Of a DNA stretch of 64,000 bases, positions 1 through 64,000 are shown in pieces (position 1 is the first letter of the stretch; every line of letters begins with the position of its first letter). Source of the stretch: Trissonchulus latispiculum (taxonomy: Eukaryota; Nematoda; Enoplea; Enoplida; Ironidae); NCBI GenBank assembly GCA_030248195.1, contig JASAND010016413.1, positions 1-64,000 on the forward strand, read 5' to 3'. The position numbers were made by a program, and so were the translations under genes. A model generated the notes under the pieces. The model saw only the letters and a program-made list of their open reading frames with translations, was not told the DNA's origin and made no database searches.

Positions 1-985
1 AAATTTTTCAAACGTGGTCAAATTTGTACCAAATGAAAGCCCTAAGTGAGCTGAACAACTTTTGTCATAGAAGTGTGTACCTGGGGGTGGAAGTTGTAGA
101 GGGCTGTGGTGGGGTGGGGTGGGGACTTAGGCGATTTTGGGTCAAAAAATAAAATTTTCAAAAGTGGTCAAATTTGGTACCAAATGAAAGCCCTAAGTGA
201 GCTGAACAACTTTTGTCATAGAATTGCATGCTCAAAGTGGCTGTAGAGGCCTGTGGTGGTGGGGTGGGGTGGGGACTTAGGCGATTTTGTGTCAAAAATT
301 AAAATTTTCAAAAGTGGTCAAATTTGGTACCAAATGAAAGCCCGCATCGAACTGAGCAACTTTTGTCATAGAAGTGCGTACCTAAAGTGGCTGTAGAGGG
401 CTGTGGTGGGGTGGGGTGGGGACTTAGGCGATTTTGGTTAAAAATTTAAATTTTCAAAACTTCTCAAATTTGTTACCAATTCAAAGCCCTAATCGAACTT
501 AGAAAATTTTGTCATAGAATTGCGTACCTAAATTGGCTTTAGAGGGCTTTGTTGGTGTGGGTTGGGGACTTAGGCGATTTTGGTTAAAAATTAAAATTTT
601 CAAAACTGCTCAAATTTGGTACCAAATGAAAGCCCGCATCGAACTGAGCAACTTTTGTCATAGAAGTGCGTACCTAAAGTGGCTGTAGAGGCCTGTGGTG
701 GGGTGGGGTGGGGACTTAGGCGATTTTGGGTCAAAAATTAAAATTTTCAAAAGTGGTCAAATTTGGTACCAAATGAAAGCCCGCTTCGAACTGAGCAACT
801 TTTGTCATAGAAGTGCGTACCTAAAGTGGCTGTAGAGGGCTGTGGTGGGGTGGGGTGGGGACTTAGGCGATTTTGGGTCAAAAATTAAAATTTTCAAAAG
901 TGGTCAAATTTCGAGTCAAATGAAGGCCCTCATCGAACTGAACAACTTTCGCCATAGAACCACCCACCCAAACTTGCTGTGTCGG
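1..985. repeat. Tandem repeat, about 150-bp unit
   Basis: About 6.5 head-to-tail copies of a 146-150 bp unit. Unit starts, marked by an AAAATTTTCAAAA-type word, fall near 1, 151, 301, 447, 593, 740 and 887. Each unit also has a conserved TGAAAGCCC word, a CAACTTTTGTCATAG word and a GTGGGGTGGGGTGGGGAC tract. The fourth unit is the most diverged and the last fades out after about 960. The array touches the left edge, so its true length is unknown. No ORF is conserved across units. It is a satellite-like array and no function is evident. Confidence 0.9.
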
Positions 986-1079
986 ACTTATATACTTGCT
1001 TTCTCAACCGGAATTTAAACGACAGACATAGGCCCAACACACATATTATCCCCTTTTGTGCGGAGCATTTTTGTTACTT

Positions 1080-1107
1080 GTATATATATATACGTATATA
1101 TATATAT
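1080..1107. repeat. TA-rich microsatellite
   Basis: Alternating TA run interrupted by one CG step, directly next to the left end of the inverted-repeat element that begins at 1109. Confidence 0.8.
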
Positions 1108-1108
1108 G

Positions 1109-1448
1109 CTGGCATTTTTGAGGGTTTTGAAAGGGAGGGGGGCTTCACCCACCCACCCCCCAGGGAGGGGGGAGTGGGGGGGCGAGTCCAAGGTATAAAA
1201 TACCAAACTTTTTAGCGAAAAATCTGCATTTTTATGTAAAAACACAAAAAATCGATGTATTTAAGTTTAAAATTAACTTATAATTCCATAAATTAGCTAA
1301 AAATTCAGAAAATTTTTGAAAACTTGACCTCAAAAACTTAATTTTTCGACACACTTGAGCGACCCCCAAATATGTGGGGGGGGCTTGCCGAAAAGTGGGG
1401 GCTGCCAAAAGTGGGGGCCCACCACCACCCCCCCACTAAAAATGCCAG
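1109..1448. mobile_element. Short terminal-inverted-repeat element (MITE-like)
   Basis: The left end CTGGCATTTTT is matched by AAAATGCCAG at the right end. Inside each end lie long G and C tracts (1131-1180 and 1372-1435). The element is 340 bp with no coding potential. A target duplication is not clear because the left flank is TA-repeat. It resembles the other short G-tract elements at 4384-4686, 5054-5456 and 8557-8963, which have clearer borders. Confidence 0.55.
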
Positions 1449-2840
1449 TATTATACATATTAGGGATCGACCGGAACCGGAACTGGCTTTAAAAAACCGG
1501 AACCGGAACCAGCTCTTTAACACTACAAAAATTGAAAATTTTTTCTGACGTTTTGGACAATTTTTGCACAATTTTTCGCTTTTTTGTAGTTACCAGAACA
1601 TTATAATAACTTTTGAATTATATTTTATATAGTTATTTCAATGCACGAACATGAAATTTGCAATTTATTAAGAGATTTTTGTCTAATAGCATAGTTAAAC
1701 TTTACTCTATAGCTTTAAAATTAATTAAAAATAAATGAAAATTTAAAATTAATTATACACGGTATGGATATTATAGGGGGGCGCGAGAGCGACCCCCTAT
1801 AATATGGGTGTAAAAGGCGCTGCGCGGCCCTTTGAGACTCGTTCGAGCACCGTGCCAGCTCAATACTGAACGAAACTCGGCAAGTTTGGTATCGTTGGAA
1901 TCTACTCGACGAGTACAACACGTTGCAAAAAAGTTTTGTTCAAAATTTTCAACTTTGAAAATTTTCGCTTCCGGACAAGTTAGGTCCGTTTGTTTTTTTT
2001 CTGTGCAAGTCACGCTTGGAAAAATGCAATCTTGTGCAGAGGTGTTTGAAAGATGTGGACGTTTTCAGCCGGAAAGGTTTATATTTTCTGAAAGCCGATA
2101 TTGTCCCGTGTACCCCGCGCTATATTTATTCGCTGCCCGGGGCCCGGCATGCCACCTGTGCGGCCGGCCAAAAGTGGCCAAACGGCGTTTTTGGTCAAAA
2201 AAGGCCAATTTTGTGTCACGGCTACAGGGCTCAGGGAACAAGATAGAGAGACGCGGCTTGCTGCATAAGAAACATTGGGATGGGTAGCGTGTCATAACGT
2301 TGGCCGATTTTTGATTTAGGTCCTGGACCGTTCTGGCGGCCGGTCCAAAGTTAGTCGGTCGAAATGACCATTTTCGAAAAATTTCTAAGTCCCAACTCTA
2401 CAGAAGATAGTAGAGTACTTCATTGAAAATAGTCAAAATAGGCCTAAATATGCTGTTTTGGGCCATATATTGGGACGCATATAGTGGTTATCGGAGTCGC
2501 TGAACACGATGAGCACAGTTGCAGCGCGGTGCGGTGCTGCTATCATGCTGCACTGTTATGCAGCAACCATAGCACGCTGTCTGTAGACTTACTGTAAACG
2601 GCTAAACATATGAAACTTCGTGAAAATTGTGTCTGGAGTAAGGGGGTATTGTAGCTATGTTAGTTGGTGCACTCTCTAGCTTCCACCGTGCTGTATGTGC
2701 TGCCCCAAACACAGCACAGTCTATAGCAAGTTATTCATTCGTCACTGGTATTTGAAATTCGGCATACAGATAGTTTAGGACATGACAAACTATTATAGAT
2801 ACGTTTCGTATACTTATTACGATGTTACTATGTGGTTGCG
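1449..2840. other. No gene seen; one hAT-like end fragment
   Basis: Near 1460-1520 a TAGGGATCG start is followed by repeated CCGGAACCGGAA words, like the ends of the element at 8349-12078; no partner end was found. At 1769-1806 a short perfect hairpin (TATTATAGGGGG with CCCCCTATAATA) stands alone. The longest reading frame (1832-2287) shows no recognisable domain and overlaps frames on both strands. 2500-2840 has degenerate GC-rich words related to the repeat that follows. Confidence 0.4.
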
Positions 2841-3315
2841 CTGCAGTGCAGTGCTGCAGAGGTACAGCACGGCCTATAACTAACTACAGATAAGTTGCAA
2901 TCGTCCAAAATTTTGCATGCAAGTGCGGCAGAGTATTGCAAATGGTGCCATATGAATTTCCTTCACCGACAGTAAAGTTTGTTTCTAGTTGCGCTGCAGT
3001 ACAGTGCTGCTGAAGTACAGCACGGCCTATAACTCGCTACAGGTAAGTTGCAATCGTCCGAAATTTTGTATAAAAGTGCGGAAGAGCATGCAAATCGTGC
3101 CGTATGAGTTTCCTTCGCTGGTAATAAAGCTTGCATCTGGTTGCGCTGCAGTAGAGTGCTGCTGAAGTACAGCACGGCCTAGAACTAGTTACAAATAAGT
3201 TGAAATCTTCCGAAATTTTGCACACAAGTGCGGCAGAGCATTGCAAATCGTGCTGTATGAGTTTCCTTCACTGACAGTAAAGTTTGGATCTGGTTGTGCT
3301 GCAGTAGAGTGCTGT
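2841..3315. repeat. Tandem repeat, about 153-bp unit
   Basis: Three full units plus a partial one start at the CTGCAGT(A/G)(C/G)AGTGCTG word near 2841, 2994, 3146 and 3299, giving periods of 152-153 bp. The unit holds conserved AGTACAGCACGGCC and AGTTGCAAT(C)GTCC words. It is unrelated in sequence to the 1-985 array despite the similar period. Reading frames inside it are not conserved between units. Confidence 0.85.
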
Positions 3316-3527
3316 ATGCTATATACAGTAACTAAAACTATTGCAGCCATGGGTATATACTGGATGTTGGATTTCTGTCAAAAGAGAAAAGGGAAGAAAT
3401 TGGAACTTTTCAAGCTTCTTTGTTCTGTACTTCGGTTGACAATTAATGATTGGCGGAATTTTTAAAGTTTCTTTCACACAGCTTTAACGTTTTTGGTTTT
3501 TACTGAGAACCTTAAAAATGAAATAGG

Positions 3528-4189
3528 ACAAGAATAAAAATGCTCCGGTGGAGCATGAAAAATGCAATATGGGTGACATTAGGTTGTAAATGGACAGAGG
3601 ACTAGGTTTTAAAACGTTAATATGGGAGGGGCAGGTTGTAAATGCCAGGAGGACTAGGTTAAAAGCGCACTAATATGGACCAGCTTCGCTGAACAACCCA
3701 TATTCGCGGCCACTCATGCTCCACATGACATGCAGCGAGCGGGACGATTTTGAAATATTAACGCTGATTTCAAATAAACAATGCAGTTCTGGTAGAAAGG
3801 TGTTCAAGGTATTTCTTCTGCACTGTCAGCGCAAAATCTTGTATGTATTAAGTTGACGCGAAAAGCAGTTGACATCATGTACGTGTAAGTTGTATAATAA
3901 GGAGAACCACTACATTACACTTGCAGTCCATGCTGACAAATCGTACAATTTTCCGAAGAACTGCCGATAGCAACAGCAAGCAGCAGCCGATAGAAACTGG
4001 GCAATTTTCGCGAATATGGGTTGTTCAGCGAAGCTGGTCCGTATTAGTGCGCTTTTAACCTAGTCCTCCTGGCATTTACAACCTGCCCCTCGCATATTAA
4101 CGTTTTAAAACCTAGTCCTCTGTCCATTTGCAACCTAATGTCACCCATATTGCTTTTTTCATGCTCCACCGGAGCATTTTTATTCTTGT
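3528..4189. mobile_element. Foldback MITE with about 180-bp inverted ends
   Basis: The ends ACAAGAATAAAAATGCTCC (left) and GGAGCATTTTTATTCTTGT (right) open long inverted arms, 3528-3720 and 4003-4189, which match almost throughout. Shared words include GACTAGGTTTTAAAACGTTAATA and its complement, and CCAGCTTCGCTGAACAACCC and its complement. The 280-bp centre is not palindromic. No ORF is present and no target duplication is obvious. It is a non-autonomous DNA element whose superfamily I cannot assign. Confidence 0.8.
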
Positions 4190-4383
4190 GTAATATATAT
4201 TATAAAGTAAATGGGGGAGATAGATACTGTTTGTACATGCATGTGCATGCGTTCATGGGCAACCAGACCATAGTGCATATATATATACGTCTGTACAAGC
4301 CTGAGTGACTCAGCTGTGCAGTGTAATGCAGGAAGTTATAGTATGTACCTAGTCACCATTTAGTCAGCTAAGATTTCATCTTA

Positions 4384-4686
4384 CAGGGTATTTTTTAGGG
4401 ATTTTTTCCGGGGGGGGGGCGGGCCTGAGGGGGGGAAGAATTTTTTGCAAAAATTAGCCAAAACATGGTATTTTTTGGCGTATCTTGCATGGTGAAACGC
4501 AAAAAGTTCTCAAAAATGCCAGGATTTAAGCTAAAAATGCTATTTTTACGAAAAAGTCTCTGTAAATTTTTGAAAATTGGCCTATTTTTGGCAAAAATTT
4601 GGGCCTCCAAAAAATCCCGGGGGGAAGCAAAAATCCCGGGAGGGGGCGATTTCGGGGGGGGCGCCCCCCCTGTAAAAAATACCCTG
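4384..4686. mobile_element. Short inverted-repeat element with 5-bp TSD
   Basis: The ends CAGGGTATTTTTTA and TAAAAAATACCCTG are inverted repeats, and TCTTA flanks both sides (4379-4383 and 4687-4691). G/C tracts lie inside each end. It is 303 bp, non-coding, and lies in sequence upstream of the first visible HYPK exon, probably within an intron. The CAGGG start is hAT-like, but a 5-bp duplication is short for hAT. Confidence 0.65.
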
Positions 4687-4790
4687 TCTTATATAGCATA
4701 TGGTATTCGTTTATATTATTCATGTTCAGCTATTTTCTGCTTTGGATTTTTGTTACTTGTAATTGCTATTATTCTACTTTCCTACTTTAG

Positions 4791-5971
4791 GCCGTCCACT
4801 TAATCGAGAACGGTGAGGCCCGTAAGATCAAAAACAAAGATTTGGAAAAAATTGTCATCAGAAAAGAAGATATTGAACTAATTGTAAGAAACCTACTTAC
4901 GTAATGCTTACACAATAGTTGTTTTTCAAGGTTCACTGTTTTTCAGGAATATGTGGAATAATAGGGGCCACATTTAAAATTTTCCTAATAAGTCAGATTT
5001 TGTGTTTGCAACACCAATACTGAGTTCGAAATACCTACGTATGTGGTCTGACCCAGGCGCGTAGCCAGGGGGGGGGAATGGGGGGAATTCCCCCCCCCCG
5101 AAATTGTGTTGCCCCCCAGGAATTTTCTTCCTGCTACATGTAAAACGCCTATTTTTTAAAAACTTTTCGCGCCTTCGGCGCGAAATAAGTGTTTTATCCC
5201 ATTACAATACGTGTTTCGCACTACAAAAAGGATACCAATTACCCTATTTGGTCTATTTTGACCACCTTCTGCATCATTTGGGTGCATGGACAAGCACTGC
5301 GCCTTAAATATTATTGTAATTTCAACGAATGCTCGGTAAAAATTCCAAGAAGTTCACGAAATAGAAAATTTTCTCAGCTTCTGGGGGGCTCCGCCCCCCA
5401 GGCCCCCCGAAAAAATTTTGCATTCCCCCTCCCGAAATTATTTTCTGGCTACGCTAGTGGTCTGACCAGCATGCATCATTTATGTGTATAGAAACGTACT
5501 GAGTCTTAGTTCTTTTCCCAAGAATGCGTTGTAAAAATTGTTCAGACGTTCCAAATACAAAAATTTCTCAGCTTTCGGGTCAGCCCCCAGATCTGCCCCT
5601 TAATTTTAGCATTCTGTCCCCTCGCCTCCTCCGAAGGTTTGTCTTGCTGCGCTAGAGTCGTCTATTGACACTGTTTGCCTGTTTCCAACATGACTGCTAA
5701 ATTTATCTAACTTGTCACGTTTTATCATGTTTCGTTGATGAGAGAACCTGTGGCCACATTTTGCCACCTACCGGACTTCTTATTACTGATAACTCTAGTT
5801 TGTCCTTTCCGTATCAATCAGCTGTTGAATCTTATCAGTTTGCTTTAATTTAAATATTCATTTTTATAGATGAACGAAATGGAGGTCAGTCGTGGCGTTG
5901 CAGAGCAGAAGCTCCGAGAACATAAAGGAAGTGCAAAAGACGCTGTTATGGCTATGTTAGAACTTACCTAG
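4791..5971 (+). CDS. HYPK: HYPK-like protein, C-terminal two exons (5' part not found)
   Basis: Two exons were found: 4791-4883, preceded by a TTTAG acceptor and followed by a GTAAG donor, and 5870-5971, preceded by TATAG and ending in TAG. Both are phase 0 and encode 64 residues. The end, KEDIELIMNEMEVSRG onward, matches the UBA-like domain shared by HYPK and the NAC alpha subunit. The pairing of IRKEDIELIM with EMEVSR fits HYPK best. HYPK is a small ribosome-associated chaperone and regulator of the NatA N-terminal acetyltransferase. The family is about 130 residues, so roughly half is missing; I could not find the upstream exon(s), and they may lie left of 4791 among repeats or outside the window. 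The intron 4884-5869 holds a hAT-like MITE. NAC alpha is the main alternative. Confidence 0.8.
5054..5456. mobile_element. hAT-like MITE in a HYPK intron
   Basis: The ends CAGGCGCGTAGCCAGG and CTGGCTACGCTAGTG are imperfect inverted repeats, with G/C tracts just inside. An 11-bp direct repeat GTGGTCTGACC flanks the element (5043-5053 and 5457-5467) and contains a plausible 8-bp hAT duplication, GTCTGACC. A GGGGGGCTCCGCCCCCC hairpin lies near 5384. No transposase is encoded. Confidence 0.8.
5518..5660. repeat. Decayed second copy of the TAGCCAGG-type MITE
   Basis: This stretch aligns with the right part of the neighbouring element (5320-5456): a GTAAAAATT word, then TTTCTCAGCTT, a C-tract, TTTTGCATTC-like and CTGCGCTAG-like words in the same order, with many substitutions. 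It looks like an older copy of the same family in the same intron. Confidence 0.5.
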
Positions 5972-6015
5972 GTTCAATAGAAAGCTGCATTTTTGTATGT
6001 TGCATTGTACTAAAG

Positions 6016-6021
6016 AATAAA
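6016..6021 (+). promoter_or_regulatory. AATAAA polyadenylation signal for the HYPK-like gene
   Basis: The hexamer AATAAA lies 45 nt after the TAG stop, which is a normal position for 3' end formation. Confidence 0.65.
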
Positions 6022-6707
6022 ATAACGAAACATTCGTATCATCATAGTATGTACCATTACATAGTAAATTCAATAGTGTCGGCTAAATTTTACAAAATTT
6101 AGCATTTGTATTAAATTCTACGGGCATTCAAACTTTCATACGTCCGAGATTCGGAAACATGCAATGTGTCCGACTCGGTCGGCTGAAGGCTTCTTTTTAC
6201 TTCTACTTTAAGTATGAACCTAAACATGTATACTAAAATAAATGATTTTCCATTTGCATGTTACTGGCAAATGCAGCGCGATGCACGTCAGAGCGTGCGC
6301 TGATGTATTTGTACGAACAAATCTTCCATAGGAAAAGAGATATGTAAGAACTAGCTTTCTAACGATTGAAAGTATTTTGAAATTGGCCAACTCTGCACAG
6401 AGTGATTTTGGTCAAATGTTATCTATGTTCATACAAGGTTAGTTTCTGTAAAGCTAGTTTGCTTTGTGCACTAGGAACTAGAATTGTTCGGGGGCTGGAC
6501 TTCGGGCCGGCCCCCACTCCAACCGATTCAGCCCCCTTCCCAAAATTGAGGCCAGACCGTGGCCCAGCCCCCAATTTTGGGGGCCGGTGTCGTATAATAT
6601 TTCCCCCGTGATATCTGATTCGTTAACCTGCAGTTGGCTAAAGGCTTTGTAAGATGAGACAGATTTCGCAATTAAACCATGTTTGTTTCAAAGGTGATCG
6701 ATCGTCC
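6022..6707. other. Intergenic, no gene seen
   Basis: AT-rich sequence with one GC-rich island at 6490-6605 made of GGGGGC/GCCCCC words, similar in flavour to short islands near 12195-12232 and 59245-59290. No coding signal is supported. Confidence 0.4.
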
Positions 6708-6715
6708 ATTACTCT

Positions 6716-8187
6716 CAGGGTTTTTTGTTTTTGCGTCCAGATGTGCGTCTGGACGCAAAGTTTCTTATCTGGACGCAATGAAATTTTAGCGGGACGCAAG
6801 CTAGACGCAACATTATTTCGGGAGAAAATTCACTTTTGTAAGAGTAAAAACTTTAAATGTTTCCAGTACCAATTTTTCCGTTTTTTCCAAAAATTTCTTC
6901 GGGTCCTGGGGGCTCCGCCCCCAGACCCCCGGTGTTTCCCACTTTGTCATGGAATGCCAAGGTGCAAGGTCATGTCTCAATGTTACTCAATGTTATTTGT
7001 TAAGTTGTTGTCCACCTGCATCCATATATCAGATCTTTTGGAACTCATGAATTTCACGTCAATAAATACATAGAGATTACTAGGTGCATTTATATACATT
7101 TATATATATTTATACATTTATATTGATCTCATTCAACAGTTCAGGCAGGATCAAGATTAGTACTAAAGTAAAACCACGAAATTAACAAAATTTGTAACTG
7201 TAGCAGAAGCAGAATATCCAAATTTTTTTGGTTCTTCTAAACGTTTTTCGCAAAAAATAAACAAATGGCAACTTAAAATAATGCAAGATTACCATTTTTC
7301 TGAAATTTTCAAATACAAAAGACGTATGTACGAGCAATTCACTATCAATTTTGCTTCACTGTTTTGCTTCACAAATGCTTCACTGTTTTGCAGTTGAATA
7401 ACGCTGCACGGAGCATACACGCTTCTCTATTGATTTTATACTGACTTTATTCAAAATTCAAGAATTCACAGATGCAATTAACACAAAAAATGCATTAGCG
7501 TTAGGAGCTTTAGTTAGAATAAATGTAACAGTTGCCAAATAATCTTTTTAAACATTTCAACAAAGGATTTAATGCGTAATTTCGAAAAATCTCCACGCCC
7601 CCCAGACCCCCCGGTGCTCATTTGCAATAATCCTGCTATTAAGGATCACCAGTTGTCAAAGTTTGCGAAACCGAATGTATGTTTTAATGTTTGCTACCTT
7701 TCTTCTCAATGATATTCCTAAATATTTCATAAATTTTTAATACTTTAATTAGTTTAACTAACATTGAAATATCGGAATAATGTGTGTCAATAATATATAT
7801 ATATCGAAAATTACTAAGTTCTGCAACAGATGCCAAATAAAATCTTTTTAAACATTTCCATTACGGATTATTCTGTAATTTCAAAAAATTCTTCAACTTC
7901 TGGGGGCTCCGCCCCCCCAGACCCCCCGTCGTGTATGTTGGACGCATCTATATTCTTGGTAGGTAATCCTGTAATCGTGCATTACCGTTAAGCAGCATCA
8001 GCTTTCTAAATAGTCTAAATAGCTTTGCACTAAAGAAATTATCGAAATTTTTATAAATAAAACAATTTTTGCACTAAAAACACGCTAAAACAAGATTTCT
8101 GCCTGGACGCAAAATTTCTTACGGGACGCAACTTAAATTTAGCGGGACGCAAGGTTGACGCAAATCCGAAAACCAAAAAAAACCCTG
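6716..8187. mobile_element. Non-autonomous hAT-type element, perfect 8-bp TSD
   Basis: A 1472-bp element starts CAGGGTTTTTTGTTTTTGCG and ends with a matching inverted end closing in AAAACCCTG. The 8-bp duplication ATTACTCT is perfect (6708-6715 and 8188-8195). Both ends carry repeated GGGACGCAA / TGGACGCAA words (6735-6810 and 8102-8163) as subterminal repeats. Inside are three dispersed GGGGGCTCCGCCCCC-like hairpins or fragments (near 6907, 7600 and 7900). No transposase ORF exists, so it must be mobilised in trans. Confidence 0.85.
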
Positions 8188-8556
8188 ATTACTCTCTGAG
8201 CTATTTTAGAGAGGACAGCACGCAGGCTTAGACAGGAGCCAGGCATTCCAGACCATGTTTATTAGAAAGGTTGCAGAATCATTGAGAATCTTTGTGTATA
8301 CATCGCAGAGTTGGAAGTGGGCCGAGGGTACCCACGGGTACCTGCGGGTAGTGCTGGGACCGGTTCCGATTTTTGAAACCGGTTCCGGTTCTAGCTACCT
8401 GTTCCGGTTCCAATTGGTATTTTTGATAAAAAGGCTAAAATCACACGATTTTTTAATTTTTTTGACAATTGCTATAAAAACTTATATTTAACTACACAAA
8501 GCTATGAACGTGTTTTTAAACAGTATTTCTGCTTACTTTTTACTATTTACATACAA

Positions 8557-8963
8557 CACTTGCGGATCCAGGATTTCGTGACGGGGGGGGCGGTAAAATT
8601 TTTCAGGGGGGGTCTGGGGGGCGGAGCCCCCCAGAAGTTGAAGAAAGTTTTTGTTTTTGCAATAAAATCGGTCTTCGGATCTTTAATTCTTTTTATACTT
8701 AAGAACTGAACAAAGTTTTAAAAATTCTTGACATTTTTAGGCAAAAATGGTAATTTTTTCCGAAAAATCGGATGCATTTCAAGCTTATATATTCTTTGCA
8801 AATGCAATAAATATGCGGTTAAAAAGTAGAAAATTCGCGCCGAAGGCGCGAAATTTTTTAGTTTTTGCCCTTTTTCCTCTTTCTCTCCTTAATTTTTCCT
8901 ACCTTCGAATCGCGACGGAAGGGGGCGGCCGCCCCCCCCCGACCCCCCCTGGATCCGCCCCTG
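8557..8963. mobile_element. hAT MITE, CAGGGGCGGATCC type, perfect 8-bp TSD
   Basis: A 407-bp element with 16-bp inverted ends CACTTGCGGATCCAGG and (complement of the right end) CAGGGGCGGATCCAGG. The target duplication ACATACAA is perfect at 8549-8556 and 8964-8971. It contains long G tracts, a GGGGCGGAGCCCC hairpin and a CGCGCCGAAGGCGCG palindrome near 8838. It is nested in the 8349-12078 element, so it is the younger insertion. No transposase is present. Confidence 0.9.
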
Positions 8964-9526
8964 ACATACAAATATGTTTATATACTGTGAAAAAGTGGTC
9001 TGTTTCATTTTTACCAATATGTTGGGGAAATTTTAGCTACCAGAGCTTAGACCAAAATACTAAGTATTCTCAATCTAGATAAACATTTAGCTACTGCCCT
9101 TCAGAAAGCGAACGTCGCACAGAACTTTCCTCGACCAATTTCAAGCAGTACAATAAAATTTGCTTATCGATTCAACAGCTACAGTTACAACATTACAAAA
9201 CTTAATCATTGAAAAAGCAGTTAATCTCATCTCGGGGTCGAAGATTTTTTGAGATCGAAAACTATAGCAGAAAACATTGGGGAAAATCGTTGAACGAGAA
9301 TTACAACTTTTCGAGCACTTATATGCAGCACACAGGTACAACTAACTTCATACTTTTAAAACCAATAATTGTATTTTAAAATAATTAAAATCAAGTTGCT
9401 ACGTTTTTATTTTACATAGAATAATTTGTGTAGCTGAAATAAACAAATTTGTAACAAAAGAGCGCTAATTCCCTATCAAATCCTAAACCTATATATTACC
9501 AAAAAGTACTAAAATATGACTATGGG

Positions 9527-9845
9527 TCGATTCACAAAAAGTACTTAAACGGCTTAGCTTAAACGAAGTGGTTTTTGTGAAACCGATTTCTACTTAAACG
9601 GCTTAAACGACTTAAACGACTTAACTTAAGTCGTTTAAGTAGACCCCCTTTCACAAAAAACCAGCTACTTAAACTTTAAGTAAAGTGGCGTTTCACAAAT
9701 ACAGGTCTACTTAAACTCTCAGCGACTTAAACTTTAAGCCGTTTAAGTAGAACTGCTTTCATAAAAACTACTTAGTTTAAGTAGTTTAAGTAGACCGCTT
9801 AAATGCAGTTCAAAATCAGTCATTTTTAAGCTCCGTAAATTTACG
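9527..9845. repeat. Dense CTTAAACGACTTAAAC palindromic repeats
   Basis: Many copies of ACTTAAAC and GTTTAAGT in both orientations follow a GGGTCGATTCACAAAAAG start. Words resembling TTTCACAAAAA recur every 60-80 bp. A second cluster of the same words lies at 11380-11480. The style matches the clusters at 32073-33948 and 61049-61530, although the repeated words differ. Confidence 0.6.
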
Positions 9846-10289
9846 GGGCTTAAACGACTTAAACGAAAGAATGTGCATTTGAATGGCCATTTTAAAAGCT
9901 TCATAACTTACGCAATTTTGGGAGTTGAAAAGTCGTTCTTATATTGTTCGAAAGCTCTCAACGAGTGCTTTAATTCTAAAATACCGGTACAAGCGTAACT
10001 ATTTTTTAAGATCCGTTAATACTTCAAATACTAAATTTTTTGTCTAATTTTAGCTTGTATCAGCTTCTAAATGAAAAGGAAGCCTTCTAAATGAACAAAG
10101 CAAAGCTTGATTTGCTTGAAAATGTTGTCCCAAATGAGAACCAATTGTTTTTTACACAATTAACAAGCTGACTTGCATAAGATGATTTTGACTCAATGGC
10201 AACACTCTAGGGCTTGCTCTGGCTCTAGCACACAACAATTTTAGCATGACTAAAATTTTTTTACATTTATAAGTAACAATTACACAAGG

Positions 10290-10720
10290 TAGCTTATCGT
10301 GGTGATTCCTTTTGGCGACATCAACTTTGAACCATTAGTATTCATTTAATTCTGGGAGCGAAGAAGCCATCATACATCAAAATGTGGCTGAACATTTTTA
10401 ACTATACAATGAAATTAATATTAATATTATTAATATTAATTAATTTAATTAATTAATTAATTTAATTAAACTAATGATTTTTTGAAGAAGTGAAGTTGAG
10501 ATTTTTTACCGGCTAAAGTAATTTTTTGCCGAGACATCTTTTACATCATTCGATACCTCTGCCCAGTAGCTGGTGGACCATTTCTTAGTTACTATGAACT
10601 CATTTTGTGATGGAGAAATCGGCAAAATGTATGCGTAACCTGGATTTTGCCAACACTTTGTAACTTTGACAAGCTATCGCTTTAGCCAAAAAAATGCCTG
10701 CGAGAGCAACCCTAATCGAT
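10290..10720. repeat. Degenerate copy of the GTGGTGATTCC element
   Basis: It aligns with 59924-60310 over several hundred bases: GTGGTGATTCC, then GACATCAACTTTGAACCATTA, GAAGCCAT, CATCAAAATGT, CATTCGATA, and GTGCGTAACCTG-like words in the same order. The right terminus could not be placed. Confidence 0.6.
10420..10470. repeat. AT low-complexity run
   Basis: AATTAATTAAT-type simple sequence about 50 bp long. Confidence 0.85.
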
Positions 10721-12078
10721 CATTTTATATCCGCTGGCCCACTTAAGCCTAAGGCCTACTTTTAGTAATATATTAGAAATGCAAAATGCAAAATTAGAAA
10801 TTATAGTAAAATACACTGCACAAAGGAAACAGCAGCTGGTCCGTATCTTTTAAACTATATTTACTGTTGAAATTTAGTCAAATTTGCTATATCATTGTCG
10901 AAAACATAAAAAATTGGGTTTTAAAGAAATTGGCTTTAATTCGCCAGAACTTAAAAAATTTTGGCGAAACAGACAAAATTAACAGTTTTCTCAAAATATT
11001 GAGCTTGTTTGCTCGTTAAACAATTTCATAAAGGATAGTCCTTGGGAAGACGTTTCTTGCGAAGCTGGAACTGGTCGCTTTTCTTTAGCTTTCGTACACT
11101 TGGAGAAATCCATGTTCGAAATTGTTTTCATGCAATTGCATGTCCAAATAGAACTATTGAACTAAACCAGCTGTGCTCTGCGCAATTATAACAAGCACAT
11201 TCCAAGCTTTAAAGTAATACCAGGATTATCGTTGAACTCCAAGAATTGAGTAATTTACAGTCTTTCAAAGTTTGCTGCAATTGCCGGACCAGCACCTTAA
11301 ATAACATTTGGTGGTTTGGTTTATAAAAGGGTAGGAGTGCGTAACTAAACTTCTTAAAAATTCGTTTCATAAATAAATGAACTAAACCAGCTTAAACTAC
11401 TTAAATTAAGTCGTTTAAGTTAAGTGTTTAAATAACGTTTAAGTATTTTAAGTAGTTTAAGTGTTTATTAGAAGAATTTTTTAAGAAGTTAAGTAGTTTA
11501 GTGGTTTTGAATTATTTGTAGCGCTAGCTTGCTAATTATAATAAGTACCATCAGGTTGCCGAAGCTTTAAACTAACTGTTGCGCCTTCAGTATACTGGTT
11601 TGCTTCAGTTGAAGTTTGCTCACAAGAAATTGCAGAGGCAACAGCTAAAGCTGGAAGAGTTGCCGTAACAGCAAACTAATGTTACCTTTGTCATCCTTAA
11701 AGAAGAGTTAACACTGAAAACACCTTAGTTTTTCTTTTTCTATAACCTTTTCAGAAAACTTAAAACATTGACTGAAAACTGTTATTAAAGACATCGTAAA
11801 ATTGATATCAAATCTTCCGCCATTTACACAACATTTCAAAAACAAAATTTCATATCTAAATAGAAGTACCAAAATAAAGTTAAGTTCCAAATGCTAAATT
11901 CAAATTCTTAAGAAAATTTTAAGATTTAAAAAAATAAACCTTGATTGAAGTTTTAAACAGCCAAAATTAACACTAGAACCGGCCGGTTCCAAAAGCCACC
12001 GGTTCCGGTTCCGGTTCTAAAATCCTACCGGTTCCGGTTTCGGTTCTACCGGTTCTTTTGGAACCGGTCCCAGCACTA

Positions 12079-12660
12079 GTTAGAGGTACAAATAATGGGC
12101 ATTGAGATAGGCGCAATGTTGAGATTGAGCAACCGCACTTTTGTAGCATGGGTCGTTTTTCGAAACTAGCCAACGTTAATTTTTCGTAGAGATGCAACGG
12201 GCCGGGTCCGAGGCTGGGGCCTGAAAATTGGGGTTTAATGTTTAACACTGAGAAAGAATTGCACGGCAATCCTTTAAGAACGATTTTAGCTTGGTAACAA
12301 TCACTTGAACGAGAGGCTACCCGTGGAACATCGACAGTCGACACCGGTAGCGCCATAAAGATAGTTTGAATTCTCATGTTTTATTTGATTTAATTGTATC
12401 GTTAGTTCGTTTCGGTTTTTTAACTGCACCTTTCTTCCAAATGTATGCAAGTTAAGTATTGGTAGGATAGATACGTATTCTAGAATTTATAAAGTTACAT
12501 TTGTTTTGATAGCCTGCGGTCTGAATTAATATTTTCCTTTGTTCCGTTCTTACTTTGAAACTGGTATACCTTGAAATTTCATTGTAAAATTGTATTTCTA
12601 TAGATGTATCTGCTTTGAGCCGTTGTTAGGCTGTCCAGTTATACAGCGGTCTAGATTTTA
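12079..12660. other. Intergenic, no gene seen
   Basis: Short overlapping reading frames lack recognisable domains. One of them (11973-12377, minus) derives largely from the GGTTCC repeats of the neighbouring element end. Confidence 0.35.
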
Positions 12661-14264
12661 ATAGTTGATATTTCGTTACAATGTGTAATGAAGTTGCTAG
12701 TCTCCAGAGACAGAAAACGCTCTGCTCTCCGGTCTAGTGACAGAAAACGCTCTGCACTTGATTACACGGAAGGTCAGCGCGTCCACTTAGGGAAAGTAGA
12801 CTTAGGCACCGGATCTCCGAAAGGTGGTGTTCCAAAATCAGAGATTCCCTGCAGCCAACCTTTGTAGGGGTCTTCTTCGTGAGTTCGTTTGTTGCACTGG
12901 ATTCCAGCCGATCAGCAAGAGGGGTCAGCGCTTGCTTGGATTTGATCGCTGGATCGATGATGAGTCTTCGGCTTCCTGACCAGAACTTACCTTTGAGTAG
13001 TCCTGATCCAATCCTTAGGCTAACGCGCCTGACTTTCAGAGACAATCGCGCCTCTCTGTTAAACTCTGAGACTCTAGGTCTGACACACCAACTATTTATT
13101 AAACTGATTACAAGTATTATGGGTACACGCGTTGGCAAGATTACAAGTTACAATACAAAATGCGTTACTAACAGGGGTCGATACAAACTTTGCAAAACAG
13201 ATACAATTACAATTCAGTACAGTATACAATTTTACTGTACCAGAGTTGCCAGTTACCCTCGTTCGATTATTATTAATATTATCCTATTTTAGGATAATAT
13301 TACCCAAGTTGTATAGTTTAAGTTAGGGACAAGGTTCAGTGGTACTTCTTCTTCTTCCTTTTCTCAAACTCTGTCTCTATCACACTAACTATTACACTGT
13401 CTCCAACTCTCTACTAACCAAATACCTATATGCTTTCTCGTGCGCCTATATGCTTGTGCTGTGCGACTCTTTATCCGTCCTTACAAACGGATTATCAAAC
13501 TACAAATCAACAAACTACAAACAAACAATTATTAGCTGATATAAACCTGGGGTCGGTCTATGGGTGAGTCCCCGAATCGTTGGACACTGCTTTCCCGAAG
13601 GTCCGCTCCAACACCTAGACAGGGTTACTGTACGGAACTGGCTTTTCGAGGAAATAGAGAAAAAGGGGAGTTTCCTGGTTCTGCCTTACTTATTCCTGAT
13701 TAATGTAAATTAAACAACTACAACAATTCAACGAATCGACGGTTTCTTCTTCTTCACTGATGACGGGGTGGCGCTTAGGCCAGAGACACGGGAGAAACGC
13801 CTCCCGACTTAAAACTGATGATAAAAAGGATTGAATTCATGATGAGATCGAAAAGAGAATCGGTGTTTTAGTCTGTTTTTTTCCAAGAGTTACGTTTAGG
13901 CCTTTCGGTTTCTGGTTTAACCTCCCTCTTTGATCAGGTGGTGCTACGCTCGCTGTCTCTGTCTTAAATCCGCTACTCGGCAATACAAGCCGTCTATGTA
14001 CCTTCCAAAATGACTGGTCCTGATTATCTGACTGACTGACTGACTGATTCACTGATCCGGACTTCTGCGGTCCAACAACTGAGCAACTACTGGCTCTGAC
14101 TATCTGAGAGACACAAGACTGATAAGATCCACGGGCAGTTCAGATTCGGATAGAGCAGCGTAGCTTCGTCTCCGCACCTGAATCAAATGGGTTAAAACCC
14201 ATTAGTACAAGATTATGGTGCGGGAATCGAACCCAGCAACCATTACTCGTTCCTTTGCTTTCCA

Positions 14265-17200
14265 GGCCCAAAATGTGCATTTTGGGCCCCATTTGAACTT
14301 GTAGCTTGAGAATTGACTGAAAACTGCTGGTTATTGCCGGTTTGACAATATTAACCGTTTCTGGTAACTTCTTGTCACCAATTGGGCCTTCCTGGCCTCT
14401 GTTAACTAATATTATCAGAATTTAGTTAAACTTGCCGCAATTTCGGCTTGAGCGAAGTGATTCGTAAGGTTTCCACCTTGGGCCCGGCTGGGCCTAACTG
14501 AACTGGTAATTACACGAAATGTTCTTGAGAGATGTACAAAAACTGTACTGTTTGCGACCTAAATTCAGACTTCATTCGCTTCTGGTGCTTTCCTTGCACA
14601 GACCGGCCTTCTAGGGCCATTTTGGTGTAAAAATACTGATTCTAGTTAAATCCTGCACAATCTTCAGAGCCACTTGTGATACTGGCGAATATTAACGTTT
14701 TCGGCCTGTGTTTGGCCTGATTTTGATGGTTTGTCACGGGAAATGGGTTCATTTCCCGTGGCCCAAGGATTACATCAAACATATGTACGAAACTGGACAT
14801 TTTGGAGTGCATTTCTGATATTGGAAGATGGTCATTTGCCAAATACTTACAATAATTGCCCTAACTAATGCCTACCTACCTACTTAGATTAACTAACTAA
14901 AGCCTGCGTAATATTAATGTTACTTTGTGAACTAACTAAAGCCTTCTTAATATTAATGTTAACTTTCAAGTACCGGGTGTTTTAATGTAACATCCTTATT
15001 ACTATTTGCTTGCAGGTTTGGGACTGAAACAGCAGACTTAGAGTAAAACCTACTGGCTGGCTTAACCTTGTTCTAATTATAACCCGTGTAGCTCAAATGG
15101 ATGAGCACTGGATCCATTAATCCAGAGACCCGAGTTCGAATCTCAGCACGGGTCCACTTCTTTTCTTTTAGTTTGGCTCATCTTTTAGCCTTTCGCATGG
15201 GAAGTTAAATGATTACGGTAACGACCGTGAACCCATGCTATTTCTAAACCAAGGCCATTAATATCCCTATCGTAAAGCTAGCTATTTCCCAATATCTAAG
15301 AACATCCACTAATTAACACAACAAAACTACAGACATTTCCCTACCTAGAACTAACTAAATTACTAGTCCGCTAATCGGATGTCTACCCTATAAAACTAAG
15401 GTTTTTGGATTAATTTCATAATAGTTTAAACCGTTCTAATCTGGCCCTGATTTGGCTAATTCTGGATTCCGTGAATGCGACTCATCCGCCCCCTAATCGC
15501 AGGGCAACCTACACGGATGACCGGAAATCCAGCAGGTTTTGGCAGGCCTAATGGGGGTCCCCGTGACCCTAGGCTGCCAAACCTGCCTAATCCGCCGGAA
15601 TTACCTTTATTTCCTAGGCACATTGTTATGACTGTCACTCCCGAAATTAGCACTTTTACCACAGTTACACATCCAACTAATAAGCATTACAGATTTTAAT
15701 TTACTTATATTTTGGGGTCCAAATTGCTACTCAATTTGGCCCATTTTCCTGCCTACTATCTAAATGTTTTACTCATTCATTCTGGCAGTCCCAATACCCT
15801 TATCAGACAAGGGGGTTTACATGGTATGCCCTCATTCACACTCACAGTCACACAGTTTTGATTACTAATTCACACTTTACAAAAGGAGGCTAGCTCTGGA
15901 ACCTCACGCTCCATGAGGGGTTTACCCAGGCAGCCACTTACGTAAATTTGGGGAGGTCTCATTCACACCACAGTTTACAACAATATTGACACAAACGATT
16001 ACACAGACAAAATACATCCTAAATATTCCCTAACAAGACCTACCTACTTATAGTATGCATATTTTGCCCTGGTTTTTGAGTTAACTTGGGTTAACCTGTA
16101 TTTTGTTTTAAACTTTGGAACTTTAATAACTTTGATAAAAGAAAATTTTGTTGGATTTTAGAAACTTTGGCGATTAGAATTGGAAGCAGAACGAGTAATA
16201 ATTGCTTGGGCAATTATTACTAAAGAAACAAATCACACAGATACTTCCGCTAAGGACAGCTTTAAATTAATTAAATTAACACAGGGAATTCGGCCATTCC
16301 CTTTAAAACAGCTTGATAATTGACAGGTAAAACGATTCGGATCCTTTTCCTTTTTAGTTCCTAGCATTTTTTATGCCGACAAGGATTACATTTCACAGTC
16401 ACAATACACAATTACAGACCATAGTATTACTTCAATAGCGCCTACTTTTTGCAAATATGGCCGGCAATTCCTAATTGCCGGCTGTGGGGAAAACAGTCCC
16501 TAAACTAACTCAGTTCTGAATGTGAGGTCGTAACCAAGGGACCTCCTATCTTAACTCAGGGGTGGGTCCCCACTCAAAATCCCAGTTTAGAATTACAAAC
16601 CCCGACAAAATATAAAAACACAAAAGTGGGCATTAAGCCCCTATTAAAAATGAAAGGCCACTCGGGCCGTGGCTTGGTTGCAGATAGTTAATTTTAAATA
16701 AAGGCCCGAAGGCCGCAAAGGTAAGTTTTTAGGCCAAAGGCCTCCTAAAAGTCCCTAGAAATGCGTTCCTAGGTGTGATTCCTGGCCGAGCATAGTGCGC
16801 TCATATGGCCCTCAACTTGCGGTGTTCGTCGTGTTGTCTCAGTTCATCCCTTCTGACCAGTGTGGGTCAGAAGGGGCCCCTAACTCGAGTGCTAACCGGG
16901 GAAAGCACGTCTTTTATTCCCGGCCAAAACGCTGGCACAACGGGAAGACGTGCTAAATTGGGGGGGGAAACACCCGACCGCTCTCGGCCGAGTCTCAGAC
17001 GAACACTGGTGGAAGTCTGAAAATTTTCAGTGAGCTGACAGGAGTCTGACAGCTCACTGGTGTTTACTTTTAGTCGGGCTTTCTTTGATTTTTATTGGAG
17101 CTTCCAGAAGTTTCTGGAAGCTCCCTATGTTAAAGCGTGTGCCCAACTCGGGCTGGCCACGCGGCTGGTCCGTTGGAGGGGAGATTAATGAGATAATAGA

Positions 17201-17816
17201 GTTATTACCCTCCAACTGACCCCAAATTTGATGGATTTCCCAAGCTGAATTTTGGGAAACTTTGCAGACTTTTTGGTTACCACGTAAAGGTAACCAAAGG
17301 GGAAATTTCCAACTTTAAGAATGACATTAAAAGACTTAAAAAACGAATTTGTACAGACTAGAGGCCACTCGGGGCCGAATATGGAAAAATAAATATTAAT
17401 AGCCAATTTGGCCGTGTTATTTAGTAAAATTTATTTTTATTATTTTTGGGCCTTCCCTTGTCTCCTGGCCCCTTTCTTTCTTTTTAGACTTGACCTTTCG
17501 GCCGTAGACAAGGGAAGCCGCCCGTTGATTCTAGCAACAATTGTCCTTCCTCGCCAAGACTCTAAGTCTCGCTAGAAAAGAAACGGAAGGGCAATTGTTG
17601 CGTAAAAATATGCATACCATTAGCTACGTAATTTTTCAGAAACTAAAAATTAGATATTATTAATCTACGTACCTAACTACCTAAGACTAACTAGTTTCTT
17701 TTCTTTTAAATTATTAGGGAGGGAGTTAAGCCCCCTCCGAACGTAATTTCATGCTATGTGTATGTGTTAAACTCCTTTCTGCGAGGCAAGTCTCTGCTGG
17801 GAGAGAGCCAGCAGAG
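14265..17816. repeat. Array of perfect stem-loops
   Basis: Stem-loops with 9-13 bp perfect arms and 2-7 nt loops occur at 14265-14288, 14735-14760, 16194-16221, 16460-16482, 16848-16875, 17028-17059 (longer loop), 17097-17124, 17273-17297 and 17792-17816. The arms differ in sequence from one another, so this is not one repeated hairpin. Spacing is irregular. Such a density of perfect arms is not expected by chance and indicates selection on structure or a special generating process. Confidence 0.75.
15082..15153 (+). tRNA. tRNA-like sequence, possibly a decayed tRNA gene
   Basis: A 72-nt sequence folds with a perfect 7-bp acceptor stem (ACCCGTG with CACGGGT), a 4-bp D stem (GCTC/GAGC) and a T arm around TTCGAAT with one mismatch. 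CCA follows directly at the 3' end. The anticodon arm is irregular: CTGGA pairs with TCCAG but leaves an 8-nt loop, TCCATTAA, so the anticodon cannot be read safely. It lies inside the hairpin-rich block, which suggests a tRNA-derived segment of the element or a pseudogene rather than a working tRNA. Confidence 0.5.
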
Positions 17817-18807
17817 GCTCTGGGGGTGTGAATGGAAACATGAATGGGCGTAACCTCACACGTGGTTACGCATTGTTATAAGGTCACCCAAGGCCAATAT
17901 TACAAAATTAAAATGTAACCATTCAAAACTTCTTTTACTTATAACTTTCGCAATATTGGGAGTTAGGTGACCGGGTTTGGAGTTTTAGAATCAGCAGAGA
18001 ATTGCCTTTCAGATAAAACCAACTTATATTTTGACCAAAAATTACACAATTTGACTAATTATTGCCTAATTAATGCAGATTATACCTAATTAGTACCTAT
18101 GAACACTACTTAACACTATTTCATGCCCCTGATGGGTGAATTGTGGCCTTATTTTGACCCATCTTCCAATATTCGCACTTATTAGCTGCGTAAAACGTTT
18201 TAAACTCGTGGTTTCTTGTTAAATTGCTGGTTATTAAACAACTTCTTTCTTTGAACTTATCTTCCTTGATGATTTTCAGATATTTTAGACAGTTTCTGAG
18301 TGCTCTTCTTGACCATGTGAGGCCTTATTCGTGGCCTGGGAAGAGTAACGACTCCTCCATTATACGGAAAACCGTATTAGGGCCTATTGCTGGCCCGGGA
18401 AGGGTAACGACCCCTCCGTTATTGGCTGATAACCTACCTAAGTTTCCTTAAACTACGTTCCACTGAGATTCTATTCCATTTTCGTGTCGTTTGCGTGCGC
18501 GTAGTACTATTTTATGTCTTATTCTTCCTATTTACACTGGAACCTATGTCCCTAATAATAAGTTTCTGGGGGGTTTCACACTGACTGGCAACTCTGGTAA
18601 CTGCAGAACAGTTACTTTATACAATGCTCGGACGTTTCACAGTTCACATCAAAATTTCACAAGCACGCCATTCATTAAGAGCTCAAATCATTTCCATCAA
18701 GAGTCACAATCTCCCACAAGTTAAGCTTTTCCCTGCACATTTTTAGGGTTCATTTTGCCTTTTCCATTACAAATGCCTATATGTCAGTGTCAATTTTAGC
18801 TACAAAT

Positions 18808-19110
18808 AACTTTTTATGAACCTTTTTATACGTATGTTGAAAATATATACGTCCCAATCCACGGAAACGAATATTTGAATTTTTTGAATTATTTTCTGTA
18901 TTGTAGTCGCCAGTATACTCACTCTGAAGAAGGTCATCTTTTCGATGTCAATATGCATTTTAGAGAAATCAGTTTTGTAGGAGTTTGCTTTTAGTTAATC
19001 AGTTTCACTTCTGTCGAGTGTATCTTTTGAAAATGCTGCAGTGATAATAATAACACTTTATTAATTTACGCTGAGTTTAAAAAATTTAAGCGTTAGCTGA
19101 TTAACTTCAG
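18808..19110. repeat. Sequence duplicated, in degraded form, at 20084-20392
   Basis: The stretch beginning CTACAAATAACTTTTTATG recurs at 20084 in the same orientation. The second copy keeps word order and length but many A positions have become T or G. No gene is seen in either copy. Confidence 0.7.
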
Positions 19111-19583
19111 TGAATAAGAGTATCAAGAGTACATAATATAAGAGTATGAAACTCTTACACTAGCATGTACAAATCATGCTAGGTATGCTCGGTTCATTAA
19201 CTCGGGACCCCCCCCGTAACTTCCGGGGGGGGTCCCACTTTGCACTAATTAATTACACGCTTTCATATAAGCGTGTGTCTGTTCGCTGATTGGCCCACTA
19301 GCCTAAGGCTTACTGTAAGTAATTTTTTAGTTATTTTAATTAATTAATTATAACTTTAATTAGTTTAGTACAGTCAAAAAACTAATTCGACAACTTTGTA
19401 GCATTTTTTCTGCTCTTTCCAATGATATAAAAATTGTTGCACAATACAAAAATTTGCAGGAATGTATTGCGCAACAATTTTTATATATTGGAAAAAACTG
19501 AAAAAATAAAAGTAGAATAGTTTTTTTATAACCTAATTACAGTTATAATTAATTAATTAAAATAACTAATAAATTACTTACAG

Positions 19584-21164
19584 CAAGAGTTTATAATAGG
19601 AAGAGTACGACACCGTACCCTTCCTAGTGCTTTTCAGCTTCTAGATGTTCGGCACATTAAGGCCGAAATCTCGGGGGGGGGGGTCACGGTTAACACGGTT
19701 AACCATGTGTTTATATGGTTTGAACTAAAACGCATCTGATTAGCTGTTCGCTTACCTCATGTCAATTTTACGTGTATAAGCTGACCCCCCCCCCCCCGAG
19801 ATGGGGGGGGGCCAGCTTAACGTTGTTAAGGTGTGTTTATATGCGTTTGAACTGAGGGAAATGCATTTGATTGGTTACTTAGCTATCGTAGCCCTCACCA
19901 GTGATTTCAATAGAGCAGCGAAGCAGCCAATCAAATGATTGGTCAACACCCAGTGTGAAACAATTTAGATGGGGGGGGGGACGTAAAGTAAAATTGAAGA
20001 GGGGGCACCAATCAGATGGTAGTAAACGAATAAATAGTAAAGTGAAGGACCCCCCGAGATTGGAGGGGAAGAAGGAAGAGGGCTACAAATAACTTTTTAT
20101 GAACCTTTTTTTCGTTTGTTTGAAAATTTTTCCGTCCCAACCACGGAAAACGAATATTTGAATTTTTGGATTTTTTTTCGGTTTGGTGGTGGCCGTATAC
20201 CTCCCTGAGGAGGGGGACCTTTTTGCGGTGACATTTTGGAGTAAAGAGTTTTGTGGGTGTGTGGGTTTTTGTTTTTCGGTTTTCCTTTTGACGAGTGTCG
20301 CTTGTGTAATTGGTAGAGACAGTAGTGATAATTTATTCATTTTCGTTGTGTTTGCTAAATTTAAGCGTTGTTGGTTTTCTCAGTGTATATGAGGATCATG
20401 AGAGGCGGAGAGTTAATATGTTAATATTGTTCTTTTGTTCGCTAATTGATACCGTTCTTATTATGTCACTCGGTTCTTTCAATTGGGTCCCCCCCCGTTA
20501 TTAGCGGGGAGGGGTCCTACGGTTTTTGTGTTATTTTTCATTTATGCATCTGTCTTTGCTGGGTAATTACTTGGCTTATTTCAGTAGTTTTGTTTTTTTT
20601 GATTAATTGTTGATATTATTAATTTTTAGTATAAAAAACAAGTTGGATTTTTTTTTGTTGGTCGAGTAGTTAATGTTATAAGTGTGGTATCGTTTTTTGA
20701 TGTACTAATATTGGCTATAATTTTTTATTATTATAAATAATCAATTTTTTTGTTTCGTTATTTTTGAGCGGCCTGTTTTGTTATTTTTTTTGGTAACGCG
20801 TGCGCGGGGGGGGGGGCTTGAAGCGCGGGCGCGTGCGTGTGCTTGTATCATATATTGTTGGGGGGCGATTCGGGGGGGTACGGTGACCCCGTTCCCGTGT
20901 GGTCTGGGGTGAGCTAAGCGGTGGTGGGTTTGGCCGAGGCAATGTCTGGTTGGTTGCCCCCCGCGCCGGACGGGGGGTAACAGGGTGGTAGATTTTGGTT
21001 AGTAAAATTTGTACGTGTGGGGCCCGGCGTGGGGTTGTGTAGGGAAATTATATGAGGTAGTGTTAGGGTGTTTGTTCTATAGGGAGTGGGCGTGTCGGGA
21101 GTGCGGTGTGACGAGTGAAGGTGGGTTCGGGGGAGGGTCGTACTCTTCCTATTATAAACTCTTG
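19584..21164. mobile_element. Inverted-repeat element nested in copy 1, perfect 7-bp TSD
   Basis: The ends CAAGAGTTTATAATAGGAAG and its complement are flanked by CTTACAG on both sides (19577-19583 and 21165-21171). Removing the element and one CTTACAG restores the host palindrome, as the intact relative near 36280-36300 confirms. The ends match those of 38484-39122. The centre (about 19970-21120) is abnormal G/T-rich sequence and may be badly assembled. No credible ORF is present. Confidence 0.85.
19970..21125. other. Abnormal G/T-rich stretch, probable low-quality sequence
   Basis: Composition shifts abruptly to G/T-rich with homopolymer runs (for example near 20810 and 20870). 20084-20392 is a distorted copy of 18808-19110, and 20480-20510 resembles a distorted copy of the G/C hairpin at 19203-19236. 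The reading frames here (20083-20504 and 21009-21221) should be ignored. Confidence 0.6.
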
Positions 21165-21366
21165 CTTACAGTAAGCCTTAGGCTAGTGGGCCAATCAGTG
21201 AGCAGACACACGCTTATATGAAAGCGGGTAATTTGTGCAAAGTGGGACCCCCCCGGAAGTTACGGGGGGGGTCCCGAGTTAATGAACCGAGCATACCTAG
21301 CATGATTTGTACATGCTAGTGTAAGAGTTTCATACTCTTATATTATGTACTCTTGATAGTATATAT

Positions 21367-23108
21367 CAGAGATGAAACCGGGTCACTATTTACTGACCCG
21401 GTGACCCGGTCGACCCCTGACCCGGTGACCCGGTGACCCGGTATTTTTGAAAATTCAGGTTTAAGCTTGCAAAAAATTAAAAATACTTTATTGGGGTGCG
21501 GTGAGTGTTTTTTACCATTTTGGACATTTTTGACGACTAAAATATCAAGCTGGGCAAACGTTTTGCTATCCTTAAAGTAGTAGCATTGGGAAGTGAATAT
21601 TGTAAGGAAGCCGGAAAAAATCTAGCCGATTTGCACGATTTTGCACTCAATAATGTGAAGTAAACTACATAGCTTTTCGAATCAAACAAATTGGAACAAA
21701 ATACTTTGCCAAAGTCATAACATCATCTGATTCTAATAATAGGGTTTAACATTATCACTTTTCTGTTTTATCATTATTTTTTTAGTAAAATATTTCATTT
21801 AGTTGTATGATTGAAGTTTCACTCAGCGGAAATTCTTTGGAAATATTTTTTCTTATTGCTAGGATTTAGAGAATATGAAATAAAATCAATCACAATTGGT
21901 ACCTGAAGATATGTTGTAAGTCATAACAATTGCAAAAAATGCAAAGTAAAACTCAGAATCTGTAAACCTTGTTTTGCGGTAGTGGGACACTTCGCCACAC
22001 TTTAATTGCTCTTTGTATAAATACGAAAGGGAATGGTGCTAAACTCAATTGGAGAGGGAGGAGACGGGATAAACTATGTATTAAATGTGAGACGATTGTG
22101 TTCACTACAGCAATAAAGTGGTGACCAAAAAGTTTTCTATCGTTTTTCAAAACTTCTAAAGCTAAACTGTTAACTGTAAAAGGTACAACTTTTTACTAAT
22201 GGTTTCAATTTGATATTATAGGTTTTGTCTGCGAACTTTGTCAGAACTTTAAATCATAATATATTCCGGTTATAAGGAAAATAAAGACAATTTTTTAATT
22301 TAAGCTTAAATTTATTTAATTTATTTAAATTAAATTTAAATTTTGTTTTTAATTATCAAGTAATATTTGCACATTATGGATTTTATTATAAAAGTTTAAC
22401 CATAATAAAAGTACAACAAATATAAAAGCAATAACAGATACTTCTACGTTTGCAACTAATGCCCCCTCTTTTAACATTACAGTTAAATCATTTCCTTATA
22501 CTAAGTCTGAGATCAAGTACCCAAAGAGAACAATAGTGTGGCGAAGTGACTCACAATCTTGTTTTGCTGAGATTTTCCTTCTTACCGAGATTTGAAACCC
22601 ACAGTCTGACCCTCTCCCTCCAAAATAATAGTAGCAGCGATAAATCACTTACAGTAGATGCAGCATGGAGAATTTTAGATTTTAAAATAAATCACTTACA
22701 GTAGATGGAGCATGGAGAATTTTAGATTTTAAAATAATGATTTCAGACTCTCAGGGCCCATGTAATAGTTTTCATTTTCTAGTTAAGATTCAACGCAATC
22801 ATTGTAGTTTCAAACCTAGATCTAAGCTTGACAGGACATTAAAAATATTATGAGTACACTACTAGAGCGACAACATTTAAAAACTACACGATTAAGTTGA
22901 GAATAATTTCTATTGCTAGTTTTTGAGTAATGTTGAAGTTTTCACTTGGCAAAAATTGGTAAAACTTTGAAAAATATCCTACAACAGCAAAAAATTCCTC
23001 CAATCAAAAATACCGGGTCAAGACCGGGTCAGAGCTCCTGACCCGGTGACCCGGTGACCCGGTCCATATAGTGACCCGAACTGACCCGGTGACCCGGTTT
23101 CATCTCTG
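21367..23108. mobile_element. Non-autonomous hAT-type element with CCGGGTCA-type subterminal repeats
   Basis: The ends CAGAGATGAAACCGGGTCA and TGACCCGGTTTCATCTCTG are perfect inverted repeats. The 8-bp duplication GTATATAT is perfect (21359-21366 and 23109-23116). Just inside each end GTGACCCG/CGGGTCAC words repeat 5-7 times (21377-21443 and 23013-23098). The 1742-bp body is AT-rich without a transposase frame. The left end abuts the CAAGAG-family element, whose target duplication overlaps this one by 4 bp. Confidence 0.9.
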
Positions 23109-23228
23109 GTATATATACAAATTAATTCAAAATTTATATACAATATTCTAAACATGAAATGTACCTATTTGATTTTGTTTTATTCAGTTATCTGCGTTCG
23201 TTGACTGGTATTCATTTTTCCTACTTAT

Positions 23229-23273
23229 AGGTCCATTTAATCTATAATTTATCACCATCATTATCTTTTGATC
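23229..23273 (+). promoter_or_regulatory. Splice-acceptor-like site and short 5' UTR of the Mpv17-family gene
   Basis: A pyrimidine-rich TTTTTCCTACTTATAG ends at 23230, just before a 43-nt leader that reaches the ATG. It could receive an upstream 5'-UTR exon or a spliced leader. The CHK-kinase gene has the same arrangement at 59452. Confidence 0.45.
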
Positions 23274-23792
23274 ATGTCACATTTCTGGAACCAATTTCTA
23301 ATCTCAGTTATTCTGGGCGCTCTTGGAGATGTTATCAGTCAGCGGTTTCTTGAGGCTTCGAATAATTCATTTGATCCCTGGCGGACGATTCGGTTCGTTG
23401 TGGTCGGATCCCTTGTTGTCACTCCAATCTTGCATTGTTGGTACAAGGTTCTGGACAATTGGACTTCCTTGAAGGGTCGGGTTCTGCCACAGGTAGTGTT
23501 GGACCAAACCTTGATGTCACCCTTTCTTACTTGCATAATCTTAATTGGACTGAAGCTTTTGGAAGGCGAAACTGTTTCGGAAACACTCACTATACTACGA
23601 TTTAGCTTTTGGGATCTGTATATGGCATCGTTGAAGTTGTGGCCTGCCGTGCAGTTGCTCAATTTCTACTTCATTCCTTTACAGTATCGAATTATGTTTG
23701 GTCAGATTGTGGGACTGGCATGGAATATATTTTTATCATGGAAAACCAATCATACTACCATACCTGATTCAGGATCAGAAGCAATATTCTAG
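23274..23792 (+). CDS. Mpv17/PMP22-family membrane protein
   Basis: A single-exon gene of 172 residues. I start it at the ATG at 23274; the frame stays open slightly upstream but offers only TTG. The protein has four hydrophobic segments. It also carries the family's C-terminal signature: LWPAVQLLNFYFIPLQYR (tryptophan-proline, Q, NF, P, R spaced as in Mpv17), then a W and the LSWKTN end. Family length is about 170-200 residues, so it is complete. Members are channel-like proteins of the mitochondrial inner membrane or peroxisome; Mpv17 loss affects mitochondrial DNA maintenance. Which paralogue this is (MPV17, MPV17L, PXMP2 or SYM1-like) I cannot tell. A TACTTATAG acceptor-like site lies 43 nt upstream, suggesting a 5'-UTR intron or trans-splicing. 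Confidence 0.9.
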   Translation: MSHFWNQFLISVILGALGDVISQRFLEASNNSFDPWRTIRFVVVGSLVVTPILHCWYKVLDNWTSLKGRVLPQVVLDQTLMSPFLTCIILIGLKLLEGETVSETLTILRFSFWDLYMASLKLWPAVQLLNFYFIPLQYRIMFGQIVGLAWNIFLSWKTNHTTIPDSGSEAIF

Positions 23793-25290
23793 CTGAACTT
23801 ACAGCATATACATTACATTTCATACATAATGAGTTTTTGCAATATCGCTCTTTTTCCAAAAATGTCGTTTTTGTGCATGTTTTATGTGCCAGTGGCAAAA
23901 GTGAGAGGGTGTGTTCTGAGATGTGGTGGCTGGAGGCCGGAAGTAAATCCGGCTTTTCTCGGTATGTTAAAAGTTGGTCCAAACAACACGGAGTAAAATA
24001 AGTAAAATAACTTTGTTGTATACACAAGCGACCTCCATTTCAGCGCAGTTATGTCGTATTTTGAAAATATAAGGGTTGGTTAAATTGAGGTTTGCTACTT
24101 ACGTACGTAGAGGTTTGCTCTTGAAAAATATGTTCGGTGAATAAATTTACACCAGTCTGTGCACTTATTCCAGAGCTAAGGAAGTTATCCTTATACTTTC
24201 GATTGGATATAAGAGGAGGGGAGTAACTTGTTTCTGCCCAGTCCCACGTTATCCCTTCCTTCCAGACCCTGGGCTTTGAAGAGGCTAAGGCTGTAATCAA
24301 CTGAAAAGCTCCAACCTCGTCAAGCATTCCCCCGGTCTGAAGAGACCCTTGCGACAAAGAGTATTCTAAGCCAAGCGTGCTTGTTGCGTAGTTTCGTCCT
24401 CATTTGGTGCCAATTTCACAATTACCTATCCCTGGCTACTTCAAATATTACAAAGCCAGTTGGGTTTAGAATTTTAGACTTCCGAAGACAGGCTTGCTGT
24501 ATCTTGTTCAGTCAACAAAAATAAGTTCTTCTTCAGGATTCACAATTTTGACAACATTTTATTAGGTAACTGGGATTTGAGAACTGCGTTGTTAGTAGTC
24601 GTGTAGTGCCTGCACCACTGTGACTGTATGTACGTCAAGCCCTAGGTAAGAACCAATTAAAGCTACTTCGAACTTCATTTTCTTTTGCAGCAATCTTGGG
24701 AGGTCTTCTGGCACAGATGTAGTCCAATAACTTTACGCCTTTAGCAACCGTTGTAGGACGCTCTAGATCATTAAGTTTGCTACAGCTCACTAGCACTTGT
24801 ACTTCAAAGGAAGCTAACCGACACAGCAGCTAAGCTACTAACTTTTACGATTACAGCTAATTTCGGTATCTGTGTAGCCATCATAGTTAGATAAAACCGC
24901 ATACCGGGTTTATTGTCATGGTGGTGTGAGTAAATCTTCTAAATTCAACTACTACCATTTAATGGAGATAATAGTTTGAAGTTTGAACGCCTATAAGCTA
25001 ATCGTGAACTCTACTCTTAGTTTAACGTTCCCATGATAGTCATAACTCCCTTTCTGAAATTTGTCGAGGAAAAGAATCCAAATCTTCACATTCATTATAT
25101 GTGTGTACTGTAAAGTGTAGAACTTCTGCTTGAAATCGGCCGCTCAAACAAACTTTCGGACCAAAACGTATAAAATTCTCGTAATTTTGCTATGGCGGCC
25201 ACGCTTGACTTGTGTTCGAAACTATATGTTGGAAAGCAGAAATGGGTACCGACCTGGATTTATTCCAGCTTGCTTGAGAAATGCGTGAAC
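23793..25290. other. Intergenic, no gene seen
   Basis: A 102-residue minus-strand frame at 24049-24357 has no recognisable domain and lacks clear splice context. The rest is AT-rich without repeats that I could pair. Confidence 0.35.
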
Positions 25291-25294
25291 TTAA

Positions 25295-25896
25295 CCCTCT
25301 TCTGCCCAAGACTTCTCGGGGAAATCGGCTCAAAATGACCAATTTTACATTTTTGGCTGCCGTGTTTTACTGAGACCACCTAGAGAGATGGGACTGCTAC
25401 CAATCGATGGAGAATTAATTGCTCTACATTTCATGATAGCATTGAAGGGTCTCCGATGCACCCAGGAAAAGTTACAAGCAGTCAAAGTCGGACAAAGTAC
25501 GAAAGTTTGCTAAATTTTCATTGCAAAAATCCAATAAATTTATTCCTAGCTGCAAGACTTGATTCAGAGACGGGATCAACTATACGTTATTTTAATGCGC
25601 ATAACCTCCCGCATCACCTGGTGGAACGACTTTTCCGCCGACGAACTACAGCCGGCTCTGGATTTGCTTGAATGCAGCGCTCGAACAGGGCTTGAAATCA
25701 TTAAGATTTCCACATGGAATGCCATAGAAACTAGATTTTTCAAGCAGGTGTCGAAATATTCTCCCAAAATAGGGTGGACGTGTTAGATAAAAGGAGCAAA
25801 TGCCCAGACTGCTAACCGGAAACTGCACCCTGTCCCAAAAAATAAGATGCCAAAAATCAGCACTTGTGCCAATTGGCAGCCGCGGGCATAAAAGGG
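25295..25896. mobile_element. piggyBac-type MITE with TTAA target sites
   Basis: The ends CCCTCTTCTGCCC and GGGCATAAAAGGG are imperfect 13-bp inverted repeats, flanked on both sides by TTAA (25291-25294 and 25897-25900). CCCT...TGCCC ends and TTAA targets are typical of piggyBac elements. It is 602 bp with only spurious reading frames. Part of it (about 25360-25460) recurs inverted at 58672-58765. Confidence 0.8.
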
Positions 25897-25900
25897 TTAA

Positions 25901-26570
25901 CTTGGATAAACTTTCTCAGTCACTAAAGGCGTGCGCATACCAAAGAATCACCCAAAAGCTCGTATGCTCAACATTTGGTTAAATGAATGTTCAAACAATC
26001 TGGGAGCACTTTTTGAGTTCAGAATTCGGTTTAGAAACAGCTGAAGATGACGAAAATTGAAAGCTAATGAGCGTCGGGCATTAGTGAAGGAAGCTCTTTG
26101 GAATTGACTATGTGTCATTAGATAGAATCATTAAACTTTCGTCAGTCACTATTCATACCATCTAATGGTAATTAGTATTGTTACTTACAGTTTAGAGAAT
26201 AACGCAGAGGTGCGTAAAAGTCACTAATTTGATGCGAACAGTTTTGTTTGTATCTTGTGAATTTTAAGCTTTAATTAATTCATCTACTACCGCATATTGT
26301 TTGCTCCAACAGGAATAAAGAAAGAAGAATTATTAGAGCATGGTAAATTGAATATTCAAAAACAAATCTAAAAATAGAAAATTATAAAATGTTTGAAAAT
26401 ACCAAGACTAATTCCTATTCCCATTACTTTGTTTTTCTGTTGTAGTATCTTTTTATGGTATTAAATTTTATAATAAACTGAAAAATCTTCGGTGGTTAAA
26501 AATTTTCATAGCCAAAATTTTTCAGTTGTTAAAAATTTTCTGAGCCCAAAATTTTCTCTCTGCTTGATCC
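25901..26570. other. Intergenic, no gene seen
   Basis: AT-rich sequence with no supported coding region or structured repeat. Confidence 0.3.
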
Positions 26571-26712
26571 AGATTAATCTGGTTTTATCCGGTTTTTTTC
26601 GGTTTTAACTGGATATCGGATACCCGAAGCAGGACCCGGGTACCCGAAAATTTTCGGGTACCCGGGTGGCCGGGTACCCGTCGGGTACACGACTACCCGT
26701 GCCCATGCCTAA
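26571..26712. repeat. Single hAT-like end with GGGTACCCG repeats
   Basis: Several GGGTACCC and CGGGTACCCG words are followed by TACCCGTGCCCATGCCTA, which read inversely starts TAGGCATGGG, a hAT-style terminus. No matching left end is nearby. Similar GGGTACCC words sit at 8327-8346 directly outside the element at 8349, another broken end of this family. Confidence 0.5.
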
Positions 26713-27696
26713 TGTGTAGTATAGGCAAGTTAGAGCAAGATAAGCTGTTAGCTTAAGGCTGTTAGCTGTTAGGGTAGCTGAAAAAGGCTCAGTTGACGAT
26801 TGAAGAATGCATTGCGAACGACTGAGTGGCTATGTCGGAGTCGTTTTAGCATTGAAATATTAGCCAACTAACAGTACTAATTTGACATATTAGTCGACCC
26901 CAATTTCGCTGCCATTTTGTCTCCACATGACTTTGGACGGCAAATCACAGAAATTTTCAAGTTTTCAAACTTTGACCACGAATATCTCTGTCCCCGTTTG
27001 GTTTTGAACTCTCATATTTTGTCTTGTTTTTGAAAACATATGTAGCCTATATTGTGTGCGAAAATGAGCGAAAGCCGACTATCCAAGCGACCCCCCCGAC
27101 TAAGAGACTAGCAGACTATGTGCGGTCAAACTTCTTTCATTTTTGCTCCTAAAATAAATGTCCAGCTCAATACCTTGTTTTTTATTTCTGCTGCTTTTGG
27201 CATTGGAATTTCGAGAAAATCTCCAGGGACAGCTTAGTGGCGTCATTAATCATATCTTGGATTTTGTGGAGCATTCTGGAACTGTTCTGGTGTTAGTGTT
27301 TTGTACTCCAGAGGATTAGTTCGTTTGTGAATTTGGATTACGTACATACAAGTCGAAAATTTGTTATTGTTTACCTTATCTGTGCACTTCCAGCTTGCCT
27401 CTCGAAATGAACTGGGCTGTGGCAATACTGGAAAAATAAATCAACTTTGAAAAAGTGCCTTACCACTGCGTTACCTTATTAACCTTCCGACACGCATCAA
27501 GATTTCCCCCTTATATACTTTCCTCCCGCATAAGTATGCAAATTAGGTTGAGTAGTATAGAAACAATTGAAAATTCGAAGAAATGTCAGTCTGTTCTGTT
27601 AACAAGACCTGACAATATGAGGTCGAAATGTCTTTCGGATTTTTGAGCCATTCCACAAATGAGAAAGAATAAGAAAGTCATGAAAGAAATATTCGG
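26713..27696. other. Intergenic, no gene seen
   Basis: No coding region, repeat pair or structured RNA could be supported. Confidence 0.3.
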
Positions 27697-27768
27697 ACCT
27701 CCGGTGGGATTCGAACCCACGACTTTTTGCGAACTAGGTAAACTCTCTGCCGACTAAGCTACGGAGGC
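27697..27768 (-). tRNA. tRNA-Thr (AGT), with some mismatched stems
   Basis: On the minus strand a 72-nt cloverleaf is clear. The acceptor GCCTCCG pairs with CGGAGGT (one G-U), the D arm GCTTAGTCGGCAGAGA has one mismatch, the anticodon loop is CTAGTTC with anticodon AGT, and the T arm GTGGG-TTCGAAT-CCCAC is perfect. The anticodon stem TTTAC/GCAAA has one A-C mismatch. The mismatches in two stems leave open whether it is functional or a recent pseudogene. No intron is present. Confidence 0.8.
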
Positions 27769-29085
27769 ACTGTCTCATCAAGCTTTGTCGGAACTCGTGT
27801 ACCATTACAAGCCTTTTCTCACAAAATTTTGTGAAGGGGAAGCGCTCACTTGCAGGGGAAGCACTAGTGAAAGGCATTCGCGCTGCTCACCCAGAGATTC
27901 GCCTGTTAGTGTGCATCTAAATCTCTGAGTGCTGCAACTTGTACACTTGGAAATGTATTTGCCTTGACGTAATTTAGGCGTCAATTTTAGTTTTATCCTA
28001 TTACATAAATTCACCATAGCGTATCAACCGTACGTGTGCCGTGTGCCGCCGTTACATCGGGGATTTTGTTTGCCAAATATGGAAACCAGGAAGACCCTTT
28101 ATTATGTATATATGTATTTCTTACTTCATTTTTCATTGTTTAGTATGGAGACAGTTAAGATTTTATGCCCACCTCAAGAGAAGCATTCACCATTTCGCTT
28201 TACCACATAAAGTAGATTAGTCTCAGCTGGTGTGCCATCATCATTCGTGCTATCTTAATTGAACAAGTGATGAAGCACCAGTTTTAAAACTCGTGTCGAT
28301 AAGAGGTTTCAATTAGGCTAGAGAAGATATGCTAATTAGGCTAACATCTCCAGAGGAATGAATTAGGAAATTGTGCGTGGCTGACTTCGATATTAGATCC
28401 GTAATCTCATGGGATACTCATTCCCGTACAATCTTGGCGACGACTTTTGCCGTATCTATTTACACTGTTTTCTGGTCTACCATACTATAGGTTAGCTGTT
28501 CCGAAGTTCTACATACAGTTATACTACAGGTGTAGTAGTTCCATTACATTAAGAATACAATACAGTTAAACTGAGATACTTGATTCACGCTGTTTGCACC
28601 AATTTCAAGATTATTTCTGGCTTTGGTAGTGATTCCTTTTAGAGACATCAACTTTGAACCAATACTCATTCATTATAACTTGGAGTCAGGTTGACTACTT
28701 TATATAAGGCAGTAACTGAACCTGTTCTCTTTGGTAGATACAATTAAACTTTCTTACTTACTTTGGTCGTCAACAACGTTTCTTAGAATTTTAGAGAAGT
28801 GCAATTTGCAGATTTTTGCAGCTTTCGTGAGACATTTCAGTTTATTGAACGAGTCGTCAAATTTCACATTACATTATGTCGAAGATGGCATTCGAGTTTT
28901 AGATTAGATTAGCAGTATACCTAGCTTATTTCTAACTCTGGGTTAGAGACTACTAAAATTAGGTAAGAAATATTCAATCTGCCAGCTCGACATTACATAT
29001 CTCCTGACTTTTATGCAACGGAGCCCAACTAAGAATTGGAAGTTGGCTCTCTTTTCTTGTAATTACCAATTTCGCCAATCAAAAT
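27769..29085. other. Intergenic; partial GTGATTCC repeat copy
   Basis: Around 28628-28690 there is a short copy (GTAGTGATTCC, GACATCAACTTTGAACCA) of the family at 59924-60908. Otherwise no feature is supported. Confidence 0.4.
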
Positions 29086-29087
29086 GC

Positions 29088-29235
29088 AGGTGATTCTTCC
29101 GTATACGCACACTTAACATTAAACTAAAGTGCACTCAATGCATCTACTTCCGTAGACGCACACTGGAATTCAGAGAGAAATCTTTCTTGGACTTTTGCTG
29201 AATCTTAAAGGCATCTACTTCCGTAGACGCACACT
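29088..29235. repeat. Three direct copies of a CTTCCGTAGACGCACACT word
   Basis: Copies sit near 29096, 29147 and 29218; the last two extend leftward to GCATCTACTTCCG. Spacers of about 50-70 bp are not similar to each other. Function is unknown. Confidence 0.65.
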
Positions 29236-29319
29236 ACATAATTTTGTTTAACTCTGAATTTTGAAAATATATACTTAACTTACCTAGAATAAAATTATAG
29301 TTTGTATACAGAAAATAAT

Positions 29320-29785
29320 ATCATGAAAAGAAAAACGTCATTATTCATAAAAACTACGATATCAGTCATAAGATAAAAATATAAAATTATCAATTATAAA
29401 TATAAATTGTAAATTGTAAAATTGTTATAAAGTTATAAAATATTAATTGTTCTGAAAACGGAAATATTAGTAAACCAAAATTTTTGAGAAATCGGAGGAG
29501 CACTTATCGGGGCGGAATTAGAAGGTATTTTTACACCCTCGGTTATAGTTTGAACTATTAAATCGTTAAATGGCAAACTAAACAAGTTCCTTAAACGAGG
29601 TCCTCTTATTCTTTTAAAAAATTTAGGTTCACTAATATTTCCGTTTTCGGAATGATTAATATTTTATAATTTTATAACAATTTAGAATTTATAATCTATA
29701 TATTTTAATTGATAATTTGATAATTTTATCTTGTGACTGATATTTTAGTATTAATCAATAATGGCATTGTTTATTTCATGACATT
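29320..29785. mobile_element. AT-rich foldback element
   Basis: Inverted arms (about 29320-29480 and 29625-29785) share, in mirrored order, ATCATGAAA, CAGTCATAAGATAAAA, TATAAAATTATCAATT and ACGGAAATATTAGT. The centre holds a short non-palindromic stretch. No ORF is present and the target duplication is not resolved. Confidence 0.6.
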
Positions 29786-29994
29786 TTCACATTCTTAAGC
29801 CCACATTTAAAGCAAGCTAGCTATTTTCTTCATTCAGAAGCTTTTAACACTTATGGCTATTCTATGTATAGGTAGTAGAAGGAGTAAGTTGAGGTAGTCG
29901 AAAATAATTTATTTTGCTATAAATTCAGATCAGCAAGATCACCCCAAGAAAAATTCCAAAAATAATTTGTTTTATTGATATAAAGCTCTAAAAG

Positions 29995-29997
<3 letters not shown>

Positions 29998-30029
<32 letters not shown>

Positions 30030-30030
30030 T
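29998..30030. repeat. CT microsatellite
   Basis: Perfect CT dinucleotide run. Confidence 0.9.
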
Positions 30031-30129
30031 TAGGCTACATCTAATCTCCTGTTCACCTTTACCACAAATTTTAGGTGCATTTTTAGAATTTCAGTAGCAT
30101 TAATAATGCTAATAAAATTATCGAAATAA

Positions 30130-30212
30130 CACCAACCGGTAACCAACCAATAACCAATAACCAATAACCATAACCAACCAACCAATAACACCAACCAACA
30201 ACGGCCAACCAA
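30130..30212. repeat. AACCAAT-type simple repeat
   Basis: Irregular repeats of AACCAAT, AACCAACC and ACCAATAACC. The minus-strand reading frame over it is a product of the repeat. Confidence 0.75.
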
Positions 30213-32029
30213 TGGAAGTCGGCCCGTTCAGGTCCGGTGGCCAAATTGTGTATACTCATCCGAAGTTTACGAAGCCTTCTCTGAATACCTTTCTTCGTAT
30301 CATGAAAGTTTGTTATCTCAGATTTTTTATTGTCCCCTTTGAGACTCCATTTTTATTGAAGCTTTTAAGAATTTGGAATTAGAGAAAATTTGCTTGTGTG
30401 CGTGGCAGAGACAACCGTATGAGCAACTAATAAATTCAGTGAGTTTTTTCCAATAATGAATAACATGTATTTTCCATTTCCCTTATTCCATGAAGGCAAT
30501 TTCTTGTTTTGTTTTTTCTTTTAAGGGAGTGGTGACTATTGCCTACGTGTCTGCAAGAGGTGTCCGTAAATGTAAGACACAAACTACTAAGTCGCGGCAA
30601 CGCAATGAAAAAACAAAATTCGCATCGTTATGGCTGACAATAATGGCTTATGGCAATCATAAAAGTGTTTTCCCTAAGTTCCCAGCGTCAATTCTATAGT
30701 TTAGCTAGAAAAGGTTTGGCAGAATTCTTCATTTTTCGTTTTATGCATATGTAGAAAAGCAATGAAGCAAATAGCTGATAATCAAATATTATCAGTATGT
30801 AGGCATTATTTTGATCTGTCATTTGACGCAGTTTCTCCCTTAGTTAGATGTCCTCCGGGGTAGACATACGAAATTAAACTCTTAACACCTGCGCTTAATC
30901 TAGGGCCCTTCAGAACGACTGCATTTCAGCAGTTATCCAGTCCTGTACTAGGACGAAGCCTTTTCTGTCTTCAAATTCCCATTGAAGCAAAGATGTGTAC
31001 TCTTCCGTATTGGGTTACCCCCTCCTCTATTCCACCAAAAGCAGGAAATCTTAGCACCACATTTTCCATACAGCTTTCCTTTATTTGATGTTAAAACGGG
31101 TTAGATAGGATCACCATTGTGAGCTTCCAAAAAGGAGCTTTACGCTTTTTTCACCGTTGAACGCCATGACGCAGGGATCGAGCTACATATCCCGTACATA
31201 ACCAACCCTAAGATCGTATATATATGTAAATATGTAACTCCTATTTCATTGGTGTTTCTCTATGTAAAATCGACTTTGACACTTGTTTTCGAAAAGATTG
31301 GACATGTGCGGTCCAGCTGGGAGAGGGGGCGGAGCCAGGGCCGGGAGATGTTGAAAATTCGTTTTTTACCAACAAACAACTTGTTAAAAAACCGGAAACT
31401 TTGGGATTGCTCAGTTCCTGGGGATGGTGAACAAGCACACTATGACGTGGATAGGTTTGATTTGTGAACAGTATGGTATCACACTAATCGCGCGGTGGAG
31501 CATTGGAAGGTAGTAGTAGATACACTGTCAGTATCGCATTGCAGTACAAAGTGTCCCGAAACATTAAGCACATAACAAAATTTAGCCCAGCTAAAAGGTC
31601 AAGCGCTTGCTTGAACTGCCCGTGGTGCGTTGTTTGTTCTTCCTTTGCGTTATTTTCATTTGTTGAAAGTCAAACTACGATCAGCTTGAATGAGCCCACC
31701 TTCAACATGGTGTCGCCCAGGTCACTTTCTGAACCTGATTTTCTTTGAAGCACAGCTTCAAATTTTATATTTTTAAATAGCGACATGTCTGAAGTCCACC
31801 ATAACCTAGATAATTACTTCTATTCTCAGGAAGTATTTAGATTATTTCGGCTGAATTATTCTAACCTTCATAGCAAAACCTCAGACAAATCTACACACTT
31901 TTATTGACTATTAGACAAACTGAACGAACTGAAGTTCAGTTCTGGCAGGCATTTTTATGACGGATCATTTTGAAACTGTTAGCTTGGATGTTTTTCCAAA
32001 CAGCTGCAATTGGTTAATGAATTACTGTA
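30213..32029. other. Intergenic, no gene seen
   Basis: Several 60-80 residue frames (30490-30699, 31249-31467, 31503-31748) have no recognisable domains or splice support. Confidence 0.3.
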
Positions 32030-32072
32030 GTACCGCCAAGAATACATAATAGATCAGAGTAAGAAACTCTTT

Positions 32073-33948
32073 GGGCCTTTTCGCGAATGGGTAGAGTAGA
32101 GTAGAGTAGAGTAGAGTTAAAATTAACTCTTTTAACCCTTTTCATGAATGCGCAGGGTTAAATTTAACTCTGCCTGTTTTTAACTCTTTTAACCCTGCAG
32201 GGTTAAAAATCAATGAGTTAAAAGAGTTAAAACTGGCAGAGTTAAAATTAACTCTGTGCATTCGCGAAAAGAGTTAAAAGAGTTAAAACTGGGAGAGTTA
32301 AAATTAACTCTCTGCATACGTGAAAAGAGTTAAAAAGATTATAATTTTTGCTTACGCAATGCCCAAGTTTTCACCATTTGAGAATTTTAAAAACTTCCCA
32401 ACGGTTGGAAAATTTTAAATAAAATAAGACAAGATATTTACTTATTTCATTAATAGACATTTATTACATCTTCCATGCAGCGTCATCCTGTATTAAGGCA
32501 ATCCTGGCGTATTCCTGTGTGTAATTTGCAGTTTTTAGCCGATTTTGCTAAAATTTAGCATGTATCCATCTCAACAAAGTATTGAACAATCTGCAGCAAA
32601 GTTTTAAAGTTTAAGCTTTTAAAGGGTTAACAACATGGGTAAAACTACAACTCATGGGGAACCAAACAAAGATTTTCACGATTTTCGTGAAAAGTTGTAT
32701 AGGGATATTCATAGTTCGCTGAAAACTAATCTGAAGACAGTGTTTCTGTCCAGGTTATCGTTGCTTCTATTGCCAGCTTGCAGTTTGCCTACAATGAAGT
32801 GCTAATTAATAGTTGAGCCGAAAAACAGGCACCATGTTCGTATGCTGAGACCACGACAGAACCCAAAAACCTTTGTACATGTTTTCAGCAAAATCGGATT
32901 CTCTTGGTTTTCCTGATAACTTGAGCAATTTCAACTAAACTTTAATACTAAAACAGATAGGTGCAGCAAAATTAAATAGAAAAATGTTTGTTTATTAAAA
33001 TTTAATAGAGATTCCAAATTTGAATTGAAATGGTTGCCCTTAGAATCGCAGTTGGGATAACAACTGATCCTGTTCTGTAATTCTGATGAACATAATTAGT
33101 TGCAGCTAAGTTCGCGTAACATTAGTCTAGTCCTTTCAAAAAGTCAAAAACTCAAATCTTTTAACGTTTACAGTAATTTTCATGGCAAAATTAGCGCTTT
33201 AATTAATCCACTTTTTGAGAAAAAAATTGAGCTTTCGGTTAGTTGTATTGGCCCGTTGATTCCTTTTCATGTTGTCAGCTCTCATAAATACTTCAAATTT
33301 GCATTCATAGCTGTTGTTAAATAACTTACAAATAATAATTTAGAGCCTATTTATAATGATAATCATTTTAATTTTATTAATTTTATTTATTATTATTATT
33401 TCTAAAAATGCGGCATGTTTAAAACATTTTGTTAGATCTATTTTTATTTTATTAAGTAGCCTATATCGTTACTTTAGCGTAAATCAGCAGAATGTTGGCA
33501 AATGCTTAAGTACTTTTGAAGCTTTATGAACCATCCAATGAAATTAAATGTTGCACTATCATTGGCTGGATTCTCTTGTCATTTTTAAAGCTTTATTACG
33601 TGCGCAAAATGTGGCAATAACAATGTAATGGATAGAACTAGTTTAACCCGCGTGCTGAGAGGCGGGTTAAAATTCAATGTAAAATGTCGTGAGCGAGTTA
33701 AAAGAGTTAAATTTAACCCATTCATGAAAAGGGTAGAGTTAAATTTAACTCTGCAGGTTTTTAACTAACGTGTCATTCACGAAAAGAGTAGAGTTAAAAG
33801 AGTTAATTTATAACTCTTTTCGCGAATGAGCGTAGTGTTAAAAATTTTAACTCTGCTTAACTCGGCGAGTTAATTTTAACTCGTTTAACCCATTCGTGAA
33901 AAGGATCGAGTTAAATTTAACTCGTTTAACCCATTCGCGAAAAGGCCC
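32073..33948. mobile_element. Harbinger-like non-autonomous element with GAGTTAAAATTAACTC repeats
   Basis: The ends GGGCCTTTTCGCGAATGGG and CCCATTCGCGAAAAGGCCC are perfect 19-bp inverted repeats. The flanks are TTT and TTA, compatible with a 3-bp TWA-like target as used by PIF/Harbinger. Removing the element rejoins the arm of the host element (compare 36440-36470). Both ends (32095-32330 and 33640-33935) are packed with GAGTTAAA/TTTAACTC palindromes and with partial copies of the terminal CGCGAATG word. The 1.3-kb centre is AT-rich and non-coding. Confidence 0.8.
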
Positions 33949-33968
33949 TTACACTGCTATGTACGTAT

Positions 33969-34004
33969 GTACTGAACATGCTAGACATGCTCAGTTCATT
34001 AACT
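33969..34004. repeat. 36-bp direct repeat, left of the retroelement fragment
   Basis: Begins GTACTGAACATGCTAGACAT and is matched at 35869-35904 with one difference. It belongs to the arm of the CAAGAG-family element. Confidence 0.85.
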
Positions 34005-35868
34005 TAGTAAACAGTAAACCAAGCGGGGTATTTATTACACAAGTTTTTTGCTCTCTTCTTCCAACTTTATTTGGTGATAAGCTCTAGACATATCGAGCTT
34101 AGAGAAACATGTACACCCGTTCAAATTTAGAAGCATTTCTCCTACTCGCGGTAAAGGATGGGAGTCAACTTCTATTTGAGGATTTACAGTCACTTTGAAA
34201 TCTGCACACACCCTAATGGTGCCATTCGGCTTTACAATGGGAACAATCGGCGCAGCCCACTCCGAATGTGGAACAGGCTTTAAAATGCCCTCGGCTATTT
34301 CTTTTTTAAAGTATCCGCAACTTTGCCTGTCATCGAAAATGGAATAGAGCGGGAGTTGAAAAATTTCGGGTTTGCATCCCTTTTCAATGTAAGTTTGGCA
34401 CCTGCCAAATTCAGTTACCCCAATTCTTTATCGAAAATATCTTTATACTTTTTATATAGAAGTTCGTCCAACCCGTCAGGCAAATCAAAAGATTTAAGTT
34501 TGTGTACCTGTTTCCTCGCAACCTTTTCCCAGTCCACTTTAACTTGTGACAACCACGGACGACCAATCAACGATGGCTTATCTCCATCGACAACGTACAG
34601 ATCGCAGTAGATGTTATCGTCTTTGTCATTTAGTCGTACCGGGACAGTAGCTTTCCCCAAAACTGGAACGAATTGCTTTGTGTACGTCTGTAGTCGGACA
34701 GTTGCTTGTTGTAACCCCAAATCTTTTCCGATTTTCTTCCAGGTCGAATGGCTGACAATGGAAATACTTGCTCCAGAATCTATTTCCATGTCCAACCAGA
34801 CACCATTAACTTGGCAGCAAGCATCCAAGGATTCGTTTTATGTTGAATATTGCATAAGTTCCATACTACGTCGTCCTCAGGTAATTCGTTTCCGCTTGAC
34901 TCTTCATTCTTTTCGTCGGTGCCTCTGCCTCTGCCTCTGCCCAGTGATTAGATGCATTTCTCGAGACCTTTCTGGCTTGCAATGCATTTGGCTGTCGCTT
35001 TACAGTTTCTTTTCCTCTGCTGCGACAAACCCGGGCAAAATGTCCATTTTTCCACAGATATTACATTCCTTGTCTTTAGCCGGACAAGCATGGTTATCCT
35101 GCCATTCCCACCCACATCTGGAACACTTGCTTGCCTGCGCGCGAGAACTTCCAGGGTGTTTGACGGCACTAACAGTGTTACAAATGTTATGAACCTCGGC
35201 CGTAGATCTGTGTTGTTGCAATTTGGAGGCATCTAACACTGATGTCTCCAAAGTCAGCGCTAATTTCACGGCTCTGAAAAATGACATTTCTTTCTCACTC
35301 AAAAGCTTGCGTTGTATACCAACATTCGCCAGTCCGACAATGAATCTGTCCCTTAACAGTTCATCTAAAGAATTCTGCCCAAAGCCCGCCTTTGTTGCTA
35401 ATCTTCGGAGCCGTGCCACAAAATCACACATCTTTTCAGATTTCTCTTGAAATGCTGAATGGAATTTGAATCTTTCCAAAACCTTTGTAGGCTCTGGGTC
35501 CAGGTGTTCCTTTAAAGCTGCACACAACTCTTCCTATGTTTTCTCTTTAGGGAGGGATGGGGCGATCAAAGACTTAAAAACGTCATAGGTTGTGGGTCCA
35601 ATGATAGCTACAAGGTAAGCTACTTTTGTAGCATTGCCCTGTATTTGCTTCACAGTCAATGCCGCATCCAGCCGCTCCTGATACGAAGTCCAGCTTTCGC
35701 TCGAACCATCCTAGGGCGAAAAGTGCTATGATTCCATTTCACTCGCAGCGTCAATTTAGTATTGCTGCGTAACTACTGCATTTAATGACATATGATAAAA
35801 TAGTCAAATTCCTAGGATTGGAACAAATCCCAACACAAAAAGCACAAATAGTCCCAATACTACAACTT
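34005..35868 (-). pseudogene. Decayed Ty3/gypsy retrotransposon fragment (gag, protease, start of RT)
   Basis: Reading on the minus strand, a Gag region runs from about 35760 to 35000. It is followed by Cys/His knuckle motifs near 35150-35050, a retropepsin-like domain at 34828-34415 with the DSGAS active-site motif and an IGRPWL flap-like segment, then the N-terminal part of reverse transcriptase ending near 34010. In-frame stops are visible at 35711-35713 and 35534-35536. Frame changes occur between Gag and protease and again near 34320 and 34040. RT is cut off before its catalytic YXDD motif; no RNase H, integrase or LTR is present. It cannot be active. It is bounded on both sides by a 36-bp direct repeat belonging to the surrounding DNA element. 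Confidence 0.85.
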
Positions 35869-35904
35869 GTACTGAACATGCTAGACATGCTCGGTTCATT
35901 AACT
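35869..35904. repeat. 36-bp direct repeat, right of the retroelement fragment
   Basis: Second copy of the repeat at 33969-34004, here continuing into the intact palindromic core of the element. Confidence 0.85.
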
Positions 35905-36496
35905 CGGGACACCCCCGTAACTTCGGGGGGGGGGGTCCCACCTAACACTATTTACACGCTTTCATATAAGCGTGTGTCTGCTCGCTGATTGGCCCATTAG
36001 CATAAGGCTTACTGTAGGTAATTTATCAGTCATTTTAATTAATTAATTATAACTTTAATTGGGTTTAGTGCAATTAAAAAACTAATTCGACAACTTTGTA
36101 GCATTTTTTCTGCTCTTTCCAATGATATAAAAATTGTTGCAGATTACATTCCTAAGAATTTTTGTATAGTGCAACAATTTTTATATGTTTAGAAAGAGCA
36201 GAAAAAATGCTACAAAGTTGTCGAAATAGTTTTTTAATTGCACTAACCCAATTAAAGTTATAATTAATTTATTAAAATGACTAATAAATTACCTACAGTA
36301 AGCCTTATGCTAATGGGCCAATCAGCGAGTAGTCACACGCTTATATGAAAGCGTGTAATTAGTGTTAGGTGGGACCCCCCCCGGAATTTATAGAGGGGGG
36401 GGGTCCCGAGTTAATGAACCGAACAAGCCTAGCATGTTCAGTACATAGTAGTGTAAGAGATTCTTAATCTTATCTATTATGTACTCTTGGTACCGC

Positions 36497-38483
36497 TATT
36501 AGCTGACAAAAATCGTTTATTTTCGCCTGTACATCGGAGAAGGAAATGAAAGAGTATTCCTTGCTCAAAGGGAAGACGAAATGGAAAGCAATTCGCTAAG
36601 CAGCAATTTTTTATGAGAGTCCTCAACGATTGCAAGTATCCAGCACTTGGGGGCAGAGTAAATCTGTGTTAATGAGAACCCTTGCTAATTTTTTAGGAGG
36701 AAGGAGTGTTATGAATTTTCGGCTTTTCAAAAACAGGGAAGTGGTAAACATTTACACATTTTCTCGTCGAAGTATCCTGTTGCGTCATAATAAGCGGAAG
36801 AAATCTTGGTAATGTTGAAATAATAATGCGTTGCTTAAACATAATTGGTGAACATCAATAGGTAAACATCAATTGGTCAACTGAATAAATTGGGCAAAGC
36901 CCATGATTCACTTCATCTCGTGAGTTTTAATTTTCTCATTAGCATAATATTTGAAAGCCCATAATTTGTTGATGATCGTCTCATCTGTGGCGAGCGCTGG
37001 CTAACCAACGTTTTGCTCTCACTTCAGGTGCGTATGGCAATTTTAGACTGATTGTATCCTTAATTGTGCTCAAAACAAGAAAATTATTGCCTCCGTATTG
37101 CAGAAATTTGACAAAATTTTCTAACTTAATTGGTCAGATCATTGAGCCCTTGCTCTGTATATATATATAGTACCGCTTCGTGTCAGTAGTTCGTGTTGAA
37201 ATTGTCGTGCCATTCTATTTCTGATCCAATTAAACAGATACTTGCAGTTCCAGGTAACAATTACACGTTTCTCAACTGAGCATATTGCTCTGTTGTTGAA
37301 GGCAGACTTCTACTTCTACCCACAAGATTACCGCTGTTTTCATTAGTGCTCACAAGCGATGGAGTACTTGGAAAAAGCGAACCGTCAACCGAACCATGAG
37401 CGAGCGAAGTTAAGCAATTGGGAAATGTTGCACGAGATCCTCAAAGCCCGAGGAGCGTTCTAAGGGTCAGCTTAGGTGATCGCTTAGGAGAACGGAGTTT
37501 CAAAAGATTCTCCTAAGTTGTTGGAGTGGTAACGCGACCACTGCTAACTTTTCTTCTACATACGTTTGGAGTAGCGCCAGCTAAATTCAGGAAAATCGAT
37601 TGAAACGGGTATAGGACATGAAGGAAGTGTACGAGGTCTTCTAAACTGACTCGATAACTTCCAGACATCCTCCTAACACATTTTTACTTTAAATATTGAA
37701 ATAGTCAAAATGTAAAGTCAAAACAGTTGTTTCCTTGCTAGTTGTTTGCCGCTGTTAATAATTGTCTTACTGAATGATCGGACAAAAGTTTTGATTTTTA
37801 TATTATGAACACGATATTATTAAACCGAAGAAGGAGCAAAAATATTTCTTGTTCCTGTTCCATTTTAATTAGAGCTGCAAATTTAGGTTGTTTGCTTGGA
37901 ACTTTCCAATAACTGCCGCTGTGAGGTCTATCTCGGCATTTTATGACACCCATGGCCTGATTAAGACAAGACAAACGAGCCTGAGTTGGGCTATAAAAGT
38001 GTATACTGTAAATTCTGTTTTGAGGAAGTGCTTTTACCTTTGGCGATGGACTTCTTTTGTTACTCTTCATTTGATTTTTTTCTATTTGCAAAGAAGTTTT
38101 CGCCCTGTGATAATGTCGTTTCTCGGACTAACTGCAGTTCTAACATGTCCTTTCCATTCCTTCATGAACAATCACTATAAATCAAAGTAGAACTTAAATT
38201 CATTAATAGATTGCAAATCTATGATTAGTTAAGAAGCTCAAGCAATTCCTCCGAGTTTCAAGTAACACGATTCCACGCGACGGAGACGCGTTGATGTAGT
38301 ATTGGAATTGGATCATAAATGATCACCAGTAGTCTATGTACGTTCCGCAGGACTGGTCTTTAACACTGTGCAGATCCGTTTTTTCTGTTTTGTGTACCCA
38401 CGATTTATTCACACACCCAAGCAATGTGGTAAAAAGAAGTGAAAGAGCGGCCCAGCCCCTCCCCTCTGGAGTACGTATGAGAC
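36497..38483. other. Intergenic; possible small gene near 37150-37463
   Basis: A TATATATATATAG box sits near 37160. About 200 nt later a 35-codon frame (37359-37463) starts MEYLEKANRQPNHERAK and is rich in charged residues. It matches nothing I know and could be chance. No other coding signal is supported. Confidence 0.25.
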
Positions 38484-39122
38484 CAAGAGTTTATAATAGG
38501 AAGAGTAAGACGCTCAGCGCTTCCTAGTAGAATAAGCTTGCAATATGCTCGAAACATTAAGGCCGGAATCTAGGGGGGCTCTCAGCGTGCAAACATGCTA
38601 CGCTGACATTTTTCAAAAACGAACGTTTTCGACAAATTAAATACTGTAACTTGAGCTAGGAAAGTCGTACATACAGCAATAATTTTGATATCATTGGGTT
38701 GCGTAGAAGAGGATCTTTTTAACATAATTCAAATTGCACAGTTCGGCTAAGACAGTCTTTTACATATCCGGCAATAAAACATTCTTTCCACGAAAAATCT
38801 TGGAATTTCATTTCTTCAAAATGCCTTTCATTGTTGCCGGATTCATAAGAGATTGCCTGAACCGAACTATATAGTTTTTATACCATTCAAAAGATCTCGT
38901 TCTACGCAACAATGCATTATAATGATATACAAATTATTGATATACGATTTTTCTAGCTCAAGTATTTAATTTGTCGAAAACACCAATTTTAGAAAAATGC
39001 CAGCGTAGCATATTTACACGCTGAAAAGCCCCCCGAGATTTCGGTCTTTAATGTTTCGAGCATTGCAAACTTATTCAATTAGGAAGCGCTGAGTGTCTTA
39101 CTCTTCGTATTATAAACTCTTG
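38484..39122. mobile_element. Inverted-repeat element, CAAGAG family, copy 3
   Basis: The ends CAAGAGTTTATAATAGGAAG and its near-complement bound a 639-bp palindromic element. The arms share GCTACGCTG, TTTCGACAAATTAAATAC and CTAGGGGGGCT-like words in mirrored order. The 7-bp flanks ATGAGAC and GTAGGAC agree at 4 of 7 positions. The ends match the element at 19584-21164, the other sub-branch of the family. Confidence 0.75.
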
Positions 39123-39133
39123 GTAGGACTGAG

Positions 39134-39394
39134 TTGTGGGAGGTGAAAACTTCCTTACTCTTTCCTAGCGTAAGCATACACTCTCTCTGTTTTTTTTTTT
39201 TTTTCTCGCTCCTTCTTTTTTCTTCTTCTTGTCATTACTTTTTTTTTTTTTTTTTTACATCCGCAACAAAAAGAAAAACCCTAGTGGGGGCGGGGCGCTG
39301 GTTTCGGTTGTGGAGGGAGGAGAGTGGTAATTGTCATAAACATCGTGCTTTTTGTTTTGTTGTGGGTTAGTTTGTTATAAAAAATATATATTTG
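39134..39394. other. Low-complexity stretch next to the retroelement
   Basis: Long T runs (39191-39206 and 39239-39256), CT-rich blocks and then G/T-rich sequence resemble the suspect sequence at 19970-21125. It directly precedes the 5' LTR and may hide the true left border and its target duplication. Confidence 0.5.
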
Positions 39395-39919
39395 TGTAAT
39401 GAAAATGAATGTTTTGTCGCATGATTTTATTTGATAAAGGAACAGTTTCGACTTAACACGGAATTTTAAATCTTGGATTCTGCTGGAAATTGGGAAGGGA
39501 ATGAAATCTACAATGGAATGAATGTGTCTGATTGCCACCTTAACTGTATTTTTTATGATTGCCATAGTTAAGACATGAATTTCGGGGAAAATTAATTGGA
39601 ATGAAGTTTCAAATTTAAGTTGGGTTGTTTCGAGCTGGCAGTTAACTTTTACTAATTATGCTGTTGCGGGACAGCTAGGTAGAGGCCCGTTGGGTGCCGC
39701 TCCCCAGGCGGATTGGCAGGTGTAGAACGACTGTCAATGATTAGTGCAGAGCACGGTCCACTCATTAATTTAAGTTAATTAAAGGGATTCTGCTATTATG
39801 GCCAAAACAACCCAACATGGTCAGAAAAAAGGCCAGTGTTCGCTCACTGTACGTCGAAATGCAATCAAAGTTTGTTACATCTAAATAGATCAAGACCTGC
39901 TCTTGCGATTTATAAAAGA

Positions 39920-40730
39920 AAAGCAACCTATTCTGTGGTTCGTTCTAATTTTACAAGCCATTTTCAAACTTCATATGGAGATTACAAAGTTACTTTCAGG
40001 TTTTGCCCATATCCGTGGTTTTCGCTTAATTACTCGTTAATTAACATAATTAATTAGTATAATTTTTATATCATTAAAACCAGCAAGCTTTGCTCTTTCA
40101 GAGTATCCAAAAATAGTTACCCTTTCTGTGGTTCGATTTCACTTTACAAGCTGATTTGCAAGCCACCTACTGAAGCTCCAGTTGGCCTCCAGATTTGGTT
40201 TGTCACAGGGTTTCTAATCAAAGTTGCGTGTTAATTAACATCAATAATTAGGTTAAAACTTTTATAAATAAAATCAGCCAGTCTTCCTCTTTAAAACAAG
40301 CACAAAATAATTGGTGCTTCTGTGGTTCGATTTCATTTTACAAGCTGATTTGCAAGCCACCTACTGAAGTTTAGGTTGGCCTCCAGACTTGGATGGTCCT
40401 AGTGCTTCTAATTAAAGTTTCATATTAATTAACATCAATAAGTAGGTTAAAACTTTTATAAATCAAATCAGCAGTCCTTCCTCTTCAAAATAAGTACAAG
40501 ATAATTGGTGCTTCTGTGGTTCGATTTTATTTTACAAGCTGATTTGTAAGCCACATACTGAAGTTCAAGTAGGCCTCCAGACTTGGATGGTCCTAGTGGT
40601 TTTAATTAAAAGTTTCACACTAATTAACATCAATAATGAGGTTAAAACTTTTATGAATGGACTCAGCAGGTCTTCCTCTTTAAAACAAGCACAAAATAAT
40701 TAGTGCTTCTGTGGTTCGATTTTGCGTTAT
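39920..40730. repeat. Tandem repeats of about 180-200 bp inside the LTR
   Basis: The word TTCTGTGGTTCG recurs near 39930, 40118, 40319, 40513 and 40699, each followed by TTTTACAAGC-like sequence and then AATTAACATCAATAA. The same array is present in the 3' LTR (54955-55760). Confidence 0.8.
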
Positions 40731-41036
40731 GCTTGATTTTCTGACCTAACCGGGAGAGCTCGGCTCGTCCCTCAAGTATTGTGATTATTAATAGTTTAAA
40801 CTTCATTTTAAGTTTAATTAAAGTTTATATTTAGTTAAGTTAATCCATATTCTAGCTAATTAATTAATGAAAGTTAAGTTAATTAAGTTTAAAGTTTAAT
40901 TAATTTGGTTTTTATTGGTTTTAAAGCAAAAGGGAAGCTCGGCTTGCCCTTTCACTGAACTTAACTGGTTTTTGCTTAGCTAGTGTGGAATTCTTTTGAA
41001 GTTTTTCTCTTTTGCAAAGTTTTGGTTTTGTAATTT

Positions 41037-42300
41037 AAGGGAAGACTTTTATGTCTTCCCTTATTGCCAATTTGGAGTAACAGATGTGATACTTTTATAA
41101 CTGTACAAACTTTCCGCTCTCTGAGTCCAGCTCGGCTGAGACTCAAAGGCAAAAGAAAAAGAGGAAAACTGATAAAAGTTTGAAGAAAAGTTTTTATTTT
41201 AATTCATGTCTTAGCTCTAGTTGTTTGTATTTTGTATTGTGTATTTGTATTTTGTACAAGGCTCGTACCTACTAACTTTTAATTAATTACCTACCTAATC
41301 AGCAGTCTCTAAGTTTTAATTCAGGGGACCCTCTGGTCCAGGTTTTAAGGTGTTGCGTCTTGTTTTTCTCTTTTAGCGAGAAATTGACGTAGTGTCAATT
41401 TCTCGCCTGAGTGCGTTTGCTTTGATGTTATCTTCTTAATTTTTCTCCCTAATTTTACAATAGGGGAAAGGGATTAGTTTAATTGCCCTTTCCCCTTTAA
41501 CGTAAACACTTGAGAGCCCGCTCAAAGTCACGTTATGATTACAACTAATTTGACCCAATCAGAATCATTTAAGTGCGCGCCTTTTGCGCGGAGGACAATT
41601 TCGGCCAATCAGACGAATGATTGCCGAAATTGTCATGATTGACAGGTAGACTTGTTTTGAACATCAGTCTTACCTCGTCTTCCGAACCGTACGGCCGCTT
41701 TTGGCCTCTCCCTACACTCCCCCCGTTTTCTTTAACATAGGGCGTCACTATGCCCAAATTTTCCCCCCACCCTGGAACGGGGCTAGTGTATTAACACTAG
41801 CCCCTTGTCAATTTTTTCTTGGGGTTTTAGTTTAGGAGGGGGTTTAGGTTTATTTCCCACCTTAGGTCTTCCCCCCTTTCTTTTTCTCTTCCCATTACCT
41901 AGTTTTTTAAAGGCGATTTCCCTCTTTTTCTGGGAATCGCCTCTGAGATTACAGGACCCAGAGGTCCTTTTCAAAAATACCCCTGAGATTGCCCCTTAAA
42001 CTAAACTATTTTATTCTACTGTTATAAATGATTCTGATTTGTAATATCTGTCTAGATATTACCTGGGTCGCGTGGATTTCCGAAAGGAAATCCACTGAGA
42101 AGCTTGGACTTTTGGGAACTCTCCCAAAAGTCCCCAAACTTCACTTTCAATTAAAATTTCTTCAATTTTAACCACAGAACGCACTCTCAAACTTTTACTC
42201 CATTTTACGCACTTTTCAAACTTTCAATCTCAGCTTCTTAGGGATAATTTCCTGGACCCAGGAAATGTCGTGTTAGGATCTTTCTCTGAAAGATCCTAAC
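41037..42300. repeat. Array of ten perfect stem-loops in the 5' LTR
   Basis: Stem-loops with arms of 9-17 bp lie at 41037-41062, 41376-41406, 41463-41495, 41594-41634, 41779-41804, 41911-41942, 42072-42095, 42106-42134, 42246-42265 and 42272-42300. Example arms are GCGAGAAATTGAC (41376) and GTTAGGATCTTTC (42272). The arm sequences are all different. The first five also occur in the 3' LTR (56069-56824); the rest fall in the stretch missing there. Confidence 0.85.
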
Positions 42301-44110
42301 GGTTTTAACCCATTTGATTCAGGTTGAGTCCAAGCCTAGCCCCGCCCTTCCTGGATCACACGCCTGGCCTGCACTGGATCTGCTGCCTTTCGATATTGCC
42401 GGTCCTGCTGCTACCAGTCTGAATTTCCGAGATTTTGGATCCCCGATCCTGCCATTCTTCCGCCGCCGCCTGTGTAAGATTAATCCTGATTCCCCTGGTC
42501 CTGTCTTTTGATCCAGATCTCTCTCTCTCAGTCTCTGGAATTCCCGGAGTCAAAGGTTCTTTGAAGTAGTAACTTTGTTTCTTTCTGAACTGCCTACGGG
42601 ATAAACAGTCTGCCAGGGCAGAGCGGGGTGCACATTCATCAGTTCAACAACAGGGTGATTTATCCGACACCCTTTCATCAGTTCTGTCAGCAAGGGTGAT
42701 TTGTCCGACACCCACGTTCGGTCATCTATTGAATTTGCCGTGCACACCCGTTCCCCCTGGTTGAGGCTTGCTCCCTCGACCTGACGTCTGATCATCAAAG
42801 CTGTCCTTAGCGAACTTCCAGCCGCTTCACGGCTCTGAGGGTCTGTTGCAAGACCGATCAAACTTTCGGTTGTGGGCTGAGTTGGGAAATCCCCAATCAA
42901 GAAGAAAGAAGAATAAGGTTTACTCTTGAACTCTCAAAACAGTTATGCATTCTTTTGTCGTCGCTATTGTTTTCTCTGTTTTCTTGTGTATTTAAATCTT
43001 GTTGAATCTAAATTCTGAACCTTTTGGGGAAATCTAAAAGCCCTTAAACTTATTTCTAAAATTCATGCGAATTATCCGTTGGCCGCTTCCTTAGGCAGGA
43101 AGTAGGATATTAGCGTCTGGCTGTCTGCCGAGTGGGCAGTCAGAACTAATATCTACAGCCCTGGGAAGGGTGGAAACTGTGCAAGGTTAACTGCATCCAT
43201 TAAAATAAAAGCAAATCGGACACCATAAGCAGATAGGTGGACCTACTCGATATCTTAGTATTTGAGATTTAATATAGTGATCATTTATCAGAAACCAGAC
43301 TCGATATTAAAGACTAGTTCATTCTTAAGTTTGTAGGTTTCGAGTTTTAATCTAAGTTCCATTTCTTCCAGGGTTCTTCTGTAAAACTTTCTCTGTAGGG
43401 ACAGTTCGTAGGTCAGACTGCTGGTTAGGTCTGGGTTATCATCCTGGTCTACTTTTAAAGCTTAGGTCTAATAAATTGGTACGAGCCTTAGGAATCAGGT
43501 TTTAGCTGTTTTTGTCTGTGTGCGCTTATTGAAGTTATTGAGCATTCGCTTGCAGCTTTAATATCTTGTGCGCAGTGTATCCTTTCAGAATTCAGTAACT
43601 GTTTGTTGTATTTTGAATCAGTTTAGACAGTTGATGATTCTTGTGCTGTACCTATTATCTACATTACCTACGGTCTGTATCTTATCATTTCTATTTCGTC
43701 TGCCTATAACTCTTGTACATTAAACCCTAAAATTTATAGGTTCTGTGGTTCTTTCTATAGGATCTTAGGGTATAGAGTAGCTTTGATTAGAATCTTAGGC
43801 AGGATTTATCAGTGTGGCATCCAGTCTTGTTTAGTAGTTAAGTTGGTTTTGAAAGTTGAGATAGCGAATTAAAGATTACAAAAGAGTGGGCTTCAGATAA
43901 ACAGTTGTTCACTAGACTTGTATTGAAATTGAACGGAAAACGGAGCTTGGAGGTTCGAACTCACGGTCTAACGCGGACAAATCCCAGATTGGGTAGACCC
44001 AAACCAGGCTACTTGATCTGAAGGATCTAAGAGGTGACCCAGAGTCTCTCGCCTGTTCGCACCGCTGTTAGTGCTCTAAATCCAGTGCAGCTACTTTTGA
44101 GGCCTAAGTC

Positions 44111-44116
44111 AATAAA
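44111..44116 (+). promoter_or_regulatory. AATAAA signal near the LTR end
   Basis: AATAAA 33 nt before the LTR terminus; the same hexamer lies at 58036-58041 in the 3' LTR, where it would define the RNA 3' end. Confidence 0.6.
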
Positions 44117-44159
44117 TTTAGAAGTTTGATTTCACTGTAAGCACTACAGCAACAATTTT

Positions 44160-44177
44160 TGGAGGCCCTGGTGGGAC
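44160..44177 (+). promoter_or_regulatory. Putative primer-binding site
   Basis: TGGAGGCCCTGGTGGGAC begins 11 nt after the LTR end. Its complement has the form of a tRNA 3' end (CCCAC of a T stem, a 7-nt acceptor strand, a discriminator base and CCA). The tRNA is not identified; the tRNA-Thr at 27697 does not match. The 11-nt gap is larger than usual. Confidence 0.5.
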
Positions 44178-44485
44178 TTGTTCTTGCTAAGTTCAGTGAG
44201 TACGATTTGAATCAGATCTTATTGTAGAGGTAAGAAGAGGTTCAAGACTTACTGTACGGTTTCCTAGTTTACAGTGTTAGTTTAGTACAACCATCTGAAG
44301 ATTTTGCTTTTCCCTTCACAAATTTTTTCTCACTTTCTTCATTAGTCTTGCTGTGTGTGGCTGATTGTCTGATTAAGTGTTTGCTGATCAAAGTTCTTAG
44401 TTTATTAATCGGCTCGTACCTTAGTTAGTACCTTCTGTTTTTTCCTCCATATTTAAGACTAGCGTTATCTAGTCCAAATTAAATT

Positions 44486-47362
44486 ATGTGGTCCCAAGTA
44501 TTTTGCTTGCTTGCATCTTTCATTTTTCCTGACTTTCCATTAATTAGCTTATATATCGTCCGCTGTTTAAAACGCTGTGCAAAAACCTTTCTTCTCACTG
44601 GTACTGGTGGTGACTGTGTTAGTATAGTGTCGTCTACAAACTCTGAGAATGCCGTGAGCGTTGCAGTTCAGACTGATAGCGATAGTGATAGTGGGTTTGA
44701 TTCAGAGAGCAACGCTTCATTAGACGTGAGCGATATTTTTTATGACGCCCAGGAATCGATTCAGGATATTTGTCCGCAGGACGGGGAATCCACATTTGTT
44801 CCCGTTGAGGCAGAACCCTCATTAGATAGAGGTAATCATAGTCTAAGTCTCGATAGGTTTCCTGAGCCTGTGTTTTCATCTGTGATCCGGACGCCTACAC
44901 CTACTGTGATTGGCGATTTAGGGTGCATGGGAAGTGACTATCCCGACAGTGCGCCCTTTTCCAGTTCTGCCTGCAGTTTTCCAGGGATTAAAGTTGATGA
45001 CGAATTCTTCGCTCAACTTGTATTTCCTTCCGTGCCCAATACACCTACGCCTTCTATCAGCGGAGATATAGGATGTGAAGAAACTGACTTTCCAGGCACT
45101 GTTCCACTTTCCAGGCCTGCCATCTCTTTTACAGAGACTCCTGGTAAACAAAAGTTTAGTGGTGGTGCTTTAGTTTCTGCAGGGCATAATGATAAGAAAA
45201 CAGGGCACACTAGAGTTGCTCTGACTTCTTCTGGACAGCAGGTAGTGGTCACTGAGGAAAAGACGAAGTCTAGGAAGCCCAGGGAATCTAAGACAGAGCA
45301 GCTTCGCAGGGAGCTGGATGCCTTGTTTGATGATTCCGCAGAGCATACCAATGTTAAAGATACCGGGCGCACTAACATTGCTCTCGTTTCTTCTGGGGAC
45401 CAGGTAGAGGTCGCTGAGGAAAAAACAAAGTCTAGGGAGCTCAAAGAATCCAAGACAGACCAACTTCGCAGGGAGCTAGATGCCTTCTTTGATGAAGTGC
45501 GGAGTGGTAATTTTAGAGCAAGCGATGAGCGTATTGATCAGGCAAATCGGATAGATGAAGTTGAAGGCTATCCTAAGGAAGCGAATAGGGAATTGTCTAC
45601 TTGCTCTGATATCACTTCTGGTCTTCAGCCCGCATCACAACCGGTGCCAGAAGAAATGGCTCAAGAGTCCGCGTTTGTGCTAGGACAAGGCGTTGAGGCA
45701 AGGAATAATGAGCAAGGTTTGATCAAGTCTAAGGTTTGTGAGGACGGGCAAAAGGCTTCGGCCAACAGTAAAGCTGTTGCGTCAGCTCAGAGGCAAACGG
45801 TAACACATCCAGTTCAGTCGCAGAAGGTTGTAGGCGGTGTACAAGAACCGGAACCGAAAACTAGTGAGAGATTCCGCACCAAATCGGCCTTGACTAAAAG
45901 GCGTAGAGCAGACACGACCATGACTGAGAGCGAGGCTGCAAACAAAGGGGGTAGAGCTTTTCAGCCAGAACTGACAGAAAGGGATCGTACTAAGTCGATC
46001 GAAACCTCGTTAGTTGAACCAGTAAGCTCCGCTATGGTTGAGAATGTAGCTGCTGCTGTGAGGGCTCATGAAACCATCGGAGAGACGAATTTGCAGCTGC
46101 TTAAGGCACTGGACGTAATGGAAAAAACTTTATCTGAAACTGTGAAGACTCAAGTAGTGACTGCAGCGTTGCAACAATTGAATCAGTTTAGTGATCCTAC
46201 AAAGGAGAACATTTTGGACCATTTGTATCATTTTGAGACTGTTTGCACTGCTCTTCGTTGTACCGAGACGGATAAGATTACTTTGCTGCCGAAGACGTTT
46301 TCTGGCAGAGCAGAGGAAGTTTTTAGGTCACAGGATATTACTGAATGTCACACTTGGCCTGAATTGTCAAAGTTTGTGCAGTCACTTTTCTTGAGTCAGA
46401 AGGATATTATGTCAGCTACTAGACTGTTGAATAGAATTGTGCAGAGTGCCTCCGAATCCGTTCTTGATTACAAACTGAGGTTACTGAGGTATGCGCGTGT
46501 AGCATTTGTGGGACAAGAGGATTCTGATTTTATAGGAAAGCACTTAACTCGACTGTTTATCTTAGGACTTAGACCAGAATTGGCTGCGGCTATTCCAAGT
46601 AGTAATCTTACTTTGGAGGAAGCTTCAAAGTTTGCTAGTGACTTAGAATGTTCGATGAAGTGTAGTGAGGAGACTGCGTCGCGATTTCTTGCAGAGAATC
46701 CACCTCTGGCATTACCTGCAACACCATCGTCCACTTCTCTGAAAATGCCTGTTAGCTCGGAAAAGAGACCGACTCGGGTTCGTTGGTGCCACAACTGTGG
46801 GATTCGAGGACATGTACGGCGTAAGTGCCGCAGGCCCGGAGGTGGAGCCTATAAATGGGTTCAAGCTGGACGTGCAGTGAGACAGGACGGGAGATATGAT
46901 TCGGCTAATGGTAATTACAAAGGGCCGATGCCAACTAAGCAGGGAAATCAAACCACCGAATCCAGACAAAATGATTTGGATTCGGCAGAGCGATCAGTCC
47001 GACACTACACTTCAAACCAGACCACCGACGCGGATGCAGCGGAATCTAGAAAGGGGCAAAAGGACGAGAACGTCATTAACTTAAGACATACCACAGCGGG
47101 CAGGTCGTCAAGGAACTTGTACGGTTCAGATTCTAGACAATGTGAACCTTATTCGACAGAGCAGTCAATTGGACACTACATTCCAAACTGCGTTGACACG
47201 AATGCAGCAGAGTCTAGGAGGTGGAAGGACGACAAGAACGTCATTAACTTAAGACATACCACAGCGGGCAGGTCGTCAAGGAACTTGTACGGTTCAGATT
47301 ATGGTGGGAAATCGGGACCAAGGTATTGTTTTACAGCCGGCGACACTCCCACATATTTTTAA
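44486..47362 (+). CDS. gag: Gag-like polyprotein with CCHC zinc knuckle
   Basis: A 958-residue ORF. Residues about 1-200 are Ser/Asp/Pro-rich after a hydrophobic start. Two tandem copies of a ~54-residue unit (EEKTKSR..ESKT.QLRRELDA) lie at about 240-345. A helical Gag-type region follows at about 555-730, with the typical LDHLYHFE, FSGRAEEVF and LGLRPELAAAI segments. A single CX2CX4HX4C knuckle (C768 onward, CHNCGIRGHVRRKC) comes next. The tail holds another duplication: 65 identical bases, 168 bp apart, at 47068 and 47236. Gag packages element RNA into particles. No protease or RT follows in any frame. The start is the first ATG of the open frame; later ATGs are possible. Length and an intact frame argue for recent or current function. 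Confidence 0.85.
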   Translation: MWSQVFCLLASFIFPDFPLISLYIVRCLKRCAKTFLLTGTGGDCVSIVSSTNSENAVSVAVQTDSDSDSGFDSESNASLDVSDIFYDAQESIQDICPQDGESTFVPVEAEPSLDRGNHSLSLDRFPEPVFSSVIRTPTPTVIGDLGCMGSDYPDSAPFSSSACSFPGIKVDDEFFAQLVFPSVPNTPTPSISGDIGCEETDFPGTVPLSRPAISFTETPGKQKFSGGALVSAGHNDKKTGHTRVALTSSGQQVVVTEEKTKSRKPRESKTEQLRRELDALFDDSAEHTNVKDTGRTNIALVSSGDQVEVAEEKTKSRELKESKTDQLRRELDAFFDEVRSGNFRASDERIDQANRIDEVEGYPKEANRELSTCSDITSGLQPASQPVPEEMAQESAFVLGQGVEARNNEQGLIKSKVCEDGQKASANSKAVASAQRQTVTHPVQSQKVVGGVQEPEPKTSERFRTKSALTKRRRADTTMTESEAANKGGRAFQPELTERDRTKSIETSLVEPVSSAMVENVAAAVRAHETIGETNLQLLKALDVMEKTLSETVKTQVVTAALQQLNQFSDPTKENILDHLYHFETVCTALRCTETDKITLLPKTFSGRAEEVFRSQDITECHTWPELSKFVQSLFLSQKDIMSATRLLNRIVQSASESVLDYKLRLLRYARVAFVGQEDSDFIGKHLTRLFILGLRPELAAAIPSSNLTLEEASKFASDLECSMKCSEETASRFLAENPPLALPATPSSTSLKMPVSSEKRPTRVRWCHNCGIRGHVRRKCRRPGGGAYKWVQAGRAVRQDGRYDSANGNYKGPMPTKQGNQTTESRQNDLDSAERSVRHYTSNQTTDADAAESRKGQKDENVINLRHTTAGRSSRNLYGSDSRQCEPYSTEQSIGHYIPNCVDTNAAESRRWKDDKNVINLRHTTAGRSSRNLYGSDYGGKSGPRYCFTAGDTPTYF

Positions 47363-50300
47363 ATCAAACCTAACTTTGATTGGGAGCTCATGCTCCACGG
47401 GGGCTAATGCCTTCATATGTTATTAGGATAGGTTTGATTTACAATATATTTGGGAGCTCATGTTCCTTTAGATTAACGGAGCTTAATGCGCCAAGGTGAA
47501 ATATATTTGGGAGCTAATGCTCTTTTAAAATTACTGGTAGCTTAAGGCACCAATGTAAACATTAGCTAGGGTTTACACAATTCGTCTTTTTGCTTTAGCT
47601 GTTTAGGATTAATATTCACTACAAAATTCAATTAGTGTATCTAAATGTTAATGTGTTAGGTCTTATGCCATGTATTGCGCTTCTGCCAGCTCTGTTGTGT
47701 GTCTTAGTGAATGTATGTCAGCTTAGCGTTAAGATTTGAACCAGACATTTGGCATCTGCTTGCTTTGCAGCGTACCTTTTATATCGAATGGATGTCGGGG
47801 TAGTGTGGGATGCGAATCAACCATGCAGTCTGCGAGCGTAAAAAGTTGCAGTATCTAACTTGACCTAAACTATTTCACTGTAGTAGATTGTAGATTTGTA
47901 ATAGTTGTGGACCTGTGGGGGAACGACATTGCGACCTTGAAACATTTAGGTTTTACTTGTAGCTTTCATTAGTTTCCTATTTTACTAACTGTAATGAACG
48001 GAATTCATCAGCCTAGTAGGATCAGTGTTGCTTTCTTGGAGCATCAAGTGACAGCTCAACGAATTATTTGTCTAAACTTGAGTGTTTTAAGATAAAATTA
48101 AATCGTGGCGCAGCAATCAAACTTTAACTTCACAAATAGTCCCTAATTGATAAGCAGAACCTAAATGTGTAAATTACAAATTTTCTCATTCTCTAATCAT
48201 GGCAGCACAGTCTCTGTCGGTAGTAATTATTCATTCAGACTAGGTTAAGTATCCTCAAATCTTGATGCAGGTTAAATGTGAAGAGCTATTTCATGATTCA
48301 GAATCAAGGAAAGCTTTTGTTAAGTTTATGAGTAACTGACGTCTCCAACTTTTGTCGAAATTTGCTTTTAAATTCTACAAAATGTTCTTTCGAATCTTGT
48401 AGCTGAAAGTAACTAAATGCATTCTTGTCGGTTTTTGCACATATCCTAGTGTCTGGAGATTTAGGCAACTTTGAAATTGAATCTCGTTTGTAGATTTAAA
48501 AATAATAATAACTGTATGTGAAAAGTTTCTTCATCCGCATAAGCTGAGATACTGTTAAGCCTTAGTGCCCTACGTAACAGAAGTTGCTTTTGCCGGTGTA
48601 TCTTTTAGTTTTAAAGTTCAACTGAAACCATCAGTCGTCGGTTTTCTACAAACCACAGTAGCTTGCCTTTTTGTGGGACGTCATTTAGCTGAAATGAGCG
48701 GAAAATTTCAAAGTTTATTTATCAGTTAGACAGTCTTTTGCTTAGAGTTATAATATTAAATTTCCATCTTGAAATGAACTTTACCATCCAAATGAAATTT
48801 TACCTTTGATCTTGTTATTAATTTTGCTTCCCAATTTGTTTGGTTATTTATTTTATCAAGGGCTGCATTTAGTGATTGCTGGCAGCAAAAGCAGTACTAA
48901 ATGTCAACAAACAGAATGGCAATTGATGATTTTTTCCTAAATATTAGGAAAAGTGAAACCCAAAACAATATAGCTTCTATGCTATGATTTTCAATTTTCT
49001 AATCTTATTGAAACACCATCAAAAAGCTTTGCTTGAGCTAGTTTGATTTTACTTCTGAAATTATCAGTTTTGCTCTGTTATTTATTTCGAAATATTTCAG
49101 TTTCCCTGCTCATTGGCGAAAAATTTTACGATTCTGATTAATCAATTTTGAAACTTGTCTCAAACAGGAACACTATCATTTTCTAACGTTGCCTGTATTG
49201 CTTCTCTCGTTTGACGGAATTAACCTATAACCATTCACGAACCAAAATGCAATCGGGTTTTAGTCTCTAGAATTCGGGTTATGCACTGTAAATCAGTCTG
49301 TGTGCATTAAACGTAATTTAGTTTGAAGCTCAAAAATTCGTATCGATCATTATGTATCCCTTTTGACGATGTGATGTGGGCGTTATTAATTAATGGTCGA
49401 ATTGAGAAGCAGCCACTATTTACTTTTGCAACTTTTCTGATAATTTAGGTGGTAAAAAGCAAATCATTCTATGCAAGAAACGGGTTGATTACTTCGGTTG
49501 CGAATATCAGCTTTTGCATAAAGCATGTATTCTTAGCTTGACTTTTCTAGTAGCTTGTACCTTCAGCTTCAGTTCTTCGCTTTAGCTGCTGTCTGTTTCT
49601 TCAGAACCGCACATTTTAAAACCAGCTTAGTTGAAAATCGGCTATAATTTTTAATTTCTTAAGTTTTTGTTTTAAAAGATTCTTTTCCAATCTTTAAAGT
49701 AGAAATGAAACTTTATTTCTGAATTGATCAGGTCTACTACATGCTTACACTACAATTTTTACGGATTGGCTTGTTAGCGGTTACAATTGAACTTACATTA
49801 GTCAATTCGACTTTTAATTAGTATTAGCTAATTACACTTATTCCGAAATTATATGAATTTAGTTTCGGCCCCTATGTTTGGCATGAGCTTGACTGCACCA
49901 TTGTGTTTTTCCATCTCTGGCGAGGTTTACAATACGAAAGCATTTTTTGAAAATTTTTACGGATTACGCTTTAACAAGTTTTAATCGTATTCAGTATGAC
50001 CTGGGTGTACACACTGTTTGCGCAATTAAATTGCTGTCTAAGCTTTGTCGTTCACACTCAAAGTTTAGTTTTCCATCTCAGAAATGACTTTAACTGAAAT
50101 AACCGATTTGTTGCAAATCGGTTATAATCAAATAATTCAAATTAGGTAGTGCTTACATACCTTTTTCCTAAAAGTAAGCTCCGCTTATGTTGGTTCTTTA
50201 AATGAAAGTTGCTGTTTCCGCCATCGTCTAGTAGTGAATTGGATTTAACGTTTGCAGCTAAACTTGGAATTGCAAGTAATTCTTATTAACAGCCCCTAAC

Positions 50301-51463
50301 AGTTTACAATTCTAATTGTTGCGGTTGCTGGCTGGTGCTGGTGGAACCTAAGCGTTAATCGGAGGCATGCACCGGTTAACGTTGGGTAGCGCTATGCCGG
50401 TGGCTGCAACAAGGAAGAATTTGTCGCCCTGCAGATGGCACTGTGGGTCTACTAATTTGTAGCGTGTCTCTCTGCAGACCCATAAAACAAAGCAATTCCA
50501 AGTTAAGCTGTGTTTTATAAAATTTTACTTATTTAGCCACTGAATATGCTTGTGCACTTAAGGCAAGTTACTTTTTATCAATTTGCTTCTCTTAATATTG
50601 AAGTTATACTTCCCATTTACAAACACTGTCGTTCCCCCAGGCAGTCCCACGTAGGGAAAGGGTCGTTGCCGGATATGAACTTACAATGCAAAATTTTAGT
50701 AAGCTTAGGAAATTCGGATCTGCACGTCAACAATCTCACTGTTTCTGTTGCGAATCAGCATTTGGCCTAACTCTAGAAGGCTACTATTAAGCTACTTCCA
50801 ACTTTTGCGTAAAAGTATTTCAATAAATTATCCTGTTACCTAAGTGATATTTGTCTGAGATTTTAGAGTAGTTAGTTTAAAATTTTGCTATTTCTAAGTA
50901 CGGTCCACAGTTTGCGATCCACCATGAGTTTTGGTGTGTTAAGTACTCTACTAAGACGGCTGACTGCAGCAGCCTAGTCTCTGCTAGCTAGATTACTTCA
51001 CATGCGAAGATATAAATTAAAGAACAAATTGGGAACTGTAATATGCTAGAATGAACGAAATACAATGAAGCTAGATCACTCACTAAATATTAGTAACTTA
51101 GATCCTTATACGGTTTAAGAAATGTGTTTCTCCTTCGAAATACATTTGGTTTAGGTCATATAAATCTAGGTTACAGGCTTTAACTAATAATATTATGACC
51201 CGGCCAAAGGTTAAGTTGCCGTAACTTTGTAGTCGTTTTAATTAGTAGTTTTAATTTTAATATGTTTATGGCTTGAAGCGTTAAACTTGCAGCACTGCTG
51301 ATCAGCTTGCACCTAACTTGTTAGTCTCATTCTGCCGGATATGCGAATGACAAATGAACAATTTCGCAATTGGTTTCTATACCTTTCGGGATTGGTTAAA
51401 AGGAAACAGGCAAAAATTAGTTGTCAATGGCCTTCTGGTGACTTGATGCTAGCATGTCTAAGG
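47363..51463. other. 4.1 kb internal region without a long ORF
   Basis: Where a pol gene would be expected, no frame above about 75 codons exists on either strand. The first 200 bp hold three copies of a GGGAGCTCATGCTC-like word (47379, 47451, 47508), able to form GGAG/CTCC hairpins, each followed by an AGCTTAATGC-like word. The rest is uniform AT-rich sequence with no domain remnants that I recognise, so it may be structural RNA, spacer or heavily decayed sequence. Confidence 0.6.
47379..47545 (+). repeat. Triplicated GGGAGCTCATGCTC motif after gag
   Basis: Three imperfect repeats about 60-70 bp apart pair a GGGAGCT(C/A)ATG(C/T)TC word with an (A/G)GCTTAA(T/G)GC-like word. They lie directly after the gag stop codon. 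Confidence 0.65.
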
Positions 51464-51473
51464 CAGAGGCACC

Positions 51474-51509
51474 ATGGTCTCAGCAGCCTCTAGTTCATGC
51501 CTTGTCTGA
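51474..51509 (+). CDS. Small upstream ORF starting in the GAGGCACCATGGTCTCA motif
   Basis: A 12-codon frame (MVSAASSSCLV and a stop) begins at the ATG of the first motif copy, 15 nt before the NADAR ORF's ATG. It could lower translation of the ORF, but it may be only a consequence of the repeated motif. Confidence 0.3.
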   Translation: MVSAASSSCLV

Positions 51510-51524
51510 CTTTGTAGAGGCACA

Positions 51525-52661
51525 ATGGTCTCATTTCAAAGCAGTCATTTTATTTTAGGCATCTGGATTGCCATGGCATCGATTGTTCCTTTCCAAGGTC
51601 AAAAGGATTTCCTTTCCAATATGTTTCCATGCAAGATTGATAAAGCTGGAAGTTGTTTCTCTTCATGCGAAGCAATATATCAATCTTCGAAAGCATGGAT
51701 CTCGGAGAACGATGAAACTGCACAGGACATTTGTCATTCGCAATCCGGTTTTGAGGCTAAAAGGCTGTCAAAGAATGTGCAAGTTGATCATCGATTGTGG
51801 GAACAGTGCAAGTTAGCCGTCCTAGAAGGTGCTGTTTACTCAAAGTTCTGGCAGAATCCAGATTTGTTGCAATCGCTGCTTGAAACGGGCAACTCAGTCT
51901 TAGTTGAAGCGAGTCCAGATCATATCCCCCATTGTCGCCGGGACTTATTTTATGGGTCTGGTTTATCTAAGAGGGAATTGCAACGAACAGACGTTTATAA
52001 TTGGCCAGGGTTGAATACTATGGGTAAACTACTTATGGACATTAGAAGTAGTTTCGGGGAAAAGGATTTCCCAAAACTGTTGGTTATTACAGACTCGCAG
52101 GGTTGTCGCATACCGACCCACAGTAGTAAGGCAATTAAAATTATTTCGATTCGCGGTGGGAGAATCCAAGATTTGATTAAGATAGCTTGTGTTTCTGCTC
52201 ATAAGGGATATCAGGGATGCGTAATTTTTGGCGGAACCAATAATCTTGCCTTGGACCACCGGAAGCCAGCGATCGCTCGAGATGGTGCACTGCAGCCCCG
52301 ACTTCCGAAATCGATTCTTAGGCAGTATCGTGGATTAAAACATTTCTGTAACCAGTTTCCAATGATTAAGCTGTGGATTAGTGAGATTCCTCCTCGGTTT
52401 GATCAGCCTCACGATCGTCCAGGACAGCAAAGTAGTTTCCAGCTCACTGTTGGGAGAGTAAATAAGCAACTGAACCTTGTAGTTTCTTCGTTTCGTGAAT
52501 TCGGATTGAACGTGAATATTCTTCCAGTGTATAAAGACTTCAATGATCCAAAATATTTTGCTAACTGTCAGTCTGGTCGTAGTTCAGTAGATTTGCACTT
52601 TAATGCTGTGGGTGGAAAGATTCTCTTGGATAAACTAGAGTCTATAGCTTCGGAGTTGTAA
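51525..52661 (+). CDS. NADAR domain - SGNH hydrolase fusion protein
   Basis: A 378-residue ORF. Residues ~20-175 match NADAR (YbiA/DUF1768): a DFLSNMFPCKI segment (like FSNFYP), then CEAIYQSSKA with the conserved Glu (E49), KFWQNPDLLQSLLETGNSVLVEAS, and the closing GLNTMGKLLMDIR. NADAR enzymes are N-glycosidases acting on ADP-ribose-linked or riboflavin-precursor substrates. Residues ~183-378 look like an SGNH/GDSL hydrolase: ITDSQ with S191 as likely nucleophile, a glycine pair at 211-212, GGTNN at 236-240, and VDLHFN with D356 and H358. The spacing D-X-H instead of D-X-X-H is unusual. The first ATG lies in a repeated motif; M17 (51573) is an alternative start that removes a short hydrophobic leader. 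The frame is intact inside a retroelement without pol. Role unknown; ADP-ribose-based defence evasion or RNA-end processing are guesses. Confidence 0.85.
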   Translation: MVSFQSSHFILGIWIAMASIVPFQGQKDFLSNMFPCKIDKAGSCFSSCEAIYQSSKAWISENDETAQDICHSQSGFEAKRLSKNVQVDHRLWEQCKLAVLEGAVYSKFWQNPDLLQSLLETGNSVLVEASPDHIPHCRRDLFYGSGLSKRELQRTDVYNWPGLNTMGKLLMDIRSSFGEKDFPKLLVITDSQGCRIPTHSSKAIKIISIRGGRIQDLIKIACVSAHKGYQGCVIFGGTNNLALDHRKPAIARDGALQPRLPKSILRQYRGLKHFCNQFPMIKLWISEIPPRFDQPHDRPGQQSSFQLTVGRVNKQLNLVVSSFREFGLNVNILPVYKDFNDPKYFANCQSGRSSVDLHFNAVGGKILLDKLESIASEL

Positions 52662-54427
52662 ATTCGTCTACTGAGGCACCATGGTCTCAAACGGTAGACA
52701 CTTTACGACTGATCTTTTCTATCCATCATTGTATCTGTCTATCCCTAGTATAATCTTCGGTAGGTCATTAGCTTTTTCTTTTAAGCTGTAGTGTAGTTTT
52801 ATGTACGGACCATAGTTGATAGACAATCTGAATAGTTCTTTCTCATTCGAATGTACAATCTATATTTCTTTGTAACATAGCTCTTAGTCGTGTATAGTAT
52901 ATCTTGTTTTTACCTTACTTCTGACATTTACTCTTGTATTAGAGGCTGACATATACTGGCAATCCAACAGTTTGGCGTCTGTTGAGGCACCATGGTCTCA
53001 CATAACAGGCATCAATCAGTTGGCTTTTGCCATAATCTTAACTATTGTGCAGTCATTTTTTATCTATGTTTTCATTCAGTTTTCGTTCACTTTAGTTAAT
53101 CAGCTGTTAAAAGGAGGGCTGAAAATTTTTATCCTTTGAATTTTTAAATTTTGTTTTAGTAGTGTAGTCTTCTTTGGTAGTTTATGCTGTATCATCAAGT
53201 TGTCTACTCATGCGCTTTCTTACATTTTACTTTGGCGTCTCTAATCAAAGTACCAACAAATATAAGCTCTTGGTTATAGTTTTTACAGCGAATATAAGTT
53301 TTAGGTCTAAATAATCATGTAATCATAGATAGCACGATTCGCTATAGGTATGGCTGTTTTTCCTTCTCACTAGTGTTTTTAGTTATTATGATTCCTATTC
53401 AGATTTTAATCATTCAGTTCTTCCTGAAGTTGGACTAAGTCTACCCTAGTAAGCTTCTCAACCTAGTTTCAAAATAACAAGGGCAAGGCAGCATAGTAGC
53501 CCCCGCAATATCAAATTCTAAGCCATGATTGGGAAAAGTCTATTATGCAGTTTTTTAAATTCAAAGTGACCGATGAACTTAGTTCAATACATCTTTGTTC
53601 GCGTCTCGTAAAGCATCGTATGCGTTAAAGCATCTTACCTTTCATTTCTTTTAGTGCCAGTCAGAGCTAGAAGCGGGTCGCAAAATGTGACCCGCGATTA
53701 GCCGCTTCAAGCTTCGATCCCAACCGTCCGGCCATCGATACTTATGTAGTACTTAAAATTTAACGAACATATCTTTACACTTTTTCGCAGAAGAACTAAG
53801 TCTTGTTTACAAATTTACAACAAAATGTTCATTTTACAGTTTCCCCCTTAGCAGTCAACCTAGCCATTTTTAGCGGGTGAGGATCCTAGAGGTTGACGAA
53901 TTTGAGACAGCTTGCTATAGAAGGATTATTTTACAGCTTGCTATAGAAGGATTATTTTGAGACAGCTTAGAAACAGTTACAGAATAAGATTATGTACTGC
54001 TCCTACTTAAGTACACGCATGACGCACGCCAAATTTTGGAAATGGATGCAGTTGCCATCGTACAGTTTTCACTACATTCGCATTTTGCTTGTTTAACTTC
54101 GTATTCGCATTTTGCTTGTTTAACTTCGTATTCGCATTTTGCTTGTTTAACTTCGTAGATTTCCCTGAAGATGTATTTGAACTGTCTTTGTCTTTATTGG
54201 TCTTGTATTGTATAGAATTTTGCATGGTATAAAATTTTGTTTGTGTGTACAGAATAATTCCAGTACGTTGTATAGAATGAATGTTTGAAAGACTGGCAGT
54301 AAGTCTGTAATATGTCGTTAGTAATATGTCATTTTCAAAATTTCAAGTTTTATGCAGTTTTAAGTTTTTTGGGGTTATGCATTCCATCCTCCAAGTAGAA
54401 AACCAACCGCTTTAATCTCGGGTAGGC
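52662..54427. other. 3' internal non-coding region of the retroelement
   Basis: No long ORF. Contains a GCGGGTCGCAAAATGTGACCCGC hairpin near 53672 (arms GCGGGTC/GACCCGC), a short duplication near 53930-53960, and three tandem 27-bp units with TTCGCATTTTGCTTG at 54077-54157. No convincing polypurine tract was found before the 3' LTR. Confidence 0.55.
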
Positions 54428-57400
54428 TGTAATGAAAATGAATGTTTTGTCGCATGATTTTATTTGATAAAGGAACAGTTTCGATTTAACACGGAATTTT
54501 ACATCTTGGATTCTGCTGGAAATTGGGAAGGGAATGAAATCTACAATGGAATGAATGTGTCTGATTGCCACCTTAACTGTATTTTTTATGATTGCCATAG
54601 TTAAGACATGAATTTCGGGGAAAATTAATTGGAATGAAGTTTCAAATTTAAGTTGGGTTGTTTCGAGCTGGCAGTTAACTTTTACTAATTATGCTGTTGC
54701 GGGACAGCTAGGTAGAGGCCCGTTGGGTGCCGCTCCCCAGGCGGATTGGCAGGTGTAGAACGACTGTCAATGATTAGTGCAGAGCACGGTCCACTCATTA
54801 ATTTAAGTTAATTAAAGGGATTCTGCTATTACGGCCAAAACAACCCAACATGGTCAGGAAAAAAGGCCAGTGTTCGCTCACTGTACGTCGAAATGCAATC
54901 AAAGTTTGTTACATCTAAATAGATCAAGACCTGCTCTTGCGATTTATAAAAGAAAAACAACCTATTCTGTGGTTCGTTCTAATTTTACAAGCCATTTTCA
55001 AACTTCATATGGAGATTACAAAGTTACTTTCAGGTTTTGCCCATATCCGTGGTTTTCGCTTAATTACTCGTTAATTAACATAATTAATTAGTATAATTTT
55101 TATATCATTAAAACCAGCAAGCTTTGCTCTTTCAGAGTATCCAAAAATAGTTACCCTTTCTGTGGTTCGATTTCACTTTACAAGCTGACTTGCGAGCCAC
55201 ATACTGAAGCTCCAGTTGGCTTCCAGATTTGGTTTGTCACAGGGTTTCTAATCAAAGTTGCGTGTTAATTAACATCAATAATTAGGTTAAAACTTTTATA
55301 AATAAAATCAGCCGGTCTTCCTCTTTAAAACAAGCACAAAATAATTGGTGCTTCTGTGGTTCGATTTCATTTTACAAGCTGATTTGCAAGCCACCTACTG
55401 AAGTTTAAGTTGGCCTCCAGACTTGGATGGTCCTAGTGTTTCTAATTAAAGTTTCATATTAATTAACATCAATAAGTAGGTTAAAACTTTTATGAACAAA
55501 CTCAGCAGGTCTTCCTCTTCAAAACAAGCACAAAATAATTGGTGCTTTTGTGGTTTGATTTTATTTTACAAGCTGATTTGTAAGCCACATACTGAAGTTC
55601 AAGTGGGCCTCCAGACTTGGGTGGTCATAGTGTTTTTAATTGAAAGTTTCACACTAATTAACATCAATAATCAGGTTAAAACTTTTATAAATAAACTCAG
55701 CAGGTCTTCTTCCTTAAAATAGGCACAAAATAATTGGTGCTTCTGTGGTTCGATTTTGCGTTATGCTTGCTTTTCTGACCTAACCGGGAGAGCTCGGCTC
55801 GTCCCTCAAGTATTGCGATCATAAATAGTTTAAACTTGATTTCAAGCCTAATTAAAGTTTATGATTATTAAGTAATCCATATTCTAGCTAATTAATTAAT
55901 GAAAGTTAAATTAATTAAGTTTAAAGTTTAATTAATTTGGTTTTTAATGGTTTTAAAGCAAAAGGGAAGCTCGGCTTGCCCTTTCACTGAACTTAACTAG
56001 TTTTTGCTTAGCTAGTGTGGAATTCTTTTTAAAGTTCTTTTCTTTTGTAAATTTTGGTTTTGTAATTTGAGGGAAGACTTTCATGTCTTCCCTTATTGCC
56101 AATTTTGAGTAACAGATGCGATACTTTTGTAACTGTACAAATTCTCCGCTCTTTGAGTCCAGCTCGGCTGAGACTCAAAGGCAAAAGAAAAGAGGGGAAT
56201 TGATAAAAGTTTGAAGAAAAGTTTTATTTTTTAATTCATGTCTTAGCTACTTAATTGTTGTGTTTTGTATTGTGTATTTTGTATTCTGTGAAAGGCTCGT
56301 ACCTACTAATAATTGGTTAATTTTACCTACCTAATCGGCAGTCTAATAGGTCTTAATTACGGGGACCCTCTGGTCCAGGTTTTAGTGGTGTAATTTCTTG
56401 TTTTTCTCTTTAAGCGAGAAATTGACGTAGTGTCAATTTCTCGCCTGAGTGCGTTTGTGTTAATCTTTTCCATTAGTCTTACAATAGGGGAAAGGGATTA
56501 GTTTAATTGCCCTTTCCCCTCTAATGTAAACACTTGAGAACCCGCCTAAAGTTATTTGATGATTGCAACAACATTGACCCAATCAGAATCATTTAAGGGC
56601 GCGCCTTTTGCGCGGAGGACAATTTCGGCCAATCAGATGAATGATTGCCGAAATTGTCGTGATTGACAGGTAGACTTGTTTTGAACATCAGTCTTACCTC
56701 GTCTTCCGAACCGTACGGCCGCTTTTTGGCCTCTCCCTTCACTCCCCCCTGTTTTCTTTATATTAGGGCGTTACTATGCCCAAATTTTTCCCCCTCTCCG
56801 GAACGGGGCTAGTGTATTAACACTAGCCCCTTGTCAATTATTGGGGTTTTTATTTAAGGGGGGATTAGGTCTACGTCCCACCTTAGGTCTTCCCCCTTTT
56901 TTTTTGAAGGGGGCTTTGGGGGGGGGGGGTTTTGGGGGTTTGTCTCGTTGTTTAAAACTTGTAACACTCTAATCCTTTGGGGAAATCTAAAAGCCTCAAA
57001 CTGCTTTCTAAAAATTCGTGCGAATTATCCGTTGGCCGCTTCCTTAGGCAGGAAGTAGGGTATTAGCGTCTGGCTGTCTGCCGAGTGGGCAATCAGAACT
57101 AATATCTAGAGCCCTGGGAAGGGTGGAAACTGTGCAAACTTGACTGCATCCATTAAAATAAAAGCATATCGGACACAATAAGCATATAGGCGGACCCACT
57201 CGACATTTTAGTAGTTAGACCAGACTCACTATACATGACTAGTTCATACTTAACTTTGTTGGTTTCAGGTTTTAGTTAAAGTTCAAATTCTTGCAGGATT
57301 CACTCTTAAGTTTTTTAGAGGCAGTTCGTATGTCAGACTGCTGGTTAGGTCTAGGTTACCATTCTGGTCTACTTTTAAAGCTTAGGTTTAATAAATAGGT

Positions 57401-58072
57401 ACGAGCCTTAGGATTCAGTAATTGGCTGTTTTTGTTTGTGTGAGTTGCTAATGTCATTGAGTGTTCGCTTGCAGCTTAATAATATTTTGTGCTCTGCTTA
57501 GCATTCCAGTAATCAGTAATTGTTTGTTGTTGTATACGGTATCATTTTGGACAGTTGTTTATATTTGTGCTGTACCTACTTATCTGCGTTATCTAAGGTC
57601 TGTAACTTATCATTTCCTTCTCGTCTGCCTATAGCTCTTGTACATTAAATTCTAAAATTTATAGGTTCAGTGGTTCTTTCTGATAGGATCTTAGGGTTTA
57701 GATTAGCTTTGACTAGAATTCTAGGCAGGATTTATCAGTGTGGCATCCAGTCTTGCTTAGCAGTTAAGTTGGTTTTGAAAGTTGTGATAGCGAATTAAAG
57801 GTTCCAGAAGGTGGGCTTGTGCTGAACAGGTGTTCACGATACTTGCATTGACCTTGAACGTAAAACGGAGCTTGGAGGTTCGAACTCACGGTCTAACGCG
57901 GACAAATCCCAGATTGGGTAGACCAAAACCAGGCTACTTGATCTGAAGGATCTAAGAGGTGACCCAGAGTCTCTCGCCTGTTCGCACCGCTGTTAGTGCT
58001 CTAAATCCAGTGCAGCTACTTTTGAGGCCTAAGTCAATAAATTTAGAAGTTTGATTTCACTGTAGCACTACA
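54428..58072 (+). repeat. 3' LTR, about 3.65 kb, with an internal deletion
   Basis: Matches the 5' LTR from its TGTAATG start to its CACTACA end with scattered differences. The segment equivalent to 41820-42985 is missing and replaced at 56880-56960 by a short stretch with a 9-T run and a run of about 12 G. AATAAA at 58036-58041 would serve polyadenylation. Confidence 0.85.
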
Positions 58073-59166
58073 TATACCCTTATTCACAATTTAGAGAAAT
58101 AATTACGCAGTCTAACTCACATAAGCTCAAAAAGGTTAAACGTATAGTTCTGGTGAGAAAATACAGGCGTGAAAGCGATAATACAAATCAAAACTGACGC
58201 TCATGCTGGACTCACCATCTAAGTGTGAAGTGAAGTAGAAACGGTTCGCAAATTAAACTGAACACAACCAAATTTGCCAAGAACAGTAAAATTAACACAA
58301 ATTTTGTTAACACCAACTGAGAATAGACAGCTTCTTATAATTTGCACACAAAAGCGTGTGTAAACTTGCTGCACAAACCAGTTTTCATGCACAACTGCAC
58401 AAATAAAACGCTCTAACGTTGCACAAGGGTTTCCCAAGTTTCAGCCGTATTGCGCAATAGCTTGGAGTATTTAAAGGCTTGTGTCCACATTAGAGCTTAT
58501 GTAGTTTAGAATTTGTGCAGGTTTTATTGATTCTTGTCTTTCCGCCCGCTTGAGCGTTTCTGCTTGAAGTAAGACTGTTTTCTTGTTTTCTCTGTGTCAT
58601 GATTTGCATTATTTGTTTGCTTAAATGTTCAAAAATGTTAACCATTTAATGCCGGATAGCCCAAGTGGCGAATCGGGGACCCTTCAATGCTTAAACTCGA
58701 AATGTATAGCAATTAGTCTCCTATCGTTTGGTGGTAGTCGAACTCTCTAGATGGTCTCAGTAAAAAATGACAGACAAAAATTTAATACTGGTTATTTTAA
58801 ATCGTTTGTCCTGAGGATGAAAGGGTTGAACTGATCTCATTCGATTTCCAGAGAAATGGTCCTGCTTTGAAAACCACCACTTCAAGCTTTTTCATTGCAG
58901 TCGGCAGTTTCAAACAGCTCTTTGACACAACGGGACTGACAGAAATTGGAATTTCCAACGACACTCAGGCTCAAAGCCTGAGGCCAGGGGCTGGATCCGC
59001 GACCTCGGCGAGAACGAGAGAGCCATAATAACATGCAATGCAATAAAATGCAATAACATGCATTGTCCTTGCAACGACAGGCCCGTCTCGAGATGTTTTT
59101 AGAAAGTGCTCCCGGTTTGCACGCATTGAAAATCTAGCACAGTGAGCCTATGAACCTCGTTCAATT
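58073..59166. other. Intergenic; degenerate piggyBac MITE fragment
   Basis: 58638-58830 begins TTAACC and ends GGGTT-A-A-like. Its part 58672-58765 is an inverted, diverged copy of about 25360-25460 in the piggyBac-type MITE. A minus-strand frame at 58219-58437 has no recognisable domain. Nothing else is supported. Confidence 0.4.
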
Positions 59167-59167
59167 A

Positions 59168-59381
59168 GGGAAAGTGGATTAAAAAAGAGCTTAGCGTAGT
59201 CTTGGCGTTGACTAATTCATAGCTCGAATGTGCCGACGGTAGAGCTGGGCCTCGGTCCTTGGGCTTCGGACCCATTCAAGGTCCGAAGCACAACACTACC
59301 GTCGGATCATTCGTAGATATGAATTAAGTGAATGCTAAGACAATGCTACACTAAAGCTGAGGCTTTAATTCACTTTCACAT
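59168..59381. mobile_element. Foldback MITE upstream of the CHK-kinase gene
   Basis: A 214-bp inverted repeat: GAAAGTGGATTAAA at the left is mirrored by TTTAATTCACTTTC at the right, with GACTAATTCATA and GCCGACGGTAG mirrored further in. The centre near 59250-59290 is a GGTCC/GGACC-rich loop. It ends about 70 bp before the splice-acceptor-like site of the gene. Confidence 0.65.
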
Positions 59382-59450
59382 TTAGTTTACATTTGAGTTT
59401 CATAGGATAACTTTATATACGTCACTCTCAGTGGAAATATATTGTCTTTC

Positions 59451-59489
59451 AGACAGATCAAATTAAAGCTTTGAAACAAAGTCTCTAAC
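59451..59489 (+). promoter_or_regulatory. Splice-acceptor-like site and 5' UTR of the CHK-kinase gene
   Basis: TTGTCTTTCAG ends at 59452, leaving a 37-nt leader before the ATG at 59490. TTTCAG is the classic nematode acceptor form, so a spliced leader or 5'-UTR exon is plausible. Confidence 0.5.
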
Positions 59490-62400
59490 ATGACGGAAAA
59501 CGGTATCGGAGTGTCGGCGATTGATTCAAAGTTTGAACTGACCGATGGACTTTCTCCAGTAGGATTGAGTGAACTTGAGTCGATTTTGAATGCTTTGGAT
59601 GTTCACGGGCAGCTGATCAACACCAGTTCTCAGATATTGGGTGAAGGAAAGGGATTTATGTCGGTCGTTTCCAGAGTCAAACTGGAATGGAAACAGTCCG
59701 ACGGTTAGTTACTAGATAACAAGAGTTATGACAAGTTATAACAAGAGTACATACATAGTATATAAGCGTTATACATGCATATTAGTGATGGAACCGGGTT
59801 CACTTGACTAGACTTGACCCGGTGACACGGTGACCCGTTTTTCCACAAAAATTCAAAATATCTGAAGACATTTTGATTTTGCCTAAAAACAGCTATTTTT
59901 ATTTATTAAAACAGCTAACTTAAGGTGGTGATTCCCTTTGGTCACATAAAGTTTGCACCATTATTACTCATTCATTACTTGGAGTTAAGAAGCCATTTTT
60001 ATATCAAAATGTAGCTTGACATTTTCTCTTTTTAATGCATGACACGAAACTAACGTTGCTTTTCTAAAATATTTTTAACAGATTTTAGAAGTAGTAAACT
60101 TTTCCAGAATTTTTGCAGATTCAAGTAAATTTTTTCGCGGGACATCGGTTTTATCATTCGATAACTCCATCAAATAGCTGGGGACGATTTTTTATTTATT
60201 GTGAAATCGCTCTTCGTTATAGAGAAATAAGCTGAAATGTGTGCGTAACCTGTATTTTGCCTACTTTTTCCAAATATGTCAAGCGATTACTTTAGCTAGA
60301 AAGCAGCAATCGGGGAAACTAAGAAATCGTGCCTGGGTATAGGTATTTGTGCAGAACACATTTGTTCAGTAGCAGCCCTCCAGCTTGCATGGTGAATGCT
60401 CCACAATCTTTGGAAAAAAATTGGCCGTGTTTTTGCAAAAACTACATTTTCTATGATAGCAGCTTACAGGATAGCAGTTGGAAGACGATCATGCGTCGGA
60501 TAATTTGTCTCTGTGAGACCTTCAGATCCACGCCCTTAGTTTGATTTTATGGCTTGTGTAGTTCAAGAAATGTTGGATTATTTGATTTCTGCAAAAATGA
60601 CAAGTTTTCGACGCCAAAACAAGAAAATAGGATATATCTCACGGTAGAGAAAAGCTAGAAATTGCTTTAAAAAGCAAAAATGTGAAGCTCAATGAGATCT
60701 TTCGAATGAATATAGTCATAACTGTATAGTTGCTGCCAAACGCTCAGAAATTAGGAAAAATCACTCTGACCGGAAATCTCAAAATTTTGACTCGGGACTG
60801 CGCGGAGGGTGTTAGACCGCTAAAAGAACTTGTTTCGGAAAGTTTCATCAAATTTCATCTTGATTTATGCCGCCAAACAACAATATGTTCCCAAAAGGAA
60901 TCACCACCTTAAAAAGAATGCTAGGGACTTAAGTTTATAACTTGCATTGCGAAATTTAATAAGTCATATTCAATATTTACTTTGTTGGCAAGAATAGGTT
61001 CTAAACAGATGTGTGCAATACAATAATGACGCAACAGGCTATGACTACGGCCCTATTTCTTTAATGATTAAACGGATTAGATTAAAATTAATCCGCATTA
61101 AAGAAATAGCACCTCAGACTAAATGGATTAAAATTTAATCCACCGAGTTAAACGAGTTAAACCGATTAAATTTAATCCTATTTCTTTAATGCACCTAGAA
61201 CCAAAATTTTAATCTAATCCTATTTTTTTATTCACACTTCGGATTAAAAAACCAACCAGTTAATTTTAATCCGACCTGCTTAATCGCTGTTTCTTTAAAG
61301 ATTAATTTTAATCCGTTTAGTCCGTCGCCTGCATTTTCAACTAATTTTTTCGCGACGCAGATTAAACGGATTAAAAGTTGGCGGATTAAAATGTTTAATC
61401 GCTGTTTCTTTCATGGCGGATAAAACGGATTAAACTTGACGCGTTTAATCCGAGGATTAAAAGTGGTTGGATTAAACGAGCTAATTTTAATCCGTTTAAT
61501 CCGTTTAAACCACCGTTAAAGAAACAGCTGTTAAAAATTTTAAAACTTTAAAAAAAAGAATTTTAATCCGTTTAGTCCGACCATTTGAATCTTTGAAGAA
61601 CTAGATCCTAAGTAATATTTTGCTGGAGACCAGATTAAACGAACAGACGAGCTCGAGCTCATTAAACGAAGCTCAAGCTGAGAAAATTCAAAGTGTAAAA
61701 TAAATTTTAAGATAACTGAAAATTATGTATGAGCGCTATAGAAAAATTAGACCTAAAATTTTAGTTTTAAACCAAAAATTTCTGAAACTTGTTGTAAATT
61801 AAGAAAACCGGTGCAAGACCGAGTCGAAGCTCTTGACCCGGTCACTCGATGACCCGGTTCAAAAAGTGACCCGAACTGACCCGGTGACCCGGTTCCGGCA
61901 CTGCTGTCTGTATTATGAGCGTGACATCCTCTTCACGCTGGTCTCTGCCCCCCCTCCGTTAATTGGATTCTCTTGCATTAGCCATCTAAACACATAAAAA
62001 TGGCACGCACACACAGTTATATATAGTGTTTTCGACCTTTCACTTAAGCATAGTGCGAGTGAGCGTATACCATAATTTCAATTGGGTACCAATTATGGAG
62101 TGTCACCAGGTCACGAATTTGCGGGGAAGTGTCAGCTGTTAGCGCACAGACGATGTGTCACGTTGATAGCACATGATGTATGACGCTTTACATATTTTTT
62201 GGTAAGTTTATTCCATTGGTTTGGAAATTAGAATTTAGAATTAGAACTTGAAAAACTAACCAACCGATGCGATTGTTGAGCTTTGCTTTTAGTTTTGTTA
62301 AAGTTACGGTTAAAGTGAAGGTGGTTGACACATTTAGATTCTCAACAACTGCCGACTAGTGTAATCATCAAGCGGCCCACTACTTCAAAAGTGAAAGGAC

Positions 62401-64000
62401 TTGGTAACGAATTCGCCTCGCTTGGAACCGTCGATACAATTCAGAAGGTAATCAGTCTATGCCTGCTTTATGGACCCTTTGAGAGGGAATGGGGGTTTCG
62501 AGTTTATGTCATGGACAGAAATAACGCCTACATTAATTAGGTAATTGATAGAATAATAAAATTGAATGGCATAAATAAAGGATTAATGAATTAAATTATT
62601 TAGTGCTGACGTAATGTTAACCTGTTCGCTTGAGATTCTTGAGCAGTCGACTGTAAAATAACAGTGAACCAACTTGCCGCCAAATTTGGTTGGAACTTAT
62701 TTATGATTGAATCATGTCGAATAGCTGTATCCTAGGCGACCAAGCAATTAATTTTTTAAACGTACGTAGTGTGTTTTATGGCCTCTAGAAAAGCAAAGTT
62801 TGTGATATTTCAGTTTCACAATGGCGAAGTAGAAATCTACCGTTTGCTGTCGCAAAATTCACTTCTGAAAATTCCTCGGTGCTATTATCTCGAAGAGATG
62901 ACTGAAAACTCGAACGGACTCATAATTATGGAAGATTTATCCGACGTTGCTTGCTCCACAAACTTAATGGAATATCTGCCGTTGCGAAAAATTGAAGTCT
63001 TGCTAGATTCGATTGCTTCTCTGCAAGCATTCAGCATAAGAAATGACCGCTGGAAGCAATGCGCTGGTAACGTTTTTGATTTATACCCTAGGTAGCTTCG
63101 TTTGGGTACTTATGAGAAATTGAGAGCACATCAGAGCAATGGGGAAGGGGTGGCCGCTACCGTTGTAGCGTATGTGCTCCGAATTTTAGCCTTAAGTTAT
63201 TGTAAAAATGACAAATTATCCACCAGATTCAACTGTTAATTCAGTTTCTGTAATGGGTACTGCGCCCTGCTTTCAATTTCTACTGGATATTTGTGGACAG
63301 ACCACCAGAATCCAATACGCTTGTCACACTCTTAGTTATTATGTACTCTTGGTCACACCAAATGCGCCAGCGGAGTCACTTGCTGAAGAAACCTCCTTGT
63401 AACGGATCTTAGCGCGGGCTGACCTGTAAATTAATTGTCGCCATCCCTTCAATCTCCATTTCCCCCCAAATTAAGACTAATGCTGGATTAGGGCTTGCAA
63501 CCATGTTCGGAAACGTTTCCAAGAATCCAGACACCAGGCCGAAGAGCACTAATCCACCAACTTTTTCCATGAACCTAGACTTATTTTCTATTTTTAGGAA
63601 ATGTGCACGTAATACATTAAATCAGCAAATGACTGAAATTTACCCAGAGTCGGCGACTTATACCATGACAAAATTTGGAGATAGGGTTCACCTTAATCGA
63701 GAGAAGTCAGATGTAATCCTTCAACGATTTAAGGTAAAATGGTTTCCTCTTCATAAATTTGTAACTATTCTAAAGGCACCTGATTTAAATTTTTAATTAA
63801 CATTTTTGAGGAAACAATTTTTGCACGTTACAGCCGCAAAACTGACTCGTTAATTACGTCACGGTTTATGATGGCTTCAGTTTGAGACCGCTGAATAATA
63901 GAAGAATTGAATTGTAGAATTCGGTTTTTAGAAATTATCCGAAGAAATGGCCGACCCAGAAAAATTTGGGCATGTTCCAGTCTTAAGCCACGGGGATTTC
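59490..64000 (+). CDS. CHK-kinase-like (ecdysteroid-kinase-like) protein, five 5' exons, runs off the window
   Basis: Exons: 59490-59703, 62338-62447, 62814-63091, 63598-63733 and 63932-64000 (continuing). All borders are GT-AG and the phases agree (1, 0, 2, 0). Exon 1 carries the GKGFMSVVSRVKLEW glycine-rich segment, exon 2 the IIKRP lysine strand (ATP binding), and exon 3 FHNGEVEIYR and a hinge-like LIIMEDL. Exon 5 begins the catalytic loop with VLSHGDF, the HGD of CHK kinases. These features place it with CHK/DUF1679-type kinases of the choline/ethanolamine- and ecdysteroid-kinase superfamily, numerous in nematodes and insects; the substrate is unknown. The C-terminal part, including the Mg-binding loop, lies beyond the window. 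Intron 1 (2.6 kb) contains two nested transposons. Confidence 0.85.
59924..60908. mobile_element. TTAA-flanked element with GGTGGTGATTCC ends
   Basis: The inverted ends GGTGGTGATTCC and GGAATCACCACC are each bordered by TTAA (59920-59923 and 60909-60912), consistent with a TTAA-targeting superfamily such as piggyBac or Kolobok. It is 985 bp and non-coding. Diverged partial copies lie at about 10290-10720 and 28628-28690. Confidence 0.75.
61049..61530. repeat. Harbinger-like block with GGATTAAAATTAATCC palindromes
   Basis: Starts GGCCCTATTTCTTTAATG and is packed with GGATTAAA/TTTAATCC palindromes and repeated TTTCTTTAATG/CATTAAAGAAA words up to CGTTAAAGAAACAGC near 61530. The plan copies that of 32073-33948 (GGGCCTTTTCGCGAATG start, GAGTTAAA palindromes) with different words. 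The right terminus is uncertain. Confidence 0.6.

What the first reader, a model, noticed from the sequence alone, without database searches (positions are those of the whole stretch)
51525..52661. NADAR-SGNH fusion enzyme carried by a retroelement that lacks pol
Seen: one intact 378-codon frame with a NADAR-like half (conserved Glu in CEAIYQ, SVLVEAS, GLNTMGKLLMDIR) and an SGNH-like half (ITDSQ, GGTNN, VDLHFN), lying between the LTRs of an element with Gag but no replication enzymes. Known: NADAR (YbiA/DUF1768) proteins are N-glycosidases for ADP-ribose-linked or riboflavin-intermediate substrates, and SGNH hydrolases cleave esters. Inference: a mobile element may be using nucleotide or ADP-ribosylation chemistry for its own spread or against host control. 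I do not know this fusion from a named element family.
Basis: partly seen in the sequence, partly recalled or inferred. Interest (0 to 1): 0.88.

Follow-up and report, generated by a model that had tools for sequence, protein, structure and literature searches.

The report
Two-enzyme gene in pol-less retroelements
A mobile element without copying enzymes of its own carries a gene that joins two enzyme domains, and natural selection has kept both active sites intact in many related copies, which suggests the gene does a real job for the element.

Summary
Window 51525-52661 is an intact 378-codon frame between long terminal repeats (39395-44148, 54428-58072) of a Gag-bearing element with no detectable pol. 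Its first half is a NADAR domain (Pfam E=2.7e-25). Its second half is SGNH-like: weak alone, convincing across relatives (13 of 23 match the GDSL profile, best 4.8e-7). The assembly holds at least 109 matches; 66 of the 82 spanning 340 residues or more have no stop.

New here: the gene behaves as an accessory ORF3. Pol lies upstream in 15 of 16 distant copies (34-40% identity) and in 0 of 36 near copies (53-100%), most of which were read for only 1.1-2 kb. One branch (100/100) separates the two sets. A splice-acceptor-like site precedes the coding part in 45 of 48 copies. Within the pol-less set a covarying RNA hairpin flanks the gene in 29 of the 30 nearest copies.

NADAR in Gypsy elements, SGNH ORF3s and pol-less families under selection are each in print. 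I found neither the fusion nor the hairpins in my searches. The substrate is inference.

The parts
39395..44148 (+). 5' LTR, 4754 bases
   Evidence: Matches 54428-58072; TG...CA ends; its end recurs in the genome
44160..44177 (+). possible primer-binding site (begins TGG)
   Evidence: Read from the sequence 11 bases after the LTR; no matching tRNA was tested; inference
44486..47362 (+). gag, 958 aa, CCHC knuckle
   Evidence: PF03732 E=0.0053, weak zf-CCHC; relatives L031, L033 above the PF03732 cut-off
47363..51456 (+). spacer without detectable pol
   Evidence: Frames; tblastn of two pols, best E=1.2 over the internal region
51457..51491 (+). hairpin 1
   Evidence: Covariance model R1, E=6e-7; part of the model's training set
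51508..51542 (+). hairpin 2, overlaps the first ATG
   Evidence: R1, E=3.2e-7; part of the training set
51544..51558 (+). splice-acceptor-like site (T-rich tract ending in AG)
   Evidence: TT[TC]AG at this place in 45 of 48 copies against 17% of control windows
51525..52661 (+). ORF3, NADAR-SGNH fusion, 378 codons; likely start at 51573
51603..52052 (+). NADAR domain (residues 27-176)
   Evidence: PF08719; E49, K56, E128
52074..52640 (+). SGNH-like domain (about residues 184-372)
52664..52698 (+). hairpin 3
   Evidence: R1, E=4.6e-9; part of the training set
52975..53009 (+). hairpin 4
   Evidence: R1, E=1.9e-10; part of the training set
54428..58072 (+). 3' LTR, 3645 bases

Best explanation
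This is the accessory third gene (ORF3) of an LTR retroelement lineage that keeps gag and ORF3 but no pol. Shown: a fused NADAR and SGNH-like protein, in many copies, under purifying selection, with both sets of catalytic residues kept; it lies downstream of pol in distant relatives and without pol in one other lineage. Inferred: ORF3 is made from a spliced mRNA; reverse transcriptase and integrase come in trans from other elements; the NADAR half removes ADP-ribose, most likely from guanosines, on element RNA or cDNA; the SGNH half brings the protein or particle to membranes, or cleaves an ester there, as proposed for other retroelement esterases.
For: NADAR 23 of 23 and PF13472 13 of 23 members. 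E49 48/48, position 56 K 42 and R 6, E128 47/48, S191, G237, N240, D356 48/48, H358 47/48. dN/dS mostly 0.1-0.2; 210 amino-acid changes against 403 expected in 13 pairs. ORF3 just downstream of pol in L034 and L035 and pol upstream in 15 of 16 distant copies. Gag upstream on the same strand in 15 contigs. One branch separates pol-less and pol-linked rows. Splice-acceptor-like site in 45 of 48. From print (passages): NADARs reverse guanosine ADP-ribosylation of DNA and RNA (PMC11543638, PMC11125620, PMC11833690); a retroelement esterase hydrolyses esters and binds acidic lipids (PMC3905857); pol-less Athila families with gag and env under purifying selection (PMC2410132).
Against: No activity, transcript or structure was obtained; the single-sequence model is useless (pLDDT 33.8). 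SGNH matches of the window protein alone lie below the curated cut-off, and the block V acid sits at D-x-H, not the usual D-x-x-H (recalled). The best curated name for the NADAR half is a riboflavin-intermediate glycosidase. No pol donor with the same LTRs was found (6 of 9 LTR-to-inside junctions lead to this gag, 3 could not be read). L032 shows neither gag nor pol in 8 kb upstream.
Confidence: 0.6

Rival explanations
1. A host gene, captured or hit by LTR elements; its conservation reflects use by the host.
For: NADAR proteins occur in many animals in print (PMC11125620 passages); selection alone does not say who benefits.
Against: At least 109 matches with element-like copy number; LTR start 1.65-1.75 kb after the frame in the four nearest other copies, as in the window; gag or pol upstream in many.
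Confidence: 0.06
2. The NADAR half acts as its best-named curated relatives do, on riboflavin-pathway intermediates or another damaged metabolite; the link to ADP-ribosylated nucleic acids is wrong.
For: TIGR02464 (riboflavin biosynthesis intermediates N-glycosidase) passes its cut-off, 78 against 73.7 bits.
Against: No evident use for a retroelement (inference). In print E. coli YbiA also hydrolyses guanosine-linked ADP-ribose (PMC11125620 passages).
Confidence: 0.15
3. The fused protein is a binding or scaffold protein (for RNA, ADP-ribose or lipids); catalysis no longer matters.
For: The published ZfL2-1 esterase has low turnover and its active-site mutants still bind liposomes (PMC3905857 passages).
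Against: Catalytic residues are nearly invariant in 48 copies down to about 26% pairwise identity.
Confidence: 0.15
4. The pol-less copies are recent dead derivatives of pol-bearing elements; ORF3 conservation is inherited from them.
For: dN/dS between copies can carry the mark of past selection (point made in PMC2410132, passages). Broken copies exist (16 of 82 long matches have stops).
Against: The 33 pol-less rows form one side of a 100/100 branch and differ from each other by up to 50% with low dN/dS in six groups of them, so selection went on within the pol-less set, unless many independent pol losses occurred there.
Confidence: 0.1

Closest known systems
Ectocarpus Gypsy families with a YbiA-type NADAR domain (e.g. 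Gypsy-12_Ec32) and Crassostrea gigas Tx1 LINE ORF1 NADARs (PMC12477816, passages)
   Same: A NADAR domain carried by retroelements, with a suggested role in processing element RNA
   Different: There at the N-terminus of Pol or in a LINE ORF1; no SGNH domain is named in that text (term counted 0); here a separate frame with SGNH, downstream of pol or without pol
GDSL/SGNH esterase ORF3 of bdelloid rotifer LTR elements (Vesta) (PMC5408684, passages)
   Same: SGNH enzyme encoded in the ORF3 place of LTR elements, shared between unlike retroelements
   Different: No NADAR in that text (term counted 0); some fuse a DEDDy exonuclease instead
ZfL2-1 / CR1 LINE ORF1 esterase (PMC3905857, passages)
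   Same: SGNH esterase in a retroelement protein; hydrolysis and lipid binding shown there
   Different: LINE, coiled coil, no NADAR
Pol-less Athila families of Arabidopsis (PMC2410132, passages); TR-GAG elements (PMC8704663, passages)
   Same: LTR elements that lack pol but keep other frames; in Athila these are under purifying selection and are thought to be mobilised in trans
   Different: Plants; the extra gene is env-like (Athila) or absent (TR-GAG)
NADAR antitoxins of DarT1 and YarT systems (PMC11543638, PMC11125620, passages)
   Same: Conserved catalytic Glu and Lys; the reaction proposed here
   Different: Bacterial, with a partner transferase; no partner was sought here

Membership tests
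NADAR superfamily, YbiA type | Profile match above the curated cut-off | tested here: met
   PF08719 89.9 bits against 35.1; 23 of 23 members match at E<=0.01
NADAR superfamily, YbiA type | Catalytic Glu and Lys, and the YbiA-type Glu in the last strand | tested here: met
   E49 48/48; position 56 K 42, R 6; E128 47/48; matched to 8bau by alignment, assuming the chain index runs two ahead of the paper's numbering
NADAR superfamily, YbiA type | N-glycosidase activity | not testable with these tools
   Needs expressed protein
SGNH hydrolase | Profile match | tested here: inconclusive
   Window protein below the cut-off (E=0.24/0.05); 13 of 23 members E<=0.01, best 4.8e-7; PDB profile top three SGNH, E 0.010-0.014, six non-SGNH chains below them
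SGNH hydrolase | Ser, Gly, Asn, His of blocks I, II, III, V in order | tested here: met
   S191 48/48, G211 48/48, G237 and N240 48/48, H358 47/48
SGNH hydrolase | Block V acid as D-x-x-H (recalled) | tested here: not met
   D356-x-H358, one residue closer, 48 of 48 have the Asp
SGNH hydrolase | Fold | tested here: inconclusive
   Single-sequence prediction pLDDT 33.8
Ty3/Gypsy-type LTR retroelement | Paired LTRs and Gag with CCHC | tested here: met
Ty3/Gypsy-type LTR retroelement | pol with RT, RNase H, integrase | tested here: not met
   None in the window element; present beside ORF3 in distant relatives L034, L035
Ty3/Gypsy-type LTR retroelement | Target-site duplication | tested here: not met
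   Flanks atttg and tatac differ
Ectocarpus-type NADAR Gypsy | NADAR at the N-terminus of Pol | tested here: not met
   Separate frame downstream of pol in L034, L035, no pol in the window
Pol-less, trans-mobilised family (Athila-like) | No pol, other frames under purifying selection | tested here: met
   selection on gag was not measured
Pol-less, trans-mobilised family (Athila-like) | Mobilised by another family's pol | tested here: inconclusive
   No donor with the same LTR found among 9 junctions, 3 of them unreadable or unread

The most novel reading that the evidence does not exclude
A two-part retroelement community: pol-bearing elements supply the copying enzymes, while an old and diverse pol-less lineage supplies Gag and an anti-defence enzyme that strips host-placed ADP-ribose from element RNA or cDNA at membranes; the conserved hairpins around the gene mark a processed ORF3 RNA or recruit the shared machinery.
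Probability: 0.15. Interest if true: 0.88.

Novelty: new variant of a known kind. Interest (0 to 1): 0.62.

Why it matters
In the papers seen, NADARs of eukaryotes and of retroelements have no settled role. A fused, selected, many-copy version inside mobile elements gives a direct way to ask whether ADP-ribosylation of RNA or DNA is part of the conflict between hosts and retroelements. The pol-less set also looks like a retroelement lineage outside plants that has kept protein genes through much divergence without a polymerase of its own, and it carries a covarying RNA hairpin of unknown use that can be tested.

Tried and rejected
Relatives elsewhere: the protein database gave one weak partial relative for the whole protein (P0002) and none for each half. 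Viral contigs: none with P0001; 79 pattern stretches with A2, none confirmed. Prokaryote genomes: 11 stretches, none confirmed. Phage records: 696 with a match, none covering 80% of the query; the 20 rows shown cover 42-58%, mainly the NADAR half. These collections are poor in eukaryotes, so this does not show that the fusion is confined to this genome. Rfam at E<=1 over 38000-60000 gave two matches, both below gathering and away from the hairpins.

Rejected: that the repeated 17-mer is the translation start; it holds the first ATG in the window, but in the 64% group that copy has no ATG and the protein starts downstream. Rejected: that spacers are swapped exactly at the motif; local alignment runs through it, so the high upstream differences are partly alignment artefacts. 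LTR divergence was not used as a clock, because the LTRs are mosaic. Single-sequence structure prediction was not used. The match starts do not test the LTR's left edge, because the query begins there.

Not settled: pol loss or ORF3 capture; the pol donor. Of 9 junctions, the window, C12193, C888, C14828, C6802 and C7647 lead into this gag by coordinates; C3519 (L063, 420 bases) and C3193 end at once; C3502 was not read.

Full report
THE GENE. Its first half is a NADAR domain (PF08719 E=2.7e-25; TIGR02464 above cut-off; PDB 8bau E=1.6e-8 and YbiA 2b3w E=0.011 for that half alone). The SGNH half is weak alone (PF13472 E=0.05; its four PDB matches are ribosomal S12 chains) but becomes clear with relatives: 13 of 23 non-redundant members match PF13472 at E<=0.01, best 4.8e-7. 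The profile of 23 C-terminal halves (A1) has 10 PDB matches at E<=1: the top three (lysophospholipase L1, sialate O-acetylesterase, a PAF-like protein; E 0.010-0.014) and the last (PAF-acetylhydrolase, 0.9) are SGNH proteins, six between them are not.

THE ELEMENT. LTRs lie at 39395-44148 and 54428-58072. Both copies begin to match at 39395/54428, and in L036, a copy 98% alike in ORF3, the match to the 5' LTR also begins at 39395. Across the LTR end, 30 of 40 scored matches (304 candidates) stop at the last LTR base, 1 ten bases before, 9 run on. In the four nearest other copies (C2425, C12136, C11410, C4833) the LTR begins 1.65-1.75 kb after ORF3, as in the window (1.77 kb). The LTR pair is mosaic: the first 750 columns are 99% identical, the middle 82-98% with patches that do not align, a 139-base stretch near the end 100%, and the 5' LTR is 1.1 kb longer. 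No 5-bp duplication flanks this copy. It may be a recombinant, so I did not date it. Pol is not detectable inside (best E=1.2); pol-like matches elsewhere in the window at E<=1e-4 lie only at 34 kb.

COPIES. The window's assembly (734 Mb, 21,732 contigs, organism not named) has 109 scored matches of 1313 candidates, all below E=1e-37; 82 span at least 340 residues and 66 of these show no stop. I aligned 48 intact copies; L004, L005, L011 and L056 (frames under 340 codons) and four loci that repeat copies (L031, L032, L033, L036) were left out. E49 48/48; position 56 K 42, R 6; E128 47/48 (L020 has D); D190, S191, G211, G237-N240, D356 48/48; H358 47/48 (L029 has R). In print the first two NADAR positions are needed for activity and Lys to Arg keeps activity in vitro (PMC11543638, passages); the third fits the YbiA-type glutamate (PMC11125620, passages). 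The residue matching is mine.

SELECTION. dN/dS (Nei-Gojobori) within groups: window group 0.20-0.35 (3 pairs), 64% group 0.14-0.21 (10), 55% groups 0.13-0.24 (3) and 0.10-0.44 with median 0.15 (78), 58% group 0.16-0.35 (3), 53-54% group 0.08-0.20 (10 usable of 15), a pol-linked group 0.09-0.13 (6); in a last group 1 of 15 pairs was usable, with 4 differences and ratio 0.92. In 13 chosen pairs, 579 differences gave 210 amino-acid changes against 403 expected without selection. No stop was seen where 20.6 were expected, but copies had been chosen for intact frames, so that figure is biased. In 8 of 9 pairs the frame has no gap while each flank has 3-30; the ninth has 3 gap runs.

POL-LINKED AND POL-LESS COPIES. 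In 16 copies at 34-40% identity (L034, L035, L043-L056) the pol of L034 or L035 is found upstream in 15; L051 has none, but its frame groups with pol-linked L047. L034 has one 1647-aa frame with protease-like, RT, RNase H and integrase matches that ends 536 bases before ORF3; L035 has a 974-aa pol frame that ends 368 bases before it. In 36 copies at 53-100% identity (L001-L030, L037-L042) no pol is found upstream. For most, only 1.1-2 kb was read, and L040 has 38 bases, so it says nothing. Seven have longer contexts: the window; L031, L032, L033 (7-8 kb); L036 (4 kb); and the spacers L061, L062 (7-7.6 kb) of the contigs of L025 and L012. L031 and L033 show gag, then 4.7 and 5.9 kb without pol, then ORF3; L032 shows neither gag nor pol in 8 kb. 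By coordinates, gag precedes ORF3 on the same strand in 15 contigs, that of L033 included, at 1.4-10.8 kb; in one (C8626) the strands differ. Four gag loci without a listed ORF3 (L057-L060) show no pol in 2.0-6.9 kb downstream. The ORF3 tree of 48 rows puts 33 pol-less and 15 pol-linked rows on two sides of one branch, 100/100; its root is unknown and some branches are long. A profile of seven pol-less Gags finds nothing at E<1 in frames of L034, L035, L053, L056, but the gag of L035 and L053 may lie outside what was read. Pol loss and ORF3 capture both remain open.

EXPRESSION SIGNALS. TT[TC]AG ends 21-32 bases before the codon of F23 in 45 of 48 copies, against 270 of 1606 control windows (17%); L041 and L049 have near variants, L053 none. 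A stricter pyrimidine count passed in only 25 of 48, against 142 of 952 controls. In 8 of 15 pol-linked copies (L035, L046-L051, L054) the open frame has no ATG before F23, which suggests in-frame splicing to an upstream start (inference).

HAIRPINS. GAGGCACCATGGTCTCA, or one mismatch from it, occurs four times in the window, at 51466, 51517, 52673 and 52984; 0.05 expected. Related copies (up to 2 mismatches to a degenerate pattern) lie on both sides of the frame in 29 of the 30 loci L001-L030 (L011, a broken copy, upstream only) and in none of L037-L042. In most intact copies the downstream one starts 24 bases after the last sense codon. Most fold as a 5-bp stem with a 6-base loop and an outer stem. 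The outer stem changes in sequence but tends to stay paired: 50 of 50 distinct copies have a run of at least 4 pairs, against a mean of 37 and a maximum of 44 in 1000 shuffles of flanks. In one fixed register the inner helix pairs in 99% of cells and the outer in 63%; the whole beats its slid versions (81% against at most 59%) and all 500 shuffles on cells paired and covariation score, but 42 of 500 shuffles reach its number of doubly changed pairs and 498 of 500 its number of pair types. Relatedness inflates such tests. A covariance model (R1) finds only the four sites in the window, and weaker ones on both sides of ORF3 in L037 (E 0.004, 0.007), which was not in its training set; none in L038, L039, L041, L042, nor in the ten pol-linked loci given (L034, L035, L043, L046-L049, L052-L054). 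The looser pattern hits 5 of 16 pol-linked loci once.

MECHANISM. Shown: presence, copy number, context, conservation, selection. From print (passages): NADARs remove ADP-ribose from guanosine in DNA and RNA; a retroelement SGNH esterase hydrolyses esters and binds acidic lipids; pol-less families can persist under selection. Inferred: trans supply of pol, spliced ORF3, removal of ADP-ribose from element nucleic acids, the membrane role, and any use of the hairpins.

NOVELTY. Listings of searches for NADAR with retrotransposon, transposable element, LTR, SGNH, GDSL, DUF1768 or YbiA (at most 20 rows seen of each) gave one paper on NADAR in retroelements, PMC12477816 (passages only), and none with the fusion among the rows shown; one search gave the SGNH precedents. 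The library lacks most subscription papers, and Repbase was not searched. Each ingredient is known; the fusion as an ORF3 in pol-bearing and pol-less lineages, and the hairpins, look new.

Noticed in passing
51457-51491, 51508-51542, 52664-52698, 52975-53009: A covarying hairpin with a near-constant loop (mostly ACCATG) on both sides of ORF3 in the nearest pol-less copies; use unknown.
   Followed up: partly
39395-44148 and 54428-58072: Very long, unequal, mosaic LTRs: near-identical outer ends, diverged middle, 1.1 kb extra in the 5' LTR, and an array of about four 194-base tandem units in each.
   Followed up: partly
L057:3531-3565: A strong hairpin match (E=1.6e-6) downstream of a gag in a stretch where no ORF3 was found.
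   Followed up: no
34038-35533 (-): Fragment of another Gypsy-like element with protease- and RT-like pieces.
   Followed up: no
62760-63092 (+) and 23241-23789 (+): Pieces of likely host genes: DUF1679/kinase-like (E=3.1e-9) and Mpv17/PMP22 (E=6.9e-23).
   Followed up: no
1-959: Tandem array with about 150-base units.
   Followed up: no
L022 and L026 (contig C17714): Two nearly identical ORF3 copies 2.2 kb apart, same orientation.
   Followed up: no
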